Positions 1-64,000 of a stretch of 64,000 bases of DNA are shown here, one piece after another. The translations under genes were made by a program, and so were the position numbers. This stretch comes from Thermocrinis jamiesonii. Lineage in GTDB: Bacteria; Aquificota; Aquificia; Aquificales; Aquificaceae. Location: the NCBI RefSeq assembly GCF_000702425.1, contig NZ_JNIE01000002.1:310001-374000 (forward strand), read 5' to 3'. The number at the start of each line of letters is the position of its first letter. Position 1 is the first letter of the stretch. The notes under the pieces are model-generated. The model ran no database searches. It saw nothing but the letters and a program-made list of their open reading frames with translations, and had not been told where the DNA came from.

Positions 1-344
1 TTATCCCTTAGGCTGAAAAAAAGGAAAAGCCAAAGGGGAAGACCAAAGTAAAGAACCTTGAATATCACAGAAAGCAGTCTCTTAACATCCTGCATGTGCT
101 TTATTTCCTTCTCCCTAAATAGTCCAGAGCTTATAAACTCTTCCATACCTTTATCGGAAAGAACGGACCTAAGCCCCAGCTTGGCTATTTCAAGTCTTCT
201 TTCTTGGTCCATCCCCCATCTGTCTGGTGGAAGGTTTCCAAACCTGTAGTTTAGCTCTACAAAAAACTCAGTAAAGGCAAGCCTGACGCACAAAAAGATT
301 AAAAGAAAGGGAAAGAAAAAGGACAGAGCTATTACTCTCTTCAT
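1..344 (-). CDS. DUF1461 (TIGR01906-like) integral membrane protein, C-terminus cut by window edge
   Basis: The frame opens with ATG at 344 and runs off the left edge, giving 114 codons. The translation begins MKRVIALSFFFPFLLIF, a strong first membrane segment. It continues with a soluble stretch containing the motif EIKHMQDVK, then a second hydrophobic segment near the edge. The HM-x-DVK signature and the order membrane segment, loop, membrane segment fit the DUF1461 family, whose function is unknown. The start ATG overlaps the stop of the upstream diheme cytochrome gene as ATGA, so the two are probably translationally coupled in the respiratory operon. The family assignment is from memory of the motif. 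Confidence 0.7.
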   Translation of the reverse strand, partial: MKRVIALSFFFPFLLIFLCVRLAFTEFFVELNYRFGNLPPDRWGMDQERRLEIAKLGLRSVLSDKGMEEFISSGLFREKEIKHMQDVKRLLSVIFKVLYFGLPLWLFLFFSLRD

Positions 345-1309
345 TTGTAGCCTTTTATTTGAGTTTGTCCAGCATGGCAGGCTACACAGGACTTTTCGTT
401 CCCTACTACCTTTACCAAACCAAAGGCTTCTGCTATTCTTTGATGCTTTGCGTGTATTTCTTCCACAGGCTTAAACTTTCTTACCTGAGGTATGCCTATG
501 CCTTGGTGACACTGATAACAGGTGAACATAGCCTCTTTCCAAAGTTCTACCGCTTTATCCTTGTTTCTTTCTTCCAGTGCCTTTGGTAGCTCTACGTAAA
601 GAATGGCGTTTCTTTTCTTGACTACAGCCTTTAGCTCATCAGGCCATTGGGCTATCATAGGTCCAGCCAAAGCCATGTTTTTGCCACAGGCAGAAAGCCC
701 CATGGGACTCCTAACAAGCCTTAGAGCAGTATCAAATTCTCCCTTTTCTATGTGGCCTCTAAGGGCTACAAAGGAAAAGAAAGTCCTGTATGCTCCAGCT
801 TTGAAGTTTAGTCTAACGTCCGCAAGGTATTTGATAGCCTGCAGGACCTGTTCTTTATTTTGCCCACCCACTATCAACATTTTCTTTTCGTCTTTTTCCA
901 CTAACTTTATGGTTGGCTTTTCAAAGCTAAGCCCAAGCTCTTTAACTATGTCGTTGTTTGTTCCAACCACTATGATGTTCTTCCACTGCACGTTTTTTAG
1001 CTGTTTGTCGCTTACCAAAAGAGGTGGAATTTTGGACTGCTTTACCTCTTCCGCCCCAAAGCCTATGTCCTCTACCCATTGACCAAGATAAAAGGCTATT
1101 TTCCCTGCTTGAGCTACCACATCTGTGTCTTCATTCACTCCATATACAATCAGCACGTTTGGAACTGCTACATCTTTTAGCATTGCAGGGGTGCCAGTCC
1201 ATACTTCCGAATAGCTCACGTAAGGGAAAATCCTATCCGCAAACTTTGGTTCAATAACAGGTTGGGCAAAGGCTGGAACCATAGGTAAAAGGATCAAAAA
1301 CCTCCTCAT
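341..1309 (-). CDS. secreted diheme cytochrome c-type protein
   Basis: 322 aa. The N-terminus (MRRFLILLPMVPAFAQ) is a signal peptide, so the protein should act in the periplasm. Two CxxCH haem-attachment motifs lie near the C-terminus: CYQCH at about residue 264 and CVACH at about residue 308. The first 200 residues are an alpha/beta region with several short hydrophobic strands, such as NVLIVYG and NIIVVG. I do not recognise that domain with confidence. The gene follows the cox operon on the same strand, after two small membrane-protein genes. That context suggests an electron carrier or an oxidase-associated cytochrome. A role as the cytochrome oxidase donor is inference. Confidence 0.75.
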   Translation of the reverse strand: MRRFLILLPMVPAFAQPVIEPKFADRIFPYVSYSEVWTGTPAMLKDVAVPNVLIVYGVNEDTDVVAQAGKIAFYLGQWVEDIGFGAEEVKQSKIPPLLVSDKQLKNVQWKNIIVVGTNNDIVKELGLSFEKPTIKLVEKDEKKMLIVGGQNKEQVLQAIKYLADVRLNFKAGAYRTFFSFVALRGHIEKGEFDTALRLVRSPMGLSACGKNMALAGPMIAQWPDELKAVVKKRNAILYVELPKALEERNKDKAVELWKEAMFTCYQCHQGIGIPQVRKFKPVEEIHAKHQRIAEAFGLVKVVGNEKSCVACHAGQTQIKGYK

Positions 1310-1332
1310 AGCTTAACCTCCCCCCTTGTATT

Positions 1333-1860
1333 TTAATTGCCATTTAAGTATTCTTCAACTTTTTTCCACTGGCTCCAACCTTTAACATAGACGTCCTCTA
1401 TTTTTTTAATGTTTAGCTTTCTAAGTTTTTTGTATTCTGCTAAGTCTTCTAAAAATCTCCTTAAGTGCTCTTCTGTGTCAAAGTAGAGTAAGTCTTTTCC
1501 TTCTCTGGCTACGCAGTATTGATCTTCTTTTTTTACAAAACCCATACAAACTGGACACCTAACCTTTTCTGGTGGTTTGGGAAGTCTCCGCCTCTCTTCC
1601 CTCTTTTCCATAAAGGCGTGGAAAGCCAAAGCTAATATAAACACAGCAAAAACACCCTCTATCGCAAAGGACTGAAGGGCAGAAATCCTTCCGCTCAAAA
1701 AACCAAACAAAGAAAAAAGAATGCCAGAGGTGGTGATTCCTGCGGTAATGAACACGTATTTAAGAGCTATACCTTTGAAGATAAAAAGGATTACCATAAG
1801 AAAACCAAAGACCTCAAAGAGCCTTGAAGCAAATATCAAAAGATGACCGACTTCACTCAT
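1333..1860 (-). CDS. membrane protein with C-terminal cysteine motif, function unknown
   Basis: 175 aa. The first ~85 residues contain three hydrophobic segments (around GFLMVILFIF, YVFITAGITTSGILFSLFGF and FAVFILALAFHAF). A soluble, charged C-terminal part of ~90 residues follows, carrying CPVC and a third Cys (KKEDQYC) that could bind a metal. The start ATG overlaps the stop of the preceding 64-aa gene as ATGA, which indicates coupling. It lies between that small gene and the diheme cytochrome, in the tail of the cox operon. I do not recognise the family; a role in oxidase assembly is only suggested by position. Confidence 0.7.
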   Translation of the reverse strand: MSEVGHLLIFASRLFEVFGFLMVILFIFKGIALKYVFITAGITTSGILFSLFGFLSGRISALQSFAIEGVFAVFILALAFHAFMEKREERRRLPKPPEKVRCPVCMGFVKKEDQYCVAREGKDLLYFDTEEHLRRFLEDLAEYKKLRKLNIKKIEDVYVKGWSQWKKVEEYLNGN

Positions 1861-2051
1861 CGGTTTTCCTTTGGTAGTTCTGTAGGCTTAAATAAAGGAA
1901 GTTTTCTTATATTTTTGAGCCTGTACATGAAATACTCCCTATTTTTCTCTGAAAGAGCCATACCAAGAAGTCCAGTTAGAAAACTGGCAAGAACAAAAAG
2001 TCCCACAAGCGTTCCAACTATCCTAACCCTTCTTTGCCTTGATTCATCCAT
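1857..2051 (-). CDS. small single-span membrane protein
   Basis: 64 aa. It has an N-terminal basic stretch (MDESRQRRVR), one hydrophobic span of about 20 residues (IVGTLVGLFVLASFLTGLLG) and a charged tail rich in Lys, Arg and Pro. A good ribosome binding site (AGGAGG) precedes the ATG at 2051, so this is a genuine gene despite its size. It overlaps the next gene by ATGA. In cox operons, small one-span proteins are often oxidase accessory subunits, but I see no diagnostic motif. The end of the TnpB element lies only ~30 bases upstream of its start, so the insertion separates it from coxA. Confidence 0.65.
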   Translation of the reverse strand: MDESRQRRVRIVGTLVGLFVLASFLTGLLGMALSEKNREYFMYRLKNIRKLPLFKPTELPKENR

Positions 2052-2090
2052 AGGATTCCTCCTTTACAAAGCCGTCCGTTCCATTTTTCC

Positions 2091-3614
2091 TTAACCATAC
2101 TTATCCGAACCTACCCATTTGAGTAGTTTCTTGAGTTTGAGCTGAGAAGTTTCAACTATCCTTAACCAAGCAAGAAGTTTTGAGAAAGAGATAAAGCTTA
2201 AAATAGCTTTCCATTCCACCTGCACCAGGCGGGACGGAAACCTGCCTGGAATACCCTCTGCCCTCTGGGCTTTGGGTTTTGTCAGGCGAAATGCTATATT
2301 AACACTTGCATTGTAATCTCTATCATATTTCCCACAAGAACACTTAAAAACTAACCTTTCTGTCTTACCTTCCTTACCACACTTATGACAAATTCTTGAC
2401 GTATGTGCGGGATTTACTTTTATGACTTTTAAGTTGTAAAGCCTTGCCTTCTCTTCAAGCCTGCTTGCAAACCTTGAATAAAACCATTGGCTAAATCTTC
2501 TTAAAGCTTTCTTGTCCTTCCAATCGGGAACTTCTTTGAAGCTTAGGTCCTCTACCACTATGGCTTGACAATCATAAACCTTTGCGTGTGCTATGACAAA
2601 ATTGGTAAAAGTCTCAAGTATTTCTTTTCTTAACTGCTTTATCTTCCTCTGCCTTAGTTTCTGCTCAACAAACAAGTGTCTTAACCTTTCCCAAAGCCTT
2701 TCTTTTTCTCGCTTACAAGCTGTATTTTCTATGCTATTGTAGATGTTGTCTATCTTTCTCTCAAGGGCTGATACTTCAAAGTGTAGTCTTTCTATCTTTC
2801 TTAACATCTGCGTTTTAAAGAACAAAGGTTTGGAAACTTTCTCTCCTTCTACCAATACCGCAACTCCAAGCCTTTTTTCTGAAGGTGAAAGGTCTAAGGC
2901 TAACACTCTTTCTATGTTTTCAGGCTCTTTTACTTCAAAACTTAAGGGAATAACAAGCCTGTATATGCTGTATCCACTTTTTAACAAGACCTTTTTTATC
3001 AACACCGCTTTAACTTCCTTAGCTTTCGTTAAAGCTCTTCTAAGTCTTTCTGGAATAAGCTTCTTAACACTTATCCACTCCCAACCTTTTTGTGTAGGAA
3101 CCTTTATGCTGAACTCCAAAAAGTTTCCTGAAATTTTTAACCTTCTAAACTGTCCTTTTTCAAGGTTGTCGTCTGCAGAAGTAATAACTATTTGACCGTT
3201 AAACCTTGGATGTGGAAGGTCAAAGTAGCAACTAACCTCTTTTCCTTTCTTTCTAAGGTTTTCTATCTGTCTTTGGATGTTTAAAACAAAGTTTTTGCTG
3301 TAACCTTTGATTTCTTCTCCCTTTAACAACTTCTCAAACACTTCTTTTCTTTCTATCTGACTTCTGATGATTTGTCCTGTTAGCTCAAGGACGTTTCTAA
3401 AAACTCTTGAAGGGAGACCTTCAGGAGTAGGAAATTCTTTTTTCAAAATTCCCACAGCAGAGCCTTTTTGGGACAAAAGCTTAAAACCTTTTTCGTTCCA
3501 AAGTTTTGGGATGTAGGAATTAACTTGGTTTTTAAAGACGGAGAAAAGCCTGTCAAGGTGGGGATAAATTCTTTGTGGAAGAGTTAGCTCATAGCTAAGG
3601 ATTTGCTCCTTCAT
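2091..3614 (-). CDS. tnpB: TnpB-family RNA-guided nuclease (OrfB_IS605)
   Basis: 507 aa, longer than the usual ~400 aa of TnpB. The RuvC-like core is complete: first catalytic Asp in VLALDLSP (D241), Glu in VVEDLS (E355) and last Asp in KYDRDYN (D433). The zinc finger is also complete, with C409-x2-C412 and C425-x-C427. Residues 270-345 form a charged helical region. A C-terminal extension of about 65 residues follows the RuvC-III motif. Its coding bases overlap the region expected to encode the guide (omega) RNA. TnpB proteins of IS605/IS1341 elements are RNA-guided DNA nucleases that help the element persist. No tnpA is nearby, so this copy would need a transposase in trans. Confidence 0.9.
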   Translation of the reverse strand: MKEQILSYELTLPQRIYPHLDRLFSVFKNQVNSYIPKLWNEKGFKLLSQKGSAVGILKKEFPTPEGLPSRVFRNVLELTGQIIRSQIERKEVFEKLLKGEEIKGYSKNFVLNIQRQIENLRKKGKEVSCYFDLPHPRFNGQIVITSADDNLEKGQFRRLKISGNFLEFSIKVPTQKGWEWISVKKLIPERLRRALTKAKEVKAVLIKKVLLKSGYSIYRLVIPLSFEVKEPENIERVLALDLSPSEKRLGVAVLVEGEKVSKPLFFKTQMLRKIERLHFEVSALERKIDNIYNSIENTACKREKERLWERLRHLFVEQKLRQRKIKQLRKEILETFTNFVIAHAKVYDCQAIVVEDLSFKEVPDWKDKKALRRFSQWFYSRFASRLEEKARLYNLKVIKVNPAHTSRICHKCGKEGKTERLVFKCSCGKYDRDYNASVNIAFRLTKPKAQRAEGIPGRFPSRLVQVEWKAILSFISFSKLLAWLRIVETSQLKLKKLLKWVGSDKYG

Positions 3615-3639
3615 TCTTTAACTCCTATCCACATAGATA

Positions 3640-3668
3640 AACATAACACGGTTTGAGTAGAAAATCAA
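3640..3668 (-). promoter_or_regulatory. promoter of the TnpB element
   Basis: On the minus strand, TTGATT (3668-3663) is followed after 17 bases by TATGTT (3645-3640), 26 bases upstream of the tnpB start codon. The same arrangement, TTGATT-17-TATATT, is kept in the deleted copy at 36098-36126. That conservation supports it as a real promoter. Confidence 0.55.
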
Positions 3669-3736
3669 AGAACAGCTGTTAACCCCGCCCGATGTGGGCG
3701 GGAGAAGTAGCCACAGCACGAGGCGCACCATAAAGC

Positions 3737-5383
3737 CTATATGTGAGTGTGATAGCCTTTGTAGTAAGCATAAGGATGCCAGTCTTCTGGCACTTCTATT
3801 GGATACTCTTTGAAGTTGTGAGGACCTACGGGTGTGTCCGTCTTGGTCCACTCAAGGGATGGAGAACCCCAAGGGTTGTCTGGCGCCTTTGGACCCCACA
3901 GGCTCTTTATCCAGTTAATAAAGCTCAAGAGCACACCTATTCCAAGTATTACCGCACCCACCGTTTGAATTTGCATCAGGCTAATCCACTCTGGTATAGG
4001 TGGATAGTCTGGATACCTTCTTGGCATACCATGAACCATACCCATATACATTTGGAAGAAGTAGAAGATGTTAGCACCTATCAGCATCAGCCAAAAGCTA
4101 AGCTTTGCAAGGCCTTCTGAATACATTTTTCCTATGATCTTTGGATACCAGTAATACATACCGCTGAAGGCTCCAAAGGTTAGAGCCATACCAAGCACGT
4201 AGTGGAAGTGTCCTACGACGAACAAAGAGTCAGATACACCCAAGTCTATGGAAACCATAGCGTTTGGAATACCTGTAAGACCTCCTATTAGGAACATAAG
4301 AATTCCACCCAAGGTAAAGAGCATTGGAGAGTTGAACCTTATGGCTCCCTTGTACAAGGTTGCGACCCAGTTGAAGATCTTAATACCGGTGGGCACTGCA
4401 ACAAACAGTGTGGTGTATGAAAAGATAACTCTAAGCCAGTCTGGCACACCAGAAACGAACATGTGATGAACCCATGTGAAGAACCCAACCAAGGCTATGC
4501 CGTATATGGCAAGCATCATGGATATGTATCCAAAGATGGGCTTTCTGGACATAGTGGATATTACCTCAGAAAACACTCCAAAGGCTGGCAAGATCATGAT
4601 GTAAACAACTGGGTGGGAGTAGAACCAAAGAAGGTGCTAATACAGTAGTGGATCTCCACCTAAGGCTGGATTGTAGAAGTTGGTTCCGAGGTATTTGTCA
4701 GTGAACAGTAGCACAACTGCACCAAGCAGTGCGGGAACTCCAAAGAGGTTTATAAGGCTTGCTGCCATTATGGTATGCACAAACAGGTTGAGTTTTGTCC
4801 ATCCCAATCCTTTGGCTCTAAGGCTAACTATGGTAGTGATCATATTCACAGAACCCGCAGTAGAGGAAATACCGTAAAGTGCAACTATCATTACGTAAAG
4901 AACTGTAGAACCTGCATTTTCGTTTAGAGAGTAAGGAGGATATCCTGTCCAGAGCATCATGATCCAGTTTTGAGGAATGAGGGTCAAAAGCACCAAAACG
5001 CTTGCGCCAAAGAATGCCCAGTATCCAAAGGCATTGAGCCTTGGAAAAGCAACATCCTTAGCTCCTATCATCAAGGGCACCAGTATATTTGCAAATCCAC
5101 CCATCCATACGTTAACCGCCCACCAAAGCAGTATGACCGCACCGTGTCCTGTTAGCAGGTAGTTGTAGAGGTCCGTTCCCGTTCTGCCAAACATGTCTGG
5201 CAGTTGTATGCCGGGTACAGTTTGTTCAAACCTTACGAGCAAACCAAAGAGCCCGGCTACTGCAAAGTAAAGCAGTGAAGTTACAAGGTAGAGCATACCT
5301 ACCTTCTTGTGGTCTGTGGTAAAGAGCCACTCTTTTAAAGTGGCTCCATACCATGGAATTGAAGGAGCCTTAGCTACCGCCAT
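3737..5383 (-). pseudogene. coxA: cytochrome c oxidase subunit I, interrupted by an in-frame amber codon
   Basis: The reading frame from ATG at 5383 to TAG at 3737 encodes a full-length subunit I of 548 aa except for one TAG (4639-4637) at codon 249. The flanking residues are GGDPLLY-stop-HLLWFYSHPVVY. In homologues the missing residue is Gln (LYQHLFWF), so a single C-to-T change explains it. Haem a and CuB ligands are present: H80 in TGHGAV, the HPVVY His-Tyr pair, VHHMF, and GHFHYVL. The YSHPxVY motif marks an A2-type haem-copper oxidase. About 18 bases separate it from coxB upstream. The 3' half has no obvious ribosome binding site before MILPAFG. It may be a pseudogene, a sequencing error or a suppressed stop. 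Confidence 0.85.
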
Positions 5384-5401
5384 GGTTGCACCTCCTTTAT
5401 T

Positions 5402-6133
5402 TTATTGAATTATTTGCTGAGAAGTTTGTTCTACAGCTTGTCCTTCTCCAAGCCACCTGTTAAACTCCTCCTCTGGCACCACCTTTAGGATGGCAAACAT
5501 ACGGGAGTGCCAGGTTCCGCAGTATTCTCTGCAGAATACGAAGTATTCACCTGGCTTGTTGATCTGGAACCACATCTTTGTGATCCTTCCGGGCACCGCA
5601 TCTTCTGTGATTTTTGCGGGATGGACAAAGAAGGAATGGATCACATCCCTTGAGGTTAGATAAACCTTAATGGGTTTTCCTGCGGGAATGTATGCCTTCT
5701 GCTCTTCTGGTGCGGTGTAGCCTTCTGGGTTAAAGAAAGCGTAGACCTTCTTTCCATTGGGATATTCAAATTCCCATCCCCACATAAAGGCAACCAGTTT
5801 GATCTCCATAGCACCTTCCGGAGCATTCCTTTGCTTTACAAAGTTTGCAAAGGAGTATGTGCCAAGAAAGAGCACTATTATGATGGGTATAACTGTCCAG
5901 ACTATCTCAAGGGCTGTGTTTCCTTCAATGTGATCTCCTTCCTCACGCTCTCCCTTTTTGTAACGATACTTAATGGCAAAGTAGATGGCTGGAATAGCGA
6001 CTATGAGGTAAATAAGCACTGCTATCCAGAACCAAACCTTTACGGAGTTTTCCCAATAGACTCTGGGATAAGCAAGCACTTCTTCTGCAAACACTGACCC
6101 CACAAGAGCCAGCAAAGCCAAAAGATACTTCAT
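5402..6133 (-). CDS. coxB: cytochrome c oxidase subunit II
   Basis: 243 aa. A signal peptide (MKYLLALLALVGSVFA) is followed by two membrane segments at about residues 32-54 and 77-98, then the periplasmic cupredoxin domain. The dinuclear CuA ligands are all present: H166 in HSFFVHP, then C201, E203, C205, H209 and M212 in CREYCGTWHSRM. It takes electrons from a soluble cytochrome c and passes them to subunit I. No haem c motif is fused to it, unlike caa3 enzymes. Its ATG overlaps the stop of the Sco gene by four bases, consistent with one operon. Confidence 0.95.
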   Translation of the reverse strand: MKYLLALLALVGSVFAEEVLAYPRVYWENSVKVWFWIAVLIYLIVAIPAIYFAIKYRYKKGEREEGDHIEGNTALEIVWTVIPIIIVLFLGTYSFANFVKQRNAPEGAMEIKLVAFMWGWEFEYPNGKKVYAFFNPEGYTAPEEQKAYIPAGKPIKVYLTSRDVIHSFFVHPAKITEDAVPGRITKMWFQINKPGEYFVFCREYCGTWHSRMFAILKVVPEEEFNRWLGEGQAVEQTSQQIIQ

Positions 6134-6900
6134 GGCTGCACCTCCTTTGTCCTTTTAATTATTGCGTAAGCTAAGGTAAAACCACCCAAGCTTAAACCAG
6201 CTATAGCAAACAAAACTATTGGGTTTAGCCCATACTTGCCCGTGTTGGGGTCGTATTTGTAGCAAACCATGAAGGCTACATCCACTATGGTGTTTTTTGT
6301 GATCCTAAAGGTTTCCGCCTCTGCCAAAGCGATTCTAAAGTCTATCTCCCTTGGGGATATACCATACAAGTATCTTGATACCTTTCCCTCTGGGTCTAAG
6401 AACATAACCACATTTGGATGGACAAAGACTCTGTCTTGCCTTGAGTAGAAGAACCTATAGCCTACGGACTCAGAAAGTTTTTTAATGTCCTCCTCCTTCA
6501 TAATACCAAAGGTCCACTTGTCGGAGGAGATTCCGAGTTTTCTTTTGAACTCCTGCAAGTCTCTCAGAGTGTCCTCCTTGTCAAAGGAGAGCACAATACC
6601 TCTGAAATCCTTATTTATGTTTTTAGAAGCCTCTATGGCGTTTTTGATTATAAGAGGGCACGCAGAATCGCAGGTGTAGTAACCCAAGATCAGAGCGGTA
6701 GGATGTCCTTTGATGTAGTCCAAAAGCCTATGGGTATTTCCTCTTTCATCTACAAACTCCACATCCGCAACACGATTGCCCAAATATTTCTCTTCCTCTA
6801 TCTGTAAGATGCTCGGGTCAAAGAAGCCTTCATGGCTCTTAGGCGCAGGAATAGCCCAAACGGACCCCAACAGGACAATCAGGGCTAAAACCCACCTCAT
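6130..6900 (-). CDS. sco: SCO1/SenC copper chaperone for the CuA site
   Basis: 256 aa. It has an N-terminal signal or anchor (MRWVLALIVLLGSVWA), a thioredoxin-like domain with the copper-binding CxxxC (C77-DSA-C81) and the distal His (H161 in VFVHPNV). Unusually for Sco proteins, a C-terminal hydrophobic segment follows (residues ~222-243, NPIVLFAIAGLSLGGFTLAY). The protein is therefore probably anchored at the C-terminus, with the domain in the periplasm. Sco proteins deliver copper to, or reduce, CuA of subunit II. The gene lies between coxC and coxB, overlapping coxB by four bases and following coxC by three. Confidence 0.93.
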   Translation of the reverse strand: MRWVLALIVLLGSVWAIPAPKSHEGFFDPSILQIEEEKYLGNRVADVEFVDERGNTHRLLDYIKGHPTALILGYYTCDSACPLIIKNAIEASKNINKDFRGIVLSFDKEDTLRDLQEFKRKLGISSDKWTFGIMKEEDIKKLSESVGYRFFYSRQDRVFVHPNVVMFLDPEGKVSRYLYGISPREIDFRIALAEAETFRITKNTIVDVAFMVCYKYDPNTGKYGLNPIVLFAIAGLSLGGFTLAYAIIKRTKEVQP

Positions 6901-6903
6901 GGC

Positions 6904-7680
6904 TTAAAAAGTCCCATAAGAACCTACTATGTAAGCGGTGCCTGCTACCAAAAGCCAAGCCAAATCCACAAAGTGCCAGTAAAAGCTTGCTGCCTTTATG
7001 GGCGTCACCTTTCCTAAGGCTTTACCACTGGTCAATAAAAGAACCAACTGCATGCCTATACCTACGATAACGTGAGAAGCATGCACACCTGTTAGCATGT
7101 AAAAGCCTGTGCCATACATGTTGGCGCTTATGGTAAAGCCTTTAGCCCAAAGGTGCATCCATTCCCACGCGTGGAGTACCAAAAACAGTGTTCCAAGAAC
7201 AATGGTTGCTATCAGCCACATGCGGTATCCGCCCAGGTCGTTGTGTTCTAAAGAGTGTTCTGCTTTGTAGATGGTGTAGCTGGATGCCCAAAGAATTAGG
7301 GTAAGAAGCCCAACAAGAGGTAAGTTCATTCCACCTTCAGGGATCCACTTAGTTACCCATTCGGTAGCATGCGTAACCCTTGCCATCCAAAAGCCTGCAA
7401 AGATAGAACCGAATATGACGATCTCTGCGAAGACGAACCAAACTACTCCCTGAAAGCCAAGTCCCTGGTCAGGCTCTTTGGAGAAGTGCTCGTTAGCCCA
7501 TCCAATTACACCTATGACCAAGAGGACGAGGGCTACGCCTGCTAAGATGAGACCTACAAGGCTCCACCCCCAACCAAAGTAAGCAACCGCTGCTAAAGAA
7601 AGGACAAGTGGCACTAAACCTACCGGTAAGCCCCAAAGGCTCGTTTCGTGATGGGCTGTGTGCGTCCCCTCATGTGCCAT
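6904..7680 (-). CDS. coxC: cytochrome c oxidase subunit III
   Basis: 258 aa, with seven predicted membrane segments. A His-rich N-terminus (MAHEGTHTAHHE) precedes the first span. Characteristic subunit III segments include WFVFAEIVIFGSIFAGFW, GFYMLTGVHASHVIVG and SFYWHFVDLAWLL. Subunit III binds lipid and stabilises the oxidase; it holds no redox centre. It is the first gene of the cox operon, and a ribosome binding site (AAGGAGG) precedes its ATG. The promoter at 7710-7738 reads into it. Confidence 0.93.
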   Translation of the reverse strand: MAHEGTHTAHHETSLWGLPVGLVPLVLSLAAVAYFGWGWSLVGLILAGVALVLLVIGVIGWANEHFSKEPDQGLGFQGVVWFVFAEIVIFGSIFAGFWMARVTHATEWVTKWIPEGGMNLPLVGLLTLILWASSYTIYKAEHSLEHNDLGGYRMWLIATIVLGTLFLVLHAWEWMHLWAKGFTISANMYGTGFYMLTGVHASHVIVGIGMQLVLLLTSGKALGKVTPIKAASFYWHFVDLAWLLVAGTAYIVGSYGTF

Positions 7681-7707
7681 CTTTGCACCTCCTTATGAGA
7701 TTTATTA

Positions 7708-7738
7708 ATGATATAAATCATTTTTCTTGGTTTGTCAA
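7708..7738 (-). promoter_or_regulatory. cox operon promoter with overlapping FNR/CRP-like palindrome
   Basis: On the minus strand, TTGACA (7738-7733) is followed after exactly 17 bases by TATATC (7715-7710), about 30 bases before coxC. Overlapping this -10 box is the inverted repeat ATGAT-ATAA-ATCAT (7708-7721), which resembles the FNR/CRP-family operator TTGAT-N4-ATCAA. A bound protein would block RNA polymerase. Oxygen or redox control of the oxidase operon is inferred, not shown. The rest of the 7681-7881 gap is very AT-rich and also holds the upstream region of tyrS, where another TGATTTATCA stretch occurs at ~7837. Confidence 0.6.
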
Positions 7739-7881
7739 GTTAAAACTAAAAGATTTGCTAACTTTTTTATCTGTTTATAGCTAATTTTTCACAAAAATCA
7801 ATAAAAATAATTACTGATAAAAAAATGAATAAATGATTTATCAATTATCATCAACCACGAGTTTGGCTTAAAATAGAAGCT

Positions 7882-9072
7882 ATGCTGAATTGGGAAAAAC
7901 AGCTCAATCTGATAAAGGAGGGTGTATCAGAGATCATAGAGGAAGAAGAGCTTATAGAGAAACTAAAAAGAGGTAAGCCCCTTCGGATAAAGGCTGGTTT
8001 TGATCCAACAGCTCCAGACCTACATCTTGGACATACCGTTTTGCTTCAAAAACTTAGGCAGTTTCAACAGCTCGGACATGAGGTCTATTTTGTAATAGGT
8101 GATTTTACCGCTATGATAGGGGACCCAACGGGCAGAAGCGAAACCAGACCACCGCTTTCAAGGGAAGAGATCTTAGAGAATGCCAAAACTTACGAACACC
8201 AAGTTTTTAAGATCCTCGATCCGGAGAAAACAAACGTAGTTTTTAACAGTAGCTGGCTTTCTACACTGGGAACGGAAGGCGTAATAAGACTTGCAGGCAA
8301 ATACACGGTCGCAAGAATGTTGGAAAGGGATGACTTTTCCAAGCGGTTTAAAGAAGGAAACCCTATTTACATTCACGAGTTTATATACCCCTTGCTTCAG
8401 GGCTATGATTCTGTGTTTTTGAAAGCGGATGTGGAGCTTGGGGGCACAGATCAGAAGTTTAACCTTTTGGTGGGAAGAGACCTTCAGAGGGCTTACGGTC
8501 AGGAACCTCAGGTATGCATCACCCTTCCCCTACTGGTAGGTTTAGATGGCGTTAGGAAGATGTCTAAATCTTATGGAAACTACGTAGGTATAACAGAAGA
8601 ACCAGAAATTATGTTTGGTAAAATCATGTCAATATCTGACGAGCTTATGTGGGATTATTACCTTTTGCTTACGGACTACAGCAGGGAAGAAATAGAAAGT
8701 TTCAAAAGAGATATGCACCCCATGGAGGCAAAGAAAAAACTTGCTTACACTATAGTGGAGCGTTTTCACGGAAAAGAGAAAGCGGAAAGAGCGCTTGAAT
8801 TTTTTGTAAAAACCTTCTCGGAAAAAGAATTTCCACAAGACGCACCGGTTATAGAACTGCCACAGGGCTACAGAAAGAGAGCTTACGAACTTTTATTTGA
8901 GCTTGGCTTGGAACCTTCAAAGAACTCTGCAAGAAGGGTTATAGAAGGTGGAGGTTTTAGGGTAAACGGAAGGAAAATAGAAGATCCTTTTCAGGAAATT
9001 GAGGTTCTCCAAGAGCTTAAAATACAGTTAGGGAAGAAGAGGTTTTATAGGCTGGTTCCTAAGAAGGAGTGA
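7882..9072 (+). CDS. tyrS: tyrosyl-tRNA synthetase
   Basis: 396 aa class Ic aminoacyl-tRNA synthetase that charges tRNA-Tyr in the cytoplasm. The first signature HLGH is at residues 48-51 and KMSKS at 226-230. The C-terminal ~60 residues ([19 protein letters not shown]) form an S4-type RNA-binding domain. Its length, and the context [18 protein letters not shown] after HLGH, match the bacterial TyrZ-like subgroup with an S4 domain. It is the first gene of a plus-strand run that continues with lpxD, a metallo-hydrolase and a glycosyltransferase. Confidence 0.95.
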
Positions 9073-9074
9073 GT

Positions 9075-10046
9075 ATGAACTTTACTGCGTCCGAAGTAGC
9101 CCAGCGTATAGGCGGTAAGCTATTTGGAAAGGACTTAAGGCTAAAAGGGATCTCCTCCGTCCAAAGACCAAAGGAAGGCACTATAATTTTTTGTCCCTCT
9201 CCTAAAGATTTTGAAAACGTAAAGGAAAAGAGAGAAATAACGGTGGTGGTTTCTCAAAAAGTCAATCACGAAAGCTATATACTTGTAGAGGATGTAAAGC
9301 TTTCTCTGGCAAAGTTTCTTGACTTCTACTTTAAGGAGGAGCATCCTTCTGGAATTTCTCCTAAGGCCTACGTAGAAGAATCTGCGGTCATAGGAAAGGA
9401 TGTTTATGTGGGACCCTTTGCTTACGTTGGAAAACATGTGGTTTTAGAAGACGGAGTAAAGGTCTATCCTTTTTGTTATGTAGGAGACTATACTCACGTA
9501 GGGGAGGGAAGCATACTTTTCAGCGGGGTAAAGGTGTATCCAAGGTCCGTTATAGGTAAAAGGGTAAGGGTACATAGCGGAGCGGTTATAGGTGCAGACG
9601 GTTTTGGCTATCACATAACAAAGGAAGGTATTTTTAAACTAAACCATATCGGTAACGTGATCATAGAGGATGACGTAGAGATAGGGGCAAACACCACCAT
9701 AGACAGGGCCATGATTGACAGCACAGTTATAGGCAAAGAAACAAAGATAGACAACTTGGTTATGATAGCTCACAACTGCCAAATAGGGGAAAGGAACATA
9801 ATAGTCAGTCAAGTAGGATTGTCTGGAAGTGTAAAAACTGGTAAAAATGTGGTCTTAGCTGGGCAGGTGGGTGTGGCAGATCATGTGCATATTGGAGATA
9901 ACGTGCAGGTTGCTGCCAAATCGGGTGTTTCCAAAGACTTGGAACCAAACAAAACCTATGGAGCAAACCTGCCGGCCATAGAGTGGAGTAAGTGGAAGAG
10001 AATTTACATATATCTTCTTAAATTACCGGAGCTGTTTAAAAAATGA
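9075..10046 (+). CDS. lpxD: UDP-3-O-(acyl)glucosamine N-acyltransferase
   Basis: About 323 aa. An N-terminal uridine-binding domain (~100 residues) is followed by many hexapeptide repeats (patterns such as VIGKDVYVGPFAYVG and IGANTTIDRA) that form a left-handed beta helix. The catalytic His is probably in IGADGFGYH or MIAHNCQIG. LpxD adds the second acyl chain in lipid A synthesis, so this is a Gram-negative envelope. A GTG at 9069 would also be in frame, overlapping the tyrS stop, but the ATG at 9075 has GGAG at a better distance and I chose it. It overlaps the next gene by ATGA. Confidence 0.92.
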   Translation: MNFTASEVAQRIGGKLFGKDLRLKGISSVQRPKEGTIIFCPSPKDFENVKEKREITVVVSQKVNHESYILVEDVKLSLAKFLDFYFKEEHPSGISPKAYVEESAVIGKDVYVGPFAYVGKHVVLEDGVKVYPFCYVGDYTHVGEGSILFSGVKVYPRSVIGKRVRVHSGAVIGADGFGYHITKEGIFKLNHIGNVIIEDDVEIGANTTIDRAMIDSTVIGKETKIDNLVMIAHNCQIGERNIIVSQVGLSGSVKTGKNVVLAGQVGVADHVHIGDNVQVAAKSGVSKDLEPNKTYGANLPAIEWSKWKRIYIYLLKLPELFKK

Positions 10047-10684
10047 TACTAAAAGTTTTGCCTGTGGGACCCTTAAGTATGAACTGCTCTGTAGTCATAG
10101 ACAAGGAAAGCAGGCAATCTGTGGTAATAGACCCAGGAGCGGACGCTGAAGCCATTTTCAAAGCCTTAGAAAACACAGAACCTAAGCTAATATTGGCAAC
10201 TCACGGACACATAGACCACGTGGGGCAGGTAAAAAAGCTAAAAGAACAGCTAAAAATTCCTTTCCTTATGCACAAAGCGGATGTGTTTTTGTTGAATGAT
10301 CCAATATGGAACGGTTTTGATAAATACGTAGGTGCGGATCTTCCTTGTCCAGAGCCAGATGGTTTTTTGGAAGATCATCAGGAGATCTGCGTAGGTAAGC
10401 TAAGGCTTAAAGTTTTGCACACACCAGGACACACACCGGGGCATTGCTGTTTTTACATTGAAGATCAAAGGGTTCTCATAGCGGGAGACTTGCTCTTTAG
10501 AGGTTCTGTTGGAAGGTGGGACCTGCCCGGCGGAGACCTCCAACAGCTAAAAAGATCTCTCCAAAGAGTAATCTCAGAAATTCCAGAAGATACATCGGTA
10601 GTGTGCGGACACGGAGAAGGAACAACCATAGGAAGGGAAAAGGTTTTTAATCCATTGCTCAGGGAAATTTTAATGGCACGATGA
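10043..10684 (+). CDS. metallo-beta-lactamase fold hydrolase (glyoxalase II-like)
   Basis: 213 aa. The metal-binding signature THGHIDH is at residues 53-59, with further ligands in HTPGHTPGHCC and GDLLF and a late His in CGHGEGT. This is the full set for a binuclear MBL-fold hydrolase of the YcbL/glyoxalase II group. These enzymes hydrolyse S-lactoylglutathione-like thioesters, but substrate cannot be fixed from sequence. The gene overlaps lpxD and the following glycosyltransferase by four bases each, so all are co-translated. The neighbours are envelope genes, yet the family is generally a metabolic hydrolase. Confidence 0.88.
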   Translation: MILKVLPVGPLSMNCSVVIDKESRQSVVIDPGADAEAIFKALENTEPKLILATHGHIDHVGQVKKLKEQLKIPFLMHKADVFLLNDPIWNGFDKYVGADLPCPEPDGFLEDHQEICVGKLRLKVLHTPGHTPGHCCFYIEDQRVLIAGDLLFRGSVGRWDLPGGDLQQLKRSLQRVISEIPEDTSVVCGHGEGTTIGREKVFNPLLREILMAR

Positions 10685-11451
10685 GTTTGTCTGTTTTAAT
10701 ACTGACTAAAAACGAAGAGAGAAACCTGCCAAGGGCAATAAACAGTGTAAAAGATATAGCGGATGAGATCGTGGTGTTGGACAGCGGTTCCACAGACAAC
10801 ACCGTAGAGTTAGCCAAAAGCTTGGGTGCAAAGGTCTTTTATCATCCTTGGGATGGATACGCCAATCAGTTAAACAGGGGAATTGAACTCTGTTCTAAGG
10901 ATTGGATACTTGTTTTGGATGCAGACGAAGAGGTCTCAAAAGAGCTTAAGCACTCCATAGCAGAAGCATTACGTTCAAAAAAAGCTGACGTTTTTATGGT
11001 ATGCAGAAGGACTTACTATCTTGGTGGATTTTTAAAACACGCTTGGTATCCAGAATGGAGAGTAAGGCTTTTTAAAAAAGGCACGGTGCGCTTTGAGGGA
11101 GAACTGCACGAAAAAACCATCTTTAAGGGCAAAGCTAAAAAGCTAAAGGGTGATCTATACCACTACTCCTATGGCAGTCTTTACGAGCAATACGAAAAAA
11201 CTATAAGGTATGCAAAAATTATGGCCGAAGCATACCAAAAAGAAGGTAGAAGGTTTAGGGTATATAACTTAGTTTTTAACCCTTTGTGGAGCTTCTTCAA
11301 AGTGTTTATTCTCCAAAGGGGCTTTTTGGATGGTCTAAGGGGGTTTTCTGTGGCGGTATCTTCCTTTATCTACACTTTTCTGAAGTATTTATTCCTGCTT
11401 GAGTTGGAGATGAAAGAAAAATACAAAGAAAAGCTTTGGAAAAGGTCATAG
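10681..11451 (+). CDS. GT2-family glycosyltransferase, WaaE/KdtX-like
   Basis: 256 aa. The N-terminal GT-A domain starts with SVLILTKNEERNLPRAI and has a first Asp in VVLDSGSTDNT. The metal-binding DAD is at residues 80-82 in ILVLDADEE. The compact length and the WYPEWRVRLF segment resemble the WaaE/KdtX beta-1,4-glucosyltransferase group that decorates the lipopolysaccharide core. The C-terminal ~40 residues are hydrophobic and basic and could associate with the membrane. Its place after lpxD supports a role in lipopolysaccharide synthesis. The 3' end converges with, and slightly overlaps, a 34-aa gene on the other strand. Confidence 0.85.
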   Translation: MSLSVLILTKNEERNLPRAINSVKDIADEIVVLDSGSTDNTVELAKSLGAKVFYHPWDGYANQLNRGIELCSKDWILVLDADEEVSKELKHSIAEALRSKKADVFMVCRRTYYLGGFLKHAWYPEWRVRLFKKGTVRFEGELHEKTIFKGKAKKLKGDLYHYSYGSLYEQYEKTIRYAKIMAEAYQKEGRRFRVYNLVFNPLWSFFKVFILQRGFLDGLRGFSVAVSSFIYTFLKYLFLLELEMKEKYKEKLWKRS

Positions 11452-11550
11452 ATACTTGCTTAAGTGACTCCTTAGCAATCTGAAGGCAAAACCAGATAGA
11501 AAGAGTACGGTTATAAGGCCTATGAAGGTTAAGATAAAAAGCCACTTCAA
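11446..11550 (-). CDS. 34-aa single-span membrane protein downstream of fumA
   Basis: A TTG start at 11550 overlaps the fumA stop (TTGA) and is preceded at six bases by GGAGGT, a strong ribosome binding site. The product is MKWLFILTFIGLITVLF followed by LSGFAFRLLRSHLSKYL: one membrane span with a basic tail. A longer frame covers the same bases from 11685, but that extension lies wholly inside fumA in another frame. The ribosome binding site and coupling argue for the short product. Function unknown. Confidence 0.5.
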   Translation of the reverse strand: MKWLFILTFIGLITVLFLSGFAFRLLRSHLSKYL

Positions 11551-12392
11551 AGCTCTACCTCCGCATGCCTTGACGCATGGCACTGAATATTGACCGCCAC
11601 AGGTAAGGAAGCTATGTGGCAAGGGTATAGCTCCACCTTTACATCTATGGCTGTTGTTGTTCCCCCAAATCCCATAGGTCCCCACCCGAGTTTGTTTATA
11701 TCTTCCAAAAGCTCCTCCTCTATTCTCCTTGCTATTGGATCCTTGCTTCTTTCTCCCACCGGTCTTAGCAAGGCTTTTTTAGCCAGCAATGCACAATACT
11801 CAAAGTTTCCACCTATCCCTACTCCAACAGTAAATGGCGGACACGCATTTGGACCAGCTAACTTTACCGTTTCCAAAACAAATCTCTTTACACCTTCCCA
11901 ACCATCCGCAGGCTTTAGCATAGCCAAGCGTGAAGTATTCTCAGACCCTGCACCCTTTGGAGCAAAAACTATCCTTAGCTTGTCTCCAGGCACTACCTCG
12001 TAGTGTATTATGGCGGGAGTGTTGTCCCTTGTGTTTTTTCTTTCAAAAACAGGATCATAAACCATAGAAGCCCTCAAATACCCTTCCGTGTAAGCCCTGC
12101 GCACCCCCTCGTTTATGGCATCCGTTAAAGACCCACCTACCACATGCACATCCTGACCTATCTCTACAAAAACAACAGCTACTCCAGTGTCCTGACAGTA
12201 TGCCATCTGCTCCTGCTCTGCTACCTCTGCATTCAAAAGTATCTGCCTTAGGACTTCCCTTCCCAACTCCGACTCCTCTCTATTTAAAGCTTCTTTGAAA
12301 GCCACCACTACGTCCTGCGGTAGCGTGTAATTTGCTTGCAGAGCAATCTCTTTAACTGCCTCCACTATTTGACTGTATTCAACAACTTTCAT
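11547..12392 (-). CDS. fumA: class I fumarate hydratase, alpha (N-terminal) subunit
   Basis: 281 aa, the length of the alpha subunit of the two-subunit, iron-sulfur class I fumarase. One 4Fe-4S ligand is C66 in AYCQDTG; other conserved cysteines lie in PNACPPF and NFEYCAL. The segments RASMVYDPVFERKNTRDNTPA and PKGAGSEN are characteristic substrate-binding regions. The enzyme interconverts fumarate and malate, and in Aquificales it serves the reductive TCA cycle. The beta subunit is not in this window, so the subunits must be encoded apart. The ATG at 12392 follows an AT-rich 10-base gap after the VWA gene on the same strand. Confidence 0.9.
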   Translation of the reverse strand: MKVVEYSQIVEAVKEIALQANYTLPQDVVVAFKEALNREESELGREVLRQILLNAEVAEQEQMAYCQDTGVAVVFVEIGQDVHVVGGSLTDAINEGVRRAYTEGYLRASMVYDPVFERKNTRDNTPAIIHYEVVPGDKLRIVFAPKGAGSENTSRLAMLKPADGWEGVKRFVLETVKLAGPNACPPFTVGVGIGGNFEYCALLAKKALLRPVGERSKDPIARRIEEELLEDINKLGWGPMGFGGTTTAIDVKVELYPCHIASLPVAVNIQCHASRHAEVEL

Positions 12393-12402
12393 GGATAATA
12401 AT

Positions 12403-14241
12403 TTAAACAGAAATCAACCTTCTTAGGTAGTTTTCCACCACCTTAGAAAAAGCCTGTGGAATCTTTGATATTTCCGAGATCCTTATTCCCGATTTTTCAA
12501 AGTATTCCTCCACAAAGTTTCTTTCTTTACCAACTCCTATGCCTACCACAGGTAGTTTGCCCTTAAGTTCTCTTATTAGTGTTCTAAGTGCTTCCCCTTT
12601 AAGCCCCTTAGTAGGCTCACCATCAGAAAAGACTATGAGCACCCCCTTTATGTTATGTTTTTTACAAAAAAGCTGTAACTCATCCATACCTTCGATCAAG
12701 ACCTTTTCTAAGTTTGTTCCGCCACCTAAAAGGTTAAAAGCGTTTATTATGTTTGCCCTCGCATTCTTATACTCTTCCTCAAAGGTCTTAAGGCTATAGA
12801 CCTTATCGTTAAAAGCAGATACAGAAAAGGGCATACCTAAGGCATTCAAAGTTTCAGAAAATAGAATTAAGGCTTTGAAGGCATTTTCAGCCTTGTTTTC
12901 TTTCTTCATGGATGAAGATAGATCTATAAGCAGTTTAAAGGCCAATACCTTATCTTGTGGCGTTTCCCTTCTTTTGTAGAAAAGCCCTCTCTTTATGGGC
13001 ACCTCTCTTTGGAGCCTTTTAAAGTCTATGCGCCTTCCGGAGGAATATGCACCGTCCCACTCCTCTTCTTCCTTTGGAATAAGCTTTTCAAATTTTCTCT
13101 TAAAGGACTCTACATAAACCCTAACGTCCTTCAAGATGCGATGAAAGGTTTTAAACTCCTCCTCGCTTAGTCCATATTCCTTAAGGTATCTTTTGTCCTT
13201 TTCCGAGAGAGTTCTCTGCGTTGGGCTTGTGCTTGTGCTTTCCGTTGAACCACTATTGCTCCAAGGTTTTAGAATAAACATAAGAAAGCCTTTGTGTTCC
13301 AAATCCGTTTCCAAAGTCTTTGGAAGAAAATGGCTAAAAAACCTTACGTCCCTTTCCACCATATCCAAGTAAGACATCTGCCTTAGGTATTCCCTCATCC
13401 ACTCAGGCAAGCTTTTTAGATAATCCAAAATCCTTTCCCTATCCCTTGTTTCCAAACTTTCCGAATTTTCGTCTTTGTGGCTAAAAAGTAGGTTTTGCAT
13501 ATCTTGAGGTAGTTTTTTCAGAACATCCGTCATTATCCTTCCTCTGTGAGCATCTCGTCTTACTCTACCTTTTGCTTCCTCCAAAAGCAGGTCTATTTGA
13601 TTTAGAGCCTTAGAGCGCTCCAACGCTGAAATATACTTTCCGAATATTTCATCCGCAAGAATTAAGTAAGCTTCTTTGTTTTGAGCCTTTATGTAATCTA
13701 CAAAGGCTTTACGAAGGTCTTTGGGAAGGACTGATGAACCTAACCACTCCTCAACAAAAGCCAAGGCAAACCGATGATGGGGGTATAAGGAATCTATAGC
13801 TTTTAGCCTTTCTCTCCACTGAAGCCTTAGGATTCTTTCTGCCGATGGATGGGCTTGGATGATGCTTTCATCTGTCTTTATTGACTCCAGCACAGAGTAC
13901 AAAACCACAAAAGAAGTGGGTGGATAGCCAAACTTAAAAAACTCCCTTTGACCTAACCTCCACAAGAAAAGGTCTGTGTTCAAAAGATAAGCTAACTCGT
14001 GTCTTACAGCGTTTAGTGTATATTCGTCGTCTTTTTTTAAAAACTCCCGAGCGTCAAACACAATACCCTTTGGAACCTTAGCTATTGGGGGAATATCCTC
14101 CAGCTCGCCCCTTGCCCACATTTCAAGCACAGGTATATAAACAGGATCATAACCTGCACCCCATCCTTCATAAGAAGGTATGACTTCTAAACCACTTTCT
14201 TTCCGCAGTATGCTTGCAATAGCCTTCCACCTTTCTTTCAT
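12403..14241 (-). CDS. von Willebrand factor A domain protein, NorD/CbbO-like
   Basis: About 612 aa from the ATG at 14241. A TTG at 14262 is in frame but lies inside the upstream gene. The N-terminal 400 residues are largely helical. The C-terminal ~190 residues form a VWA domain with an intact MIDAS: D-x-S-x-S at D440 (LLIDLSSSM), the Thr in GGGTNLEKV and the Asp in VFSDGEPT. This architecture is typical of NorD/CbbO proteins, which work with a MoxR-type AAA+ ATPase (NorQ/CbbQ) to mature metal enzymes. No such ATPase is adjacent, so the partner and target are unknown. A Ser/Thr-rich linker lies at ~330-345. Confidence 0.75.
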   Translation of the reverse strand: MKERWKAIASILRKESGLEVIPSYEGWGAGYDPVYIPVLEMWARGELEDIPPIAKVPKGIVFDAREFLKKDDEYTLNAVRHELAYLLNTDLFLWRLGQREFFKFGYPPTSFVVLYSVLESIKTDESIIQAHPSAERILRLQWRERLKAIDSLYPHHRFALAFVEEWLGSSVLPKDLRKAFVDYIKAQNKEAYLILADEIFGKYISALERSKALNQIDLLLEEAKGRVRRDAHRGRIMTDVLKKLPQDMQNLLFSHKDENSESLETRDRERILDYLKSLPEWMREYLRQMSYLDMVERDVRFFSHFLPKTLETDLEHKGFLMFILKPWSNSGSTESTSTSPTQRTLSEKDKRYLKEYGLSEEEFKTFHRILKDVRVYVESFKRKFEKLIPKEEEEWDGAYSSGRRIDFKRLQREVPIKRGLFYKRRETPQDKVLAFKLLIDLSSSMKKENKAENAFKALILFSETLNALGMPFSVSAFNDKVYSLKTFEEEYKNARANIINAFNLLGGGTNLEKVLIEGMDELQLFCKKHNIKGVLIVFSDGEPTKGLKGEALRTLIRELKGKLPVVGIGVGKERNFVEEYFEKSGIRISEISKIPQAFSKVVENYLRRLISV

Positions 14242-14246
14242 AAATT

Positions 14247-15734
14247 CTAAAGATAAACACAAACCCCAAATTCTGAAAAGTTTCTACCTTTTTTGGAGTC
14301 CATGAGGAATTTAAAAAGTCTTGATTCAGAACCTTTATAGAGGTAAAACCTTTTAATTGGTTCGCATCCGTCAAACTTTCCTATCTCAAAGATTACCAAA
14401 GAGTTTTTCTCCGGCGTCTGATCCCTTATTATTTTCCTTTCTGCATAGAAGGGAAGGCTGTGGTGGAAGTGACCCACCTGATAGGTTTTGTATTCCCCCT
14501 TAGGGTCAAGTTCTTTTATAAATTGCCCTAAGTTTTTCGTTTGTCTATAGGTTTCCAAGTAGGGAAGTATGGCGGTTGCAAGGAATACATAAAAGATCAA
14601 CATTCCTATCGCAGGGGCATATTTGATGTCAAACTTAAGAAAAATTAGGGGGATAAGGGAAATTACTATGAAAGCTTTATTTAGGTCAAAGTATAGGACT
14701 CCCGCAGTTGTAAGAGCAAAGAGTAAAACGGAAATAAAAATTTCATTCCATTTTTTTATTTTCTCCCATGGGCTTTTTATCAAAAAGTATGCGGTTATTA
14801 TTGCCATAGCGGGATAAGCGGGCATTATGTATAAGGGTATTTTTTTCTTTATCAAACTAAACACTACAAAAAAGGATACTACCCAAAGAATGACAAATTT
14901 TAGCTCTTTCCTTACCTTTATTAAAGACCAAAAAAGAGCAGGAAAGAACAGAAAAGAGTAAGGCATAAAGCTTACCAATGTGTCTAAAAAGTAAAAGTAT
15001 ATCGGTTCTTTACCTGCATAAATCCTTTTAATGTTTTCCGCAAAAAAGACCCTTAGAAAAGTTTCTCTGTATACAAGGAAGTGGTAAATGTGCCACCAAA
15101 GCCCGAGCATAAGTGTAAAGGCTGTCAGAAGGTAATACTTTATATCCAAAAGCTCCCTTGGCTTTTCCAAAATCAAGAAAGTAAAAACTATAAGTGCAGG
15201 CATGACAAAGGCTACTGGTCCCTTTACCAACATACCCAAGGAGGAGCTTAAAAAGGCTATTAGCAGAAAGGGAAGGCGTTTAGTTTTGTAATAAGCATAC
15301 CAAGAGGTTAGGCTAACACACACAAAAAAAGCTAAAGGCACCTCAGGGGAAGCATAATGGGCATTAACAAAAAACTGCAAGGACAAAACCAATATCAAGA
15401 AAGAAAAAACAGAGATTTTTAAGTCCTTTGTTAGAAGCCAAGCCAATAGGAAAGTTGTAAAACCGGTGCCCAGACCTAAGATTGCATGAAAAAACCTAAG
15501 TCCAAATTCATTCACACCAAACAACCAATAACCAATGGCAACAAGCCAATAGGTAAGGGGTGGTTTTTGAAACCTCAGTTCATCGTTGTAGTAAGGAGTT
15601 ATGTAATCTCCTGTAAATAGCATACGTCTACTTGCTTCTGCATAAAAGGCTTCATTAGGTTGCCACACCTGAAAACTGCCAAGATTGTAAAAGTAAAGAA
15701 TCGCGCTTGCTACAGCAAGAATATAAAGAATCAC
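14247..15734 (-). CDS. ArnT-like GT-C glycosyltransferase (dolichyl-phosphate-mannose mannosyltransferase family)
   Basis: 495 aa with about 11-12 membrane segments. The first periplasmic loop carries the family signature: W-x-P-NEAFYAEASRRML, then TGDY and RFQKPPLTYW. These acidic residues in loop 1 form the GT-C catalytic site. ArnT and its relatives transfer a sugar from a polyprenyl phosphate to lipid A or other acceptors in the periplasm. The GT2 gene at 24292, a GtrB/ArnC-like enzyme, could supply the polyprenyl-phosphate sugar, although it is 9 kb away. The true acceptor is unknown. The downstream VWA gene starts five bases after its stop. Confidence 0.85.
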   Translation of the reverse strand: MILYILAVASAILYFYNLGSFQVWQPNEAFYAEASRRMLFTGDYITPYYNDELRFQKPPLTYWLVAIGYWLFGVNEFGLRFFHAILGLGTGFTTFLLAWLLTKDLKISVFSFLILVLSLQFFVNAHYASPEVPLAFFVCVSLTSWYAYYKTKRLPFLLIAFLSSSLGMLVKGPVAFVMPALIVFTFLILEKPRELLDIKYYLLTAFTLMLGLWWHIYHFLVYRETFLRVFFAENIKRIYAGKEPIYFYFLDTLVSFMPYSFLFFPALFWSLIKVRKELKFVILWVVSFFVVFSLIKKKIPLYIMPAYPAMAIITAYFLIKSPWEKIKKWNEIFISVLLFALTTAGVLYFDLNKAFIVISLIPLIFLKFDIKYAPAIGMLIFYVFLATAILPYLETYRQTKNLGQFIKELDPKGEYKTYQVGHFHHSLPFYAERKIIRDQTPEKNSLVIFEIGKFDGCEPIKRFYLYKGSESRLFKFLMDSKKGRNFSEFGVCVYL

Positions 15735-15762
15735 AAAAAACTATTATAGTAAAATTTTACGA

Positions 15763-16596
15763 ATGGGCCTTTTAGACAGATTTAGAAAAAAAGAGCAAAA
15801 GGAAACCTTATGGACCAAATGTCCCTCCTGCAAGGCTATAATTTATGTGCCAGAGCTGAAGGAAAACTTAAATGTATGTCCTAAATGCAATTACCACTTT
15901 CCAATGGGTTCCTTAGAAAGAGTTCAATCTCTATTGTCCAACCATTCCTTGATGTTTGAAAACATACTCCCCTCTGATCCTTTAAATTTTAAAGACTCTA
16001 AACCTTACAAAGAAAGAATTAAGCAGGCTCAAAAGGAAACCAATCTTACAGAAGCTTTAGTAGTTGCCAAGGGAAGCTTGGGAGATAAAGAAGTTGTGCT
16101 TTGTGTTATGGATTTTAGCTTTATAGGAGGCAGTATGGGTTCTGTGGTGGGCGAAAGATTCTACAGAGCGTGCCTATATAGTGCAGAGCATAAACTTCCT
16201 TTGATAGCCATCATAACCTCCGGTGGAGCAAGGATGCAGGAAGGTATCATCTCCCTTATGCAGATGGCAAAAACATCCATTGGCGTGGGTTTTCTAAAAG
16301 AAAAGAAAATCCCTTACATAACGGTTTTGACAAATCCCACTATGGGCGGTGTTTCTGCCAGCTTTGCCTTTCTTGGAGACATTATTTTGGCTGAGCCTGG
16401 CTCTTTAATTGGCTTTGCAGGTCCAAGGGTTATAGAACAGACAATAAAACAACAGCTTCCCGAAGGATTTCAAACCGCAGAATTTCTTCTTGAAAAGGGC
16501 ATGATAGATTTAATAGTTCATAGAAAAGAGCTTAAGGACACGCTTAACAAACTAATTAATATAGCCTCCTCGAGGAGAGGTTGCGGTGCTATATGA
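15763..16596 (+). CDS. accD: acetyl-CoA carboxylase carboxyltransferase subunit beta
   Basis: 277 aa. The N-terminal zinc ribbon has C20-x2-C23 and C39-x2-C42 (TKCPSCKAI, VCPKCNYHF). The crotonase-fold carboxyltransferase domain follows, with FSFIGGSMGSVVGE, SGGARMQEG and the oxyanion loop TNPTMGGVSAS. With AccA it transfers the carboxyl group from biotin to acetyl-CoA, the first step of fatty acid synthesis. The stop overlaps the start of scpA, which begins upstream of it at a GTG. The upstream gap is 28 bases, AT-rich, and holds TATTATAG about 20 bases before the ATG as a possible -10. Confidence 0.95.
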   Translation: MGLLDRFRKKEQKETLWTKCPSCKAIIYVPELKENLNVCPKCNYHFPMGSLERVQSLLSNHSLMFENILPSDPLNFKDSKPYKERIKQAQKETNLTEALVVAKGSLGDKEVVLCVMDFSFIGGSMGSVVGERFYRACLYSAEHKLPLIAIITSGGARMQEGIISLMQMAKTSIGVGFLKEKKIPYITVLTNPTMGGVSASFAFLGDIILAEPGSLIGFAGPRVIEQTIKQQLPEGFQTAEFLLEKGMIDLIVHRKELKDTLNKLINIASSRRGCGAI

Positions 16597-17188
16597 AGAG
16601 GAGCATCCTTTTGCAATAGCTTACAGATTGGTGGAAGAGGGCCGTTTAGACCCATGGAACGTTGACATAGCCCAGCTGGCGCGCATGTATATAGAAGAAA
16701 TAAAGAAAATGGAACTTTTAGACTTGCGCATACCTGCGAGAGCGGTTTATGCCGCAGTCTTTTTGCTAAAAAAACAGGTGGATGTGCTGTTTCCTGAACC
16801 AAAAAGAAGAAGGGAGAAGAAATACACCTTAGAAGAGATTGTTCAGATGTTTGAAGAGGAAGAAAAAAGCAATCTTCAAAGTGTGGAGACAACAAGCCTT
16901 GTAGTTGATCGGATAAAGGAAATTAAGAAAAAGGTAAAAGGATATAAGAAAAAAAGTGAAAAAAGGAAAACTATACCTATACACGTGTCAAAGTTTGAGA
17001 AGGCTCTTGAAGAACTTGAAAAGTTGATAAGTCAGGGGATCAAAGTCTTCTCCTTTTTGGACTTTGTGGGAAACAGAAACCCTGTGCCCTATCTTTTGAG
17101 TTTGATGTTTTTGTATCAGGATGGTAAAGTAAATGTTTATCAAAAAGAACCTTATTCAGATATTCTGGTTGAGGTCTTAATAACTTAA
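16586..17188 (+). CDS. scpA: segregation and condensation protein A
   Basis: 200 aa. The N-terminal motif (HPFAIAYRLVEEGRLDPWNVDI) is the ScpA kleisin N-terminal signature, followed by the helical LLDLRIPARAVYAAVFLLKKQ. ScpA bridges SMC heads with ScpB in the condensin complex. The protein is shorter than the common ~250 aa. The GTG start at 16586 lies inside accD and is preceded at five bases by GGAGAGG, which decides the start. A lysine-rich segment occurs in the middle (residues ~105-135). It is followed by tRNA-Leu. Confidence 0.85.
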   Translation: MLYEEEHPFAIAYRLVEEGRLDPWNVDIAQLARMYIEEIKKMELLDLRIPARAVYAAVFLLKKQVDVLFPEPKRRREKKYTLEEIVQMFEEEEKSNLQSVETTSLVVDRIKEIKKKVKGYKKKSEKRKTIPIHVSKFEKALEELEKLISQGIKVFSFLDFVGNRNPVPYLLSLMFLYQDGKVNVYQKEPYSDILVEVLIT

Positions 17189-17203
17189 AATAAATATTGT
17201 GTT

Positions 17204-17288
17204 GGGGGTGTGGCGGAACTGGCAGACGCAGGGGACTTAAAATCCCCAGGGGTAATCCCCCGTGAGGGTTCGAGTCCCTCCACCCCCA
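17204..17288 (+). tRNA. tRNA-Leu (anticodon TAA)
   Basis: The acceptor stem GGGGGTG pairs with CACCCCC and is followed by discriminator A at 17288. The anticodon loop CTTAAAA gives anticodon TAA. A long variable arm (GGGGTAATCCCC region) is typical of class II tRNAs, and the T-loop reads GGTTCGAGTCC. No CCA is encoded. Confidence 0.96.
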
Positions 17289-17303
17289 TTGTAAAAGAAA
17301 GCT

Positions 17304-17846
17304 ATGATCCTTTCGGATAGGAGCATAAAGGAACTTATACAAAAGGGTGAGCTAAGCATAGAGCCTTTAGATGAAAAAAACATACAAAGCTCATCCATAG
17401 ACCTAAGACTTGGAGAAGATGTGATTTTTTATGTTACAGACTTTATAGATGTCAAACAGGAGAGTATTCCAATTCAAAGATTGCAGATTCCAGAGGAGGG
17501 TTTGGTTATAAAGCCCAAGTCCTTTCTCCTTGCTACAACCTTAGAGTACATAAAGCTTCCCGGGCATATAACAGCCTTTGTGGAAGGTAGATCCTCTTTG
17601 GGAAGACTGGGTCTTTTTATAGAAAACGCTGGCTGGGTGGATGCGGGCTTTGAGGGTCAAATAACCTTAGAGCTTTACAACGCAAACAGCTGTCCCATAA
17701 GGCTCTATAAAGGCATGAGGATATGTCAGATAGTTTTAGCCAAGCTGGATAAACCTGCGGAAAAGCCTTACCGAGGCAAATACTTTAGGCAAAGGGGAGC
17801 TACACCATCAAAGATATTCATGGACCTATTAAACCCACAGGAATAA
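17304..17846 (+). CDS. dcd: dCTP deaminase (possibly bifunctional with dUTPase)
   Basis: 180 aa. The signature QSSSIDLRLG is near residue 30, VEGRSSLGRLGLFIENAGWVDAGFEGQITLEL spans the trimeric active site, and the C-terminal RGKYFRQRGATPSKI closes over the nucleotide. The enzyme converts dCTP to dUTP; some thermophile members also hydrolyse it to dUMP. It starts 15 bases after tRNA-Leu and precedes mqnC by 13 bases, so the three may share a transcript. Confidence 0.93.
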   Translation: MILSDRSIKELIQKGELSIEPLDEKNIQSSSIDLRLGEDVIFYVTDFIDVKQESIPIQRLQIPEEGLVIKPKSFLLATTLEYIKLPGHITAFVEGRSSLGRLGLFIENAGWVDAGFEGQITLELYNANSCPIRLYKGMRICQIVLAKLDKPAEKPYRGKYFRQRGATPSKIFMDLLNPQE

Positions 17847-17859
17847 ATTAATACATCCT

Positions 17860-18933
17860 ATGAAAGGACTTCTGAAGTTTGAGCATATACTGGAAGGAGC
17901 AAGAATAAGCCAAGAGGAAGCCTTAGAGCTTTTAGAAAAAGCAGACTTAGCTACGCTGGGCTATCTGGCTAACGAGGTAAGAAAGCTCCATCATCCAGAG
18001 GATTTGGTAACTTTCGTCATAGATAGAAACGTAAATTATACAAATGTGTGCGTGGCAGGTTGTAAATTCTGTGCCTTTCAGAGGAAAATAAACTCTCCCG
18101 ACGCTTACGTCTTGGACGTAGAACAGATTTTAAACAAGGTTAAGGAACTTGTAGATTGGGGTGGAACCACTTTACTCATGCAGGGAGGATTGAACCCAAA
18201 CCTACCCCTTGAGTTCTACACAGAGCTTTTAAGGACAATAAAAAAACATTTTCCACAGGTTCAGATACACTCTTTCTCTGCACCCGAAATAGTATATCTT
18301 GCAAAGATTGAAAGAATGACCATAGAAGAGGTTCTAAGAGAATTAAAAAAGGCTGGGCTGGATTCTCTACCCGGCGGTGGTGCAGAAATACTCTCTTCGG
18401 AAGTTAGAGCATTTTTAAGCCCGGGCAAATGCTCTGTGGAAGAGTGGGAAGAGGTGCACAGAACCGCCCACAAACTTGGTATGACTTCCACTGCAACTAT
18501 GATGTTTGGGCATATAGAAGAACCCAGGCACATAGTGGAGCATTTGGAAAGAATAAGAAGAATTCAAGATGATACGGGTGGATTTACCGCTTTTATTCCT
18601 TGGACCTTTAAAAAGGGAAATACTCAACTGGACTACCTTGAAGAAGCACCATCAACATACTATCTGAAGGTTCTTGCCCTTTCCAGAATATATTTGGACA
18701 ACTTCAAGAACATACAAAGCTCGCACGTTACTCAAACCATGCAAATAGGTATAGTAGGCCTTCACTTTGGTGCTAACGACCTTGGCAGTGTGATGATAGA
18801 AGAAAACGTTATCTCCTCTACATCCTATAGGGTTTCTATTCCAAAGGTGGAGGATATGGTCAATGCTATAAGGTCTGCGGGCTTTAAACCCGCTCAGAGG
18901 GATACTTATTACCGAATTATAAGAGTTTTTTAA
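17860..18933 (+). CDS. mqnC: cyclic dehypoxanthinyl futalosine synthase (radical SAM)
   Basis: 357 aa. The radical-SAM cluster motif CxxxCxxC is at C64, C68 and C71 (NVCVAGCKFCAF). Segments VIDRNVNYTNVC, LMQGGLNPNLPLEFY, DSLPGGGAEIL and GFTAFIPWTF are typical of MqnC rather than MqnE. It performs the radical cyclisation step of the futalosine pathway to menaquinone. The quinone pool would be the electron acceptor for the sulfide:quinone reductase encoded at 44930. The 3' end overlaps the convergent coaX gene by 17 bases. Confidence 0.93.
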   Translation: MKGLLKFEHILEGARISQEEALELLEKADLATLGYLANEVRKLHHPEDLVTFVIDRNVNYTNVCVAGCKFCAFQRKINSPDAYVLDVEQILNKVKELVDWGGTTLLMQGGLNPNLPLEFYTELLRTIKKHFPQVQIHSFSAPEIVYLAKIERMTIEEVLRELKKAGLDSLPGGGAEILSSEVRAFLSPGKCSVEEWEEVHRTAHKLGMTSTATMMFGHIEEPRHIVEHLERIRRIQDDTGGFTAFIPWTFKKGNTQLDYLEEAPSTYYLKVLALSRIYLDNFKNIQSSHVTQTMQIGIVGLHFGANDLGSVMIEENVISSTSYRVSIPKVEDMVNAIRSAGFKPAQRDTYYRIIRVF

Positions 18934-19588
18934 GCCTTAGCATTGCCCTGTGTAAGAGTAAAGGGTCGTAGTGTCCAAAGTCTTTCAAAAACCATCCATC
19001 ACCGCCTGTTATTATAATCGTGAAATCTTTCGTATAGAGTGCTTTTAGCTCTCTCAAAAGCCCTTCAATGTAATAAAAAACTTCCTTTTTTAGACCTCCA
19101 AGTATGGCAGATTTTGTGTCCTTTCCTAAGGGGACATCTACCTTTTCTAAACTAAAAAGTGGGATAAGCTCAGCCTTTTCGCTTAAACACCTTAGCCTTG
19201 CACCCAATCCCAAGTTTATAAATCCACCTTCAAACACACCATCCACCATAACATCCACAACCAAAGCGGTGCCACAGCTTATCAAAAGACAAGAGTCTGA
19301 ATAGAACTCCAAAGCACCGTAAAGGTTTAAAAGTCTGTCTATACCAACCCTTTCCTTTCCCTCAAAGGCAGTATTTATTGGCACCTCTTCTGGGCTGAAG
19401 ATGTAGGCTTTGGTTAGTTTGTAATTCAGAGAAGGTTTTACAGAAGAGACAAAAATATGATCGTAGTCCAAAAGTAGTCTGTCTAACTCTTCATGGGCAA
19501 ACTTTCCCAAAAATCTAAGCTCCTTTCCATCAAAAGTACAGGCGTCAATGCTTGTGTTTCCTATATCAAGAGTAAGAATGAAGCGCAT
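18917..19588 (-). CDS. coaX: type III pantothenate kinase
   Basis: 223 aa. The phosphate-binding motif TLDIGNTS holds the catalytic Asp (D8). VGIDRLLNLYGA and SCGTALVVDVM are the other ASKHA-fold motifs, and GGFINLGLGAR contacts pantothenate. It phosphorylates pantothenate in the first step of CoA synthesis; coaBC, the next enzymes, is encoded at 22440. It is slightly shorter than most CoaX proteins (~255 aa). It is convergent with mqnC and divergent from the class II aldolase, with only ~20 bases between likely starts. Confidence 0.92.
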   Translation of the reverse strand: MRFILTLDIGNTSIDACTFDGKELRFLGKFAHEELDRLLLDYDHIFVSSVKPSLNYKLTKAYIFSPEEVPINTAFEGKERVGIDRLLNLYGALEFYSDSCLLISCGTALVVDVMVDGVFEGGFINLGLGARLRCLSEKAELIPLFSLEKVDVPLGKDTKSAILGGLKKEVFYYIEGLLRELKALYTKDFTIIITGGDGWFLKDFGHYDPLLLHRAMLRLKKLL

Positions 19589-19610
19589 ATCTCATATTAT
19601 ATTTTTTAGA

Positions 19611-20156
19611 GTGCTATACTATAAGGCAAAGGTTGTAAAGATAGGAAGGCTGTTATATAAGGAAGGATTGGTGGATGCAAGGGCAGGCAACCTTTCTGTA
19701 AGATTGGGAGATCAAGCCATAATAACAAGAACTGGTTCCCACCTTGGGAACTTAGACTTTGAAGACCTTATTGAACTACCGCTTTATCGGGAACACACGC
19801 TCAAAGAAAGGGCATCCTCTGAGTGGATAGTGCATAGGGAAATTTATCTACAAACCACCCACAAAGCGGTAGTCCATGCCCACCCCCTTTATACAGTTTT
19901 TCTTTCAAATTACTACTCCAAAATAGAACCAAAAGATTCAGAGGGCAAAGCCATCTTAGGTGCGGTGGAGGTTATCCCAGACTATCCCTCCGGTAGCGAA
20001 GAACTTGCCAAAGCAGTGGCGCAGGGATTAAAAAGGTCTAAGATTTTGATAGTGAAAAACCACGGAGTTTTTAGTGCAGGCAAGACTCTTACAGAAGCAT
20101 ATAGTTTAGTTTCTGTGCTTGAAAGATCCTGCAAATATTTATGGTTGAAGATATAA
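19611..20156 (+). CDS. class II aldolase/adducin family protein
   Basis: About 181 aa from the GTG at 19611. Upstream in-frame ATGs at 19548 and 19578 fall inside coaX on the other strand, so I prefer the later start, though without a clear ribosome binding site. Zinc ligands of the family are present: HAHPLY (two His) and the third His in KNHGVFSAG. The catalytic acid is probably Glu in SEWIVHREIY. GNLSVR and TRTGSHLG bind the phosphate of substrates such as fuculose or ribulose phosphate. It precedes an aldehyde dehydrogenase by nine bases, suggesting a joint aldehyde pathway. The substrate is unknown. Confidence 0.8.
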   Translation: MLYYKAKVVKIGRLLYKEGLVDARAGNLSVRLGDQAIITRTGSHLGNLDFEDLIELPLYREHTLKERASSEWIVHREIYLQTTHKAVVHAHPLYTVFLSNYYSKIEPKDSEGKAILGAVEVIPDYPSGSEELAKAVAQGLKRSKILIVKNHGVFSAGKTLTEAYSLVSVLERSCKYLWLKI

Positions 20157-20165
20157 TCTTTACCT

Positions 20166-21599
20166 ATGGAAAGGGAACTTATACTTGGTGGTCAAAAGGT
20201 CAAAACAAACAACCTTGTAGAAATTAAGTATCCCTACACTCAAGAAGTTATCGCTAAGGTACATTTTGCCACTGAAAAGGAAGCTTTGCAAGCGGTTGAG
20301 ATCGCCAAGCAAGGAGCCAAAGAGATGGCAAAGCTTACCCCCTATGAAAGGTATAAGCTGTTGATGAAGGCTGCGGAAATTTTGGAAAGAAGAAGTGAAG
20401 AATTCGCAAAGACTTTGGTTTTGGAAGTTGGGAAAACTATAAGGGAAGCAAGAACGGAAGTCCAAAGGGCAATACAAACCTTACTTTTTTCCGCAGAAGA
20501 AGCGAGAAGAATTGGGGGAGAAGTAATCCCAATAGATGCCCATCCAAACGGAAAGGGCAAGTTTGGCTTTTATGTAAGAGAGCCCGTTGGAATAGTCAGC
20601 GCCATAACTCCCTTTAACTTTCCTTTGAACCTTTCCATGCACAAGGTAGCTCCAGCCTTAGCTTCTGGGAATGCGGTTATATTAAAACCATCCGAAAGAA
20701 CACCACTTACACCTTTGATGCTTGGAGAACTGCTTTTAGAAGCTGGTTTTCCACCCTCTGCCATATCCGTGCTCCCAGGGTTTGGGGAGGTAGGTAAGGT
20801 CATAACCACCCATCCTGACGTAAGGGTAGTTTCCTTTACAGGAAGCAGAAAGGTGGGAGAGATAATAGCTAAGCAGTGTGGTATAAAGAAGCTGGTTCTT
20901 GAGCTTGGTTCAAACTCAGCGGTGGTGGTCCATAAGGACGCTGACATTGAAAGGGCGGTGCAAAAAACAGTGCAGGGAGGCTATGCCATAGCGGGACAGG
21001 TTTGCATATCCGTCCAAAGGGTCTTTGTGCATGAATCAATATTTGACCTGTTTTTGGAAAGGCTTTCCTCTGAAGTAGAAAAGTTAAAGGTTGGCGATCC
21101 AATGGAAGAAAGCACAGATGTGGGTCCGATGATATCCATAAGTGAAGTGGAAAGGATCCAAAGTTGGATAGACGAAGCCTTGCAGTATGGGTCAAAATTG
21201 ATTACTGGGGGAGTGTCCTGCGGTGACAAAGTGTCTTCTGTTTTAGTCCCAACTGTGGTTAGTTTGGTCCCACCTCAATCAAAACTCTACAGAGAAGAAG
21301 CCTTTGCTCCTGTGGTGGTAGTCAATCCTTACAGCGATGTGGATCAGGCTATTCAGATGGTAAATGACTCGGACTACGGTTTGCAAGTGGGAGTATTTAC
21401 AAAAGATCTGGAAATAGCGTGGAGGTTTATAAGGGGTATAAAAGCAGGTGGAGTTCTCATAAACGAAGGTCCTAACTTTAGGGCAGATCAGATGCCATAC
21501 GGAGGTGTAAAGTTTTCAGGTGTAGGCAAAGAAGGACCAAAATACGCCATAGAAGATTATACGGAAATAAAAATGGTTATATTTAATCTTGATGCTTGA
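20166..21599 (+). CDS. NAD(P)-dependent aldehyde dehydrogenase (GapN/lactaldehyde-like)
   Basis: 477 aa. Catalytic residues are clear: N151 in PFNFPLN, E246 in LVLELGSN and the nucleophile C280 in GQVCISVQR. The cofactor loop is GFGEVGKVI with VSFTGSRKVG. It has the full length of the ALDH superfamily. The motif GQVCISVQR and the similarity in layout point to the GapN/ALDH11 or lactaldehyde dehydrogenase branch. It lies nine bases after the class II aldolase, which could generate its aldehyde. Its 3' end overlaps ccdA. Confidence 0.9.
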   Translation: MERELILGGQKVKTNNLVEIKYPYTQEVIAKVHFATEKEALQAVEIAKQGAKEMAKLTPYERYKLLMKAAEILERRSEEFAKTLVLEVGKTIREARTEVQRAIQTLLFSAEEARRIGGEVIPIDAHPNGKGKFGFYVREPVGIVSAITPFNFPLNLSMHKVAPALASGNAVILKPSERTPLTPLMLGELLLEAGFPPSAISVLPGFGEVGKVITTHPDVRVVSFTGSRKVGEIIAKQCGIKKLVLELGSNSAVVVHKDADIERAVQKTVQGGYAIAGQVCISVQRVFVHESIFDLFLERLSSEVEKLKVGDPMEESTDVGPMISISEVERIQSWIDEALQYGSKLITGGVSCGDKVSSVLVPTVVSLVPPQSKLYREEAFAPVVVVNPYSDVDQAIQMVNDSDYGLQVGVFTKDLEIAWRFIRGIKAGGVLINEGPNFRADQMPYGGVKFSGVGKEGPKYAIEDYTEIKMVIFNLDA

Positions 21600-22422
21600 A
21601 GTATCTTTTATTATAGCCTTTACTGCAGGTTTGCTGTCCTTTTTGTCTCCCTGTGTTCTTCCAATCATTCCGGGTTATCTGTCTTACATTTCTGGTATAG
21701 GTCGGGCTGATGGGAGTTCAAAAGGTTTTAATCTAAACATCTTACTTGCATCAGTGCTTTTTGTTTTTGGCTTTTCCTTGGTTTTTTCCCTATTGGGTGC
21801 AGGAACAACCACTGTGGGACAACTACTAAGAGATTATCAAGAAGTCATCTCAAAGGTGGGTGGAGGTCTGATAGTTTTCTTTGGTCTTCACTTTGCTGGA
21901 GTCTTTCTAAGGGAGAATTTCCTTAAAGAAATTCTGGGTGTTTCTGCTTTGCTAGTTTCTCTGCATCTTTTTGGGGTCATAAGTCAAAAATTGCTCTTTG
22001 ACCTTTTGGGGATCATTTTCATAGTGCTTTTCTTATACTCCTTTGGCTTTCATGAAAAACTTTACAGGCAAATGAGGATAGAAATGAAAAGTAATGTATC
22101 TTTGTTTGGTGCTTTCGTTGTTGGAATGCTCTTTGCCTTTGGTTGGTCTCCCTGCATAGGTCCTGTGCTTGGAAGCATTCTTCTTTATGCATCCCAACAG
22201 GAGACTGCACTGCAAGGTGCTATACTGCTTTTCTTTTACTCCATGGGTCTTGGCATTCCTTTTATTGTTGCGGGCGGACTGCTGTCTGCCTTTTTGAGCT
22301 TTGTCAAAAGCTTTAGCAAGTTCTTTGGGGTGGTAGAGTTCATAGGGGGGTTGGTGCTTGTAGCCTTAGGAGTCTTGCTAACAACTGGACGCCTTTCTAT
22401 GCTGGCAAATTTAAGTTTTTAA
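21592..22422 (+). CDS. ccdA: cytochrome c biogenesis protein CcdA
   Basis: 276 aa, longer than the usual ~230-240 aa. The redox-active cysteines lie in the duplicated motif: SFLSPCVLPIIPGYLSYISG in the first span and FGWSPCIGPVLGSIL in the later one. The extra length is an inserted pair of hydrophobic segments around residues 100-150. CcdA carries reductant from cytoplasmic thioredoxin across the membrane to keep apocytochrome c cysteines reduced, which suits the several cytochromes c in this window. The ATG at 21592 overlaps the aldehyde dehydrogenase end; a TTG lies just upstream. Confidence 0.92.
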   Translation: MLEVSFIIAFTAGLLSFLSPCVLPIIPGYLSYISGIGRADGSSKGFNLNILLASVLFVFGFSLVFSLLGAGTTTVGQLLRDYQEVISKVGGGLIVFFGLHFAGVFLRENFLKEILGVSALLVSLHLFGVISQKLLFDLLGIIFIVLFLYSFGFHEKLYRQMRIEMKSNVSLFGAFVVGMLFAFGWSPCIGPVLGSILLYASQQETALQGAILLFFYSMGLGIPFIVAGGLLSAFLSFVKSFSKFFGVVEFIGGLVLVALGVLLTTGRLSMLANLSF

Positions 22423-22439
22423 GCTGTTAAAATAACTTT

Positions 22440-23600
22440 GTGGCAAAAATACTTTTAGGAGTCTCTTCCTCCATTGCAATACACAAAGCTTGTGAGCTGG
22501 TAAGACAGTTAAAACACAGAGGACACCAGGTAAGGGTAGTGCTAACTCCAAAGGCAGAAGAGTTTATAAGCAAGCTAACATTTTACGCTTTGAGCGGAAA
22601 CAAAGCATACTCTGATTGGGAAGATGATCCTTTTTTGCATATAAACCTACCAAGGTGGTCTGATCTCTTTCTAATAGCTCCCTGCAGTGCAAACACACTC
22701 TCAAAAATAGCTTTGGGGCTTGCTGATAACCTGCTGACCAACTGCGCTCTGGCTCACAGCGGACCTTTGATGCTCGCACCTGCGTGTAATGTGGAGATGT
22801 GGAATAGTCCTGCAATTCAAGAAAACGTCAAAAAGCTAAAAGACAGGGGAGTAGTAATAATAGAGCCGGAGGAAGGAGTTTTGGCTTGTGAAGAAGAAGG
22901 CAAAGGTAAATTGGCAAGCTTGGAAAGAATTTTAGATTGGGTAGAGTGGGGACTGAGGGAAAAGCCCCTTTACGGTAAAAGGGTTTTAATAACTGTGGGT
23001 GCTACCAGGGAGTTCATAGACAGTATAAGGTTCATATCCAACCTTTCAAGCGGAAAAACGGGCTTTGCCATAGCAAGAGTTTTACGCTGGTATGGTGCGG
23101 AGGTTGAACTAATAAGTGCTTATACAGAGGAAAAACCCCCACCGGAAGTTAAACTGGTAAAAGTTGTATCTGCAGAAGATATGTTAAGGGAAGTGATGAA
23201 AAGAATCGGAGAGATTGATCTTTTGGTGATGAGCTCGGCAGTGGCTGACTACAGGCCCTTAAAGAAGTTAGAAGGTAAGATAAAAAAATCGGAGGAACTG
23301 ACCCTTAAACTTGTGAAAAATCCTGACATTCTTGAAGAAGTGTCAAAGGTAAAACCGAGCAGTCTAAGGGTTTTAGGCTTTGCCCTTGAAGAAAGGCATG
23401 TTCTTTTGCAAAACGCAAAGGAAAAGCTAATAAGAAAAGGGTTAGACCTTATAGTAGCCAATCCTGTGGGGATAATGGGTCAAGAGTCACACGAAGGTTA
23501 TTTGATCTTTAAGGACGGACAAACCATTCCCTTTTCTTTTGAAAACAAGCTGAGCTTTGCAGAGTTCTTGGTCCCCCATATTCTGAAGCTTTTCTGTTAA
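22440..23600 (+). CDS. coaBC: bifunctional phosphopantothenoylcysteine decarboxylase/synthetase
   Basis: 386 aa from a GTG. The N-terminal flavoprotein domain (CoaC) starts KILLGVSSSIAIHKACELVR and has the decarboxylase motif APACNVEMW, with the active-site Cys nearby (GVLACEEEGKGKL). The C-terminal CoaB domain starts at about residue 180 (GKRVLITVGATREFID) and contains SSAVADYRP. The pair makes 4'-phosphopantetheine from phosphopantothenate and cysteine, following coaX in CoA synthesis. In the decarboxylase the usual PAMN is PACN here. Confidence 0.93.
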   Translation: MAKILLGVSSSIAIHKACELVRQLKHRGHQVRVVLTPKAEEFISKLTFYALSGNKAYSDWEDDPFLHINLPRWSDLFLIAPCSANTLSKIALGLADNLLTNCALAHSGPLMLAPACNVEMWNSPAIQENVKKLKDRGVVIIEPEEGVLACEEEGKGKLASLERILDWVEWGLREKPLYGKRVLITVGATREFIDSIRFISNLSSGKTGFAIARVLRWYGAEVELISAYTEEKPPPEVKLVKVVSAEDMLREVMKRIGEIDLLVMSSAVADYRPLKKLEGKIKKSEELTLKLVKNPDILEEVSKVKPSSLRVLGFALEERHVLLQNAKEKLIRKGLDLIVANPVGIMGQESHEGYLIFKDGQTIPFSFENKLSFAEFLVPHILKLFC

Positions 23601-23610
23601 TATTTTTCTT

Positions 23611-24279
23611 ATGCTGTTTCTTCTTGGCTCCTCGAAGCGACAATCAAGAATAAGGCTAAAGGAAAGCATAAGTGCGGGAGTAGAGGTATATCCATTTCAA
23701 GAGCTGACTGCAAAAAGGGTTGAGCTGATAAATTGCTTTGGGATCAGTATGGAAGACCTTTTGCCTGCGTGGAGAAGGTATAAAAACAACTTCTGGGACA
23801 GCTTGGAGTTTTGGGTTCTTCCCCCTGCAGTTCAAAACTTTATATCGGACCATTCGTTGGTCTTATCCCCAATCCTTGGTTTGATAAGCATAAACTCTCC
23901 ACTGCCTTACGCTCCCTTATCTTGGGACGATGAGTGCAACGGAAAAAGTCTAAAGGACTGGTGGAAAGAAGATTTAAGAAGAATCTCCAAGGACCTTTTC
24001 AAAGGGAAAACTGTAATATCCTTGCTTGGAAGTAAAGAAGAAAAAATTTTAAGCTTTGAGAGTGTTTCTAAGCTGGTTAGGTTTGAGTTCTACAAAAAGG
24101 GCCAAAAGGTAAAAAATCCACAAAGGCACAGGGCTTACGCCTTAAGGTATATAGCAGAAAAGAGACTACCCTTAGAAGATTTTCACAAAATCAACTTTTA
24201 CGATTACCAGGTAAAAGAAATAAAAGAAGAAGAGAAGACAATACGCATCATTTTTGAAGGTGCCGGAGCTTACATCTGA
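23611..24279 (+). CDS. yaaA: YaaA-like (DUF328) protein
   Basis: 222 aa. The N-terminal MLFLLGSSKRQS, the middle LSPILGLISINSPL and the late basic motif NPQRHRAYALRYIAEKRL resemble the YaaA/DUF328 family, whose E. coli member lowers intracellular iron during peroxide stress and binds DNA. The match is weak at the N-terminus and I rely mainly on the order of the motifs. It is 10 bases downstream of coaBC and 12 bases upstream of a GT2 gene, within one plus-strand run. Confidence 0.65.
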   Translation: MLFLLGSSKRQSRIRLKESISAGVEVYPFQELTAKRVELINCFGISMEDLLPAWRRYKNNFWDSLEFWVLPPAVQNFISDHSLVLSPILGLISINSPLPYAPLSWDDECNGKSLKDWWKEDLRRISKDLFKGKTVISLLGSKEEKILSFESVSKLVRFEFYKKGQKVKNPQRHRAYALRYIAEKRLPLEDFHKINFYDYQVKEIKEEEKTIRIIFEGAGAYI

Positions 24280-24291
24280 TAAACTATTTTT

Positions 24292-25233
24292 ATGCTCTCT
24301 ATTGTCATACCAGCTTACAACGAAGAAGAAAACATCCCTATTCTCTACGAAAAGCTAAAGAAAGTGTTGGACAGTTTAGGAGAAGATTACGAAGTTATCT
24401 TTGTGGATGACGGCTCTACAGATTCTACCTTTGATATACTAAGGGAGCTGGCAACGAAAGACAAAAGGATTAAGGTTTTGAGGTTTAAAAGAAACTACGG
24501 ACAAACTGCTGCCCTGTCTGCAGGTTTTGAACACGCAAAAGGTGAGGTCATCATAACCTTAGATGCGGACCTTCAGAACGACCCAGAAGACATACCAACC
24601 CTTTTGGAAAAGCTGAAAGAAGGCTATCACATAGTTAGCGGTTGGAGAAAGGACAGAAAGGACCCCTTCCTTTCAAGAAAACTGCCCTCTATGATAGCCA
24701 ACTGGCTCATATCTAAAATTACAGGTGTGCATCTTCACGATTATGGATGCACCCTCAAAGCTTATAAGGCTGAAGTGGTAAAGGACCTTGAGCTTTTTGG
24801 AGACATGCACAGGTTTTTACCCGCCCTTACAAAAAGAAAGGGAGCAAAGATAACAGAAGTTCCAGTAAAACATCACCCAAGGATCTACGGAAAGTCCAAG
24901 TATGGTATAGGCCGAACAGTTAGAGTGCTTTTGGACATTATGCTTGTAAAGTTTCTCAACGAATACATAAACAAACCTCTTTATATGTTTGGTAGTATAG
25001 GCTTTTTTCTGCTCAGCGCAGGTCTTTTTGCACTGCTTTACCTTCTCTTCTTAAAGATCTTTCTGGATGAACCCATTGGTGGAAGACCTTTGCTTATATT
25101 AAGCGTTCTTTCCATACTGGCTGGTGTTCAACTTATATCCACAGGTTTAATAGCAGAGCTTTTAATTAGAATATACTATCAGACTAAAGATACGAAGCCT
25201 TACGTGATTCAGGATAAGATAAATGTAGATTAA
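24292..25233 (+). CDS. polyprenyl-phosphate glycosyltransferase (GT2, GtrB/ArnC/DPM1-like)
   Basis: 313 aa. The GT-A catalytic domain has [23 protein letters not shown], and [11 protein letters not shown], the latter typical of dolichyl- or undecaprenyl-phosphate sugar transferases. Two C-terminal membrane spans lie at about residues 232-255 and 265-290. The catalytic domain faces the cytoplasm and would load a sugar onto undecaprenyl phosphate for use by a periplasmic GT-C enzyme. The ArnT-like protein at 14247 is a candidate user. The 3' end overlaps the convergent mtnP gene by four bases. Confidence 0.88.
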
Positions 25234-26063
25234 ACTTCCGCTCCTTCCAAAGCTCTGTGACAATTGCAAGTCCTTTGATCTTCAAGCCTTTCCACAAAAA
25301 GCTTAAGTATAAGTTTTATTTCCTCTTCCTTGCTTTTCATTAAAGATATTACCTCGTCGCTGGTTAATCTGTATTTGGCAATTCCTGCCGCTGGGTTTGC
25401 TACCACACACAGACTGGCATAACACATTGCAAGCTCTCTTGCTAAGGCTACTTCCGGATAGCCCGTCATACCTACCACATCCCCACCTAAAATCTTTATA
25501 GCTCTTATTTCTGCGGGAGTCTCAAACCTTGGACCTTCTGTGCAAGCATAAACACCCGAAGGATGATAGCTCAGCTTTAGCTCTTCCAAAACATCCATCA
25601 AACACCTTCTCATCTGAGGACAGTATGCCTCTGACATATCCACATGGACCACCTTCTTATTTTTCAAAAGCTCAGCTGGTTTGTCATCTCCAGGCACATC
25701 CAAAGAATACGCTCCTTGGTAAAAAGTATCTTCTCTGCCCTTCGTAAAGTCTAAAAAGTCATCTATGATAACAAAATCTCCCGGTCTAAACCTTTCGTTT
25801 ATGGCTCCTACTGCAGAAATAGACAGAACTCTATTTGCTCCTATTTCTTTCAAAGCCCAAAGATTTGCCCTGTAGGGAACAAAAGAAGGACTATACTGAT
25901 GATTTAGTCCGTGTCTTGCCAAAAAGGCAACCCTTTTACCCCTTAGCTTTCCTATCAGAATAGGAGAGGATGGCTCACCAAAAGGAGTGGTTATTCTAAC
26001 CTCCTGCACCTCTTCCAGTTGGTCAATCCTGTAAAGCCCACTCCCTCCTATGACCGCAAGCAT
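25230..26063 (-). CDS. mtnP: S-methyl-5'-thioadenosine phosphorylase
   Basis: 277 aa of the PNP/MTAP class II family. AVIGGSGLY binds phosphate, [14 protein letters not shown] carries the RHG motif, and [14 protein letters not shown] with [15 protein letters not shown] completes the active site. The MTAP-type [16 protein letters not shown] occurs near the C-terminus. It cleaves methylthioadenosine, the by-product of polyamine synthesis; bpsA at 38031 makes branched polyamines and would generate that substrate. The C-terminus carries extra Cys and His residues (RTCNCHRAL). Confidence 0.92.
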
Positions 26064-26064
26064 G

Positions 26065-26478
26065 TTATTTGTTTAACCACTGCATAAAGTAGTATATCAT
26101 CCATCCTGTAATGGCAACGTAAAGCCACACAAAAGCAGTTACTGGGGCAATCTTTTTGTGCTTGTCAAAGAGTCCTTTAAAGGCATACCTGAGAGTTATC
26201 ACAGCAAGAGGAAAGTTGATAATAGCTAAGATCGTGTGTGTCCAAAGTATGAATAAAAATAATCCCTTGTATGGACCAGTGTAAGGCTGAGGTGGATACA
26301 AAAGGGTCTTTATCACATAAAGTAATACAAAAACAAGAGCAAAGATTGAGGCGTTTATCATAAAGAACTTGTGAATGTCCCTTTTCTTAAGCTTTATGAA
26401 TATAAGCCCACTTAAGATTGACAATCCGCTTATGCCTATGGTTATAAGACTAAGATAATTTATAAGCGAGTATATCAT
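26065..26478 (-). CDS. DUF420 membrane protein
   Basis: 137 aa with four membrane segments: [60 protein letters not shown] and [18 protein letters not shown]. His residues lie in DIHKFFM, WTHTILA and DKHKK. The layout matches DUF420, a family commonly found with haem-copper oxidases and Sco proteins and thought to help their assembly. It is immediately upstream of mtnP (one base between them), not near the cox genes. The likely start is ATG at 26478. Confidence 0.75.
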
Positions 26479-26562
26479 GACAGGTGTAATATGAATGAAA
26501 ATTATAACACAAAATCGGGCAATCAGGTATAATGTAGGATAACAAAAAGGAGGGAGATTGGA

Positions 26563-27684
26563 ATGAGCGGATGCTGTGAGAAGAAGATAATTTATGTGGG
26601 CGTGAGTGCTGGTAAGAATAAATACTTGTTAGATAGGTTAATTGAGCACTTTTGTGCAATGAGCGCGTTGAATAAGAATATTATTGAAAGAGTGTGTGAA
26701 AAAGCGCACGAGAATATCTACTACTACATGAACCCTTATCTTTGGCATCCAGATGTGGAGGTGGTTGTTATAACATTGGAAGGTATACAAGAAAAAAAAG
26801 TATCAGAAATAGAGAAAATATTAAGCAACATAGCTAAAAAAATAGATGAGAAATTGCAGAACAGGGGGATAAAAGAGAATGATTTAAAAGAGACCTTGGA
26901 GAAAATAATAAAAAAAGAAGCCTTGGAAAAAATAATAAAAACATTGGAATGTGAAAAAGCAAAAAAAGTATTAGAAATAAAGGAAATATTAAACAACATA
27001 GCTGAAAAAATAGAGGAGAAATTGCGAAACGGAAGGATAAAAGAGAATGATTTAAAAGAAGCCTTGGAGAAAATAATAAAAGAAACTTTAGAAAAAGCCT
27101 TAAAAATAGACGCAATAAAGAAAAAAGACATTAAAGAAGGAGATGAAGTAGAAGAGCTGGAGAAAAAAGAAGAAGAGCTGAGGATAGAGGAACTGAGGCA
27201 AACAATAAAAAAAATAAAAAAAATAATAGAAAAGTCGGGAAACAAAATAGGAAAAGAAACAATAGAGGAAATAATGAAAGAGATTGAAGAATTAAAGCTG
27301 AATTCAAAATTAAACTCTATAGTAAAGGATGCGTTTAATCTTCCTCTTAAACTTGAACTTACCGATATATTAGAAAAAATCCTCATTAGCATACTAAATC
27401 CAGAGCTAAACAAGAGCAAGGGGGATATATTAGAAGAAGTCCGTCAATTAGCTTTGCAGAGTTCTATCTCGGAAGACTTAAAGTCATACCTGTGTAATTA
27501 TGGCTTAAAAATAAGAGAAATAGCATGTCTCAAAGAGTTGTTGAAAAATTTAAAAGGATTCTACGTGATAAAACACAAAATGCTACCCGAGGAGTTTGAA
27601 GATACCGAAGAAGCAAAGAGATTTAGGGAATTCACTATGGATATATTTTGCGAATTTTTAAAAAAGAAAGAACGAAAAGCTTAA
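26563..27684 (+). CDS. repeat-containing coiled-coil protein, function unknown
   Basis: 373 aa. The N-terminal ~75 residues form an alpha/beta segment (KKIIYVGVSAGKNKYLLDRL, then WHPDVEVVVITLEG). Residues ~78-215 are very Lys/Glu/Ile-rich and helical and contain two direct repeats of ~48 residues, around EIEKILSNIAKKIDEKL and EIKEILNNIAEKIEEKL, each followed by IKENDLKE. The C-terminal 100 residues are a separate helical domain ending in basic residues. The gene is more AT-rich than its neighbours. AAAGGAGGGAG precedes the ATG, and TATAAT lies ~37 bases upstream. It converges on the 5S rRNA gene. I do not recognise the family. Confidence 0.75.
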   Translation: MSGCCEKKIIYVGVSAGKNKYLLDRLIEHFCAMSALNKNIIERVCEKAHENIYYYMNPYLWHPDVEVVVITLEGIQEKKVSEIEKILSNIAKKIDEKLQNRGIKENDLKETLEKIIKKEALEKIIKTLECEKAKKVLEIKEILNNIAEKIEEKLRNGRIKENDLKEALEKIIKETLEKALKIDAIKKKDIKEGDEVEELEKKEEELRIEELRQTIKKIKKIIEKSGNKIGKETIEEIMKEIEELKLNSKLNSIVKDAFNLPLKLELTDILEKILISILNPELNKSKGDILEEVRQLALQSSISEDLKSYLCNYGLKIREIACLKELLKNLKGFYVIKHKMLPEEFEDTEEAKRFREFTMDIFCEFLKKKERKA

Positions 27685-27708
27685 GGAAGATAACAATTTT
27701 TAATCAAT

Positions 27709-27829
27709 CCCCCGGGACGACCTACTTTCCCGTGCCGTTCGCCCGGCACAGTATCATCGGCGCTGGAGGGCTTAACTGCCGGGTTCGGAATGGAAACCGG
27801 GTGTTTCCCCTCCGCTATGGTCCCGAGGG
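27709..27829 (-). rRNA. rrf: 5S ribosomal RNA
   Basis: The ends pair as CCCTCGGGA (from 27829) with TCCCGGGGG (to 27709), the helix I of 5S rRNA. The internal sequence has the conserved CCGAACCCGGCAGTTAAG loop. The length of about 121 bases fits. It is the last gene of the rRNA operon and converges with the coiled-coil protein gene. Confidence 0.95.
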
Positions 27830-27861
27830 AAACTTGACAAATCAATTTTTCAACAGATAAA

Positions 27862-27893
27862 TTAGTGGCAACTCAATAGGTCTTTCTTCCTGT
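27862..27893 (-). other. 3' strand of the 23S processing stem
   Basis: Just downstream of 23S and before 5S, this segment is complementary to the 23S leader at 30838-30866: GGCAACTCAATAGG against GGCAACTGAATAGG, then TCTTTCTTCC on both. It extends the terminal helix of 23S rRNA. Confidence 0.75.
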
Positions 27894-27894
27894 A

Positions 27895-30835
<2,941 letters not shown>

Positions 30836-30837
30836 TA

Positions 30838-30893
30838 CAAGGAAGAAAGACCTATTCAGTTGCCAATTTGACATGGGCCCATTTAAGAGCCCA
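30838..30893 (-). repeat. rRNA leader element copy 2 (before 23S), with 5' strand of the 23S processing stem
   Basis: Minus-strand order: a GC hairpin (GGGC...GCCC), TGTCAAATTGGCAACTGAATAGG, then TCTTTCTTCC. From GGCAACTGAATAGG onward it is complementary, with very few mismatches, to 27867-27893 beyond the 23S 3' end. It therefore forms the long double-stranded stem from which RNase III would release pre-23S. The hairpin and TTGTCAA part recur before 16S and at 47824. Confidence 0.8.
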
Positions 30894-30911
30894 CAGCCTG
30901 CTTTGTAAGCA

Positions 30912-30983
30912 TGGAGATGGAGGGATTTGAACCCTCGACCTCCTGCTTGCAAAGCAGGCGCTCTCCCGCTGAGCTACATCCCC
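30912..30983 (-). tRNA. tRNA-Ala (anticodon TGC)
   Basis: The acceptor GGGGATG pairs with CATCTCC. The D-arm is GCTCAGCGGGAGAGC. The anticodon loop TTTGCAA gives TGC, and the T-loop is TTCAAAT. The discriminator A is at 30912 and no CCA is encoded. It lies in the spacer between 16S and 23S, nearer to 23S. Confidence 0.97.
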
Positions 30984-30999
30984 TTAATGCCCCAGACAA

Positions 31000-31073
31000 T
31001 GGGCCTCGGTGGACTTGAACCACCGACCTTGCCCTTATCAGGGGCACGCTCTGACCAACTGAGCTAGAGGCCC
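31000..31073 (-). tRNA. tRNA-Ile (anticodon GAT)
   Basis: The acceptor GGGCCTC pairs with GAGGCCC. The anticodon loop CTGATAA gives GAT. The D-arm is GCTCAGTTGGTCAGAGC and the T-loop GGTTCAAGTCC. No CCA is encoded. With tRNA-Ala it makes the usual Ile-Ala pair of the 16S-23S spacer. Confidence 0.97.
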
Positions 31074-31081
31074 TGCGGGAT

Positions 31082-31109
31082 TGACAACTCAATAGGGAGG
31101 AAGAACCCA
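31082..31109 (-). other. 3' strand of the 16S processing stem
   Basis: Between tRNA-Ile and the 16S 3' end, the RNA reads GGGTTCTTCCTCCCTATTGA then GTTGTC. This is complementary, with about two mismatches over 28 positions, to the 16S leader at 32703-32730. Such stems enclose pre-16S rRNA and are cut by RNase III. Confidence 0.8.
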
Positions 31110-31140
31110 CTTTGTAAGCCTGAAACTTTTTCTCCGTTAA

Positions 31141-32699
<1,559 letters not shown>

Positions 32700-32702
32700 A
32701 AC

Positions 32703-32760
32703 CTTGGGTTCTTCCTCCCTATTCAGTTGCCAATATGACAAGGGGCTTTTTATACCCCTC
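32703..32760 (-). repeat. rRNA leader element copy 1 (before 16S), with 5' strand of the 16S processing stem
   Basis: Minus-strand order: hairpin GGGG-TATAAAAAG-CCCC, TTGTCATATTGGCAACTGAA, TAGGGAGGAAGAACCC. The second half pairs with the 16S trailer at 31082-31109. The hairpin plus TTGTCA-WATTGGCAACTG is shared with the 23S leader and with a third copy at 47824-47867. Confidence 0.8.
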
Positions 32761-32786
32761 AACTTCTACCTTAGTTTCTAAAATTA

Positions 32787-32815
32787 ATTATATATCAGTT
32801 TGTGAAGGATGTCAA
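32787..32815 (-). promoter_or_regulatory. rRNA operon promoter, proximal
   Basis: TTGACA (32815-32810), exactly 17 bases, TATAAT (32792-32787), about 90 bases before 16S. Both boxes match the sigma-70 consensus perfectly. Confidence 0.85.
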
Positions 32816-32863
32816 GTCCTTTTACAAGGGGCCTACCTTATCAACCCCTCAAGTACATATATT

Positions 32864-32892
32864 ACTTTAATACATTCCACCTACTTTGTCAA
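32864..32892 (-). promoter_or_regulatory. rRNA operon promoter, distal
   Basis: TTGACA (32892-32887), 17 bases, TAAAGT (32869-32864). The -35 box and the AAAAGGAC before it are repeated from the proximal promoter. Immediately upstream, at 32901, begins the inverted repeat of the inserted TnpB-like element, so native upstream sequence is displaced. Confidence 0.65.
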
Positions 32893-32955
32893 GTCCTTTT
32901 GAGGCTGTTCGAAAAAATCCTTCAGGCAGTGCTGAGTAGTTATAATAAAAGCCTG

Positions 32956-34491
32956 ATGTATGTAAGCGTGCAGTTTAAACTCCAGCTAAACAGTCCTGAC
33001 AGAGAAAAGCTTTTGGAATTAATGCGTAAGCAATCATCCGCCATAAGGTCAGCTTATAAACTACTGAAAACCAAAAACTTCCATAACCAAATATACCAAA
33101 AGCTGAGACAACTTTTTCTTGACCTACCTACCAGATACATAGACTCTGCTATCTACAAAGCAAAACAGTATCCAACAGACAAAAAAGTTGTGTTTGGCGG
33201 TAAAGCCCTTTTTGAAAAGCTCTGTAAAAACAGAGACGAGAAAAGTAGGGAAAAGTTAAAAAGAAAGTGGAAGGAACAAAGACAGGGAACTTTAATAAGC
33301 GTAGGATCAAAGGCAGATAAAGGCAACAGACTTATGAGGTTTGAAAGCATAAACGGAGAACTTCTTTTAAGGATTACGGTAAGTGAGAGAAAGTTCATTT
33401 ACGCAAAGGTGTTAAGGGAACCAAGCAACGCAGAGGATAAGTGGAACACATTTTTGACTATGCTTCAAACGAGCTGGCAAAGTAAAGTTTATTTCCCTTA
33501 CACAGTAGAGCTAAAGCTAAGGGATGGAGAGATTTATGGGAATGTAAGTTTTGAGATACCAACTCTAGAGGTATGGCTAACCAAAGAGTATGGAGTGATA
33601 GCCATAGACACAAACGCAAGCCCTTTGCATTTAGCATTAGCAGAAGTAAGCCCTGATGGAAATCTTTTGAGCTATCAAACTATTAGCTTACACGAGTTTA
33701 TCAGCTTTCCAAAAAACAGAAAAGACTACGAAGAGTGGCTTTTGGCACACAAGATAGTAGAAATAGCAAAGGAGAAGGGAAAGGCAATAGCTATAGAAAA
33801 CTTAAAGAAAGTCAATAAAGGCTTTAGAGGAAACGGAAAAGCAAACCTAAGGAAAAGACTACATCATTGGAACTTTAAGAGCTTGCTCTCAAAGATTGAA
33901 AGAACCGCAAAACTAAACGGAGTAGAAGTTATCAAAGTCAATCCCGCTTTTACTTCTGTGATAGGAGCACTAAAATATGCACCACAGCTTGGGATAGACA
34001 AAGACATAGCGGGCGCATACGTGATAGGAAGAAAAGCATTAGGTTTTAAGGAAGAAATCCCAGAGAACTACCTAAAACTTCTTTCAGACAAGGAATACTT
34101 GGAGTATGCAATCTGCACTTACGAAGAGAAGGAAAAAGAGCTAAAAGAACAGCTTAAAAAAGAAACAAACCAATACAAAAGAAATGCCATAAACTCTGAG
34201 CTAAAGCAAGTTCAGAAGGCAAAGGACTTGCTTTTAGAAAAACTTAAAAGCCTTCAGGACGAGCCAAGTTCCTGTGAGGCCGTCAACGGAAGGAATCCCA
34301 AGCGGGGAGAGACTAAGAAAGTCTCTCAAAGTGCTTGGCAAGTTCTGAGGGTAGCCTTCCTCTTCCCTGTTCTTGGAAAGGTTCTATCGAGGGACCTTTC
34401 CCCTCTGAAGCCAGTGCTTGTGGAAGGGGCGTGGGACAGGGTAAGGAGAAGGTTAGTCCCCTTAGAGGTTGGGGGGGGGACGTCCCAATGA
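32956..34491 (+). CDS. divergent TnpB-related protein lacking the zinc finger
   Basis: About 511 aa from ATG at 32956; an in-frame ATG at 32809 lies in the rRNA promoter region, so the later start is preferred. RuvC-like motifs are recognisable: Asp in VIAIDTNASP (D218), Glu in AIAIENLKK (E281) and Asp in IDKDIAGAYVIGRK (D350). The CxxC...CxC zinc ribbon that normally lies before the last Asp is absent. After RuvC-III come ~100 helical Lys/Glu-rich residues and then an Arg/Pro-rich tail. The tail's DNA carries a strong hairpin, probably the guide RNA. It matches the class described as TnpB-related accessory proteins. Whether it cuts DNA is unknown. Confidence 0.8.
   Translation: MYVSVQFKLQLNSPDREKLLELMRKQSSAIRSAYKLLKTKNFHNQIYQKLRQLFLDLPTRYIDSAIYKAKQYPTDKKVVFGGKALFEKLCKNRDEKSREKLKRKWKEQRQGTLISVGSKADKGNRLMRFESINGELLLRITVSERKFIYAKVLREPSNAEDKWNTFLTMLQTSWQSKVYFPYTVELKLRDGEIYGNVSFEIPTLEVWLTKEYGVIAIDTNASPLHLALAEVSPDGNLLSYQTISLHEFISFPKNRKDYEEWLLAHKIVEIAKEKGKAIAIENLKKVNKGFRGNGKANLRKRLHHWNFKSLLSKIERTAKLNGVEVIKVNPAFTSVIGALKYAPQLGIDKDIAGAYVIGRKALGFKEEIPENYLKLLSDKEYLEYAICTYEEKEKELKEQLKKETNQYKRNAINSELKQVQKAKDLLLEKLKSLQDEPSSCEAVNGRNPKRGETKKVSQSAWQVLRVAFLFPVLGKVLSRDLSPLKPVLVEGAWDRVRRRLVPLEVGGGTSQ
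34298..34338 (+). ncRNA. predicted hairpin of a TnpB guide (omega) RNA
   Basis: CCAAGC (34298) pairs with GCTTGG (34333-34338). It encloses a perfect 8-bp hairpin, GAGAGACT and AGTCTCTC, with loop AAGAA. It is inside the 3' end of the tnpB-like gene, where such RNAs are encoded. The outer stem is conserved in the deleted copy at 36923-37105. The RNA ends are not known. Confidence 0.45.
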
Positions 34492-34523
34492 GGGGTTTTT
34501 CGAACAGCCTCAGTCCCTTTGAA

Positions 34524-35165
34524 AGGCTGTTCTAAAAATCCACCGAATACCTTAAAAATAGGTTAAAGCATAAGGCAGTGGATAAGGCAAACAAAAATAA
34601 ATAGATTACAAGTAACTAGAAGTTCCAAAGAATAGCACAGGCAATAGCCATCTTCCTTGCTAAATCCTTTCTCAAAAGATTAAAGCTTGAGCCAACCTTT
34701 TGCTTTATGCTCCCAAACAACTGCTCTACCATATACCTAACCTTCCCATACCTTTCCCAATTTTCCTTTGACAGCTTCCTTAAAGGATGTTTAATACTCA
34801 TCCTTATTGTTTCCTTTGTCCTTACCGCCGGTTTTAATCCTTTATCTAAAAGAGCTTGTATGATATTAGCAAAGTTTGCCCTTGTCCGCTATAAAAGGTA
34901 ATCCTTTTTGGGCTTCTAACCTACTTAATACTTTCCTTAACATCTCAATCTCACTCTCATAAACTCTTCCAGTTTCTACCACCATTATTATCTTTCTTCC
35001 ATCCTCATCTACCACCGTTACCACTTCAAGCCTAATGTGAGCCTGAACAGTTCTTATTTGTGTTTAGTAAGGGCATAAGGTTTTTTCAAAGGTAATCTGC
35101 TTCTTCTTATAAGGACCTTTTTTATACCATAACTTTCCTAAAGTGGCATTTTTCGAACAACCTCC
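34524..35165 (-). mobile_element. decayed DDE insertion sequence
   Basis: The left end GGCTGTTCTAAAAATCC (34524) and the right end, read in reverse, GGTTGTTCGAAAAATGCC (near 35165) are imperfect inverted repeats. They enclose a broken transposase gene. At ~640 bp it is far shorter than a complete element, so internal sequence has been lost. Similar ends occur at 32901 and 34496. Confidence 0.65.
34616..35154 (-). pseudogene. transposase remnant (DDE family), with stop and frameshift
   Basis: Reading the minus strand, one recovers LGKLWYKKGPYKKKQITFEK, then an in-frame TAA at about 35070. The next segment is IRTVQAHIRLEVVTVVDEDG through LPFIADKG, then a frameshift at about 34880. A final frame contains DKGLKPAVRTKETIRMSIKH and ends VEQLFGSIKQKVGSSFNLLR...CAILWNF. 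The ADKG Asp and the RYMVEQLFG block, where the catalytic Glu would lie, fit an IS5/IS4-like DDE transposase. The N-terminal part is missing. It is not functional. Confidence 0.75.
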
Positions 35166-35174
35166 TAAACCCTA

Positions 35175-35203
35175 TTGACAAGCTATCTAACCATATTTAT
35201 AAT
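35175..35203 (+). promoter_or_regulatory. promoter of the lipoprotein/rplU genes
   Basis: TTGACA (35175-35180), 17 bases, TATAAT (35198-35203), then AGAGGAGGTG before the ATG at 35241. All elements match consensus. The promoter begins just 10 bases after the IS remnant. Confidence 0.8.
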
Positions 35204-35240
35204 CATTTTGGAGTAAATATCTTTAGAGGAGGTGTAAGCA

Positions 35241-35468
35241 ATGAAAAAGTTTCTATTACTTGGAGTGGCTAGCTTAGCTGCATTTGTGGTGTCATGTCAA
35301 CAAAAACCTGCTGAGCAACCAGCGGAGCAACAGCCTACTGAACAGCAGCAACAACCTGCAGAACAACAGCAACCAGCTGAACAACAACAATCTGCTGAAC
35401 AGCAACAACCTGCTGAACAGCAACAATCTGCTGAACAACAACAACCTGCTGAACAACAACAGAAGTAA
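35241..35468 (+). CDS. Gln-rich repeat lipoprotein
   Basis: 75 aa. A lipoprotein signal peptide (MKKFLLLGVASLAAFVVSC) has its lipobox Cys at residue 19. The mature part is almost only Pro, Ala, Glu and Gln, with six tandem PAEQQQ/SAEQQQ units. The start of the mature protein, CQQKP, is identical to that of the cytochrome lipoprotein at 46250, whose linker is also Gln/Glu-rich. This suggests a shared origin. There is no folded domain; it may be an anchor whose functional domain was lost, or a structural spacer. Consensus promoter and ribosome binding site are present. rplU follows 53 bases after its stop. Confidence 0.75.
   Translation: MKKFLLLGVASLAAFVVSCQQKPAEQPAEQQPTEQQQQPAEQQQPAEQQQSAEQQQPAEQQQSAEQQQPAEQQQK
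35355..35462 (+). repeat. six 18-bp coding tandem repeats
   Basis: Each unit encodes (P/S)AEQQQ. The P/S alternation reflects CCT against TCT, giving an 18/36-base periodicity that is prone to slippage. Confidence 0.9.
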
Positions 35469-35521
35469 TCTAAGCCTTTGGAGGGGGATTTCTCCCTCCT
35501 CTTAAAAATTGGAGGTCGGGA

Positions 35522-35821
35522 ATGTATGCCATAATTGAGAGTGGTGGTAAACAGTATATGGTGTCTCAAGGGATGCGGTTAAGGGTAGAAAAGCTTCCTG
35601 TTCAGGAGGGGCAAACTGTTGAATTAAAGCCCATACTTATCGGAAAAGAAGGTGGAGAAATTCGGTTCAACACAGGTAAGGTTATCGCAGAGGTGGTAAA
35701 GCACGGAAAGGGAAAGAAAGTGATTGTGTTTAAATTTAGAGCTAAGAAAAATTACAAAAGGTGGAGAGGACATAGACAGCTTTTTACTGAGCTTCTAATA
35801 AAAGAGATAAAGGAGGAGTAA
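35522..35821 (+). CDS. rplU: 50S ribosomal protein L21
   Basis: 99 aa. [17 protein letters not shown] at the N-terminus and [23 protein letters not shown] at the C-terminus are diagnostic of bL21. It binds 23S rRNA domain I in the large subunit. TTGGAGGTC precedes the ATG. rpmA follows after one base, the usual L21-L27 pairing. Confidence 0.97.
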
Positions 35822-35822
35822 T

Positions 35823-36080
35823 ATGGCATCTAAGGCAAGTGGCGGATCAACAAGAAACGGTAGAGATAGTCACTCAAAGAGACTGGGTGTTAAAAGATTT
35901 GGAGGTCAATTTGTGCGTGCAGGAAATATTTTAGTAAGGCAAAGGGGCACAAAGATATATCCAGGTCAAAATGTGGGTATGGGATCAGACTTTACGCTTT
36001 ATGCTCTGGTAGATGGTATAGTTAAGTTTGAATCCAGGAAAAATAAAAAGTTTGTCAGTGTTATACCTTTAACTCAATAA
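35823..36080 (+). CDS. rpmA: 50S ribosomal protein L27
   Basis: 85 aa. [20 protein letters not shown] then [20 protein letters not shown] are typical of bL27, whose N-terminal tail reaches the peptidyl-transferase centre. There is no N-terminal cleavage extension of the Firmicutes type. A deleted TnpB element starts only ~11 bases after its stop. Confidence 0.97.
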
Positions 36081-36090
36081 AGGTAGTGAG

Positions 36091-36247
36091 CAGTTTTTTG
36101 ATTTTCTATTCAAGGTGTGTTATATTTATCTCCATGGATAGTATTACGCCTGACAAAATCTAAAGCCAAGGGGTGCAAAAGGACTTTCCAGACAAGTCTC
36201 CGTCCTACAAGCGGGTTATTTGGATAAGTATGGTTAAGGAAAAATGG
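36091..36247 (+). mobile_element. internally deleted TnpB element (family of the 2.1-kb copy), promoter and RNA-scaffold region kept
   Basis: Three blocks match the intact element at 2081-3702. 36091-36147 matches its left end, including the promoter TTGATT-17-TATATT (36098-36126). 36148-36205 resembles the tnpB 3' region starting CGCCTGACAAAA and running to CCGTCC. 36222-36247 is 26/26 identical to the extreme right end. The ~1.4 kb of coding sequence between them is gone. It lies between rpmA and the UbiE-like gene. A short transcript of roughly 115 bases could still be made from it. Confidence 0.7.
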
Positions 36248-36257
36248 GATGGGACTT

Positions 36258-36926
36258 TTATACCTTTTTCGCAACAGTTATATAAACGATTCCTAAGAGC
36301 TTTTTATGTATATTTGTTATTCTAAAACCTGCCTTTTCTAGCTCTTTTTTAAGTTCTTCCTCTCCAACGCTATTTTTCAGCGAATGTATGAAAAAATCCC
36401 ATTTATCTCTTCCAAACAGGACAATCCCTACAGGTTTCATAGGGTATTTCATAAAAAATACCAACATTGGCGTTAACCAAAATCTATTAATGTCCAATAT
36501 GGCTAATTTTCCGTCTTTTGCAAGCACTCTGCTTGCTTCTTTCAGAAACTTATCTCTATTGTATAAGTGCCTATATACTAAGGACAGAGTTAGATTTTTG
36601 AAACTACTGTCTTTAAAGGGAAGTTCTTCTGCATCTGCAAAGATAAAATAGCATTCCCTACATTTTCCTTTTGCCATTTTTAGCATCTCAAAAGAAATAT
36701 CTATACCCACCTTTAGTCCTTTAAATTTTGATCGCACTAACACTTCACCAGTACCTGTGCCAACATCTAAAGTGTTACCTTCATTATCAAGTAGGCTCAG
36801 CATATTACTTTGCCAGTTTTTTATTTTTCCAAAGGTCACAAGGTTCAAGAAAAAGTCGTAATATTTGCTTACAGAAGAAAAAACTTCTGAAACTGTATTC
36901 TTGAAGTTGTTCGACAAACCTCTCAT
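36258..36926 (-). CDS. UbiE/MenG-like class I SAM methyltransferase
   Basis: 222 aa. The N-terminal VSEVFSSVSKYYDFFLNLVTFG is the UbiE/MenG signature. SAM motif I is LDVGTGTGEVL, followed by GIDIS and the acidic motif ADAEELPF. In Aquificales the substrate could be demethylmenaquinone or a related quinone, fitting mqnC at 17860. The start ATG and the first ~11 codons (MRGLSNNFKNT) lie in, or next to, the right end of a deleted TnpB element. The ATG overlaps the stop of that element's mini-ORF by four bases. The exact start is therefore the notable uncertainty. Confidence 0.82.
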   Translation of the reverse strand: MRGLSNNFKNTVSEVFSSVSKYYDFFLNLVTFGKIKNWQSNMLSLLDNEGNTLDVGTGTGEVLVRSKFKGLKVGIDISFEMLKMAKGKCRECYFIFADAEELPFKDSSFKNLTLSLVYRHLYNRDKFLKEASRVLAKDGKLAILDINRFWLTPMLVFFMKYPMKPVGIVLFGRDKWDFFIHSLKNSVGEEELKKELEKAGFRITNIHKKLLGIVYITVAKKV

Positions 36927-37081
36927 TGGGATGTTTTCTCAACCTCCAAAGAAACTGACCTTCTTCTCACCAGAACATGGGAGGAATGCCAAGCACTTTG
37001 ACAGGTTCTTACTAGTCCATGCTTGGGATTGCTTGGCTCACTCTGAAGGCTGTTATGTTTGAACTGCACGCTCACATACAT
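36923..37081 (-). CDS. mini-ORF joining the N- and C-termini of the TnpB-like protein
   Basis: 52 aa, uninterrupted. It starts MYVSVQF exactly as the protein at 32956, then jumps in frame to a version of that protein's tail: QSAWHSS corresponds to QSAWQVL, and VRRRSVSLEVEKTSQ to VRRRLVPLEVGGGTSQ. The stop overlaps the next ATG as ATGA. It may be an accident of an in-frame deletion, or it may couple translation to the methyltransferase. It has no catalytic residues. Confidence 0.4.
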   Translation of the reverse strand: MYVSVQFKHNSLQSEPSNPKHGLVRTCQSAWHSSHVLVRRRSVSLEVEKTSQ

Positions 37082-37105
37082 CTCAAACTTTTATTATAAT
37101 AACAC
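36923..37105 (-). mobile_element. internally deleted TnpB-like element (family of the 32.9-kb copy)
   Basis: On the minus strand, 37100-37061 matches the start of the intact element at 32939-32978: TATAATAAAAG, then ATGTATGTGAGCGTGCAGTT. 37035-36926 matches its 3' end, with GTGCTTGG, AGAAGGTCAGT and CATCCCAATGAGAGG. About 1.3 kb of tnpB is missing. The outer guide-RNA stem CCAAGC/GCTTGG is retained. The element touches the start codon of the UbiE-like gene. Confidence 0.7.
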
Positions 37106-37126
37106 ACACGCTGGGTGAGAAATTAC

Positions 37127-38068
37127 CTATTTCTCATCCGACTTATAAACTACTTTAAGGGCATAATCTATGAGTATTTGAATTGGCTTTCTGTTAAGAT
37201 TTGGGTCCAAGAAAGGAACAGCATAGGGAGAGGTGTTAAGCTTTCTAAGGTCTTCATCCGATAGGTTTTGTTCTATCTTTTTTCCTGCCTTTGTTCCCCC
37301 TAATTTTCTTCCTACAGCCTTCGTATTCTGAAGGTTAAAGCCTAAGATCTTTAAAGCCTTCCTAACTGCAAGGGAAGAGGTGTAAGACACCCATACACCC
37401 TCTGGCTTTAGAAAGCTCGTCACCCTTTTTAAAAAGTCCAGACTCCAAAGTTCTGGATTCTTGTATGGGGAAAAGGCATCATGGAAAATAGCGTCCGCTT
37501 GAAAGTCCTTTACCTCTTGAACTTTCTCCCTTGCGTCACCTAAAAGAAGCTTAAAGCTTATTCCTTCCTTTTCAAACTCAGGCAGATTATCCCAAAGCAT
37601 GCGCCAATAAGGTCTGTACTCTTCAGGTGGAGGTAAAACTTCTTCAAGCAGTGTTTTTTCAAAAGAAAGAATCTGAATATTCACCTTTTTGTTTATATCC
37701 CTTAACTTTTTAATAAGAACTGCGGTGTTGTATCCTAAACCAAAACCCACATCCACCACCGTTATAAGCTTTGCACTTTCTGCCTTTTGGAGAAGGTCTG
37801 AAGGCTCTATGAACTTTTCTATGCATTCTGTAATTGCACCTGCGGTTATGCTGTGGTAAGGCTCTCCATAGTTCTGATCTACAAAAGTAAAAGAGCAGTC
37901 TTTGGTTTTGACCCAACCTTTACCTTCAACCGAAGGTTTTAACCAACCCTTTAAGGTTTTCAAAACTTCCCTTTTTTGCCCTTCTTCTAAGCGGTATCCT
38001 TCTTCTATCAAAAACTTTTCTAACTCTTCTTCAAGTAGTTGATCCCTCTTCGTCAAGGTAGAAAACAT
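37127..38068 (-). CDS. mnmD: MnmD-type (DUF752) tRNA wobble-uridine methyltransferase
   Basis: 313 aa. The SAM-binding motif is VVDVGFGLGYNTAVL and the catalytic region is FHDAFSPYKNPELWS, both characteristic of the MnmC methyltransferase domain. The FAD oxidoreductase domain of classical MnmC is absent, as in the characterised Aquifex DUF752 enzyme. It would methylate aminomethyluridine at position 34 of tRNAs to give mnm5U. The annotated ATG at 38068 overlaps bpsA by 38 bases and lacks a ribosome binding site. An in-frame TTG at 38056 is an alternative. Confidence 0.85.
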   Translation of the reverse strand: MFSTLTKRDQLLEEELEKFLIEEGYRLEEGQKREVLKTLKGWLKPSVEGKGWVKTKDCSFTFVDQNYGEPYHSITAGAITECIEKFIEPSDLLQKAESAKLITVVDVGFGLGYNTAVLIKKLRDINKKVNIQILSFEKTLLEEVLPPPEEYRPYWRMLWDNLPEFEKEGISFKLLLGDAREKVQEVKDFQADAIFHDAFSPYKNPELWSLDFLKRVTSFLKPEGVWVSYTSSLAVRKALKILGFNLQNTKAVGRKLGGTKAGKKIEQNLSDEDLRKLNTSPYAVPFLDPNLNRKPIQILIDYALKVVYKSDEK

Positions 38069-39098
38069 TGTCAGATATTACTTCGTTCCACCTTTTAAAA
38101 CCAGGGAGGACTTCCACTCTGTACCAGGCGGATTTATACCATATGGTTTTGGGATCTTTTTTCACAGGCGCCAGCTCTGCTGCCTTTGTTTCCTTATGGT
38201 AATCCCAAGTTATATAGTGATTGAAGTCCTGCACTATGTCAGTTATGGCTACTCCAAACTCCGATGTTAGGGCTATCTGAAAGTCCCTCCAGCGGAAGAC
38301 GGAAGAATCTCTAAGTGTTAGACCAAAGTAACCCACTCCTCCCTCTTCTCTGAGAGTTGCTATTCCCCTTCCTATGAAGGCTCTGAAGGCTGGCAAAGTC
38401 TCCGGTGGATCAGACACGAAAACGTCAAACTTTCCCAGCATTTCCTGTGGAAACGGATTTCTTAGGTCCCAAACCCTTGCCTCCGCATTGTCTATGCCAA
38501 GCTCTTTGAATATTCTGTTGTCAAAGTCAATAAGCCTTTTGTCTATGTCTATAACCAACACGCTCCTTGCCTTTCTTGTTAGCGCAATTGCCAAGCCTGT
38601 TAGGTCATCCTCCGCACCAAGCACTATTATGTCTTTGTTTCTCAGGTCTCCACGGGAGTCAATAAAGAGCACTCTTGCTATGGTGGTCTCTGGTGTAACA
38701 GATCCTTGGTCATAATCCCTTATAGCCTTTGGTCTGTCTTTGGTTAGCTGTATAAACTCTCTGTATAGCTCTATATCAGCATAAAAAGGTATGCCCCTAC
38801 CTTCGCAAGCTTTACAGGTGTAATCCGTAAAGGGCTCTATTCCCAGCTCTCTAACAAGGTCAAAGCCCTTTTGAGTTAATCTTAAGTTTTCTTCGTCGTC
38901 TATAAACAAAATGCCTTCTTCTATAAGCACCTTTACTATACCGGATGCGGCAGGCACCGGCAGGTCAGACATATCTATAATTTCCCAAAAATCTCCACTT
39001 TTTTGAACTGCGGACAGCACTGCTTCTACATTCCTTTTGTAAATTCTCACTCCACTTAGCTCTCTTGCCCTATTGGCAAGTTCTACCAAGGTTTTCAT
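38031..39098 (-). CDS. bpsA: branched-chain polyamine synthase (N4-bis(aminopropyl)spermidine synthase)
   Basis: About 355 aa. After an N-terminal winged-helix-like region (residues ~1-80) come YDQGSVTPETTIARVLFI, the nucleotide-binding VLGAEDDLTGLAIAL and DIDKRLIDF, and the catalytic SDPPET. BpsA adds aminopropyl groups to spermidine to make branched polyamines that thermophiles use to stabilise nucleic acids. Its by-product methylthioadenosine is the substrate of MtnP (25230). The GTG at 39104 is possible, but AGGAGG is better placed for the ATG at 39098. Two Cys (YTCKACEGRG) may bind zinc. Confidence 0.88.
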   Translation of the reverse strand: MKTLVELANRARELSGVRIYKRNVEAVLSAVQKSGDFWEIIDMSDLPVPAASGIVKVLIEEGILFIDDEENLRLTQKGFDLVRELGIEPFTDYTCKACEGRGIPFYADIELYREFIQLTKDRPKAIRDYDQGSVTPETTIARVLFIDSRGDLRNKDIIVLGAEDDLTGLAIALTRKARSVLVIDIDKRLIDFDNRIFKELGIDNAEARVWDLRNPFPQEMLGKFDVFVSDPPETLPAFRAFIGRGIATLREEGGVGYFGLTLRDSSVFRWRDFQIALTSEFGVAITDIVQDFNHYITWDYHKETKAAELAPVKKDPKTIWYKSAWYRVEVLPGFKRWNEVISDNVFYLDEEGSTT

Positions 39099-39227
39099 GC
39101 ACACCTCCTAAAATAGGCTTAGATGTTTTATTTTAACACAGGCGTTGCAATAAATTGTAAAAATAGATTTGCGTAAAAGCCATAAACTTATTTTGTATGA
39201 CCTAGGTTTTCTGTATCTTACTCTTTG

Positions 39228-40697
39228 ATGGAGATGTTTGACTATGCTGTCGTAGGAGGAGGTGTTGGTGGTGTGCTGGCCTCTGCTTTGCTTAGCAAGC
39301 TTGGTAGGTCCGTGATCCTTTTTGAGAGCCTTTCTTATCTGGGAGGTTGTGCTGGCACCTTCAAAAAGGATGGTTTTTATTACAACGCGGGAGCTACCAC
39401 CATAACAGGCTTAGAAGAGCCTATGCCTCTGGGAAAGATACTAAGCTTTCTTGAGGTTTCTCCAGCTTTAAAGGAACTCCCTATGTCTATGCAAGTGCTT
39501 GTGATGGATAAAAGGATCAATCTTTGGTGGGATTCTGAAAGGCTTTTGCAGGAGTTGGATAGCAACTTTAAAGGAGTGGCAAACTACAAACTGCTGTCTG
39601 AGTTAAAAAGTTCTTCCCATAGGCTTTGGCAAACTCTTTGGAAGTTCTTACCTTTTTCTGGATACACCAGCATATTAGGGTTCTTTTTAAGACATCCCTT
39701 TGAAGCTATACAACAACTGCTCTGGTATGCAAGAGGTGGTCAAACTTTCAAAAGTTATATAGCCGGACACCAAGATTATCGGCTGTTGCTTGACTATATA
39801 TCTTTAATAACCTCCCAGGGATTTTTGAAAGAAGTGTCTTACGCGGTTGCCCTTTTGGGCCTTTCCTATCCTATAAACAAAACTTACTACTCCTTTGGTG
39901 GCATGTCCAACCTGATTGAAAGCATAGCAAAGGTTATACCAACGATATACAGAAAAACCACTGTTTTTAAAGTGATCAAGGCTGATGGGTACTTCCTGCT
40001 GGAAACATCCAAGGGGCAGTTCAGAGCAAAGAGGGTAATACTAAACACGACCATCTGGAATTTAGAAGACCTTGTAGAAATAGATTCTGTAAAAGAATTT
40101 TCAAGAAAGGCTAAGAGAGTTTATTCCAAAGCCTGGTCTGCAATAACCCTTTATGCAAAGGTAAAAAAAGAACGTGCTAAGGACCTTCCCAGCCACATAC
40201 TTATCTTGGAAGAAGAGCCCCTTAGCGTGGGCGGGACCAAGGAGCTTTTCCTTTCTCTTTCTTTGCCCGAAGATAGTACAATGTCTTCCCAAGAGTATCT
40301 GAGCTTGACTGTATCCACACACGCGCGTCCTGAACTCTGGGAAAACATAACGAAGGAAGACTACGAAATGCGAAAAGAACTCATCAAGGAGGAGATATTA
40401 TGTAAAATTTACAAAAAGCTTCCAGCTTTAAAAGGTGCAATACAGAATGCCTTTGTGGGTACGCCAAAGACCTTTGAAAGATACACCAAAAGATACAAAG
40501 GTTTGGTGGGAGGAGTTCCTATGGTTCGCAAGTATTTTCCCTTTCGCTATCCACTTCCCTTTACAACGGTGGATGGCTTATTCTTGGTAGGTGATACGGT
40601 CTTCCCCGGTCAGGGTCTGCTGGGAGTTTCGGTAGGAGTAATAAACCTTCTGCTCTCTATAGAAAAGGACTTTAGAAAATGCTGGAACTACGCTTAA
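39228..40697 (+). CDS. CrtI/CrtISO-like FAD-dependent oxidoreductase
   Basis: About 489 aa. The N-terminal dinucleotide fold is FDYAVVGGGVGGVLASALL, followed by ESLSYLGGCAGTF and FYYNAGATTITG, as in phytoene desaturases and carotenoid isomerases. The C-terminal FAD motif is DGLFLVGDTVFPGQGLLGVSVG. The substrate cannot be told from sequence; carotenoid or other polyprenoid oxidation is the family expectation. The start could be ATG at 39228 or 39234. The 3' end overlaps the histidine kinase gene by 19 bases. The upstream gap (39105-39227) is AT-rich without a clear promoter. Confidence 0.82.
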   Translation: MEMFDYAVVGGGVGGVLASALLSKLGRSVILFESLSYLGGCAGTFKKDGFYYNAGATTITGLEEPMPLGKILSFLEVSPALKELPMSMQVLVMDKRINLWWDSERLLQELDSNFKGVANYKLLSELKSSSHRLWQTLWKFLPFSGYTSILGFFLRHPFEAIQQLLWYARGGQTFKSYIAGHQDYRLLLDYISLITSQGFLKEVSYAVALLGLSYPINKTYYSFGGMSNLIESIAKVIPTIYRKTTVFKVIKADGYFLLETSKGQFRAKRVILNTTIWNLEDLVEIDSVKEFSRKAKRVYSKAWSAITLYAKVKKERAKDLPSHILILEEEPLSVGGTKELFLSLSLPEDSTMSSQEYLSLTVSTHARPELWENITKEDYEMRKELIKEEILCKIYKKLPALKGAIQNAFVGTPKTFERYTKRYKGLVGGVPMVRKYFPFRYPLPFTTVDGLFLVGDTVFPGQGLLGVSVGVINLLLSIEKDFRKCWNYA

Positions 40698-41704
40698 GAG
40701 AATGGGTATACATAATGCTTTTTGCCTTGCTGATGGGCGCCTGCATGGGCACCTTTGTCGGCTTTCTGATCTCAGATAGCTGGCCTACTTATGCTCTTTC
40801 TGGAGCTATTATAGGTTTTTTCATATTTATCCTATCCCTGATTACCACCGAATTAAACAATAGGGTCCTTATAAAAAGGATACCTAAGCTCCTTAGAATA
40901 CCATTTAGCCTCGCACTTGCCTACCTTTCGGGATTTTTCGGTGGTTATATAGGCTACATACTTTGCAGGTACATTGCCCTTCTGGACATTGAACTTAAAC
41001 AGTTCCAGTTAATAGTTTCTTTGAACGTTCTCGGAATACTTACCGCATCGGTTGGTTTTTTGATATATCTGATAGTAATTTCTAAAAGAGAATGGGAACG
41101 ACTAAAGCTTAGATTAGTTACCCAAGAGCTCAAAAACTTAGAGCTTCAGATAAACCCTCACTTTCTTTTCAACATCCTAAACGCCATAGCGGAGCTGGTT
41201 TCCACAAACCCAGAGGAGGCAGAAAAGGCGTTGATTAACTTTTCCAAGTTCTTGAGGAAAACCCTCTACTCGGACTTCCTTATCACCCTCAGGGAAGAAC
41301 TGGAAAACCTAAAGGAATACTGGAGTATAGTTAAACTTAGAGTAAGAGAAAGAGTAAGTCTTGAAATACAAACGCAAGAAGACGTAGATTTAGAGGTGAA
41401 AGTACCCAAGTTTTGTGTGCAGATGCTTGTGGAAAACGCCCTAAAACATGGATTAAAGTGGCAAGCTGGAATTATAAAGGTGGTTGTAAGGCAAAAGGAT
41501 AGAAAGCTTTTCATCGAGGTGATGGACAACGGCGTAGGATTTAATAATCTAAAGGAAGGTGTTGGACTTAAAAATGTAAAAGACAGGTTAGCTTTAATAG
41601 GCGGGAAGCTTGATTATTACAGAGAAAGAGAGTTTTCGGTATTCAGAGTAGAGATAAGTCAAAGCACTTCAAGCCAAAACAGGTTTATCAAGTCAAGTCC
41701 CTGA
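40679..41704 (+). CDS. LytS/YehU-type sensor histidine kinase
   Basis: 341 aa. Four membrane segments occupy residues ~10-135. The His_kinase domain follows, with the phosphoacceptor in LQINPHFLFNILNAI (H161), and then an ATPase domain with VENALKHGLKW (N box) and DNGVGFNNLKEGVGLKNVKDRL (G boxes). There is no large sensor domain, so the signal is probably sensed in the membrane. The cognate regulator is probably the LytTR protein encoded 340 bases away on the opposite strand. Confidence 0.9.
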   Translation: MLELRLREWVYIMLFALLMGACMGTFVGFLISDSWPTYALSGAIIGFFIFILSLITTELNNRVLIKRIPKLLRIPFSLALAYLSGFFGGYIGYILCRYIALLDIELKQFQLIVSLNVLGILTASVGFLIYLIVISKREWERLKLRLVTQELKNLELQINPHFLFNILNAIAELVSTNPEEAEKALINFSKFLRKTLYSDFLITLREELENLKEYWSIVKLRVRERVSLEIQTQEDVDLEVKVPKFCVQMLVENALKHGLKWQAGIIKVVVRQKDRKLFIEVMDNGVGFNNLKEGVGLKNVKDRLALIGGKLDYYREREFSVFRVEISQSTSSQNRFIKSSP

Positions 41705-41976
41705 ATTGCAACAGCCTCCACCTTTCCAAACATAAAATATCTGTCTAACTGAAGACTACCCTTTGGAAGATGATACTTTATACCATTTTGGTAGTTAAGA
41801 ATCCTCGCATCCTCTTCCACAAGCTTTGGGTAATCTTTACCAAGAACAAAAAAGTTCAGTTTACCAAAAACTGTTTCCACAAAAATTTTACTTGGTACGT
41901 AGTCAAGCTCAAATACTAAGCTATCGTATAAGTTCAAAAAACCACCTACCTTACCGTCATAGATGACCTGTTTCAT
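41659..41976 (-). CDS. small protein of unknown function
   Basis: About 105 aa from ATG at 41976 (an in-frame TTG lies at 41985). It is soluble and mixed alpha/beta, with segments such as KIFVETVFGKLNFFVLGKDY and FGKVEAVAIQGLDLINLF. The 3' end overlaps the convergent histidine kinase gene by 46 bases. No ribosome binding site is obvious. The balanced amino acid composition and lack of low-complexity runs favour a real gene, but I do not recognise a family. Confidence 0.5.
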   Translation of the reverse strand: MKQVIYDGKVGGFLNLYDSLVFELDYVPSKIFVETVFGKLNFFVLGKDYPKLVEEDARILNYQNGIKYHLPKGSLQLDRYFMFGKVEAVAIQGLDLINLFWLEVL

Positions 41977-42044
41977 AAGAAACAAGATCTGTACTTACAG
42001 CAACTTTTGTATTCTTGTTTTTACAGATAGATTTTGTTTTATGT

Positions 42045-42773
42045 CTATATATCAAAGAACTCTCTCAAGTTCTTTGCTCCTTCTCTACTGGTTTCTATTG
42101 TATCGTTTATGTCTTTAAAGAAGATTCTGTATTTGCTTTGCTCCCCAGATTTTAGTTTTGCAACCTTGTTTAGATTAACTAAGTAGGATCTGTGCACTCT
42201 GAAGAAATTGTAATGTTTTAGAGCATCTTCCAGCTCGTATAGTTTTTTTGAAATGGGATAAAATCCCTCTTTAGTTCTTATTTCCGATTCTCCAGAATCT
42301 GCCTTTATGTAATATATGTCTTCTGGTGAAAGGAGCACAACAGTAGTGCCCATCTTCACAGGAATGATGAAATTTATCTTTTTTAAAAAGTTATCCAAAA
42401 CTTGTTTGTTTTGCTCTCTTCTACTTAGAGCTTTCTCTATGGCTTGGATAAACTCATCCTTTGTGAAAGGTTTAAGAAGGTAATCTACTGCATTTAGCTT
42501 GAAGGCTTCCACTGCGTACTCTTGGTAAGCTGTGGTGAATATTACTGCAGGAGGCTTTTCCAAAGACATGGACTCCTTTGCTACCTGAAGACCGTAACCA
42601 TCTGGTAGCCTTATATCAAGTATCAAAACGTCTGGTTTGTAAGCGTGTAGCTTTTGAATAGCTTCTTTCACAGACTGAGCAGTTTCAAAAGACTCATAAC
42701 CAGCCTCCCTGAGAAATCTGATTATTCTTTCCATTGCCAAAGGTTCATCTTCTACTACAAGCATTCTACTCAT
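42045..42773 (-). CDS. LytTR-type response regulator (AlgR/LytT-like)
   Basis: 242 aa. The receiver domain (1-120) has the phosphorylation site D53 in VLILDIRLPDG, the acidic pocket VVEDEP and the Lys in LLKPF. The LytTR DNA-binding domain (about 135-240) has YYIKADSGESEIRTKEG and FRVHRSYLVNLNKV. It most likely pairs with the LytS-type kinase at 40679. Targets are unknown; the promoters upstream of small genes nearby are possible. ATG at 42773. Confidence 0.92.
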   Translation of the reverse strand: MSRMLVVEDEPLAMERIIRFLREAGYESFETAQSVKEAIQKLHAYKPDVLILDIRLPDGYGLQVAKESMSLEKPPAVIFTTAYQEYAVEAFKLNAVDYLLKPFTKDEFIQAIEKALSRREQNKQVLDNFLKKINFIIPVKMGTTVVLLSPEDIYYIKADSGESEIRTKEGFYPISKKLYELEDALKHYNFFRVHRSYLVNLNKVAKLKSGEQSKYRIFFKDINDTIETSREGAKNLREFFDI

Positions 42774-42873
42774 GGAATATAAATTTATAAAACATTTGTT
42801 TCATCTGAATCTAACTTAATTTTCATTTAGCTACTGATATTTGCTGTTTATTGTTTATTTTTTGTTTTCTTGG

Positions 42874-42886
42874 GGGGGAGACCCCC
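42874..42886. terminator. GC hairpin after the 34-aa gene
   Basis: GGGGG-AGA-CCCCC forms a short stem on either strand about 25 bases downstream of the small gene's stop. The following minus-strand bases are A-rich rather than T-rich, so intrinsic termination is uncertain. Confidence 0.3.
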
Positions 42887-42911
42887 AGAACAGGCTTTGG
42901 TGGTTTTCTGC

Positions 42912-43016
42912 TCAGCTAGCGGACCATCTGCCCAGGAAGAAAACTAAAGTGATTCCGATTATATGGACAATCCACCAACCTATTCTCATAAACCTAAAAG
43001 GCTCTGGTAGCATCAT
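42912..43016 (-). CDS. 34-aa single-span membrane protein
   Basis: AAGGAGGTGAGACC precedes ATGATG at 43016, a near-perfect ribosome binding site at seven bases. The product is MMLPEPFRFMRIGWWIVHI then IGITLVFFLGRWSAS: one membrane span flanked by Arg/Trp residues. A GC hairpin (42874-42886) lies downstream. The protein resembles small oxidase or transporter subunits in layout only. It stands alone between the LytTR gene and lysS, and its function is unknown. Confidence 0.6.
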   Translation of the reverse strand: MMLPEPFRFMRIGWWIVHIIGITLVFFLGRWSAS

Positions 43017-43095
43017 GGTCTCACCTCCTTTTGAGTTTAGTTATAACTGTAAATTAAAATCCAAACCCTTCTTTTGGGTTTGCACTTATTTCCTT

Positions 43096-43123
43096 TTGAG
43101 AGTTTAGAGTATCATTTTATACA
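43096..43123 (+). promoter_or_regulatory. putative lysS promoter
   Basis: TTGAGA (43096-43101), 16 bases, TATACA (43118-43123), 26 bases before the lysS ATG. Plausible but not perfect boxes. Confidence 0.4.
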
Positions 43124-43149
43124 CAAAGCTTTGATAAAATACTTCACTT

Positions 43150-44862
43150 ATGGAAAAATCAAGAGTTGAAAAGCTAAGCAGGATTAAAGAGCAGAACTAC
43201 GCCTATCCCTACTCTTACGACATAAGCGGAAACCTTGGGGACATAAGAAAGAGATACGAAAAAGATCCACCACCCAACAAAAAGGTTAAGATCCGGGGAA
43301 AAGTGAAAAGGATTTCAAAGCAGGATGATATGTTTGTGATAAGGTTGGAGGACTTAGAGGCTAAGGTGGAGATTTGGGTAAGAACCGCACATCAGCTGGA
43401 ACAGGGCAAAGAGGTAGTTTTGGAAGGGATCCTCACAAGATTGGATGGTAGGCTCTTTTTGGATTCCGCTACGCTTTCTGAAGGGGACTGTTTGAATGTT
43501 TTGGATGTAAAAAAAGAATACGACCTTGAGCCAGAGCCAGAAGAGATTTCTGTAGCGGGGAGGGTAATAACTTTGCGCTCAATGGGAAAAGCGGTCTTCG
43601 CCCATATTCAGGATGCAACAGGAAAGCTTCAGATATACCTAAGGCAGGATCTGTTGGGGGAAACGTCCTTTAAAGAGTTTGAGGAGATAGTAGATCCTGG
43701 AGACATAATAGGGGTTAGAGGTACTCTTTTTAGGACAAACACCGGAGAGCTTACGGTGGAGGTAAAGGATTGGAAACTTCTTGCCAAAAGTTTGCACCCT
43801 TTACCCGAAAAGTGGCACGGTCTAAAGGACGTGGAAGTAAGATACAGGCAAAGATACTTGGATCTGATAGCCAATGAAAAAAGCAGAAGGATCTTTTTCT
43901 TAAGGTATAGGCTAATATCTGAGCTTAGAAAATTTTTGGATTCCAAAGGTTTCATTGAGGTGGAAACTCCAATACTACAGCCCATAGCCTCTGGAGCAAA
44001 CGCCAAACCCTTTATCACCTATCACAATTACTTAGAGCAGAACCTATACCTCAGAATAGCTCCGGAGCTTTACCTAAAACGCTTGGTAGTAGGAGGTTTT
44101 AATAAGGTCTATGAAATAGGCAAAAACTTTCGTAATGAAGGGGTGGATACTACCCACAACCCTGAATTTACCATGCTTGAGTTTTACTGCGCCTATTGGG
44201 ATTACAACAACCTTATGTCCTTTACAGAAGAACTCTTTTCTTATCTTCTAACCACCCTTATGGGAAGCCTTAAGATAAAGTATCAGGGCAAGGAATTGGA
44301 CTTTACGCCCCCCTACAAAAGATACTCCTACTTCCAACTTTTAGAAGAAAAGACGGGTAAGGATAAGGATTTTTTCCTAAGAGATCTGGATGGACTTAGA
44401 AAGCTGGCAATAGAGCTTGGCATACCAAGGGCTGAGACACTAACCCATGCCAAGCTTATAGACAAGGTTTTTGACGTGCTGGTGGAGGACGAACTGTGGG
44501 GACCTTGTTTTGTGGTGGATTTTCCTAAGATCCTCTCTCCTTTGGCAAAGACCCACAGAAAGGATCCAGATTTGGTAGAGAGATTTGAGCTTTTTGTAGC
44601 AGGCAAAGAAATAGCCAATGCGTATACGGAGTTAAACGATCCCTTTGAACAAAGGGAAAGGTTTTTAGAGCAGTTAAAGGAGAAAGAAATGGGAGACGAG
44701 GAAGCGATGGCTATGGATGAGGACTTTATAAGGGCATTGGAGTATGGTATGCCTCCAACCGCTGGAGAGGGCATAGGCATAGATAGGTTGGTTATGCTTT
44801 TGTCAGATGTGGATTCCATAAGGGAGGTTATACTCTTCCCCGCACTCAGACAAAGTCTATAA
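43150..44862 (+). CDS. lysS: lysyl-tRNA synthetase, class II, with extra N-terminal OB domain
   Basis: 570 aa against about 500 in most bacteria. The canonical anticodon-binding OB fold is at ~135-210 ([20 protein letters not shown]), and the class II catalytic core follows with [20 protein letters not shown] (motif 2) and [15 protein letters not shown] (motif 3). Before it, residues ~43-110 ([20 protein letters not shown], then [17 protein letters not shown]) look like a second OB fold in tandem. The enzyme charges tRNA-Lys. The doubled OB region may help tRNA binding at high temperature. Confidence 0.93.
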
Positions 44863-44929
44863 CTCAAGCGGTAGGTTTTTTAACAAATTCTTATAATGTT
44901 ATAAGCTAACCTTTTAAAGGAGGTGTGCC

Positions 44930-46222
44930 GTGAGTAAGCATGTGGTAATACTTGGTGGTGGAATAGGTGGATTAGCAACCGCTTATAACCTCAGGCGCTT
45001 AGACAAAAGCCTAAGAATAACCGTAGTATCAGGCAGACCCTACTTTGGCTTTACGCCTTCTTATCCACACTTAGCTTTGGGGTGGAGAAGGTTTGAGGAC
45101 ATAACTATCCCCCTTGGAAGCCTGCTTCCCAAACACGGTATTGATTACGTGCCGGAAAACGGAGAAAGAATAGACCCAGACAACAACAAGCTTTGGACCA
45201 CCTCTGGAAAGGAGATAGGATACGACTACTTGGTCATTGCTACCGGTCCCAAACTTGTGTTCGGTGCAGAAGGGCAGGAACAATACTCCACTTCCGTATG
45301 TACCGCAGAGCATGCCTTAGAACTTCAAAAGAAACTGGAAGAATTTTACAGAAATCCGGGTCCTGTGGTAGTTGGTGCCATACCTGGAGTTAGCTGTTTT
45401 GGACCAGCCTATGAGTTTGCTTTTATGCTACACTACGAGCTAAAGAAAAGAAACCTAAGACACAAAGTCCCTATAACCTACATAACTTCAGAACCCTATG
45501 TGGGACATATGGGACTTGGTGGTGTGGGTCCATCCAGAAGAATAATGGAAGACCTGTTTGCAGAGAGGAGTATAAGGTATGTAAGCAATGTAAAGATCAC
45601 CAAAGTGGAGCCAGATAAGGTAATTTACGAAGACCTAAACGGAAATACATACGAGGAGCCTTGTAAGCTTTCCATGCTTATGCCAAGGTTTATGGGTCCA
45701 GATGTGGTAGCTTCTGCGGGAGATAAGGTAGCAAATCCTGCAAATAAGATGGTTATAGTTAACAAATGCTTTCAGAACCCAACCTACAAAAACATTTATG
45801 GTGTGGGTGTGGTAACTGCCATTCCTCCTGTAGAACAAACGCCTATACCTACAGGCGCACCCAAAACAGGAATGATGATAGAGCAGATGGCAATGGCTGT
45901 AGCAAAAAACATAGTAAGCGATATAAGGAACTCTACAGATAGGTATGCGCCCGAACTTTCTGCCATATGCATAGCTGATATGGGTGCAGATGCAAGCTTT
46001 TTCTATGCAAGGCCAGTCCTTCCCCCAAGGGCGGAGGTCAAATTTGGAAAGGGTAGATGGGCACACCTTGTAAAGTCTGCCTTTGAAAGATACTTTATGT
46101 GGAAAATAGCACGTGGAAACATTGCCCCTTGGTTTGAAGAGGAAGGATTAAAGATATTCTTTGGATCAAAGGGAGTGGTTCTCTGCGCAGATTGTTCTGG
46201 AGCACCCGGACAAGCTTGTTAA
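44930..46222 (+). CDS. sqr: sulfide:quinone oxidoreductase
   Basis: 430 aa from a GTG preceded by AAAGGAGGTG. The FAD-binding fold is HVVILGGGIGGLATAYNLRR. The three redox-active cysteines are at C124, C156 and C347, the same numbers as in the well-studied Aquifex aeolicus enzyme, which also has 430 residues. The C-terminal amphipathic helices (residues ~375-410) and a Cys-rich end (VVLCADCSGAPGQAC) attach to the membrane. It oxidises sulfide to polysulfur and reduces the quinone pool, feeding the respiratory chain that ends in the cox oxidase. Confidence 0.95.
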   Translation: MSKHVVILGGGIGGLATAYNLRRLDKSLRITVVSGRPYFGFTPSYPHLALGWRRFEDITIPLGSLLPKHGIDYVPENGERIDPDNNKLWTTSGKEIGYDYLVIATGPKLVFGAEGQEQYSTSVCTAEHALELQKKLEEFYRNPGPVVVGAIPGVSCFGPAYEFAFMLHYELKKRNLRHKVPITYITSEPYVGHMGLGGVGPSRRIMEDLFAERSIRYVSNVKITKVEPDKVIYEDLNGNTYEEPCKLSMLMPRFMGPDVVASAGDKVANPANKMVIVNKCFQNPTYKNIYGVGVVTAIPPVEQTPIPTGAPKTGMMIEQMAMAVAKNIVSDIRNSTDRYAPELSAICIADMGADASFFYARPVLPPRAEVKFGKGRWAHLVKSAFERYFMWKIARGNIAPWFEEEGLKIFFGSKGVVLCADCSGAPGQAC

Positions 46223-46225
46223 AAA

Positions 46226-46252
46226 AGCGGGGCAAAGCCCCCGCTTTCTTTA
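46226..46252. terminator. bidirectional terminator between sqr and the cytochrome lipoprotein
   Basis: GCGGGGC-AAA-GCCCCCGC followed by TTTCTTTATTT on the plus strand and preceded by AAAAAA for the minus strand. It serves the convergent sqr and cytochrome genes. Confidence 0.8.
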
Positions 46253-46708
46253 TTTAAGCGAGAGTATCCACTGAGCCAACTGCTTTGCCTCTTCTTCTGT
46301 GACATTTTGTGGTGGCATAGGCACATTTCCCCACTCACCCACTCCACCATTTTTGATCTTATGAGCTACCTCATCCACCTTTCCCGCTTCTTTCTTTGCC
46401 ACATCCTTAAAGGCAGGTCCTACCTTCTTTACGTTAATGTCGTGGCAGGCAAAACAGCCCTTTGATTTAGCCAAAGCCTCTGCATTAACAGCGGTAGGTG
46501 CCTGAGCAACAACCTGTGGTTTCTCTTCTTGTTTAGCCTGCTGTTCCTGTGCCTGTTGAGCTGTTTGTTCCTTTGCGGTGGGTTCTTGTTTAGCCTGTTG
46601 TTCCTGTGTTGGTGTGGAAGGCTGTTCAGCCTCTTCCTTAGGCTTTTGTTGGCAAGAAACCGCAAATAAAGCAAGACCTGCCAAACCTGCAACAACTAAG
46701 CGCTTCAT
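46250..46708 (-). CDS. cytochrome c lipoprotein (c-552/c-555-like) with Gln-rich linker
   Basis: 152 aa. The lipoprotein signal ends ALFAVSC (Cys at 19). A flexible Gln/Glu/Lys-rich linker occupies residues 20-70, and a small class I cytochrome domain follows with CFACH (residues ~86-90) and the distal Met in VPMPPQNVT. It would be tethered to the membrane and swing between donors and the terminal oxidase. The linker and CQQKP start resemble the repeat lipoprotein at 35241. AAAGGAGG precedes the ATG. It is divergent from rpsT, with the promoters overlapping in the ~50-base gap. Confidence 0.92.
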
Positions 46709-46760
46709 CTTAAAACCTCCTTTAGAAAGTTTGTTATAATATTATTTTAGGAGGTTGCGC

Positions 46761-47048
46761 ATGCCAAACACTAAGCAAGCTGAAAAGCGTATGAGAAGGG
46801 ACGCAAAGAGGAGAATAAGAAACAGATACCACCTTTCCCGTATGAAGACCTATATAAGGAACTTTAAGAAACTGATAGCCGAAGGTAAAATAGAGGAAGC
46901 TAAGGAGTATTTGCCAAAGGTCATATCCATAATTCAACACACAGCTTCTAAGGGTGTAATCCACAAAAACGAGGCAAGTAGGAGATGTTCAAGGATCCAA
47001 AAGCTTTTTAATCAAGCCCTTGCCAAAGCCCAAAGCCAAAATAAATAG
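46761..47048 (+). CDS. rpsT: 30S ribosomal protein S20
   Basis: 95 aa. PNTKQAEKRMRRDAKRRIRN, then KGVIHKNEASRRCSRIQKLF, is the bS20 pattern of long basic helices that bind 16S rRNA. The ATG at 46761 has AGGAGG six bases upstream; an in-frame TTG at 46755 is less likely. The region downstream (47049-47940) has no protein gene and holds a TnpB scar, the CRISPR array and its leader. Confidence 0.95.
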   Translation: MPNTKQAEKRMRRDAKRRIRNRYHLSRMKTYIRNFKKLIAEGKIEEAKEYLPKVISIIQHTASKGVIHKNEASRRCSRIQKLFNQALAKAQSQNK

Positions 47049-47105
47049 ATTCTTTCTCAGTAGCAATACCAAGCAAGTTTTCCAAGAGTTCGCTAACGTG
47101 GTTTT

Positions 47106-47212
47106 TTGAGTTTGAGCTGAGAAGTTTCAACTATACTGAGCCAAGCAAAAAGTTTTGAAAAAGAGATAAAACTTAAAAAAGCTTTCCATTCCACCTGCAT
47201 CAGGGAGGGCGG
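47106..47212 (+). mobile_element. TnpB 3'-end scar beside the CRISPR array
   Basis: These 107 bases match the complement of the tnpB 3' region at 2131-2237, with about 11 differences counted by eye; the first 29 bases are identical. Neither the gene body nor the extreme right end is present. It ends 22 bases before the leader-distal CRISPR repeat. Confidence 0.8.
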
Positions 47213-47234
47213 TTTTTTCAGAGGGAACAAGCAA

Positions 47235-47533
47235 ATCTCCATCCCACACAGTGGGCTTAGAACTTAGGTGAAATACCGATAACGACAAGACTTACAGAGC
47301 TTGTCTCCATCCCACACAGTGGGCTTAGAACGATATTGCATAAGCAATGGAATTCCGATGGATTTAGAGAGTCTCCATCCCACACAGTGGGCTTAGAACA
47401 GGTATAAAAACGACTTTAGATGAGATAGACAATGTAGTCTCCATCCCACACAGTGGGCTTAGAACATCACCCGAGACGCCTGCTCCATAGTAAAAAGCCA
47501 TTCAGTCTCCATCCCACACAGTGGGCTTAGAAC
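47235..47533 (-). CRISPR. CRISPR array, five 29-bp repeats and four spacers
   Basis: Repeats lie at 47235-47263, 47303-47331, 47371-47399, 47437-47465 and 47505-47533. Spacers are 39, 39, 37 and 39 bases. On the minus strand the repeat begins GTTCTAAGCCCACTG and ends GATGGAGAC, with the internal hairpin CCCAC-TGT-GTGGG. Four repeats are identical. The repeat at 47235 differs only at its outer base (A for G on plus), as expected at the leader-distal end. The leader with a consensus promoter is on the right, so transcription is on the minus strand. The 3' ATGGAGAC resembles the ATTGAAAC handle of type I/III repeats. No cas genes are in the window. Confidence 0.95.
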
Positions 47534-47760
47534 CCCAACTAACCACCTTAATCAAAATAAGGTAAATCAATAATTTTGTCAAGGGGGTCCCCCTCGCAAA
47601 TGAAGGTTATTTTCCGAAAATCCGAGGTTGTGCAAAGTTGAGTGTGTTATTGTCAAATTTAAGTCCTTGTCTCCCAATGCTTTAAACAATCGTGCATAAT
47701 TATGACTTTGTGCAATTACATAATTATGACTTTATGTTTTTGTGATGACTGGTATCTATC
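47534..47760 (-). promoter_or_regulatory. CRISPR leader with promoter
   Basis: AT-rich, gene-free stretch next to the first repeat. On the minus strand TTGACA (47582-47577), 17 bases, TATTTT (47559-47554) points into the array, with start expected ~12 bases before the first repeat. Further upstream are inverted motifs (GAGGGGGACCCCC, CGGATTTTCGG) and two copies of CATAATTATG. Most of 47565-47640, and a separate segment at 47692-47716, recur at 51279-51367. Confidence 0.75.
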
Positions 47761-47823
47761 AGAAGCTTGAGAAACGGAGTATTAGCTTATCTTAAATTGA
47801 GACAAAACAAAAGGAAAAACTAT

Positions 47824-47867
47824 CCCTATTCAGTTGCCAATTTGACAAGGGCTATTCAAAAGCCCTC
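47824..47867 (-). repeat. rRNA leader element copy 3, outside the rRNA operon
   Basis: Minus-strand order: GAGGGCT-TTTGAAT-AGCCCT hairpin, TGTCAAATTGGCAACTGAA, TAGGG. It is nearly identical to the elements before 16S (32717-32760) and 23S (30851-30893). No complementary partner for the CAACTGAATAGGG part is seen nearby. It lies downstream of murJ and upstream of the CRISPR leader on the same strand. Confidence 0.75.
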
Positions 47868-47939
47868 AGAAACTTTTACCAATTATAACACACATTTGTG
47901 CTTTTGGTGTGGCAAGCAAGAAAAAGGTTGGAGATATTT

Positions 47940-49415
47940 TCAAGGGTTCAAAAGTCTTTTTGTCAGGCGGTTGCTATAAGCCAAAGCTAAAATTAGTAAT
48001 CTCTCTCTTAGTAGCAACAAAACAGCAAAGTAAGCAAAGGCGCAGGCTGGTATGCTGATTAATAAACTAACTCCTTTTAGAGTAAATCCAAACCATCCCA
48101 TCAGCAAACCTGCAAAAAATATTTTTACCATTCCGGAGAAAAAGTCCCTCCAATCAATAATTTTGTAGGTATTTTTTAGAAGGTATGCAAAGGAAAAAAC
48201 AGAAGAAGAGGCGGTTCCTAAGGCCAAGCCTACCACACCAAGCTTAAGGACAAAGGCGTAAAGGTAAGCAGTCAAACCTTCAAAGATTATGCCCAAAAAA
48301 CTTGCCTTTACAGGCGTGTATGTGTCTCCCCTTGCAAAAAATACACTGCTGAGGGCTTTTTGAAGGGAAAAGAAAACCAAACCTAAGCTGTATGCCTGAA
48401 GGACCAAGGCAACCACCTTAACATCGTTCTCTAAGAACTTTCCCCTACCGTATAAAAGCTCTACTATTTGCTCTGCAAAGACTAAAAGACCCACAACCGA
48501 CGGGAAAGAAAGCAAGAGTATAAAGCGAAATGCTAAAGTTGTGTTTTTTACTTTGTCCTCTCCATGGGAAAGGGCAGAAAGCAAAGAATTTGCTATACCA
48601 ACAGATATAGCACCCAAGGGAAGCTGAAAGATACGGTTAGCATAATAAAGGTAAGATATGGAACCAAGGGCTAAAAAAGAAGCCAAGAAAGTATCAATAA
48701 AAAAGGAAAGTTGGGCTACGCCAAAGCCCGCAAGCGCTGGCAAAAGTCTTTTGAATAGTAGCTTTACATGTGGATGGAACCTTAGGCTAAAGCCCAAAGG
48801 AACTCCTTTCAAAAAGGGAAAATGAAAAAGAAGCTGAAAAAGACCACCTAAGAGAACACCCGCTATGAGCGAATAGTAACCAAAGTGGTGAGCGCTGACA
48901 ACAACAACTAAGGAAAAGCCTAAGTTAAAAACCGCTTGGGCAAAAGCAGGCACAAAGAAAATACCTCTTGTATTCAAAACCGCCATAAAAAAAGCAGAAA
49001 GACCTACAAAGAAAAGGTAGAGAAATATCCACCTGCTCATAAAAACAGTTAGTTCAAAGTAGGATTTAGCCCTAATTCCTGGTGCTATAAGGCTTATTAT
49101 TTGCTCTGCAAAAAGCACAAGCAGTAAGGTAGTAAAAAGGTTTATAAGAAGATAGTATGTGAAGGTGGATTGGAGAAACTCCCTTTCTTTTCCCTCCTTT
49201 ATATCCTTGGCGTATATCGGAACAAAGGCAGCGTTAAAACCTCCTTCTCCAAATAGCCTTCTGAAGGTATTGGGAAGCCGAAAGGCTACAAAGAAAGCGT
49301 CCGTAATACTTGATACACCAAAATAGTAAGCTATTAAAGCATCTCTAACATAACCTACTATTCTGCTGATTAATGTCGCTATGGAAAAGGCTATACCGTG
49401 TTTTATTATTCGCAT
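47940..49415 (-). CDS. murJ: lipid II flippase MurJ
   Basis: 491 aa with about 14 membrane segments. The N-terminal FSIATLISRIVGYVRDALIAYYFG and FRLPNTFRRLFGEGGFNAAFVPIY are the family signature of MviN/MurJ. It moves lipid II across the inner membrane for peptidoglycan synthesis. tRNA-Leu lies 7 bases upstream on the same strand, so they may be co-transcribed. Its downstream region leads to the rRNA-leader-like element. Confidence 0.93.
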   Translation of the reverse strand: MRIIKHGIAFSIATLISRIVGYVRDALIAYYFGVSSITDAFFVAFRLPNTFRRLFGEGGFNAAFVPIYAKDIKEGKEREFLQSTFTYYLLINLFTTLLLVLFAEQIISLIAPGIRAKSYFELTVFMSRWIFLYLFFVGLSAFFMAVLNTRGIFFVPAFAQAVFNLGFSLVVVVSAHHFGYYSLIAGVLLGGLFQLLFHFPFLKGVPLGFSLRFHPHVKLLFKRLLPALAGFGVAQLSFFIDTFLASFLALGSISYLYYANRIFQLPLGAISVGIANSLLSALSHGEDKVKNTTLAFRFILLLSFPSVVGLLVFAEQIVELLYGRGKFLENDVKVVALVLQAYSLGLVFFSLQKALSSVFFARGDTYTPVKASFLGIIFEGLTAYLYAFVLKLGVVGLALGTASSSVFSFAYLLKNTYKIIDWRDFFSGMVKIFFAGLLMGWFGFTLKGVSLLISIPACAFAYFAVLLLLRERLLILALAYSNRLTKRLLNP

Positions 49416-49422
49416 TTATTTT

Positions 49423-49509
49423 TGGTGCCGGAGGCGGGAGTCGAACCCGCACGCCCTTACGGGCACTGCCCCCTCAAGACAGCGCGTCTGCCAATTCCGC
49501 CACTCCGGC
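49423..49509 (-). tRNA. tRNA-Leu (anticodon GAG)
   Basis: The acceptor GCCGGAG pairs with CTCCGGC, followed by discriminator A and an encoded CCA. The anticodon loop TTGAGGG gives GAG. The long variable arm (TGCCCGTAAGGGCG) marks a class II tRNA. Unlike the Leu(TAA), Ala and Ile tRNAs in this window, its CCA is in the DNA. Confidence 0.96.
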
Positions 49510-49529
49510 TATTTTTAAAATTATATACC

Positions 49530-50933
49530 ATGATTGAACCAATGGAACTCCCCAAGGACGAGTTGGCAGAAAGAGCAGTGTTGGGAGCTATGATAAAGGA
49601 TCCTGAAAATATACCCACCGTCCTTGAACATCTAAGGGAGGAGGATTTTTTCTTTGAAGATCATCGCCTTCTTTTTTCACTTCTTTGCAAGATTTGGGAA
49701 GACAAAGGAAAAGATTGGGACGACATAGTCATAAACAACTACATCTTAAAGTCTGGACTACAAAACAGGATAAGCATGGATTTTGTGTATGCTTTAGCAC
49801 AAGAAGCAGCAGAAGGAGTGCTTCTTGAAGAAGCAATAAATAGCGTAAAAGAAAAGTCGGGACTTAGAAAACTCATGGAATTATCCATAGAAATACTCAA
49901 AGGCATAAAAGAAAGTCCAGACCTAAACAGTTTGTTTGAAAAGGCTATACAAAGGATATACGAAATATCAGAGAAGCATCAAGTTGCCCAATACCAACAC
50001 ATAAAGGATGTTACAAACCAAGTATTGGAAATAATAGAAAAGAGAAGTAAAGAGGAGAGACTTGTAACTGGAATGCCTTCTGGTTTTATAGAATTAGACA
50101 TGCTCACCACAGGCTTTCACCCTTCTGACCTTGTTATAATCGCCGCAAGGCCCGGAATGGGAAAAACAAGCTTTATGCTGTCTGTGGCGATGAACCTTGC
50201 TTTGGAAGAAAAGGTCCCTTTGGCTTTGTTTTCTTTGGAGATGAGTAAAGAACAGCTTGTTATGAGAATGCTTTCTATGCTTTCAAAGGTGCCCCTTCAA
50301 AACATAAGAAAGGGCTTTATATCAGAGGAAGACTGGGAAAAGTTACTAAACGCTGCCTTGGAACTTTCTTCTTGTAATATATACATAGATGACACTCCTA
50401 CCCTTTCCACCACAGAGCTTAGGATAAAAAGTAGAAAACTGAAGAAGGAAAAGGGAATCCAAATAATATTCGTGGATTATCTACAGCTCCTTAGACCGCC
50501 CCACAGAAGAAGCTCCCGCCAAGAAGAAGTAGCGGAAATTTCAAGAAACCTTAAAGCTTTGGCAAAAGAGATTTCCGTCCCCGTGGTAGCCTTGGCACAG
50601 CTTTCTCGTCAGGTAGAACACAGAAGTGATAAAAGACCCCAACTTGCGGACCTAAGAGAATCTGGTCAAATTGAACAGGACGCAGACCTTATCCTCTTTA
50701 TTCACAGACCAGAATATTACAAAAAGAACCCACCGCCAGAAGAAGAAGGCATAGCGGAAATAATAGTCGCAAAGCAAAGACAGGGACCCACTGGAATAGT
50801 AAAGTTGGCATTTATGAAGGATACGACCATGTTTAAGTCTTTATCACCCACCTATCAAAGCAGGGTGGAAACTTATGCGCCACAGGAACTTGAGGAAGAG
50901 ATTTCTACAGAGGACTACGATTTTGACTTCTGA
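49530..50933 (+). CDS. dnaB: replicative DNA helicase DnaB
   Basis: 467 aa. The N-terminal domain (1-~110) carries the DnaB pattern ELAERAVLGAMIKDPENIP. The RecA-like ATPase has Walker A ARPGMGKTS (206-213), Walker B IIFVDYLQLL, and SRQVEHRSDKRPQLADLRESGQIEQDAD. It unwinds DNA ahead of the replication fork as a hexamer. The frame is open further upstream across the opposite-strand tRNA-Leu, so the ATG at 49530 is the sensible start. Its TGA overlaps the next gene's ATG (TGATG). Confidence 0.95.
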   Translation: MIEPMELPKDELAERAVLGAMIKDPENIPTVLEHLREEDFFFEDHRLLFSLLCKIWEDKGKDWDDIVINNYILKSGLQNRISMDFVYALAQEAAEGVLLEEAINSVKEKSGLRKLMELSIEILKGIKESPDLNSLFEKAIQRIYEISEKHQVAQYQHIKDVTNQVLEIIEKRSKEERLVTGMPSGFIELDMLTTGFHPSDLVIIAARPGMGKTSFMLSVAMNLALEEKVPLALFSLEMSKEQLVMRMLSMLSKVPLQNIRKGFISEEDWEKLLNAALELSSCNIYIDDTPTLSTTELRIKSRKLKKEKGIQIIFVDYLQLLRPPHRRSSRQEEVAEISRNLKALAKEISVPVVALAQLSRQVEHRSDKRPQLADLRESGQIEQDADLILFIHRPEYYKKNPPPEEEGIAEIIVAKQRQGPTGIVKLAFMKDTTMFKSLSPTYQSRVETYAPQELEEEISTEDYDFDF

Positions 50934-51274
50934 TGAGGGTAAAGTTTAGAATACTTCTTTACAGAGACGGTAAGAAACTAACCAAGGAAGACCTGAAACA
51001 CGAAAAATCTCCCTTTTGGATAGGTGTAAGGTATATAACGGAGTTTAAGTACTTGGAAGCCACCAAATGGCTTATGATCGCAGAAGATTGCTATGAAAAG
51101 TATGCACTTTTAAGCTTAATAAACTTTAGCTTAGGCCAAGAGGAGCAAGGTAAAGAGTTTTACAGCGAAGCTTTAAAGTATAAGCCAATGCATTCGCTTA
51201 AGATCTTTTTGGAAATCCCAGAAAAAAACTTGAGGTTTGAATTTAAGGATCTTTCTTTCCAGCTCTATACTTAA
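50933..51274 (+). CDS. small soluble protein of unknown function downstream of dnaB
   Basis: 113 aa. It is coupled to dnaB by a TGATG overlap. The middle is helical with a TPR-like rhythm (YLEATKWLMIAEDCYEKYAL, then LINFSLGQEEQGKEFYSEAL). No catalytic motif is seen. The protein may help DnaB or simply share its transcript. The last bases of its gene form the -10 box of the oppositely oriented orphan CRISPR-leader sequence. Confidence 0.7.
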   Translation: MRVKFRILLYRDGKKLTKEDLKHEKSPFWIGVRYITEFKYLEATKWLMIAEDCYEKYALLSLINFSLGQEEQGKEFYSEALKYKPMHSLKIFLEIPEKNLRFEFKDLSFQLYT

Positions 51275-51370
51275 GAGATATCAGTAATTTTGTCAAGGGA
51301 GTGCTACTCGCAAATGAAGGTATTTTTCCGAAAATTGGCGGTCGTGCATAATTATGACTTTGTGCAAAAG
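51268..51370 (-). promoter_or_regulatory. orphan CRISPR-leader-like sequence
   Basis: Homologous to the CRISPR leader: AATTTTGTCAAGGG, CTCGCAAATGAAGGT, TTTTCCGAAAAT and GTGCATAATTATGACTTTGT occur in the same order as at 47568-47716. The spacing to the last motif is shorter. On the minus strand TTGACA (51296-51291), 17 bases, TAAGTA (51273-51268) would drive transcription antisense to the dnaB-linked gene. No CRISPR repeat is present. Confidence 0.7.
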
Positions 51371-51416
51371 ACAAAACTAAAGAATACTCTTTTGTGCTTG
51401 TGGAAAGGAATTTAGC

Positions 51417-52178
51417 TTAGCCATTAGCAAACCTTAGAATAGATTTGTAAGTAAGATTTATCACCATATAGGAAGTAAGAAAGCCAACGGAAATTATCAT
51501 AAGCAAGACCACTATCTGAAACGCCATAGCTTCCAATGGATCTACTCCACCTACTACCATTCCAACCGCTACGCCAGGTATATGAACTATACCTGCAGAT
51601 TTTAGCATATTGTATTTTGGCATCATAGATGTCCTTATGGCATTTTGCATTAACTCAAGCATAGCTACTCTAAGAGGAGCACCTAAGGAAACCATAGCCT
51701 CAATTTCTGACCGCCTGCTTATAACTTCCGATTTAAGCCTTTCAAAAGTTAGACCAATATTACTTAACGAGTTTCCCAAGATCAAACCCCAAAGTGTTAT
51801 AAGTTCAAGGGGACTATAGCTTTTTAAACCTAACAGAAGTAAAAAGGCAAAAACAAGGGCTGTAGGAATGTTCAAAGAAATAAAGCTTATAACCCAGCTC
51901 TTTAAGAAAGATTCGCTCAAGCGTAACCTTTCCACCGCCACAAAAGATGCTACTGCTGACATAATCAACAAAATCAAAAGGGACGAAACCAGCGACTTGA
52001 CGTTGAGTATAACTTTTAGTGCGTAACCTATCAGCATAAGCTGAACTGTAGTTCTTAAAGAGCTTTCTATCAGGTCCCTTTCTGCCTTTAGATGGCTCAC
52101 ATAAGAAACAAAAACAACAAACAAAATCAGAAGAAAGGTGTATGGGAAAACGTTCAGATTGAGGGTAAATTCATCCAT
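51417..52178 (-). CDS. UPF0014 (FetB/YbbM-like) membrane protein
   Basis: 253 aa with about seven membrane segments. The N-terminal region has RTTVQLMLIGYALKVIL, and the family motif follows: LWGLILGNSLSNIGLTFERL, then RSEIEAMVSLGAPLRVAMLELMQNAIRTSM and the GVDPLEAMAFQ loop. FetB is the permease of the FetAB system linked to iron export and oxidative stress in E. coli. The partner ATPase is not adjacent here. About 140 bases of AT-rich sequence, including the orphan leader, lie downstream. Confidence 0.85.
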   Translation of the reverse strand: MDEFTLNLNVFPYTFLLILFVVFVSYVSHLKAERDLIESSLRTTVQLMLIGYALKVILNVKSLVSSLLILLIMSAVASFVAVERLRLSESFLKSWVISFISLNIPTALVFAFLLLLGLKSYSPLELITLWGLILGNSLSNIGLTFERLKSEVISRRSEIEAMVSLGAPLRVAMLELMQNAIRTSMMPKYNMLKSAGIVHIPGVAVGMVVGGVDPLEAMAFQIVVLLMIISVGFLTSYMVINLTYKSILRFANG

Positions 52179-52226
52179 GGAAGTGTATAATTATAAGCGG
52201 TGTAAATGCTTTTTCTTAACCTTCAA

Positions 52227-52832
52227 TTATATGCTAAAAGCTTTCTTTCTTTCCACGCACTTTATACACTTGCCACAGTGCAGAATCTTTCCCTTACGAA
52301 CTACGGGGTTTATGCAAGAGAAAGTAAGATGAAAGGGAACAAGACCTTTGAATTTTTGAACCACCTCCCACTTTTCCATACCAAATAGCGGAGCACATAT
52401 TTTTAGCGATGTATTTGCACCTTTAGATATCAAAGCTTCAACTTTTTGAAGGTAGCCAAAATCGTTGTCAGGGAAAGGATACAACCCAAGACTGCCTATG
52501 GCTATATGTTTTGCATCTTTTGATAGTGCGTAGCTACCTACTGCGGTTAAAAGGGTAAGATTTCTAAGGGGGATAAAAAGTTCTTCTTCTGTCCTTATAA
52601 ACTTAGACTCGGTCGGTGCGGTCTTTGTTACCACACACCTTATGGGCATAAGGTTTGGATAAGTTTTCTTTGCATACCTCCACAAGGCGGAAGCTCTTTT
52701 GTACTCAAACTTCTCCCAGAACCTGCCCGTTATCACATATGCGGGATAGACTATCCATTCCTTTGAAAGATAAAAGTAAAGCAAGCAAGAGCTTTCCACA
52801 CCTCCACTGAATAAAACCACCACTTTATTCAT
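52227..52832 (-). CDS. queC: QueC-like 7-cyano-7-deazaguanine synthase
   Basis: 201 aa. The PP-loop ATP-binding motif is VVVLFSGGVESSCLLYF (residues 4-20). The zinc cysteines are at the C-terminus, with CINPV and HCGKCIKC. The protein is a little shorter than standard QueC and has PLRNLTLLTAVGSYAL in place of the usual PGRN motif region. It would convert carboxydeazaguanine to preQ0 in queuosine synthesis; other deazaguanine PP-loop enzymes are possible. It overlaps the upstream membrane-protein gene by four bases. Confidence 0.78.
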   Translation of the reverse strand: MNKVVVLFSGGVESSCLLYFYLSKEWIVYPAYVITGRFWEKFEYKRASALWRYAKKTYPNLMPIRCVVTKTAPTESKFIRTEEELFIPLRNLTLLTAVGSYALSKDAKHIAIGSLGLYPFPDNDFGYLQKVEALISKGANTSLKICAPLFGMEKWEVVQKFKGLVPFHLTFSCINPVVRKGKILHCGKCIKCVERKKAFSI

Positions 52833-53278
52833 GGCTTCACCACTGCCAAATATACCACCACTAAAAAACTTATCACAAGAGGTAAGGCAACTATGTAGTT
52901 AAATCTATCGTATTGTTTGTATGCCTTTTCCTTATCTTTGCTTTTTGGTATTTTAAAATTCACAAACCAGAAGTTTATTATCTCTAAGGGAAGAAAAATA
53001 AGGAAAACTATAGGCAGTTTGTAGTTAAGCCAATTTATGTCGAATTTGTATTCTAAAAGGTATAACATGTAAAGACCCATAGAAAGTGCGAGCAAAAACC
53101 CGAATATTTCTAAGTTTGTCATCCACCTGTAAAATGTCCTTATGACTTCTTTTTTACATCCAGTGTCTTTAAAGTTTCCATAGAGCATAAATAGCCCCAA
53201 AGACGATGAAGAAGATGTCCAAAGAAAAACACCTATGAGATGTAAGAACTTTGCGGTCGTATATTCCACTTTGCCCAC
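52829..53278 (-). CDS. DUF2269/CopD-like four-span membrane protein
   Basis: 149 aa with four membrane segments. The first contains KFLHLIGVFLWTSSSSSLGL, which resembles the His-containing first helix of DUF2269/CopD-like proteins. Further spans are at NLEIFGFLLALSMGLYML, LPIVFLIFLPLEIINFW and YIVALPLVISFLVVVYLAV. The function is unknown. Its start overlaps the DUF454 gene by 46 bases and its stop overlaps queC by four. Confidence 0.6.
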   Translation of the reverse strand: MGKVEYTTAKFLHLIGVFLWTSSSSSLGLFMLYGNFKDTGCKKEVIRTFYRWMTNLEIFGFLLALSMGLYMLYLLEYKFDINWLNYKLPIVFLIFLPLEIINFWFVNFKIPKSKDKEKAYKQYDRFNYIVALPLVISFLVVVYLAVVKP

Positions 53279-53472
53279 CTTTTTATATAGGGATAGATCC
53301 TTTTGCCTACAAAAGGAATTCTCTTTATTCTAACCAAATCTCTCTTTGAAGACTTAAGCATAAAAAAGATTGCGAGCAAGAAAAACGGTACTGTGGGAAT
53401 CAAAGGAACAAAAAGTCCAATAAACGCAAGAAACACAAAAAACCATGCAAATAACTTATACATCCACTTCAT
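53233..53472 (-). CDS. DUF454 (YbaN-like) membrane protein
   Basis: 79 aa, shorter than YbaN (~125 aa) and matching only its first part: LAFIGLFVPLIPTVPFFLLA is the strongest DUF454 signature. A basic, aromatic tail follows (RIPFVGKRIYPYIKRWAK). There are two short hydrophobic spans. It overlaps the next gene by 46 bases in another frame, so the C-terminus may have been replaced. It starts just before the prmA stop on the same strand. Confidence 0.65.
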   Translation of the reverse strand: MKWMYKLFAWFFVFLAFIGLFVPLIPTVPFFLLAIFFMLKSSKRDLVRIKRIPFVGKRIYPYIKRWAKWNIRPQSSYIS

Positions 53473-53473
53473 C

Positions 53474-54271
53474 TCACTTTATATATTGTAAAACTACAAC
53501 AAACCAACCACCCTTTGACCTTATGCTTTTTACACCTACTGGATGATTTTTTACCATCTGCACAAATTCTTTCAGCTCGCTCTTGCCGTATATACCAGAA
53601 AATACTCCAATTTTGTTAAAGAGCTTAAGTATGCTAAGCATAGACTTTCTAAAAACATGTATGTCCAAGTTTGCCACCAAAAAATCAAAGGAACGTTCAA
53701 CATCTTCTGGAGTAGCTTGCAGAACTTTTATTTCAACTCCGTTTGTCTTTGCGTTTCTCTTGCACTCTTTGATGGCTAACGGATCAATGTCTATGGCAAG
53801 AACTTCTGATGCACCTAAAAACTTTAGAGCTATGGAAAGAATACAGGAACCGCACCCTACATCTATGGCACTCCAGCCAGGGTGAAAAAATCTTTGCATG
53901 GATCTGAGGCACAATTGGGTAGTAGGATGAAGGCCTGTGCCAAAAGCACTACCGGGATTTATCACTACAGCCTTTATCCAAGGTGGAATGATTAAAAAAT
54001 CCCCAACTTTAATAGGTTTAAAGCTCTCCTTAGGAGCTTTCACCTTTACTTGGGACACCTCTATAGGTTCCATTCCATGCAAAGGCTCATAAACTGCAAA
54101 CTCCACATCCTCTCCTTCTTTGACTATTTCCAAACCCTTTCCATACCTTAGCAAGAACTCGTAGAATTCTTCCTTTTGCATACGGTAGATGTATCGCTTG
54201 TATATCATGGAACAAGTTATTATAGCTCCATCTTCTCCTTTAAGCACCTTTGCTTTACCCTTAGGAAACAT
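53474..54271 (-). CDS. prmA: ribosomal protein L11 methyltransferase
   Basis: About 265 aa. The substrate-recognition N-terminal domain is followed by the PrmA hallmark VINPGSAFGTGLHPTTQLCL. SAM motif I is AIDVGCGSCILSIA and the active-site motif is FLVANLDIH (the usual NILA is NLDI). It trimethylates L11 in the cytoplasm. The 269-base region upstream (54275-54543) shows no convincing gene; it ends with TTGACA at 54515 ahead of otsAB. Confidence 0.88.
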   Translation of the reverse strand: MFPKGKAKVLKGEDGAIITCSMIYKRYIYRMQKEEFYEFLLRYGKGLEIVKEGEDVEFAVYEPLHGMEPIEVSQVKVKAPKESFKPIKVGDFLIIPPWIKAVVINPGSAFGTGLHPTTQLCLRSMQRFFHPGWSAIDVGCGSCILSIALKFLGASEVLAIDIDPLAIKECKRNAKTNGVEIKVLQATPEDVERSFDFLVANLDIHVFRKSMLSILKLFNKIGVFSGIYGKSELKEFVQMVKNHPVGVKSIRSKGGWFVVVLQYIK

Positions 54272-54543
54272 CAAGCCTGTAAGAAAGCATGCCAGGATGC
54301 CAACTTTTGGCGGTTATTAGCTGAGCCGATAAAAACACTAAAAGCAATGCGGTATTCCTCTACTTCAGGACTTTCCTTAAGAGCGATAAAGGAGAGTTTG
54401 CTCAATTAGACTAATGAAATTTTACAAAAGGTTTCCTTGGAATGCCAAATATGAGACTGTCTATAGGTCGCTTGCTTTCTTTATCGTCATATATACCATC
54501 TCAGAACTAAAAAGTTGACATCCTCGTATTAAAATGATTTATA

Positions 54544-56730
54544 ATGGACTTTCCAAAAAAATTGATCATTGTTTCTAACAGGCTTCCTGTTACCGTCCAT
54601 TCTGATTTAACTATAAGCAGAAGTCCCGGTGGTTTAGTTTCTGGGTTGGAGTCTTTTCTTAAAAGAAGTTCAATTAAAGATTACATTTGGATTGGCTGGC
54701 CCGGTTCTTACTTAAGTCCTTCAGCTATGGACCAGCTAAAAAGCAAGTTTAAAAGGCTAAAAACCTACCCTATTTCCGTCTCTTCTAAACAGTTTGAGAA
54801 GTTTTATAATGGCTTTTGCAATAAAGTTCTTTGGCCTCTTTTTCATGAGTTTTTAAGCTATGTGGACTATAATGAGGAGTATTGGAAAACCTACGTTGCA
54901 GTAAACAAAGTTTTCTGTAACGAAGTAGCCAAGCATGTTACACCCGATTCTGTAGTCTGGGTTCATGACTATCATCTTCTTCTTTTACCGTCAATGCTAA
55001 GAAGCCTTTTTCCAAACTTACCCATAGGTTTCTTTTTACACATACCCTTCCCCTCACCGTCCATATTCATGCAACTTCCCTGGAGAAAGGAGTTGATGGA
55101 AGGGATGCTTGGAGCAGACCTTATAGGCTTTCATACTTACGAGTACACCACAAATTTCTTAAGAACCCTTATCAGGATGTTTGGCATTGATCACAAGTCA
55201 GGCACCTTTTTCTATCAAGACAGAGTTGTAAGAGCAGAAACCTTTCCTATGGGCATAGACTTTGAGCTTTTTAACAATGCTTCCCGAAAAAGAAAAATAA
55301 AGAATTTAGTCAAAAGAATAAGGGAACAGTTTGGAGAAAAGAAGATAATATTTTCCATTGACAGGCTTGATTACACCAAAGGAATTTATAACCGCCTTTT
55401 GGCTTACGAAAGACTTTTGCAGAGACGACCAGACCTCAGAGGGAAAGTAGTTCTGCTTATCATAATTGTGCCCTCAAGGGTAGGCGTAGAGCAATATCAA
55501 AGAATGAAAAGAAGTCTTGAAGAGAAGATAAGCGAAATTAATGGTACCTTTGGGACAATAGAATGGACTCCGGTGCTTTACTACAACAAATTTCTTAACT
55601 TTGAAGAACTCACTGCCCATTACTTGGCTTCGGACGTAATGTTAGTTACATCTTTAAAGGATGGAATGAACCTTATTGCTAAGGAGTTTGTAGCTTCAAG
55701 AAAAGATGGGAAGGGAGTTCTTATACTTTCTGAGTTTGCTGGGAGTGCAAAGGAACTTGGGGAGGCGTTGATCGTAAATCCAAACTCCATAGAGGAATTA
55801 ACAAGTGCTATAGAAAAAGCCTTAGGGCTTTCTGAGGAAGAGATGAGGGAACGGCTGAGTGTTATGCAAGAAAGACTCAGAAGATATAACATACTTAAGT
55901 GGGGAACGGATTTTCTCTCAAGCTTGGAGCATGTAATTGCAGAAAGGATGAAATTAGCTACCAAACTTTTAACTCCAGCCTTGATAGACAAGCTCAAAGA
56001 GTCCTTTCACAAAGCCCACAAAAGGATTCTTTTCCTTGATTACGACGGAACCCTTGTACCTTTTGCCAACAGGCCAAGCTTAGCCAAACCAGATACTCAT
56101 CTTCTTTCCCTTCTTTCTGCTCTGTCTCAGCTGGCAAACACCGAGGTAGTCCTTATCTCTGGAAGGAAAAAAGAAGATTTGGAAAGGTGGTTCGAAGGAT
56201 TAAACTTGAATTTCATCTGCGAGCATGGGCTTTTTATCAAGAGGCGTGGTAAAGACTGGGAAGCAACCGCATTTATGTCTTCTGAGATTAAAAACAAAAT
56301 AAAAAGCATTATGGAAGTTTATGTGGATCGTCTTCCTCGATCTTTTATTGAGGAAAAGGAGTATTCAATTGTTTTCCATTACCGCAACGCTGATCCTGAG
56401 CAGGCAAACCTTAGGGTAGCAGAGCTTGTTGATGAACTCTTAGGGTTTACTGGAACTTCAGACATAAACTTGATTTTGGGAAACAAGATAGTGGAAGTGA
56501 GGCCTGCTGGGATTGACAAAGGTGTTGCCGCAAATCTCTTCTTAAAGGATGACAATTTTGACTTTATACTTGCAATTGGTGATGATACCACCGATGAAGA
56601 CCTCTTTTTGAAACTTCCCAAAGAGGCAGTTACCATTAAGGTTGGCATGGGCACTTCCAACGCTAAGTATAGCCTTAAGTCTTACGTTGATGTAAGAAAT
56701 CTTCTTGAAATCTTAGCCTCCCATGAGTAA
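54544..56730 (+). CDS. fused trehalose-6-phosphate synthase/phosphatase (OtsA-OtsB)
   Basis: 728 aa. The GT20 synthase domain (1-~465) has IIVSNRLPV, SPGGLVSGLE, VWVHDYHLLLLPSMLR, the IDRLDYTKGI loop and KDGMNLIAKEFVA. The HAD phosphatase domain starts near 495, with the nucleophile D499 in FLDYDGTLVPF, the Ser in LISGRKKED, and IAIGDDTTDEDLF. The protein makes trehalose from UDP- or ADP-glucose and glucose-6-phosphate in two steps. No ribosome binding site precedes the ATG. TTGACA (54515) with TTTATA 17 bases on lies so close that a leaderless or near-leaderless mRNA is possible. Confidence 0.93.
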   Translation: MDFPKKLIIVSNRLPVTVHSDLTISRSPGGLVSGLESFLKRSSIKDYIWIGWPGSYLSPSAMDQLKSKFKRLKTYPISVSSKQFEKFYNGFCNKVLWPLFHEFLSYVDYNEEYWKTYVAVNKVFCNEVAKHVTPDSVVWVHDYHLLLLPSMLRSLFPNLPIGFFLHIPFPSPSIFMQLPWRKELMEGMLGADLIGFHTYEYTTNFLRTLIRMFGIDHKSGTFFYQDRVVRAETFPMGIDFELFNNASRKRKIKNLVKRIREQFGEKKIIFSIDRLDYTKGIYNRLLAYERLLQRRPDLRGKVVLLIIIVPSRVGVEQYQRMKRSLEEKISEINGTFGTIEWTPVLYYNKFLNFEELTAHYLASDVMLVTSLKDGMNLIAKEFVASRKDGKGVLILSEFAGSAKELGEALIVNPNSIEELTSAIEKALGLSEEEMRERLSVMQERLRRYNILKWGTDFLSSLEHVIAERMKLATKLLTPALIDKLKESFHKAHKRILFLDYDGTLVPFANRPSLAKPDTHLLSLLSALSQLANTEVVLISGRKKEDLERWFEGLNLNFICEHGLFIKRRGKDWEATAFMSSEIKNKIKSIMEVYVDRLPRSFIEEKEYSIVFHYRNADPEQANLRVAELVDELLGFTGTSDINLILGNKIVEVRPAGIDKGVAANLFLKDDNFDFILAIGDDTTDEDLFLKLPKEAVTIKVGMGTSNAKYSLKSYVDVRNLLEILASHE

Positions 56731-57346
56731 CCCTTTTTGTTTTAAATCAGAGTTGTGGGTGACCAAATACACCGGAAGGAGTGCCAAAAACCTTTCTGAC
56801 TTTTTAGAAGCCTTAAGAACCATAGACCAGCTTTCCATTTTTTATCACTTTTACATAAACATTTTTAACTACCATAACTTACCCACCTACTACACAAATA
56901 GTTTTGCCTTTTGGTTTTTCAAAAATGGCTTAGTAATCTTAGCGGAAAAGGTGTCCGTTATAGATCCTTTGGATTACTATGATTTGGAAGATTTAAGAAA
57001 AATCCTAATTAAAGTGGTAGAACAGAATCTCTCTTTAAGCATGTTGCAAAAAGAGCTAACGCCATTCGACTTTATCACGGTGGAAAGAGAAATCATAGAC
57101 TTAGGATGTGAAGCAAATAACCTTGAAGAATTTAAAGAAGGAATTAAAAAATCAAGTATCCATTCAATTTTTTATCACTTCATAACTGCGAGGCTTAACA
57201 AAAAGACAATAATCAATGATTATTCTTCGTGGTTGCATAGCATAGGAGAAGTCAAAAAGGCAGAAAAAATAAACAGAATTCATCCTTTTATGATGACACT
57301 TTATGACATAAAAAGGGAAATTATAAAAATATTGGGTGAAGAATGA
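56723..57346 (+). CDS. DUF5752 protein with internal duplication
   Basis: 207 aa. Two similar halves of ~90 residues: IFYHFYINIFNYHNLPTYYT with the later DYYDLEDLRKILIKVV, and IFYHFITARLNKKTIINDYS with MMTLYDIKREIIKIL. This matches the DUF5752 family, which I recall being encoded next to trehalose and sugar glycosyltransferases. It overlaps otsAB by eight bases and treT by four, so all three are co-expressed. The function is unknown; a regulatory or scaffolding role for the neighbouring transferases is inferred from context. Confidence 0.72.
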   Translation: MSNPFCFKSELWVTKYTGRSAKNLSDFLEALRTIDQLSIFYHFYINIFNYHNLPTYYTNSFAFWFFKNGLVILAEKVSVIDPLDYYDLEDLRKILIKVVEQNLSLSMLQKELTPFDFITVEREIIDLGCEANNLEEFKEGIKKSSIHSIFYHFITARLNKKTIINDYSSWLHSIGEVKKAEKINRIHPFMMTLYDIKREIIKILGEE

Positions 57347-58551
57347 GGTTAGAAAAATACATACCCATCGTTGGAGAAGAGATAATAAACGAGATTGTAA
57401 TTTTAGCTAAGAGGTTAAAGGATATAAGGGTTTTGCATGTAAATTCTACCTATAAAGGTGGTGGGGTTGCGGAGATATTAAGGGGTTTGGTTCCTTTGAT
57501 GAACGAGCTTGATGTAAAAACTGATTGGAAGGTCTTTGAAGGAGATGAAAGGTTCTTTAACTTTACAAAAAAGCTTCACAACATGCTTCATCTCCCTTTA
57601 GAGGAAACAATTACAAGCGAGGAGTTTGTGTATTATCTTAAGGTCGTCTATGAAAACTTAACTAAGATTGATTTTTCCAACTACGATGTGGTGATAGTGC
57701 ATGATCCTCAACCTATAGGTCTTGTAGTGAATAAAGAAAGGGGGCAAAAGTGGATTTGGCGGTGTCACATTGACACCTCCACCCCTACTCCAACCGCTTG
57801 GGACTTCGTTAGAAAATTTTTAGGTTCCTACGATGCAGCCATTTTCCACCTGCCGGAGTTTGTGTATGAAAAAATGGACCTACCAGTATACATCATTCAA
57901 CCTTCAATAGATCCCCTTCATCCAAAAAATGTTGAAATTCCGGATGAAGAAGTGAAAGATACTTTGATTAAGTTTGGTGTAGATCCTGAAATACCTATTA
58001 TCCTACAGGTTTCCCGCTTTGACAGACTGAAGGATCCCTTTGGAGCCTTAGAAGCCTTCAAAATGGTAAGAAAAAATTTTAAATGTCAGATGGTGTTTGT
58101 GGGAGGATATGCCCCAGATGACCCTGAGGGAGAAACTGTTTACAAAGAGCTTTTAAATTTGACCGCTGAAGAAAAGGATGTATTCGTTTTAAATCTCCCA
58201 CCGGATAGCCACAGGGAAGTAAATGCCTTTCAAAGGGGAGCCACTGTGGTGATCCAAAAGTCTATCAGAGAAGGTTTTGGACTTGTGGTTTCTGAAGCCA
58301 TGTGGAAAGAGAAGCCAGTTGTTGGAGCAAACGTGGGGGGAATAAGGAGACAGATTGTGCATGGTATTACTGGATTTTTGGTAGAAAGCGCAGAAGGTGC
58401 TGCCTTGAGAATCAAACAGCTTTTATCAAGCGATAGCCTAAGAAAAGATATGGGATATCACGCAAAGGAAAGGGTTAAACACCGCTACCTTATCACCCGC
58501 CATCTAAGAGACTATCTTTTGATTATTCATAAAATCCTTTCTGCTTCTTAG
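57343..58551 (+). CDS. treT: trehalose glycosyltransferring synthase (TreT, GT4)
   Basis: 402 aa. GT-B fold with the TreT N-terminal VLHVNSTYKGGGVAEILRGL and VIVHDPQPIGLV, then RCHIDTSTPTP. The nucleotide-sugar half has LQVSRFDRLKDPFGALEAF and the E-x7-E region SIREGFGLVVSEAMW. TreT joins NDP-glucose and glucose to trehalose in one reversible step, and occurs in thermophilic archaea and bacteria. Its presence beside OtsAB gives two routes in one operon. It converges on phnM with 13 bases between stops. Confidence 0.9.
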   Translation: MRLEKYIPIVGEEIINEIVILAKRLKDIRVLHVNSTYKGGGVAEILRGLVPLMNELDVKTDWKVFEGDERFFNFTKKLHNMLHLPLEETITSEEFVYYLKVVYENLTKIDFSNYDVVIVHDPQPIGLVVNKERGQKWIWRCHIDTSTPTPTAWDFVRKFLGSYDAAIFHLPEFVYEKMDLPVYIIQPSIDPLHPKNVEIPDEEVKDTLIKFGVDPEIPIILQVSRFDRLKDPFGALEAFKMVRKNFKCQMVFVGGYAPDDPEGETVYKELLNLTAEEKDVFVLNLPPDSHREVNAFQRGATVVIQKSIREGFGLVVSEAMWKEKPVVGANVGGIRRQIVHGITGFLVESAEGAALRIKQLLSSDSLRKDMGYHAKERVKHRYLITRHLRDYLLIIHKILSAS

Positions 58552-58564
58552 CATAGCCCTAAGA

Positions 58565-59716
58565 TCAACATAGCCTGTCCGAATATATAACCCTTCCATC
58601 TCTGATTGTCATAGCAACCCTTGCAAAGCCATCATCCCAATTTACCAAAATCAGGTCTGCGTCCTTACCTTCCTCAATACTTCCTTTTTGATCTAAACCT
58701 ACCGCTTTTGCTGGGTTTAAGGTGCTTAGCTTTACCGCCTCGTGAAGAGGAAGTATGCCCTCCGTGCTGAGCTTGAATATTGCTTGAATCAGTGTAGATG
58801 GTTTGTAGTCTGAGCATAGGATGTTAGCGTAGCCAAGTTTAATAAGCTCCTTTGCGCTTAGGTTTCCATACTGAGATGCTCCTCTTACCACGTTTGGAGA
58901 CCCCACGCATACGTTCATTCCAAGCTCTTTGGCTGTTTTTGCCGCTTCTATGCTTGTGGGAAACTCTGATACAGTAATGCCACTTTCGTAGGCCCATCTA
59001 ACCTTTTCTTCGCTGTCATCATCGTGAGAAATCAAAGTTATCCCTTCTTCTTTACAGTTCCTAAGAAATTGCTCAATCTCTTCCATAGCCTTTTCTCTAA
59101 AAGATAGCTTTTCTTTTAGCAGAGTGCTTACGCTTTCTGAATCCATCTTATAGGTTTTTTCTAAATACTCTCTATAAGCCCTTTCTTCTTTAAACTGTCC
59201 CTGCCCTGGCGTGTGATCCATGATGGACAAAGCGTCTATGGCACGTTCTTTTATCAGTTTGCTTATATATTCCATGCCTTTCAGATTGGTTATTTCAAGC
59301 CTTGCGTGAATCCTGTGATTTGTCAAAAGTTTTGGTCTTAGTTTAAGGATGCTTTCCGTTAATTTTTGTGCAAGTTCGTTGCTTCTTAAACCAAGCTCTT
59401 TGTCCGCAAAGGAGATGGCATGAAAAACCGTAGTTATGCCCCAAAGGGCCAACTTTCTATCCAACTCTAAGATAGACAATTCAAAGGGGAAAAAGGTGTT
59501 TGGCCTTGGCTCTACTTCTTTCTCTATGGCATCGCTGTGAGTGTCTATAAGTCCAGGTAAGAGGAACATATCTTCTGCATTTATCTTTTTTACCCTGTAT
59601 TTTGGCTGACCCTCTCCTACCTCCAAAATCTTTCCTTCGCCCACAAGCACATATCCTTGTTCCAAAATACCAAAAGGAGTAACAACCTTTGCCCTTTCAA
59701 TCAAAAACTCGCGCAT
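58565..59716 (-). CDS. phnM: alpha-D-ribose 1-methylphosphonate 5-triphosphate diphosphatase
   Basis: 383 aa amidohydrolase-fold enzyme. Metal-binding LPGLIDTHSDAIEKE, LISHDDDSEEKV and ILCSDYKPSTLIQA are PhnM hallmarks. It removes pyrophosphate from the triphosphate formed by PhnGHIL, before C-P cleavage by PhnJ. It is the last gene of the operon here and overlaps phnL by 20 bases. No phnN or phnP follows, since treT converges immediately. Confidence 0.93.
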   Translation of the reverse strand: MREFLIERAKVVTPFGILEQGYVLVGEGKILEVGEGQPKYRVKKINAEDMFLLPGLIDTHSDAIEKEVEPRPNTFFPFELSILELDRKLALWGITTVFHAISFADKELGLRSNELAQKLTESILKLRPKLLTNHRIHARLEITNLKGMEYISKLIKERAIDALSIMDHTPGQGQFKEERAYREYLEKTYKMDSESVSTLLKEKLSFREKAMEEIEQFLRNCKEEGITLISHDDDSEEKVRWAYESGITVSEFPTSIEAAKTAKELGMNVCVGSPNVVRGASQYGNLSAKELIKLGYANILCSDYKPSTLIQAIFKLSTEGILPLHEAVKLSTLNPAKAVGLDQKGSIEEGKDADLILVNWDDGFARVAMTIRDGRVIYSDRLC

Positions 59717-60398
59717 GTTTTCTCACCTCCAAGATTCTATCTGCAATTGCTTTCAGGTGATCTTTGTTGTGGAATATACCTATCATTCCCACTCCCTCTT
59801 CCTTTAACTCCTTTAGAATTTCCAGTACTATCCTTGCGGATCTCTCGTCCAAAGAAGCGGTAGGCTCGTCAAGAAGCAGAAGTCTTGGCTTCCATATTAT
59901 AGCTCTGGCGATATTTACCTTCTGCTGTTCTCCACCGCTAAAGGTGGAAGGATAGGCATCAAGCAGATTGGATGGTATGCCAAGCCTCCTTAAGAGCCAT
60001 TCTGCCTTCTCTCTTGCTTCCTTCTCATCTAACCCAAAGTATCTAACAAGAGGTTCCGCCACTATATCCACCGCAGACACCCTGGGAATAACGCTGAAAA
60101 ACTGGGAGACGTATCCTATCTCTCTCCTTCTTAGCTCTATTATTTGCCAGTCGGGAGCCCTTTCTAAAGCGACCAATCCGTATTTGTAAGAGTTGTAAAG
60201 AATATGACCCTCTGTTGGTATATAAGTGCGGTATATGCACTTTAGGATGGTGCTTTTGCCCGCTCCACTTGGTCCATAAAGAGCCAAAAACTCCCCTTCT
60301 TCCAACTCAAAGCTTATTCCGTTGATGCCCTCTATTGTCTTTCTTTGACCTACCTTAAGCTCAAAGTTTTTTGATAAGTTCTCTACCTTCAAAAGCAT
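59697..60398 (-). CDS. phnL: phosphonate C-P lyase system ABC-type protein PhnL
   Basis: 233 aa ABC ATPase. Walker A is GPSGAGKST, the signature FSGGEQQKVNIARAI, Walker B LLLLDEPTASLD, and a late His in FHNKDH. PhnL associates with the PhnGHIJ core and is needed for phosphonate use but is not a transporter. Its ATG is nine bases from the phnK stop, and it overlaps phnM at its 3' end. Confidence 0.92.
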   Translation of the reverse strand: MLLKVENLSKNFELKVGQRKTIEGINGISFELEEGEFLALYGPSGAGKSTILKCIYRTYIPTEGHILYNSYKYGLVALERAPDWQIIELRRREIGYVSQFFSVIPRVSAVDIVAEPLVRYFGLDEKEAREKAEWLLRRLGIPSNLLDAYPSTFSGGEQQKVNIARAIIWKPRLLLLDEPTASLDERSARIVLEILKELKEEGVGMIGIFHNKDHLKAIADRILEVRKHARVFD

Positions 60399-60407
60399 CT
60401 TTTCCCC

Positions 60408-61253
60408 CTAAAGTTGAGATGATACTAAAAGTTGTGTATATTCGTGCTGAGGGTCGTTGAGTATTTGATCTGTGAGTCCCATCTCCACGATTCTACCAAG
60501 CTTCATAACAATAACTCTATCCGCCAAAAGGTTTATCACCCTCAAGTCGTGAGAAACAAAGATCATTGAAAGGTTTAGCTCTCGGTGGAGCTTTCTTATC
60601 AGGTCAAGGACCCTTGCTTGCACAGAAAGGTCCAAGCCAGTGGTTGGCTCGTCCAAAAGAAGGATGGAAGGCTCGTTGGCAAGAGCTTTTGCTATCTGCA
60701 CCCTCTGTTGCATTCCCCCGCTTAAGCTCTTAGGAAGGTCCTTCATCCTTTGAATTGGAAACTCCATCTTTTCCAAAAGGGATTCAACTCTGGCGTTTAT
60801 AAGGCTGTAGTTTCTCCAACCTGAGACGAGCAGTCTTTCCGCTACATTTCCTGCGGCGCTTACGTTTGCATTTAGACCAAGCAATGGATTTTGATAGACT
60901 ACACTGATGACCTTGTTTTTTAGCATCCTTTTTTGGTAGGAGTTTAAAGAAAAGAGGTTCTTACCATTTGCCCACTCTGCCCCTCTAACATTGTAAAGGT
61001 AAGCCTCTCCAAAGGTTGGCTCCATTTCAAAGTTTAAAAGCTTTATCACTGTGCTTTTTCCGGAACCGCTTTCTCCCAAGATGCCCAAAATCTCTCCTTC
61101 GTAGAGCTCAAAGGACACATTAGCACAGGCAACTACAGAACCACACCTTTTGCAAAGGTTTGTTTCGTGTTCTGGTCCCGTAAGAGAAAGACACTCGGGA
61201 CAGCCCCTGCCATGAATTTTAGTCAGATTAGAAACTCTTAGAACTACCCGCAT
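60408..61253 (-). CDS. phnK: phosphonate C-P lyase system protein PhnK, with Cys-rich insert
   Basis: 281 aa from the ATG at 61253, chosen because the longer open frame upstream lies inside phnJ. Walker A is GESGSGKST, the signature LSGGMQQRVQIAKAL and Walker B ILLLDEPTTGLD. Residues 16-42 carry an insertion with C18-x2-C21 and C34-x2-C37, plus C42, that looks like a zinc ribbon or small metal site. E. coli PhnK lacks this as far as I recall. PhnK binds PhnJ in the C-P lyase complex. It overlaps phnJ by 26 bases. Confidence 0.9.
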   Translation of the reverse strand: MRVVLRVSNLTKIHGRGCPECLSLTGPEHETNLCKRCGSVVACANVSFELYEGEILGILGESGSGKSTVIKLLNFEMEPTFGEAYLYNVRGAEWANGKNLFSLNSYQKRMLKNKVISVVYQNPLLGLNANVSAAGNVAERLLVSGWRNYSLINARVESLLEKMEFPIQRMKDLPKSLSGGMQQRVQIAKALANEPSILLLDEPTTGLDLSVQARVLDLIRKLHRELNLSMIFVSHDLRVINLLADRVIVMKLGRIVEMGLTDQILNDPQHEYTQLLVSSQL

Positions 61254-62091
61254 GTCTGATAGCCTCCATTCTTTTTTCACAGTAGCTTGTGTCTGAGCAG
61301 GCATAAAGCCTTCTTCCAGTGCCATCTTCCACGATCTCGTCCAAGAAGGTATCCGTCGCACCACACTTGTAGCAGGCTTTGCCACTAAAGTCTTCCACTC
61401 TGAATTTGAAATCTTCAAACTCCAGGGGCTCAACTGTAGTATAGGGTGGCACTGCGTATATTTTCTTTTCTCTTCCTGCTCCAAATAGAAAGAGGTTGTC
61501 CGCCATGTTGAGCTTTGGCACATCCCACCTGGGAATGGGAGTGGGGTCCATGATGTATCGTTTATTTACCAGCACCGGATACCTGGCACCTATGGTTATC
61601 TCTCCGTATCTGAGGATGTCCTCGTAAAGGTAAAGATACATCTTTCCGTAGTCCATTTCCGCGTGCATTCTTCTGGTTTCTTCCTCGCTTGGTTCAACGA
61701 GCCTCAGTGGTTCTGGGTAAGGCACCTGAAGGACAAGGATCTGGTCCTGCCGTAAAGGCTCTTCTGGAATTCTGTGTCTGGTCTGAATGATCGTTGCCTT
61801 TGTGGTATCAGTAGTTGTCTCTACGCCAGTCATAGCTTTGATAAACTTTCTAATATTTACCGCATTTACACTGTAATCACAGCCTTGGTCTATGACTTTT
61901 AGCACATCGTCAGGACCGATGATAGACAGGGTTATCTGAAGACCTCCTGTGCCCCAACCCTTGGCTATGGGAAGCTCCCTTGACGCAAAGGGAACCTGAT
62001 AGCCCGGTATGGCTATGGCTTTTAGAATAGTTCGCCTTATTTCTCTTTTGGTGGTTTCGTCCAAAAAGGCAAAGTTGTAATTAAGCTTCAT
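61228..62091 (-). CDS. phnJ: C-P lyase, radical SAM subunit PhnJ
   Basis: 287 aa. The iron-sulfur and catalytic cysteines are in the C-terminal part: ACYKCGATDTF and then YACSDTSYCEKR, spaced as in PhnJ (C-x2-C...C-x5-C). The N-terminal FAFLDETTKREIRRTILKAI and IPGYQVPFASRELPI are diagnostic. It cleaves the carbon-phosphorus bond of ribose methylphosphonate 5-phosphate, releasing methane or another alkane. It overlaps both phnI and phnK. Confidence 0.95.
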   Translation of the reverse strand: MKLNYNFAFLDETTKREIRRTILKAIAIPGYQVPFASRELPIAKGWGTGGLQITLSIIGPDDVLKVIDQGCDYSVNAVNIRKFIKAMTGVETTTDTTKATIIQTRHRIPEEPLRQDQILVLQVPYPEPLRLVEPSEEETRRMHAEMDYGKMYLYLYEDILRYGEITIGARYPVLVNKRYIMDPTPIPRWDVPKLNMADNLFLFGAGREKKIYAVPPYTTVEPLEFEDFKFRVEDFSGKACYKCGATDTFLDEIVEDGTGRRLYACSDTSYCEKRMEAIRHAGSSKSF

Positions 62092-63175
62092 TTTTAACCT
62101 CCATAAACTGACTTTGTATCTTCCTTAGCCTGTCCAAATCGGATTGAAAAGTTACGTAGTGAGGAAGCTTGTAGTGATTGGCAAAGCCCATAGAATCAAC
62201 GCTGTCTATGTGATAGAATACAAACTCGCTGTCTTCGGAAGGGTTCTTTGGCTCTTGCGTTTGCATAGCCTTATCCAAAACCGCCATGCATATAGCCTTA
62301 GTTTCATTGTGTCCAAAGCACGCACCGTATCCCAAAGAGAACTTAGGTATACCCTCTTGGCTCTCTATCTTAGCTACCAACTCTACCTCTGTAATCTTTA
62401 CTTCTCCTACGTATATTTCCTCTCCTGTGTAAGGATGAAGCACGGTCACTGGCGCATAGCCCACCCTTAGCTCTGCTACGGTAGGATGTATGTCTCCGTA
62501 GCCCCTCATGTTGGAATAGGCAAGAAGCAAAAGTCCTCCCGTTTCTGCTCTGGCCATAGCTTGCAAAAGGGCACTTCTTGGAGGGGGGAAGCTACTTACT
62601 GCCTCTTTTGTAATATCCACAAACTCCGTGGATTGATGAGAGGGTGCTTCTACCACAAGCCCTTCTTTTCTGAGAATTTCTACAATCTTGGGAAACTCGG
62701 CAGGTAGATCTTCCTCTCCCAATTCACCTAAAAGCTCCTTCATAAACTTTTTCCTTTTATCTTCGTTTTCTTCCAAAAGCTCAAATCTAAACAGTCTAAG
62801 GCAGTAGTCTGAGGTGGGTCCCAAAATCTGTCCCCCTGGAATGTCTTTAAAAGCCGCGGAAATTCTCCTTATTATCCTCATTTTGTCCGTCTTGATGGGC
62901 AGGGAGTATCCTAAGCTGGGAAGAGTGTTTCTGCTGGCTCTCAGAATAAAAGAGGCTTCAAGGAGATCTCCTGCAGCCTGCTTGATAGCTAAGGCAGCGA
63001 GCTTTGGAGCGTAAAGGGACCCTTCAGACATAACCCTATCAACCAAGAAGTAAAGCTGTTCCACTATCTGATCAACAGATAGCAGTTTTGACTTTCCCTT
63101 AAGCCTTTGATACTCTAAAAGCTTACAGGCGTATTCTATGGCTTTTTCACCACCTCTAACCGCTACGTAACCCAT
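62081..63175 (-). CDS. phnI: C-P lyase core subunit PhnI
   Basis: 364 aa. The N-terminal MGYVAVRGGEKAIEYACKLL and the middle HPTVAELRVGYAPVTVLHPYTGEEIYVGEVKITEVE are conserved in PhnI, and DSVDSMGFANHYKLPHYVTFQSDLDRLR lies at the C-terminus. PhnI, with G, H and L, transfers ribose triphosphate to the phosphonate. It overlaps phnJ by 11 bases and starts one base from the phnH stop. Confidence 0.94.
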   Translation of the reverse strand: MGYVAVRGGEKAIEYACKLLEYQRLKGKSKLLSVDQIVEQLYFLVDRVMSEGSLYAPKLAALAIKQAAGDLLEASFILRASRNTLPSLGYSLPIKTDKMRIIRRISAAFKDIPGGQILGPTSDYCLRLFRFELLEENEDKRKKFMKELLGELGEEDLPAEFPKIVEILRKEGLVVEAPSHQSTEFVDITKEAVSSFPPPRSALLQAMARAETGGLLLLAYSNMRGYGDIHPTVAELRVGYAPVTVLHPYTGEEIYVGEVKITEVELVAKIESQEGIPKFSLGYGACFGHNETKAICMAVLDKAMQTQEPKNPSEDSEFVFYHIDSVDSMGFANHYKLPHYVTFQSDLDRLRKIQSQFMEVKNEA

Positions 63176-63176
63176 T

Positions 63177-63761
63177 TTATAACACCTCCACCTTTACAGA
63201 CCTGGGAATGCCTACGAGCATTCCCTTCTTATCAACAAAAAAGCAGTCTATTCCCAAGGGGAAAAGGTGATTCACTTGAGACAGAGTTAGGAACTCCTGC
63301 GGTGGCAGACCAAAAAGGCTGATCAGTCTTTCCCCTTTAACCCCCGGTCCGGACAATCTAAGAACAACACCACCTCCTATTCCTTCTTGCACTCCTTCAA
63401 CCAAATAGATGACAGTGGCGGATTTTTCTGGGTTGCGAAGTTCTCCCACTTTAACATCCCAAAGCCTTTCTTGCAAAGCTTCCGTTGTTATTACAAAATC
63501 CGCCTCCTTCATAGGCAAAACTTTACTTCTGGTTAGCTTGATTATCCTTTCCTCTAAGAGTTTGCTGTTGGGACCTATCACACAGAAGCTGGTGTGCCCG
63601 TCTATGAGCGTAAGAGCTATGGAACCTAATGTCCAAAACTCATCACCTAAGAATTGGTAAAGTTCCTCTGAAAACTCAAGGCTTTGCACTGTGCCAGGAA
63701 AGCTCATTGCCCGTAAAAGACTTTTAAACACCTTCTGAGTGAAAAATACCTCTCTCTGCAT
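63177..63761 (-). CDS. phnH: C-P lyase core subunit PhnH
   Basis: 194 aa. FKSLLRAMSFPGTVQSLEF near the N-terminus is the PhnH signature (FR.LLxAMSRPG). The central LTLIDGHTSF and the C-terminal NHLFPLGIDCFFVDKKGMLVGIPRS also fit. It forms part of the PhnGHIJ core. It lies 4 bases from phnG and 1 base from phnI. Confidence 0.93.
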   Translation of the reverse strand: MQREVFFTQKVFKSLLRAMSFPGTVQSLEFSEELYQFLGDEFWTLGSIALTLIDGHTSFCVIGPNSKLLEERIIKLTRSKVLPMKEADFVITTEALQERLWDVKVGELRNPEKSATVIYLVEGVQEGIGGGVVLRLSGPGVKGERLISLFGLPPQEFLTLSQVNHLFPLGIDCFFVDKKGMLVGIPRSVKVEVL

Positions 63762-63765
63762 GGCT

Positions 63766-64000
63766 TTACCTTTTTACCATTGTTTCAAATTGGACTTTGG
63801 TTTTTGCTATAAGCTTTCTCTCTTTTTCCCAGCTTTCTTCAATCTTTTTCTTTTCCTTACTCAAGAACCGGTAGAGTTTTTTCTTTAGGTTTTCCTCATC
63901 CGATTTAAAGATTGCTTCTAAGACAGCGACCGCAACAGCTTTTTCCTCTTCCTCTGCCAAAACCAAACCATAGCCCTCAATACCTTTATACTCTACCTCT
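63766..64000 (-). CDS. phnG: C-P lyase core subunit PhnG, N-terminus cut by window edge
   Basis: The open frame continues through the right edge; the visible ~77 residues start EVEYKGIEGYGLVLAEEEEK. The segment GYG-x-VLA-x6-AVAVAVLEAIF corresponds to the PhnG C-terminal GYxxVLGRDxxxAELAALxDAL pattern. Helical, Lys-rich residues follow to the stop at 63766. Identification rests on that pattern and on the gene order G-H-I-J-K-L-M. Confidence 0.82.
   Translation of the reverse strand, partial: EVEYKGIEGYGLVLAEEEEKAVAVAVLEAIFKSDEENLKKKLYRFLSKEKKKIEESWEKERKLIAKTKVQFETMVKR

Follow-up and report, generated by a model that had tools for sequence, protein, structure and literature searches.

Between rpmA and a convergent gene for a UbiE-like methyltransferase, Thermocrinis jamiesonii carries a TnpB-less mini-element of IS607 type, hereafter m1. 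The same window (the whole stretch of DNA analysed, 64,000 nucleotides) holds EL1, an intact-looking TnpB element without tnpA. Their features are as follows, R1 being a covariance model of the omegaRNA 5′ scaffold and P1 to P3 the helices of that scaffold, both described below.

35823..36080, + strand: rpmA (ribosomal protein L27), left neighbour of m1
36084..36252, + strand: m1, TnpB-less IS607-type mini-element (from homology to the ends of EL1 and of a second copy, EL2; right boundary from homologous copies)
36098..36126, + strand: promoter-like TTGATT-17-TATATT in the left end of m1 (sequence reading)
36134..36141, + strand: ATGGATAG, remnant of the tnpA start codon region in m1 (comparison with loci L020 and L021)
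36147..36205, + strand: degraded omegaRNA 5′ scaffold of m1, CGCCTGACAAAA...CCGTCC (R1 model and fold z)
36208..36213, + strand: CAAGCG, candidate 3′ arm of P1 in m1 (R1 alignment)
36246..36252, + strand: GGGATGG, right terminus of m1 and putative pseudoknot strand (direct reading)
36253..36272, + strand: would-be guide of m1 (position past the corrected right end)
36258..36926, − strand: UbiE-like methyltransferase, convergent right neighbour of m1
about 2076..3682, − strand: EL1
2076..2082, − strand: GGAACGG, right terminus of EL1
2091..3614, − strand: TnpB of EL1, 507 aa
2217..2288, − strand: intact omegaRNA 5′ scaffold of EL1 (P1, P2, P3; 80.9 bits with R1)
47102..47224, − strand: TnpB C-terminal remnant (residues 456-496) beside a CRISPR array

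Left-end homology of m1 starts at about 36084-36089, directly past the rpmA stop (36080). At the other side, GG[A/G]ACGG closes every complete homologous right end examined, so that we place the terminus at 36252 (GGGATGG), 5 bases beyond 36247, which gives a corrected length of about 169 bp and makes the would-be guide start at 36253. This guide is flanking sequence, antisense to the methyltransferase gene, whose 3′ end it enters. The preliminary description, made from the same DNA, had set the element at 36091-36247, its guide at 36248-36267 and the intact element at 2081-3702; the element is real, with both ends moved outwards, the guide shifts accordingly and EL1 becomes about 2076-3682. 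The three parts said to be retained are indeed there. Compared with EL1 by blastn within the genome, the left end is 81% identical over 53 bases (E=6e-8) and carries the promoter-like hexamers TTGATT (36098-36103) and TATATT (36121-36126) with a spacer of 17, the tnpB 3′ part is 78% identical over 68 bases (E=4e-7), and the right end is 97% identical over 29 bases (E=4e-7), including a core at 36222-36247 that matches in 26/26 positions. As judged from these E values, between 4e-7 and 6e-8 in the organism's own genome, the likeness to EL1 is not a matter of chance. The reading frame of the TnpB tail is shifted in m1 and hits a stop, and CAAGCG, its candidate P1 3′ arm, has one mismatch to CGCCTG.

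Two further frames were observed in the neighbourhood: a short one at 34616-34801 that recalls the C-terminal end of a transposase (by eye an IS5-like one) and, upstream of rplU-rpmA at 35241-35468, a small lipoprotein-like frame of PAEQQQ repeats.

The TnpB of EL1 has its RuvC motif residues in LALDLS, VVEDLS and DRDYNAS and keeps the zinc-ribbon cysteines; it matches Pfam PF07282 (E=3.9e-18, 65.8 bits) and reaches 97.7 bits with NCBIfam guided_TnpB, just below the curated cut-off of 100. The −10 box of EL1 reads TATGTT. A second full-length copy, EL2 (L050, G000:C2:384384-385970), has an open TnpB frame that is 93% identical and a damaged scaffold that has lost P2 and retains a weakened P3 (24.2 bits with R1). 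Another TnpB-less copy, m2 (L049, G000:C2:208943-209055), has lost its scaffold almost entirely (7.4 bits with R1), and m1 and m2 are the only two diverged TnpB-less copies of this genome. At least four further fragments include L051, which is cut by a contig end, and the small L052, L053 and L054. The CRISPR array at about 47100-47540 (repeat GTTCTAAGCCCACTGTGTGGGATGGAGAC) directly adjoins the TnpB C-terminal remnant, and a scaffold relic in another genome (L157, G014) likewise lies beside CRISPR-like repeats.

On sequence grounds the m1/EL1 element is of IS607 type. In genome G033 a serine recombinase (resolvase; G033:C1:820490-820885) lies directly upstream of a homologous TnpB, and the first codons of TnpA, a serine recombinase, are still present in L020. 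Remnants of the tnpA start are found in L020, EL1 and m1: GTGGATAGG of EL1 and ATGGATAG of m1 derive from one and the same tnpA start, whose counterpart in L020 reads ATGGACAGG... MDRLLSIGEASRILSASVDTLKRWE, and L021 is a full IS607. Right ends finish with GG, and a GG also occurs at variable spacing, 1-5 nt before the conserved left-end motif; both are candidate junctions. We considered IS605-type ends with TTGAT as insertion site and rejected them, as homology extends upstream of TTGAT and the full relative has a serine recombinase. A search of the organism's own genome for a serine recombinase returned none, so nothing there now appears able to move the element.

The rpmA-methyltransferase junction is empty in all five same-genus genomes in which it could be read (G001, G002, G003, G004 and G006), which makes m1 a lineage-specific insertion. 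In relatives the two convergent genes abut or overlap, and m1 fills the entire junction.

The omegaRNA 5′ scaffold was derived from the tnpB 3′ ends of 12 homologous copies, from which R1 was built; EL1 was among them, and its 80.9 bits are therefore the score of a member. The scaffold comprises three helices, namely a closing stem P1 and the hairpins P2 and P3, and the loop of P3, CCGT[C/T]CC, has its complement in the right end, GG[A/G]ACGG. In the 12-sequence alignment, hand-trimmed to line up the P1 arms in a way that favours the proposed structure, 94.3% of cells are paired and 15 of the 19 pairs show double changes; slid registers are all far worse than the proposed pairing. At the loop and right-end bases of the pseudoknot, 35 loci (m1 included) present 16 U-A, 15 C-G, 3 U-G and a single mismatch, and the covariation between U-A and C-G gives a Fisher p=4e-6 with related loci treated as independent. 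A scan with 4227 Rfam models, RAGATH-18 possibly but not certainly being one of them, returned no match in the window at the gathering cut-off and, for eight loci at E<=1, none beyond chance. We therefore discarded a known Rfam RNA as an identity for the mini-element or its relatives, and the omegaRNA structure of the Aquificota mini-elements found no counterpart among Rfam families in the scans run.

Searching 136 genomes of the phylum with R1 uncovered many TnpB-linked scaffolds along with at least 12 contig-internal TnpB-less loci whose scaffold is intact (42-83 bits), distributed over 9 genomes and 7 genera:

L122 (G020), ahead of rpsB
L148 (G033), ahead of fabD; the genome also carries a full IS607
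L128, L153 and L155 (G108)
L130 (G053)
L133 and L150 (G031)
L137 (G069)
L138 (G068)
L139 (G016)
L149 (G052)

None of these 12 loci has an upstream TnpB beyond the tail encoded by the scaffold itself, as checked by reading the flanks for L149, L150, L153 and L155 and by tblastn for the others. Most have promoter-like boxes and right ends, and the positions of the m1 hexamers recur in L122, L149 and others. In several of them, as in m1, the tnpA start is fused to the final codons ahead of P1, and short stretches of the TnpB tail can still be read in frame in L122 and L148. The element is present in multiple copies, with about eight copies or pieces in G108 and six or more in its sister G107, many of them 91-100% identical. 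Both genomes have a TTGATT-17-TATAAT box whose end lies 12-13 bases ahead of P1, and among closely similar copies, differences in the loop are matched by differences in the right end. Considering ten TnpB-less copies alone, 92.2% of cells are paired, with double changes in 14 of 18 pairs, a signal that may partly predate the loss of tnpB and that comes from copies found with the same model. Some mini-elements appear by reading to be in decay: the left ends of L130 and L138 are cut short, the right end of L130 is mutated and the loop of L154 is disrupted. A common insertion of about 53 bases, hairpin-capable by eye, is seen in the P3 loop region of L153, L154 and L155 of G108.

Measured against this scaffold, m1 gives a sobering outcome: its scaffold is broken. 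It scores 10.3 bits with filters off versus 80.9 for EL1, and chance matches elsewhere in the window score higher (15.9 and 13.9 bits). The low score follows from a deletion that took the P3 3′ arm and the 3′ domain, leaving the P1 5′ arm, a weakened P2, the P3 5′ arm and the loop CCGTCCT. The gap from P1 to the terminal strand, 32 bases in m1, measures 50-86 in the intact TnpB-less copies and 133-151 in most of those with TnpB. Minimum free energy folding gives z=+0.61 for m1, no better than shuffled sequences, against −3.25 for EL1 and −3.25 to −5.77 for intact copies. The pseudoknot strands can still pair (CCGUCCU/GGGAUGG, 7 pairs including two G-U). The would-be guide has no match at 0-1 mismatches besides its own site, one place at two mismatches and, at up to three, 19 places including its own site versus 12 for the reversed control; a host target was accordingly rejected for want of convincing enrichment. 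Given a scaffold score under chance, the deletion and the absence from five same-genus genomes, a functional guide gene at m1 is unlikely. Of the earlier suggestion that TnpB-less copies act as stand-alone guide-RNA genes, the general idea gains support from the intact copies in other Aquificota, which may be such genes to judge by their sequence, while its application to m1 fails on two grounds that the preliminary description had itself named as refuting, the absence from close relatives and a scaffold that, by covariance model and folding energy, cannot fold.

Our preferred reading, to which we assign a probability of roughly 0.8, is that m1 is an inert relic of the non-autonomous IS607-type mini-element kind. 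Most likely it belongs, as a dead copy, to a genuine class of IS607 elements in which promoter, guide RNA and ends are preserved. In its ancestor, tnpA and almost the whole of tnpB would have been missing, with the promoter-bearing left end, the start of tnpA, the omegaRNA scaffold and the right end still in place; that this ancestor was already a mini-element, not a full element deleted in place, is less certain. Counting against an inert m1, the perfect 26-nt right end, the promoter and the pseudoknot complementarity exceed what uniform decay would leave, and the m1 scaffold could also be a divergent, compact variant outside the coverage of R1.

The principal competitor, which has a real though minority chance of being correct, derives m1 from a full TnpB element by simple deletion in place, with the mini-elements of other genera unrelated to its origin; the retained parts would be leftovers of two short-homology deletions, a scenario compatible with an inert m1. 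Breakpoints differ among the other TnpB fragments of the genome (L051-L054 and m2), and by direct reading the m1 and m2 junctions are not the same and show microhomology (ATAG and TG). Since these junctions differ, m1 and m2 may be separate in-place deletions. Against this, all four of m1, m2, L122 and L148 have the tnpA start fused to codons immediately ahead of P1, the very architecture of intact mini-elements elsewhere. Far less probable is that the right end of m1 was retained for a role between rpmA and the methyltransferase gene, as a regulatory spacer or a signal for transcription rather than as a guide RNA: m1 does occupy the whole junction of convergent genes that otherwise abut or overlap, but close relatives manage without any spacer there and the conserved parts of m1 match transposon ends at unrelated sites. 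Weakest of all, a working stand-alone guide-RNA gene loading the TnpB of 2091-3614 could appeal to the promoter-like hexamers, the perfect right end, the preserved pseudoknot complementarity and a TnpB with RuvC motif residues in the same genome, yet we dismiss it on the lost P3 3′ arm and 3′ domain with the resulting score, a fold no better than shuffles, the absence from five same-genus genomes and the lack of a second target at 0-1 mismatches.

The guide of a TnpB system, being the flank itself, has to be in cis, whereas the protein may be supplied from any location; one would therefore expect relatives that have become non-autonomous to retain the guide RNA while shedding the genes, and the intact Aquificota mini-elements make this guide-only expectation directly testable. 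Their left-end promoter would drive a short RNA that starts just before the scaffold and continues past the right end, its flanking part then serving as guide. TnpB made elsewhere could bind this RNA and cut the vacant site, recombination would then restore the mini-element, and TnpA acting in trans might move it. Expression, TnpB loading in trans, cleavage, homing and mobility in trans are conjectural steps. Slightly short of an even chance, in our estimate, is the broader proposal that Aquificota IS607 mini-elements are maintained as promoter-driven, guide-only homing elements that borrow TnpB in trans, with m1 as a dead example; each flank would be the element's own address, and guided cutting of the vacant site would keep the element in place.

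Guide RNAs without an adjoining nuclease gene are familiar as the stand-alone omegaRNAs of IscB, a different nuclease family (IscB/HEARO). In the literature searched, mostly at the level of titles, abstracts and terms and with few subscription journals, we came across no account of IS607 mini-elements lacking TnpB but retaining the guide scaffold.

IS607 elements with TnpB (OMEGA) resemble m1 and its relatives in the GG that lies at the right junction and close to the left one, GG being the IS607 overlap dinucleotide (PMC4058570), in the pairing of TnpA with TnpB carried by a relative, and in having the 3′ end of tnpB give rise to a structured RNA, with the right end coming next; m1 differs in having neither gene and its own genome in having no serine recombinase. 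The palindrome-associated PATEs of Haloquadratum, IS605-derived and described as fused ends in the accessible part of their report, share with the mini-elements a short, protein-free and multi-copy nature as well as those fused ends; they are IS605-type and that part reports no guide-RNA scaffold, whereas the Aquificota scaffold is kept and co-varies (PMC3119063). Variants of the BcISt1 IStron without open reading frames are likewise IS605/IS607-type elements devoid of both full-length ORFs, but they carry a self-splicing group I intron (PMC4227781), none of which was seen in the mini-elements, Rfam scans included. RAGATH-18 RNAs lie next to an IS607 TnpB in 64% of cases and not in the other 36%, and the reRNAs derived from them have in common with our elements the IS607 TnpB, a structured scaffold that precedes the right end and the occurrence of unlinked copies; these reRNAs are placed there outside coding sequence, whereas the Aquificota scaffold overlaps the coding end of tnpB (PMC11061315).

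Follow-up and report, generated by a model that had tools for sequence, protein, structure and literature searches.

How does a gene lying among mobile-element remnants obtain its start codon? The question is raised by a ubiE/menG-type methyltransferase gene in a 64,000-nucleotide stretch of Thermocrinis jamiesonii DNA (the window; all positions are numbered within it unless a contig is named). The genome of strain GBS1 is described as 10 contigs with 1,315,625 bp (PMC5073254). The gene (36258-36926, minus strand) encodes a 222-aa protein with the domain PF01209 (E-value: 2e-26); its best NCBIfam match is TIGR01934 (122.6 bits, below the cut-off of 158). A reading of the sequence alone (the sequence-only reading) had proposed that a deletion derivative of a TnpB element supplies the promoter, translational coupling and first codons of this gene. 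As discussed below, the remnant is very probably the decayed right half of a non-autonomous TnpB transposon bounded by terminal inverted repeats (TIRs), whose outward ATG would re-start ubiE with approximately eight element residues.

The remnant (36903-37106, minus strand) has an intact right end and lacks the left TIR. It aligns with the full-length element at 32901-34511 in four collinear blastn blocks and shares with it repeat pairs I1, I2, I3, I7, I8 and I9. The first block (37106-37057; 82% over 50 columns, E-value: 1e-8) holds TATAAT, the ATG and the first codons, and is followed by a second at 37060-37032 (83%). The third (37034-36987; 78%, E-value: 1e-6) holds the CCAAGC/GCTTGG arms, and the fourth (36971-36902; 74%, E-value: 5e-10) holds the end of the TnpB frame and the right TIR. 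All of the anatomy described in the sequence-only reading is found here, namely TATAAT (37098-37093), MYVSVQFK, the CCAAGC/GCTTGG arms, the last TnpB codons, the 52-aa frame and the ATGA. That reading had correctly recognized a copy but ended it at 36923; homology continues for a further 20 bp to 36903, the last base of the right TIR. This TIR (36903-36921, minus strand; C2:346903-346921 in the TIR scan) is within the ubiE reading frame, a position also given by inverted-repeat pair I1 (33 nt, 85%). Because only the right TIR is present, the ubiE remnant is not a MITE, which would be short and have both TIRs.

ORF reading and alignment to the full-length element identify a 52-aa leader frame (36923-37081, minus strand) made of fused first and last TnpB codons. 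The leader is open, with the TnpB frame kept across every junction, and its TGA overlaps the ubiE ATG (36926) as ATGA. This anatomy suggests that ubiE translation is coupled to the leader. A promoter-like site, TTCTCA-17-TATAAT (37093-37121, minus strand), is a consensus match only. The proposal of an element-derived promoter holds in that the -10 is element DNA, from which ubiE may be transcribed, but the best -35-like hexamer (TTCTCA, 37121-37116) is outside the homology and is a chance-level match, such matches occurring at a rate of 0.7 per shuffle. The sequence AATTTCTCACCCAGCGT (37107-37127), immediately 5' of the remnant, is present in slightly altered form at several other genome sites, three of which were read, and is possibly a promoter or repeat motif.

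On the other side of ubiE is a short remnant (36137-36251, plus strand) derived from the 3' end of a zinc-finger TnpB that belongs to a different family. It has collinear blocks to positions 1265-1470 of L102, whose protein matches PF07282; the match at 36207-36251 (85% over 46 columns, E-value: 2e-7) is accompanied by two weak collinear blocks. Two TnpB families do flank the gene, as had been pointed out, but the zinc-finger remnant, though real, is short, and the flanking by two families may have no bearing on ubiE. Most of a small lipoprotein-like frame of 75 aa at positions 35241-35468 is an 18-bp repeat in which codons for Gln, Pro, Ala and Glu are abundant.

The full-length element (32901-34511, plus strand; 1611 bp) has TIRs at 32901-32916 and 34496-34511 and a target-site duplication matching at 9 of 10 positions. 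It carries a single large gene, which is tnpB-like, without a TnpA of its own. The encoded 511-aa protein (32956-34491, plus strand) passes the TnpB profile TIGR01766 (67 bits, cut-off 32) and scores 46 bits against guided_TnpB NF040570, under the cut-off of 100. In a seven-sequence alignment (A1) a RuvC-like acidic triad picked by inspection (D218, E281, D350) is invariant, and the cysteines of the CXXC zinc finger of the C-terminal domain are absent after TSVIG. A contig search with TnpB gave a single match, distant and archaeal.

Full-length copies of this element are bounded by GAGGCTGTTCGAAAAA repeats. A genome scan that allowed up to 2 mismatches gives 30 occurrences of the TIR 16-mer versus 4 of the reversed control. 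The 10-bp direct repeats TTTTTGTACT and TACACTCCCT flank the copies at C5:68277-68715 and C6:12699-14307, respectively. Among 29 scored TIR pairs (two false ones, L246 and L247, being kept in the denominator), 13 copies from seven genomes and three genera have duplications of at least 9/10. In a set of 27 target-site duplications, A is preferred at the first position (21/27) and T at the last (14/27). Two copies of 435 and 439 bp (L090 and L091) share the same internal deletion, a MITE-like form, and one of them has an exact 10-bp target duplication, so the internally deleted forms seem to be mobile too.

Next to the full-length element is a broken DDE insertion sequence (34523-35164, minus strand) with the same TIRs and a PF01609 match on its fragment. 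An intact relative in a congener (L216) has GAGGCTGTTCTAAAAAT ends that equal the TnpB-element TIRs, an exact 10-bp duplication and a 278-aa open frame (PF01609, E-value: 2e-12); NCBIfam IS5/IS4 matches of this type of transposase are under their cut-offs. Because of the TIRs, the 10-bp duplications and the DDE insertion sequence with the same ends, the TnpB element is probably a non-autonomous passenger of the latter. In the simplest interpretation, DDE ends captured an IS607-type TnpB, which the DDE transposase would move in trans. In another locus (L092; G000:C2:240500-248500, local positions 1552-3821) a DDE insertion sequence adjoins a TnpB element, and AGATCCTTAT (10 bp) is present on both outer flanks, as though the two had transposed together; the elements at 32901-35164 are likewise arranged side by side. 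In genome G029, TnpB-related elements (L253-L256) have a different repeat (about CAGGGTGTTTCAAAAATA), with duplications of 9-10 of 10 in three of the four, and TnpB-related elements may therefore have captured TIRs more than once.

The sequence-only reading had assumed an ordinary IS605/IS607-type TnpB element, a deletion derivative of which gives the promoter, coupling and codons. The relationship to TnpB through TIGR01766 agrees with this, as do same-family proteins in other Aquificales (46-49% identical, alignment A1), some of which have an IS607 transposase gene immediately before their own (NF033518; two were tested and score 231 and 223 bits). Related TnpBs elsewhere in the order are not bounded by TIRs like those of the window element. 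However, IS607 elements are described as having neither terminal inverted repeats nor target duplications (PMC6188088), and both are present here. The window element also has no tnpA for a Y1 or serine recombinase and no CCAGG-type 3' end, which places it outside IS200/IS605 and IS607, and IS607 TnpA was found only next to TnpB relatives without TIRs. As a whole this explanation is very unlikely: its family part is contradicted, while its codon-donation part survives.

The element shares TIRs and a 10-bp target duplication with DDE insertion sequences of the DDE_Tnp_1 (IS5/IS4-like) type, but holds TnpB in the place of the transposase. Eukaryotic TnpB homologues (Fanzors) are reported inside TIR cut-and-paste transposons and likewise place a TnpB-type protein in a DDE/TIR element with target duplications (PMC10711439); their hosts are eukaryotic or viral, and the bacterial case would be a separate capture. 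The bacterial TnpB elements covered in PMC9956272 are described as IS605 and IS607, without DDE transposases. A literature search that covered few subscription papers, and so is not proof of absence, recognized no TnpB in a bacterial DDE element.

At ubiE, the start codon and first eight codons (ATGAGAGGTTTGTCGAACAACTTC, encoding MRGLSNNF; 36903-36926, minus strand) are attributed to the element by alignment to its right ends and by orthologue matches that begin at approximately residue 9. Read outward, ATG AGA GGT TTG TCG AAC AAC TTC is element DNA and the following AAG AAT ACA GTT is host DNA. Other ubiE proteins begin MITKK.., MKHKQ.. or similar (29 loci from relatives listed), and neither the MRGLSNNF N-terminus nor the upstream sequence, which would have spoken against an element origin, occurs in any of these 29. 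The orthologue alignment enters the chimera at about residue 9 and Pfam homology starts at residue 10. Before codon 27 the only in-frame ATG, GTG or TTG codons are the ATG at 36926 and a TTG at 36917, both of which are element sequence; five codons upstream of the ATG there is a TGA in frame. If the conserved N-terminus is made from an ordinary start, the start codon is consequently that of the element, with translation predicted to initiate at 36926. The claim that the element supplies the first codons is upheld and includes the start codon itself, the same end having done likewise at other genes; start-codon donation by the element right end at ubiE is well supported.

Alternatively, ubiE could be transcribed from a promoter of its own and translated from a non-canonical start or one further downstream, which would make the element end a non-functional 5' flank. 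The poor ribosome-binding match fits this: a Shine-Dalgarno-like GGAGG is 16 nt before the ATG, too distant for a good site. There is, however, no in-frame ATG, GTG or TTG between codons 4 and 27, yet Pfam homology begins at residue 10. In addition, in a congener (G002) ubiE directly follows scpA, with an ATGA overlap of their own, while in the window scpA (16586-17188) is approximately 19 kb from ubiE, with a tRNA-like sequence and then a further gene behind it; this linkage is gone and therefore no native upstream DNA is visible. An own start is very unlikely on these grounds. A leftover native start upstream of ubiE was also considered and rejected: the 10 bp beside the TIR (AAGAATACAG) recur in the window only at 53837-53846, and not near scpA or the left end. 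The sequence ATAACTTAAAATAAA behind scpA, a candidate trace of the old ubiE start, is too weak for use.

The remnant might instead be a kept omega-RNA (guide-RNA) gene with the CCAAGC/GCTTGG stem under selection and ubiE a bystander. The stem region is among the best-kept blocks of the ubiE copy and the TnpB-related protein retains RuvC-like residues, but the stem is wholly or partly lost in the 237-bp, EndoV, 435-bp and 439-bp copies. Furthermore, IS607-type relatives end in ...TTTGGTTAACCAGG, which is absent from the TIR group, and Rfam finds no such RNA in 26000-42000. Retention of the stem is rejected as the reason for the remnant because other derivatives lose it, and this explanation is highly improbable.

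Start-codon donation recurs elsewhere in the same genome. Fourteen right ends were examined (including one at an endonuclease V gene that was outside the search pattern and was added from the TIR scan), and in 12 of these the outward ATG is open through the TIR. Three of the 12 run into gene N-termini, those of ubiE (222 aa), endonuclease V (219 aa) and a 128-aa protein, while the frames of the remaining nine are at most 45 aa. The endonuclease V (EndoV; PF04493) begins with MRNFFEQP from the element right end, followed by LEKIQIE.., where congeners have MDL[RK]ELEKIQ... The 128-aa protein, encoded beside a ROK-family gene, begins with MRNFSNSL from an element right end followed by IKKLRIED, where congeners have MALRKLK.IKIED. 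In most hits to these three proteins the orthologue match joins the chimera at residue 7-9. At all three genes the stop of a leader frame overlaps the ATG, the leaders having 52 (ubiE), up to 35 (EndoV) and 13 codons (128-aa protein). By a rough Poisson estimate, the chance of 3/12 ends falling in frame and no more than 10 codons from a gene start is 5e-5, a figure that ignores target-site bias and survivorship. The least likely explanation, that ubiE is a pseudogene broken by the insertion with an accidentally open N-terminus, would fit its relocation among mobile-element remnants, but ubiE is the sole genome match at E ≤ 1e-20, full length, stop-free and approximately 60% identical to congener orthologues, and the same N-terminal swap is present in two further genes with intact frames.

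Six relatives of T. jamiesonii contain 79 right ends, of which 78 were fetched and 62 parsed, the 16 without the expected context being dropped. Most have ATG (or ATA/ACA) followed by GGG ATT TTT AGA, so that the outward frame is closed by TAG. The outward ATG is open in 13/62, in most cases because of a sixth T or some other change in length, and 4 of these 13 lead into frames of at least 99 aa (L291, L296, L319 and L353). As at ubiE, EndoV and the 128-aa protein, the host frame in these four continues from element DNA as an in-frame transposon-gene fusion. The fusion count leaves out L327, where the frame precedes a gene that has an ATG itself, and two TTG-only cases (L294 and L308). The L291 frame is at least 273 aa and that of L296 is 99 aa with no Pfam match. 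L319 is RimM (PF01782 from residue 12) and L353 a protein kinase (PF00069 from residue 22), the native start being placed in both solely by where the Pfam domain begins. In L237/L291 a full-length TnpB element has a 9/10 duplication, and joining its flanks restores ATG AAC ATT TTG GAG, with the insertion located on the restored ATG itself. In L235/L296 an in-frame ATG has its first base 25 nt before the beginning of a full-length element, and the reading frame is maintained on the far side of the element. Because the elements are full length and the native ATG is visible, these two loci demonstrate that elements have inserted directly at a start codon or immediately behind it. Not every gene-start insertion is rescued, since in L302 a closed right end abuts the apparent start, with no obvious start codon, of a gene which we take to be glutamyl-tRNA-reductase-like. 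Several closed right ends in G001 are within genes and seem to be plain disruptions.

The proposed model for re-starting of a host gene is as follows. The TnpB stop overlaps, as ATGA, an ATG whose frame runs outward across the right TIR. If this frame has no stop in the TIR and the right end inserts in frame among the first codons of a host gene, that gene would be re-started by the element and would exchange its original start and N-terminal residues for approximately eight encoded by the element. The loci compared establish that one kind of transposon end has formed predicted chimeric N-termini at several genes and in several species. At ubiE and EndoV, adjacent deletion by the transposase could have acted instead of direct insertion; because the left TIR and the native start are lost, both routes would leave the same structure. 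In addition, ubiE has been relocated approximately 19 kb from scpA. A broader reading is tentative and would have to be regarded as doubtful. It holds that, in Thermocrinis and a neighbouring genus, the right end of TIR-bounded TnpB transposons is a translation start that travels with the element, such that insertion on a start codon swaps the start and ties translation of the gene to TnpB via ATGA. Essential genes could then be entered without cell death, loss of the element would cost the host its start codon, and a run of 5 or 6 T in the TIR would toggle the outward frame between open and closed.

In-frame fusions by small mobile elements are already known, with those of prokaryotic MITEs and Rickettsia palindromic elements reviewed in PMC10969869, and start-codon donation is a variant of such fusions. 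In both situations mobile DNA has become part of a host protein. The Rickettsia elements and MITEs are described there as within-gene insertions, whereas here the start and first codons are replaced, with an ATGA overlap with the element gene. The same literature search, with its few subscription papers, recognized no bacterial case in which a transposon end supplies start codons repeatedly.

A transposon end that gives start codons to three genes in one 1.3-Mb genome and to further genes in relatives forms a clean natural series, in which one can ask how gene-start insertions are tolerated and how annotation should treat N-termini. The element also places a TnpB-related protein in a bacterial DDE/TIR element, a context reported for eukaryotic Fanzors (PMC10711439). 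Because related elements have done likewise elsewhere in T. jamiesonii and in related genomes, mobile DNA can re-start genes, and it is possible that host genes in these organisms have repeatedly been re-started rather than broken by it.
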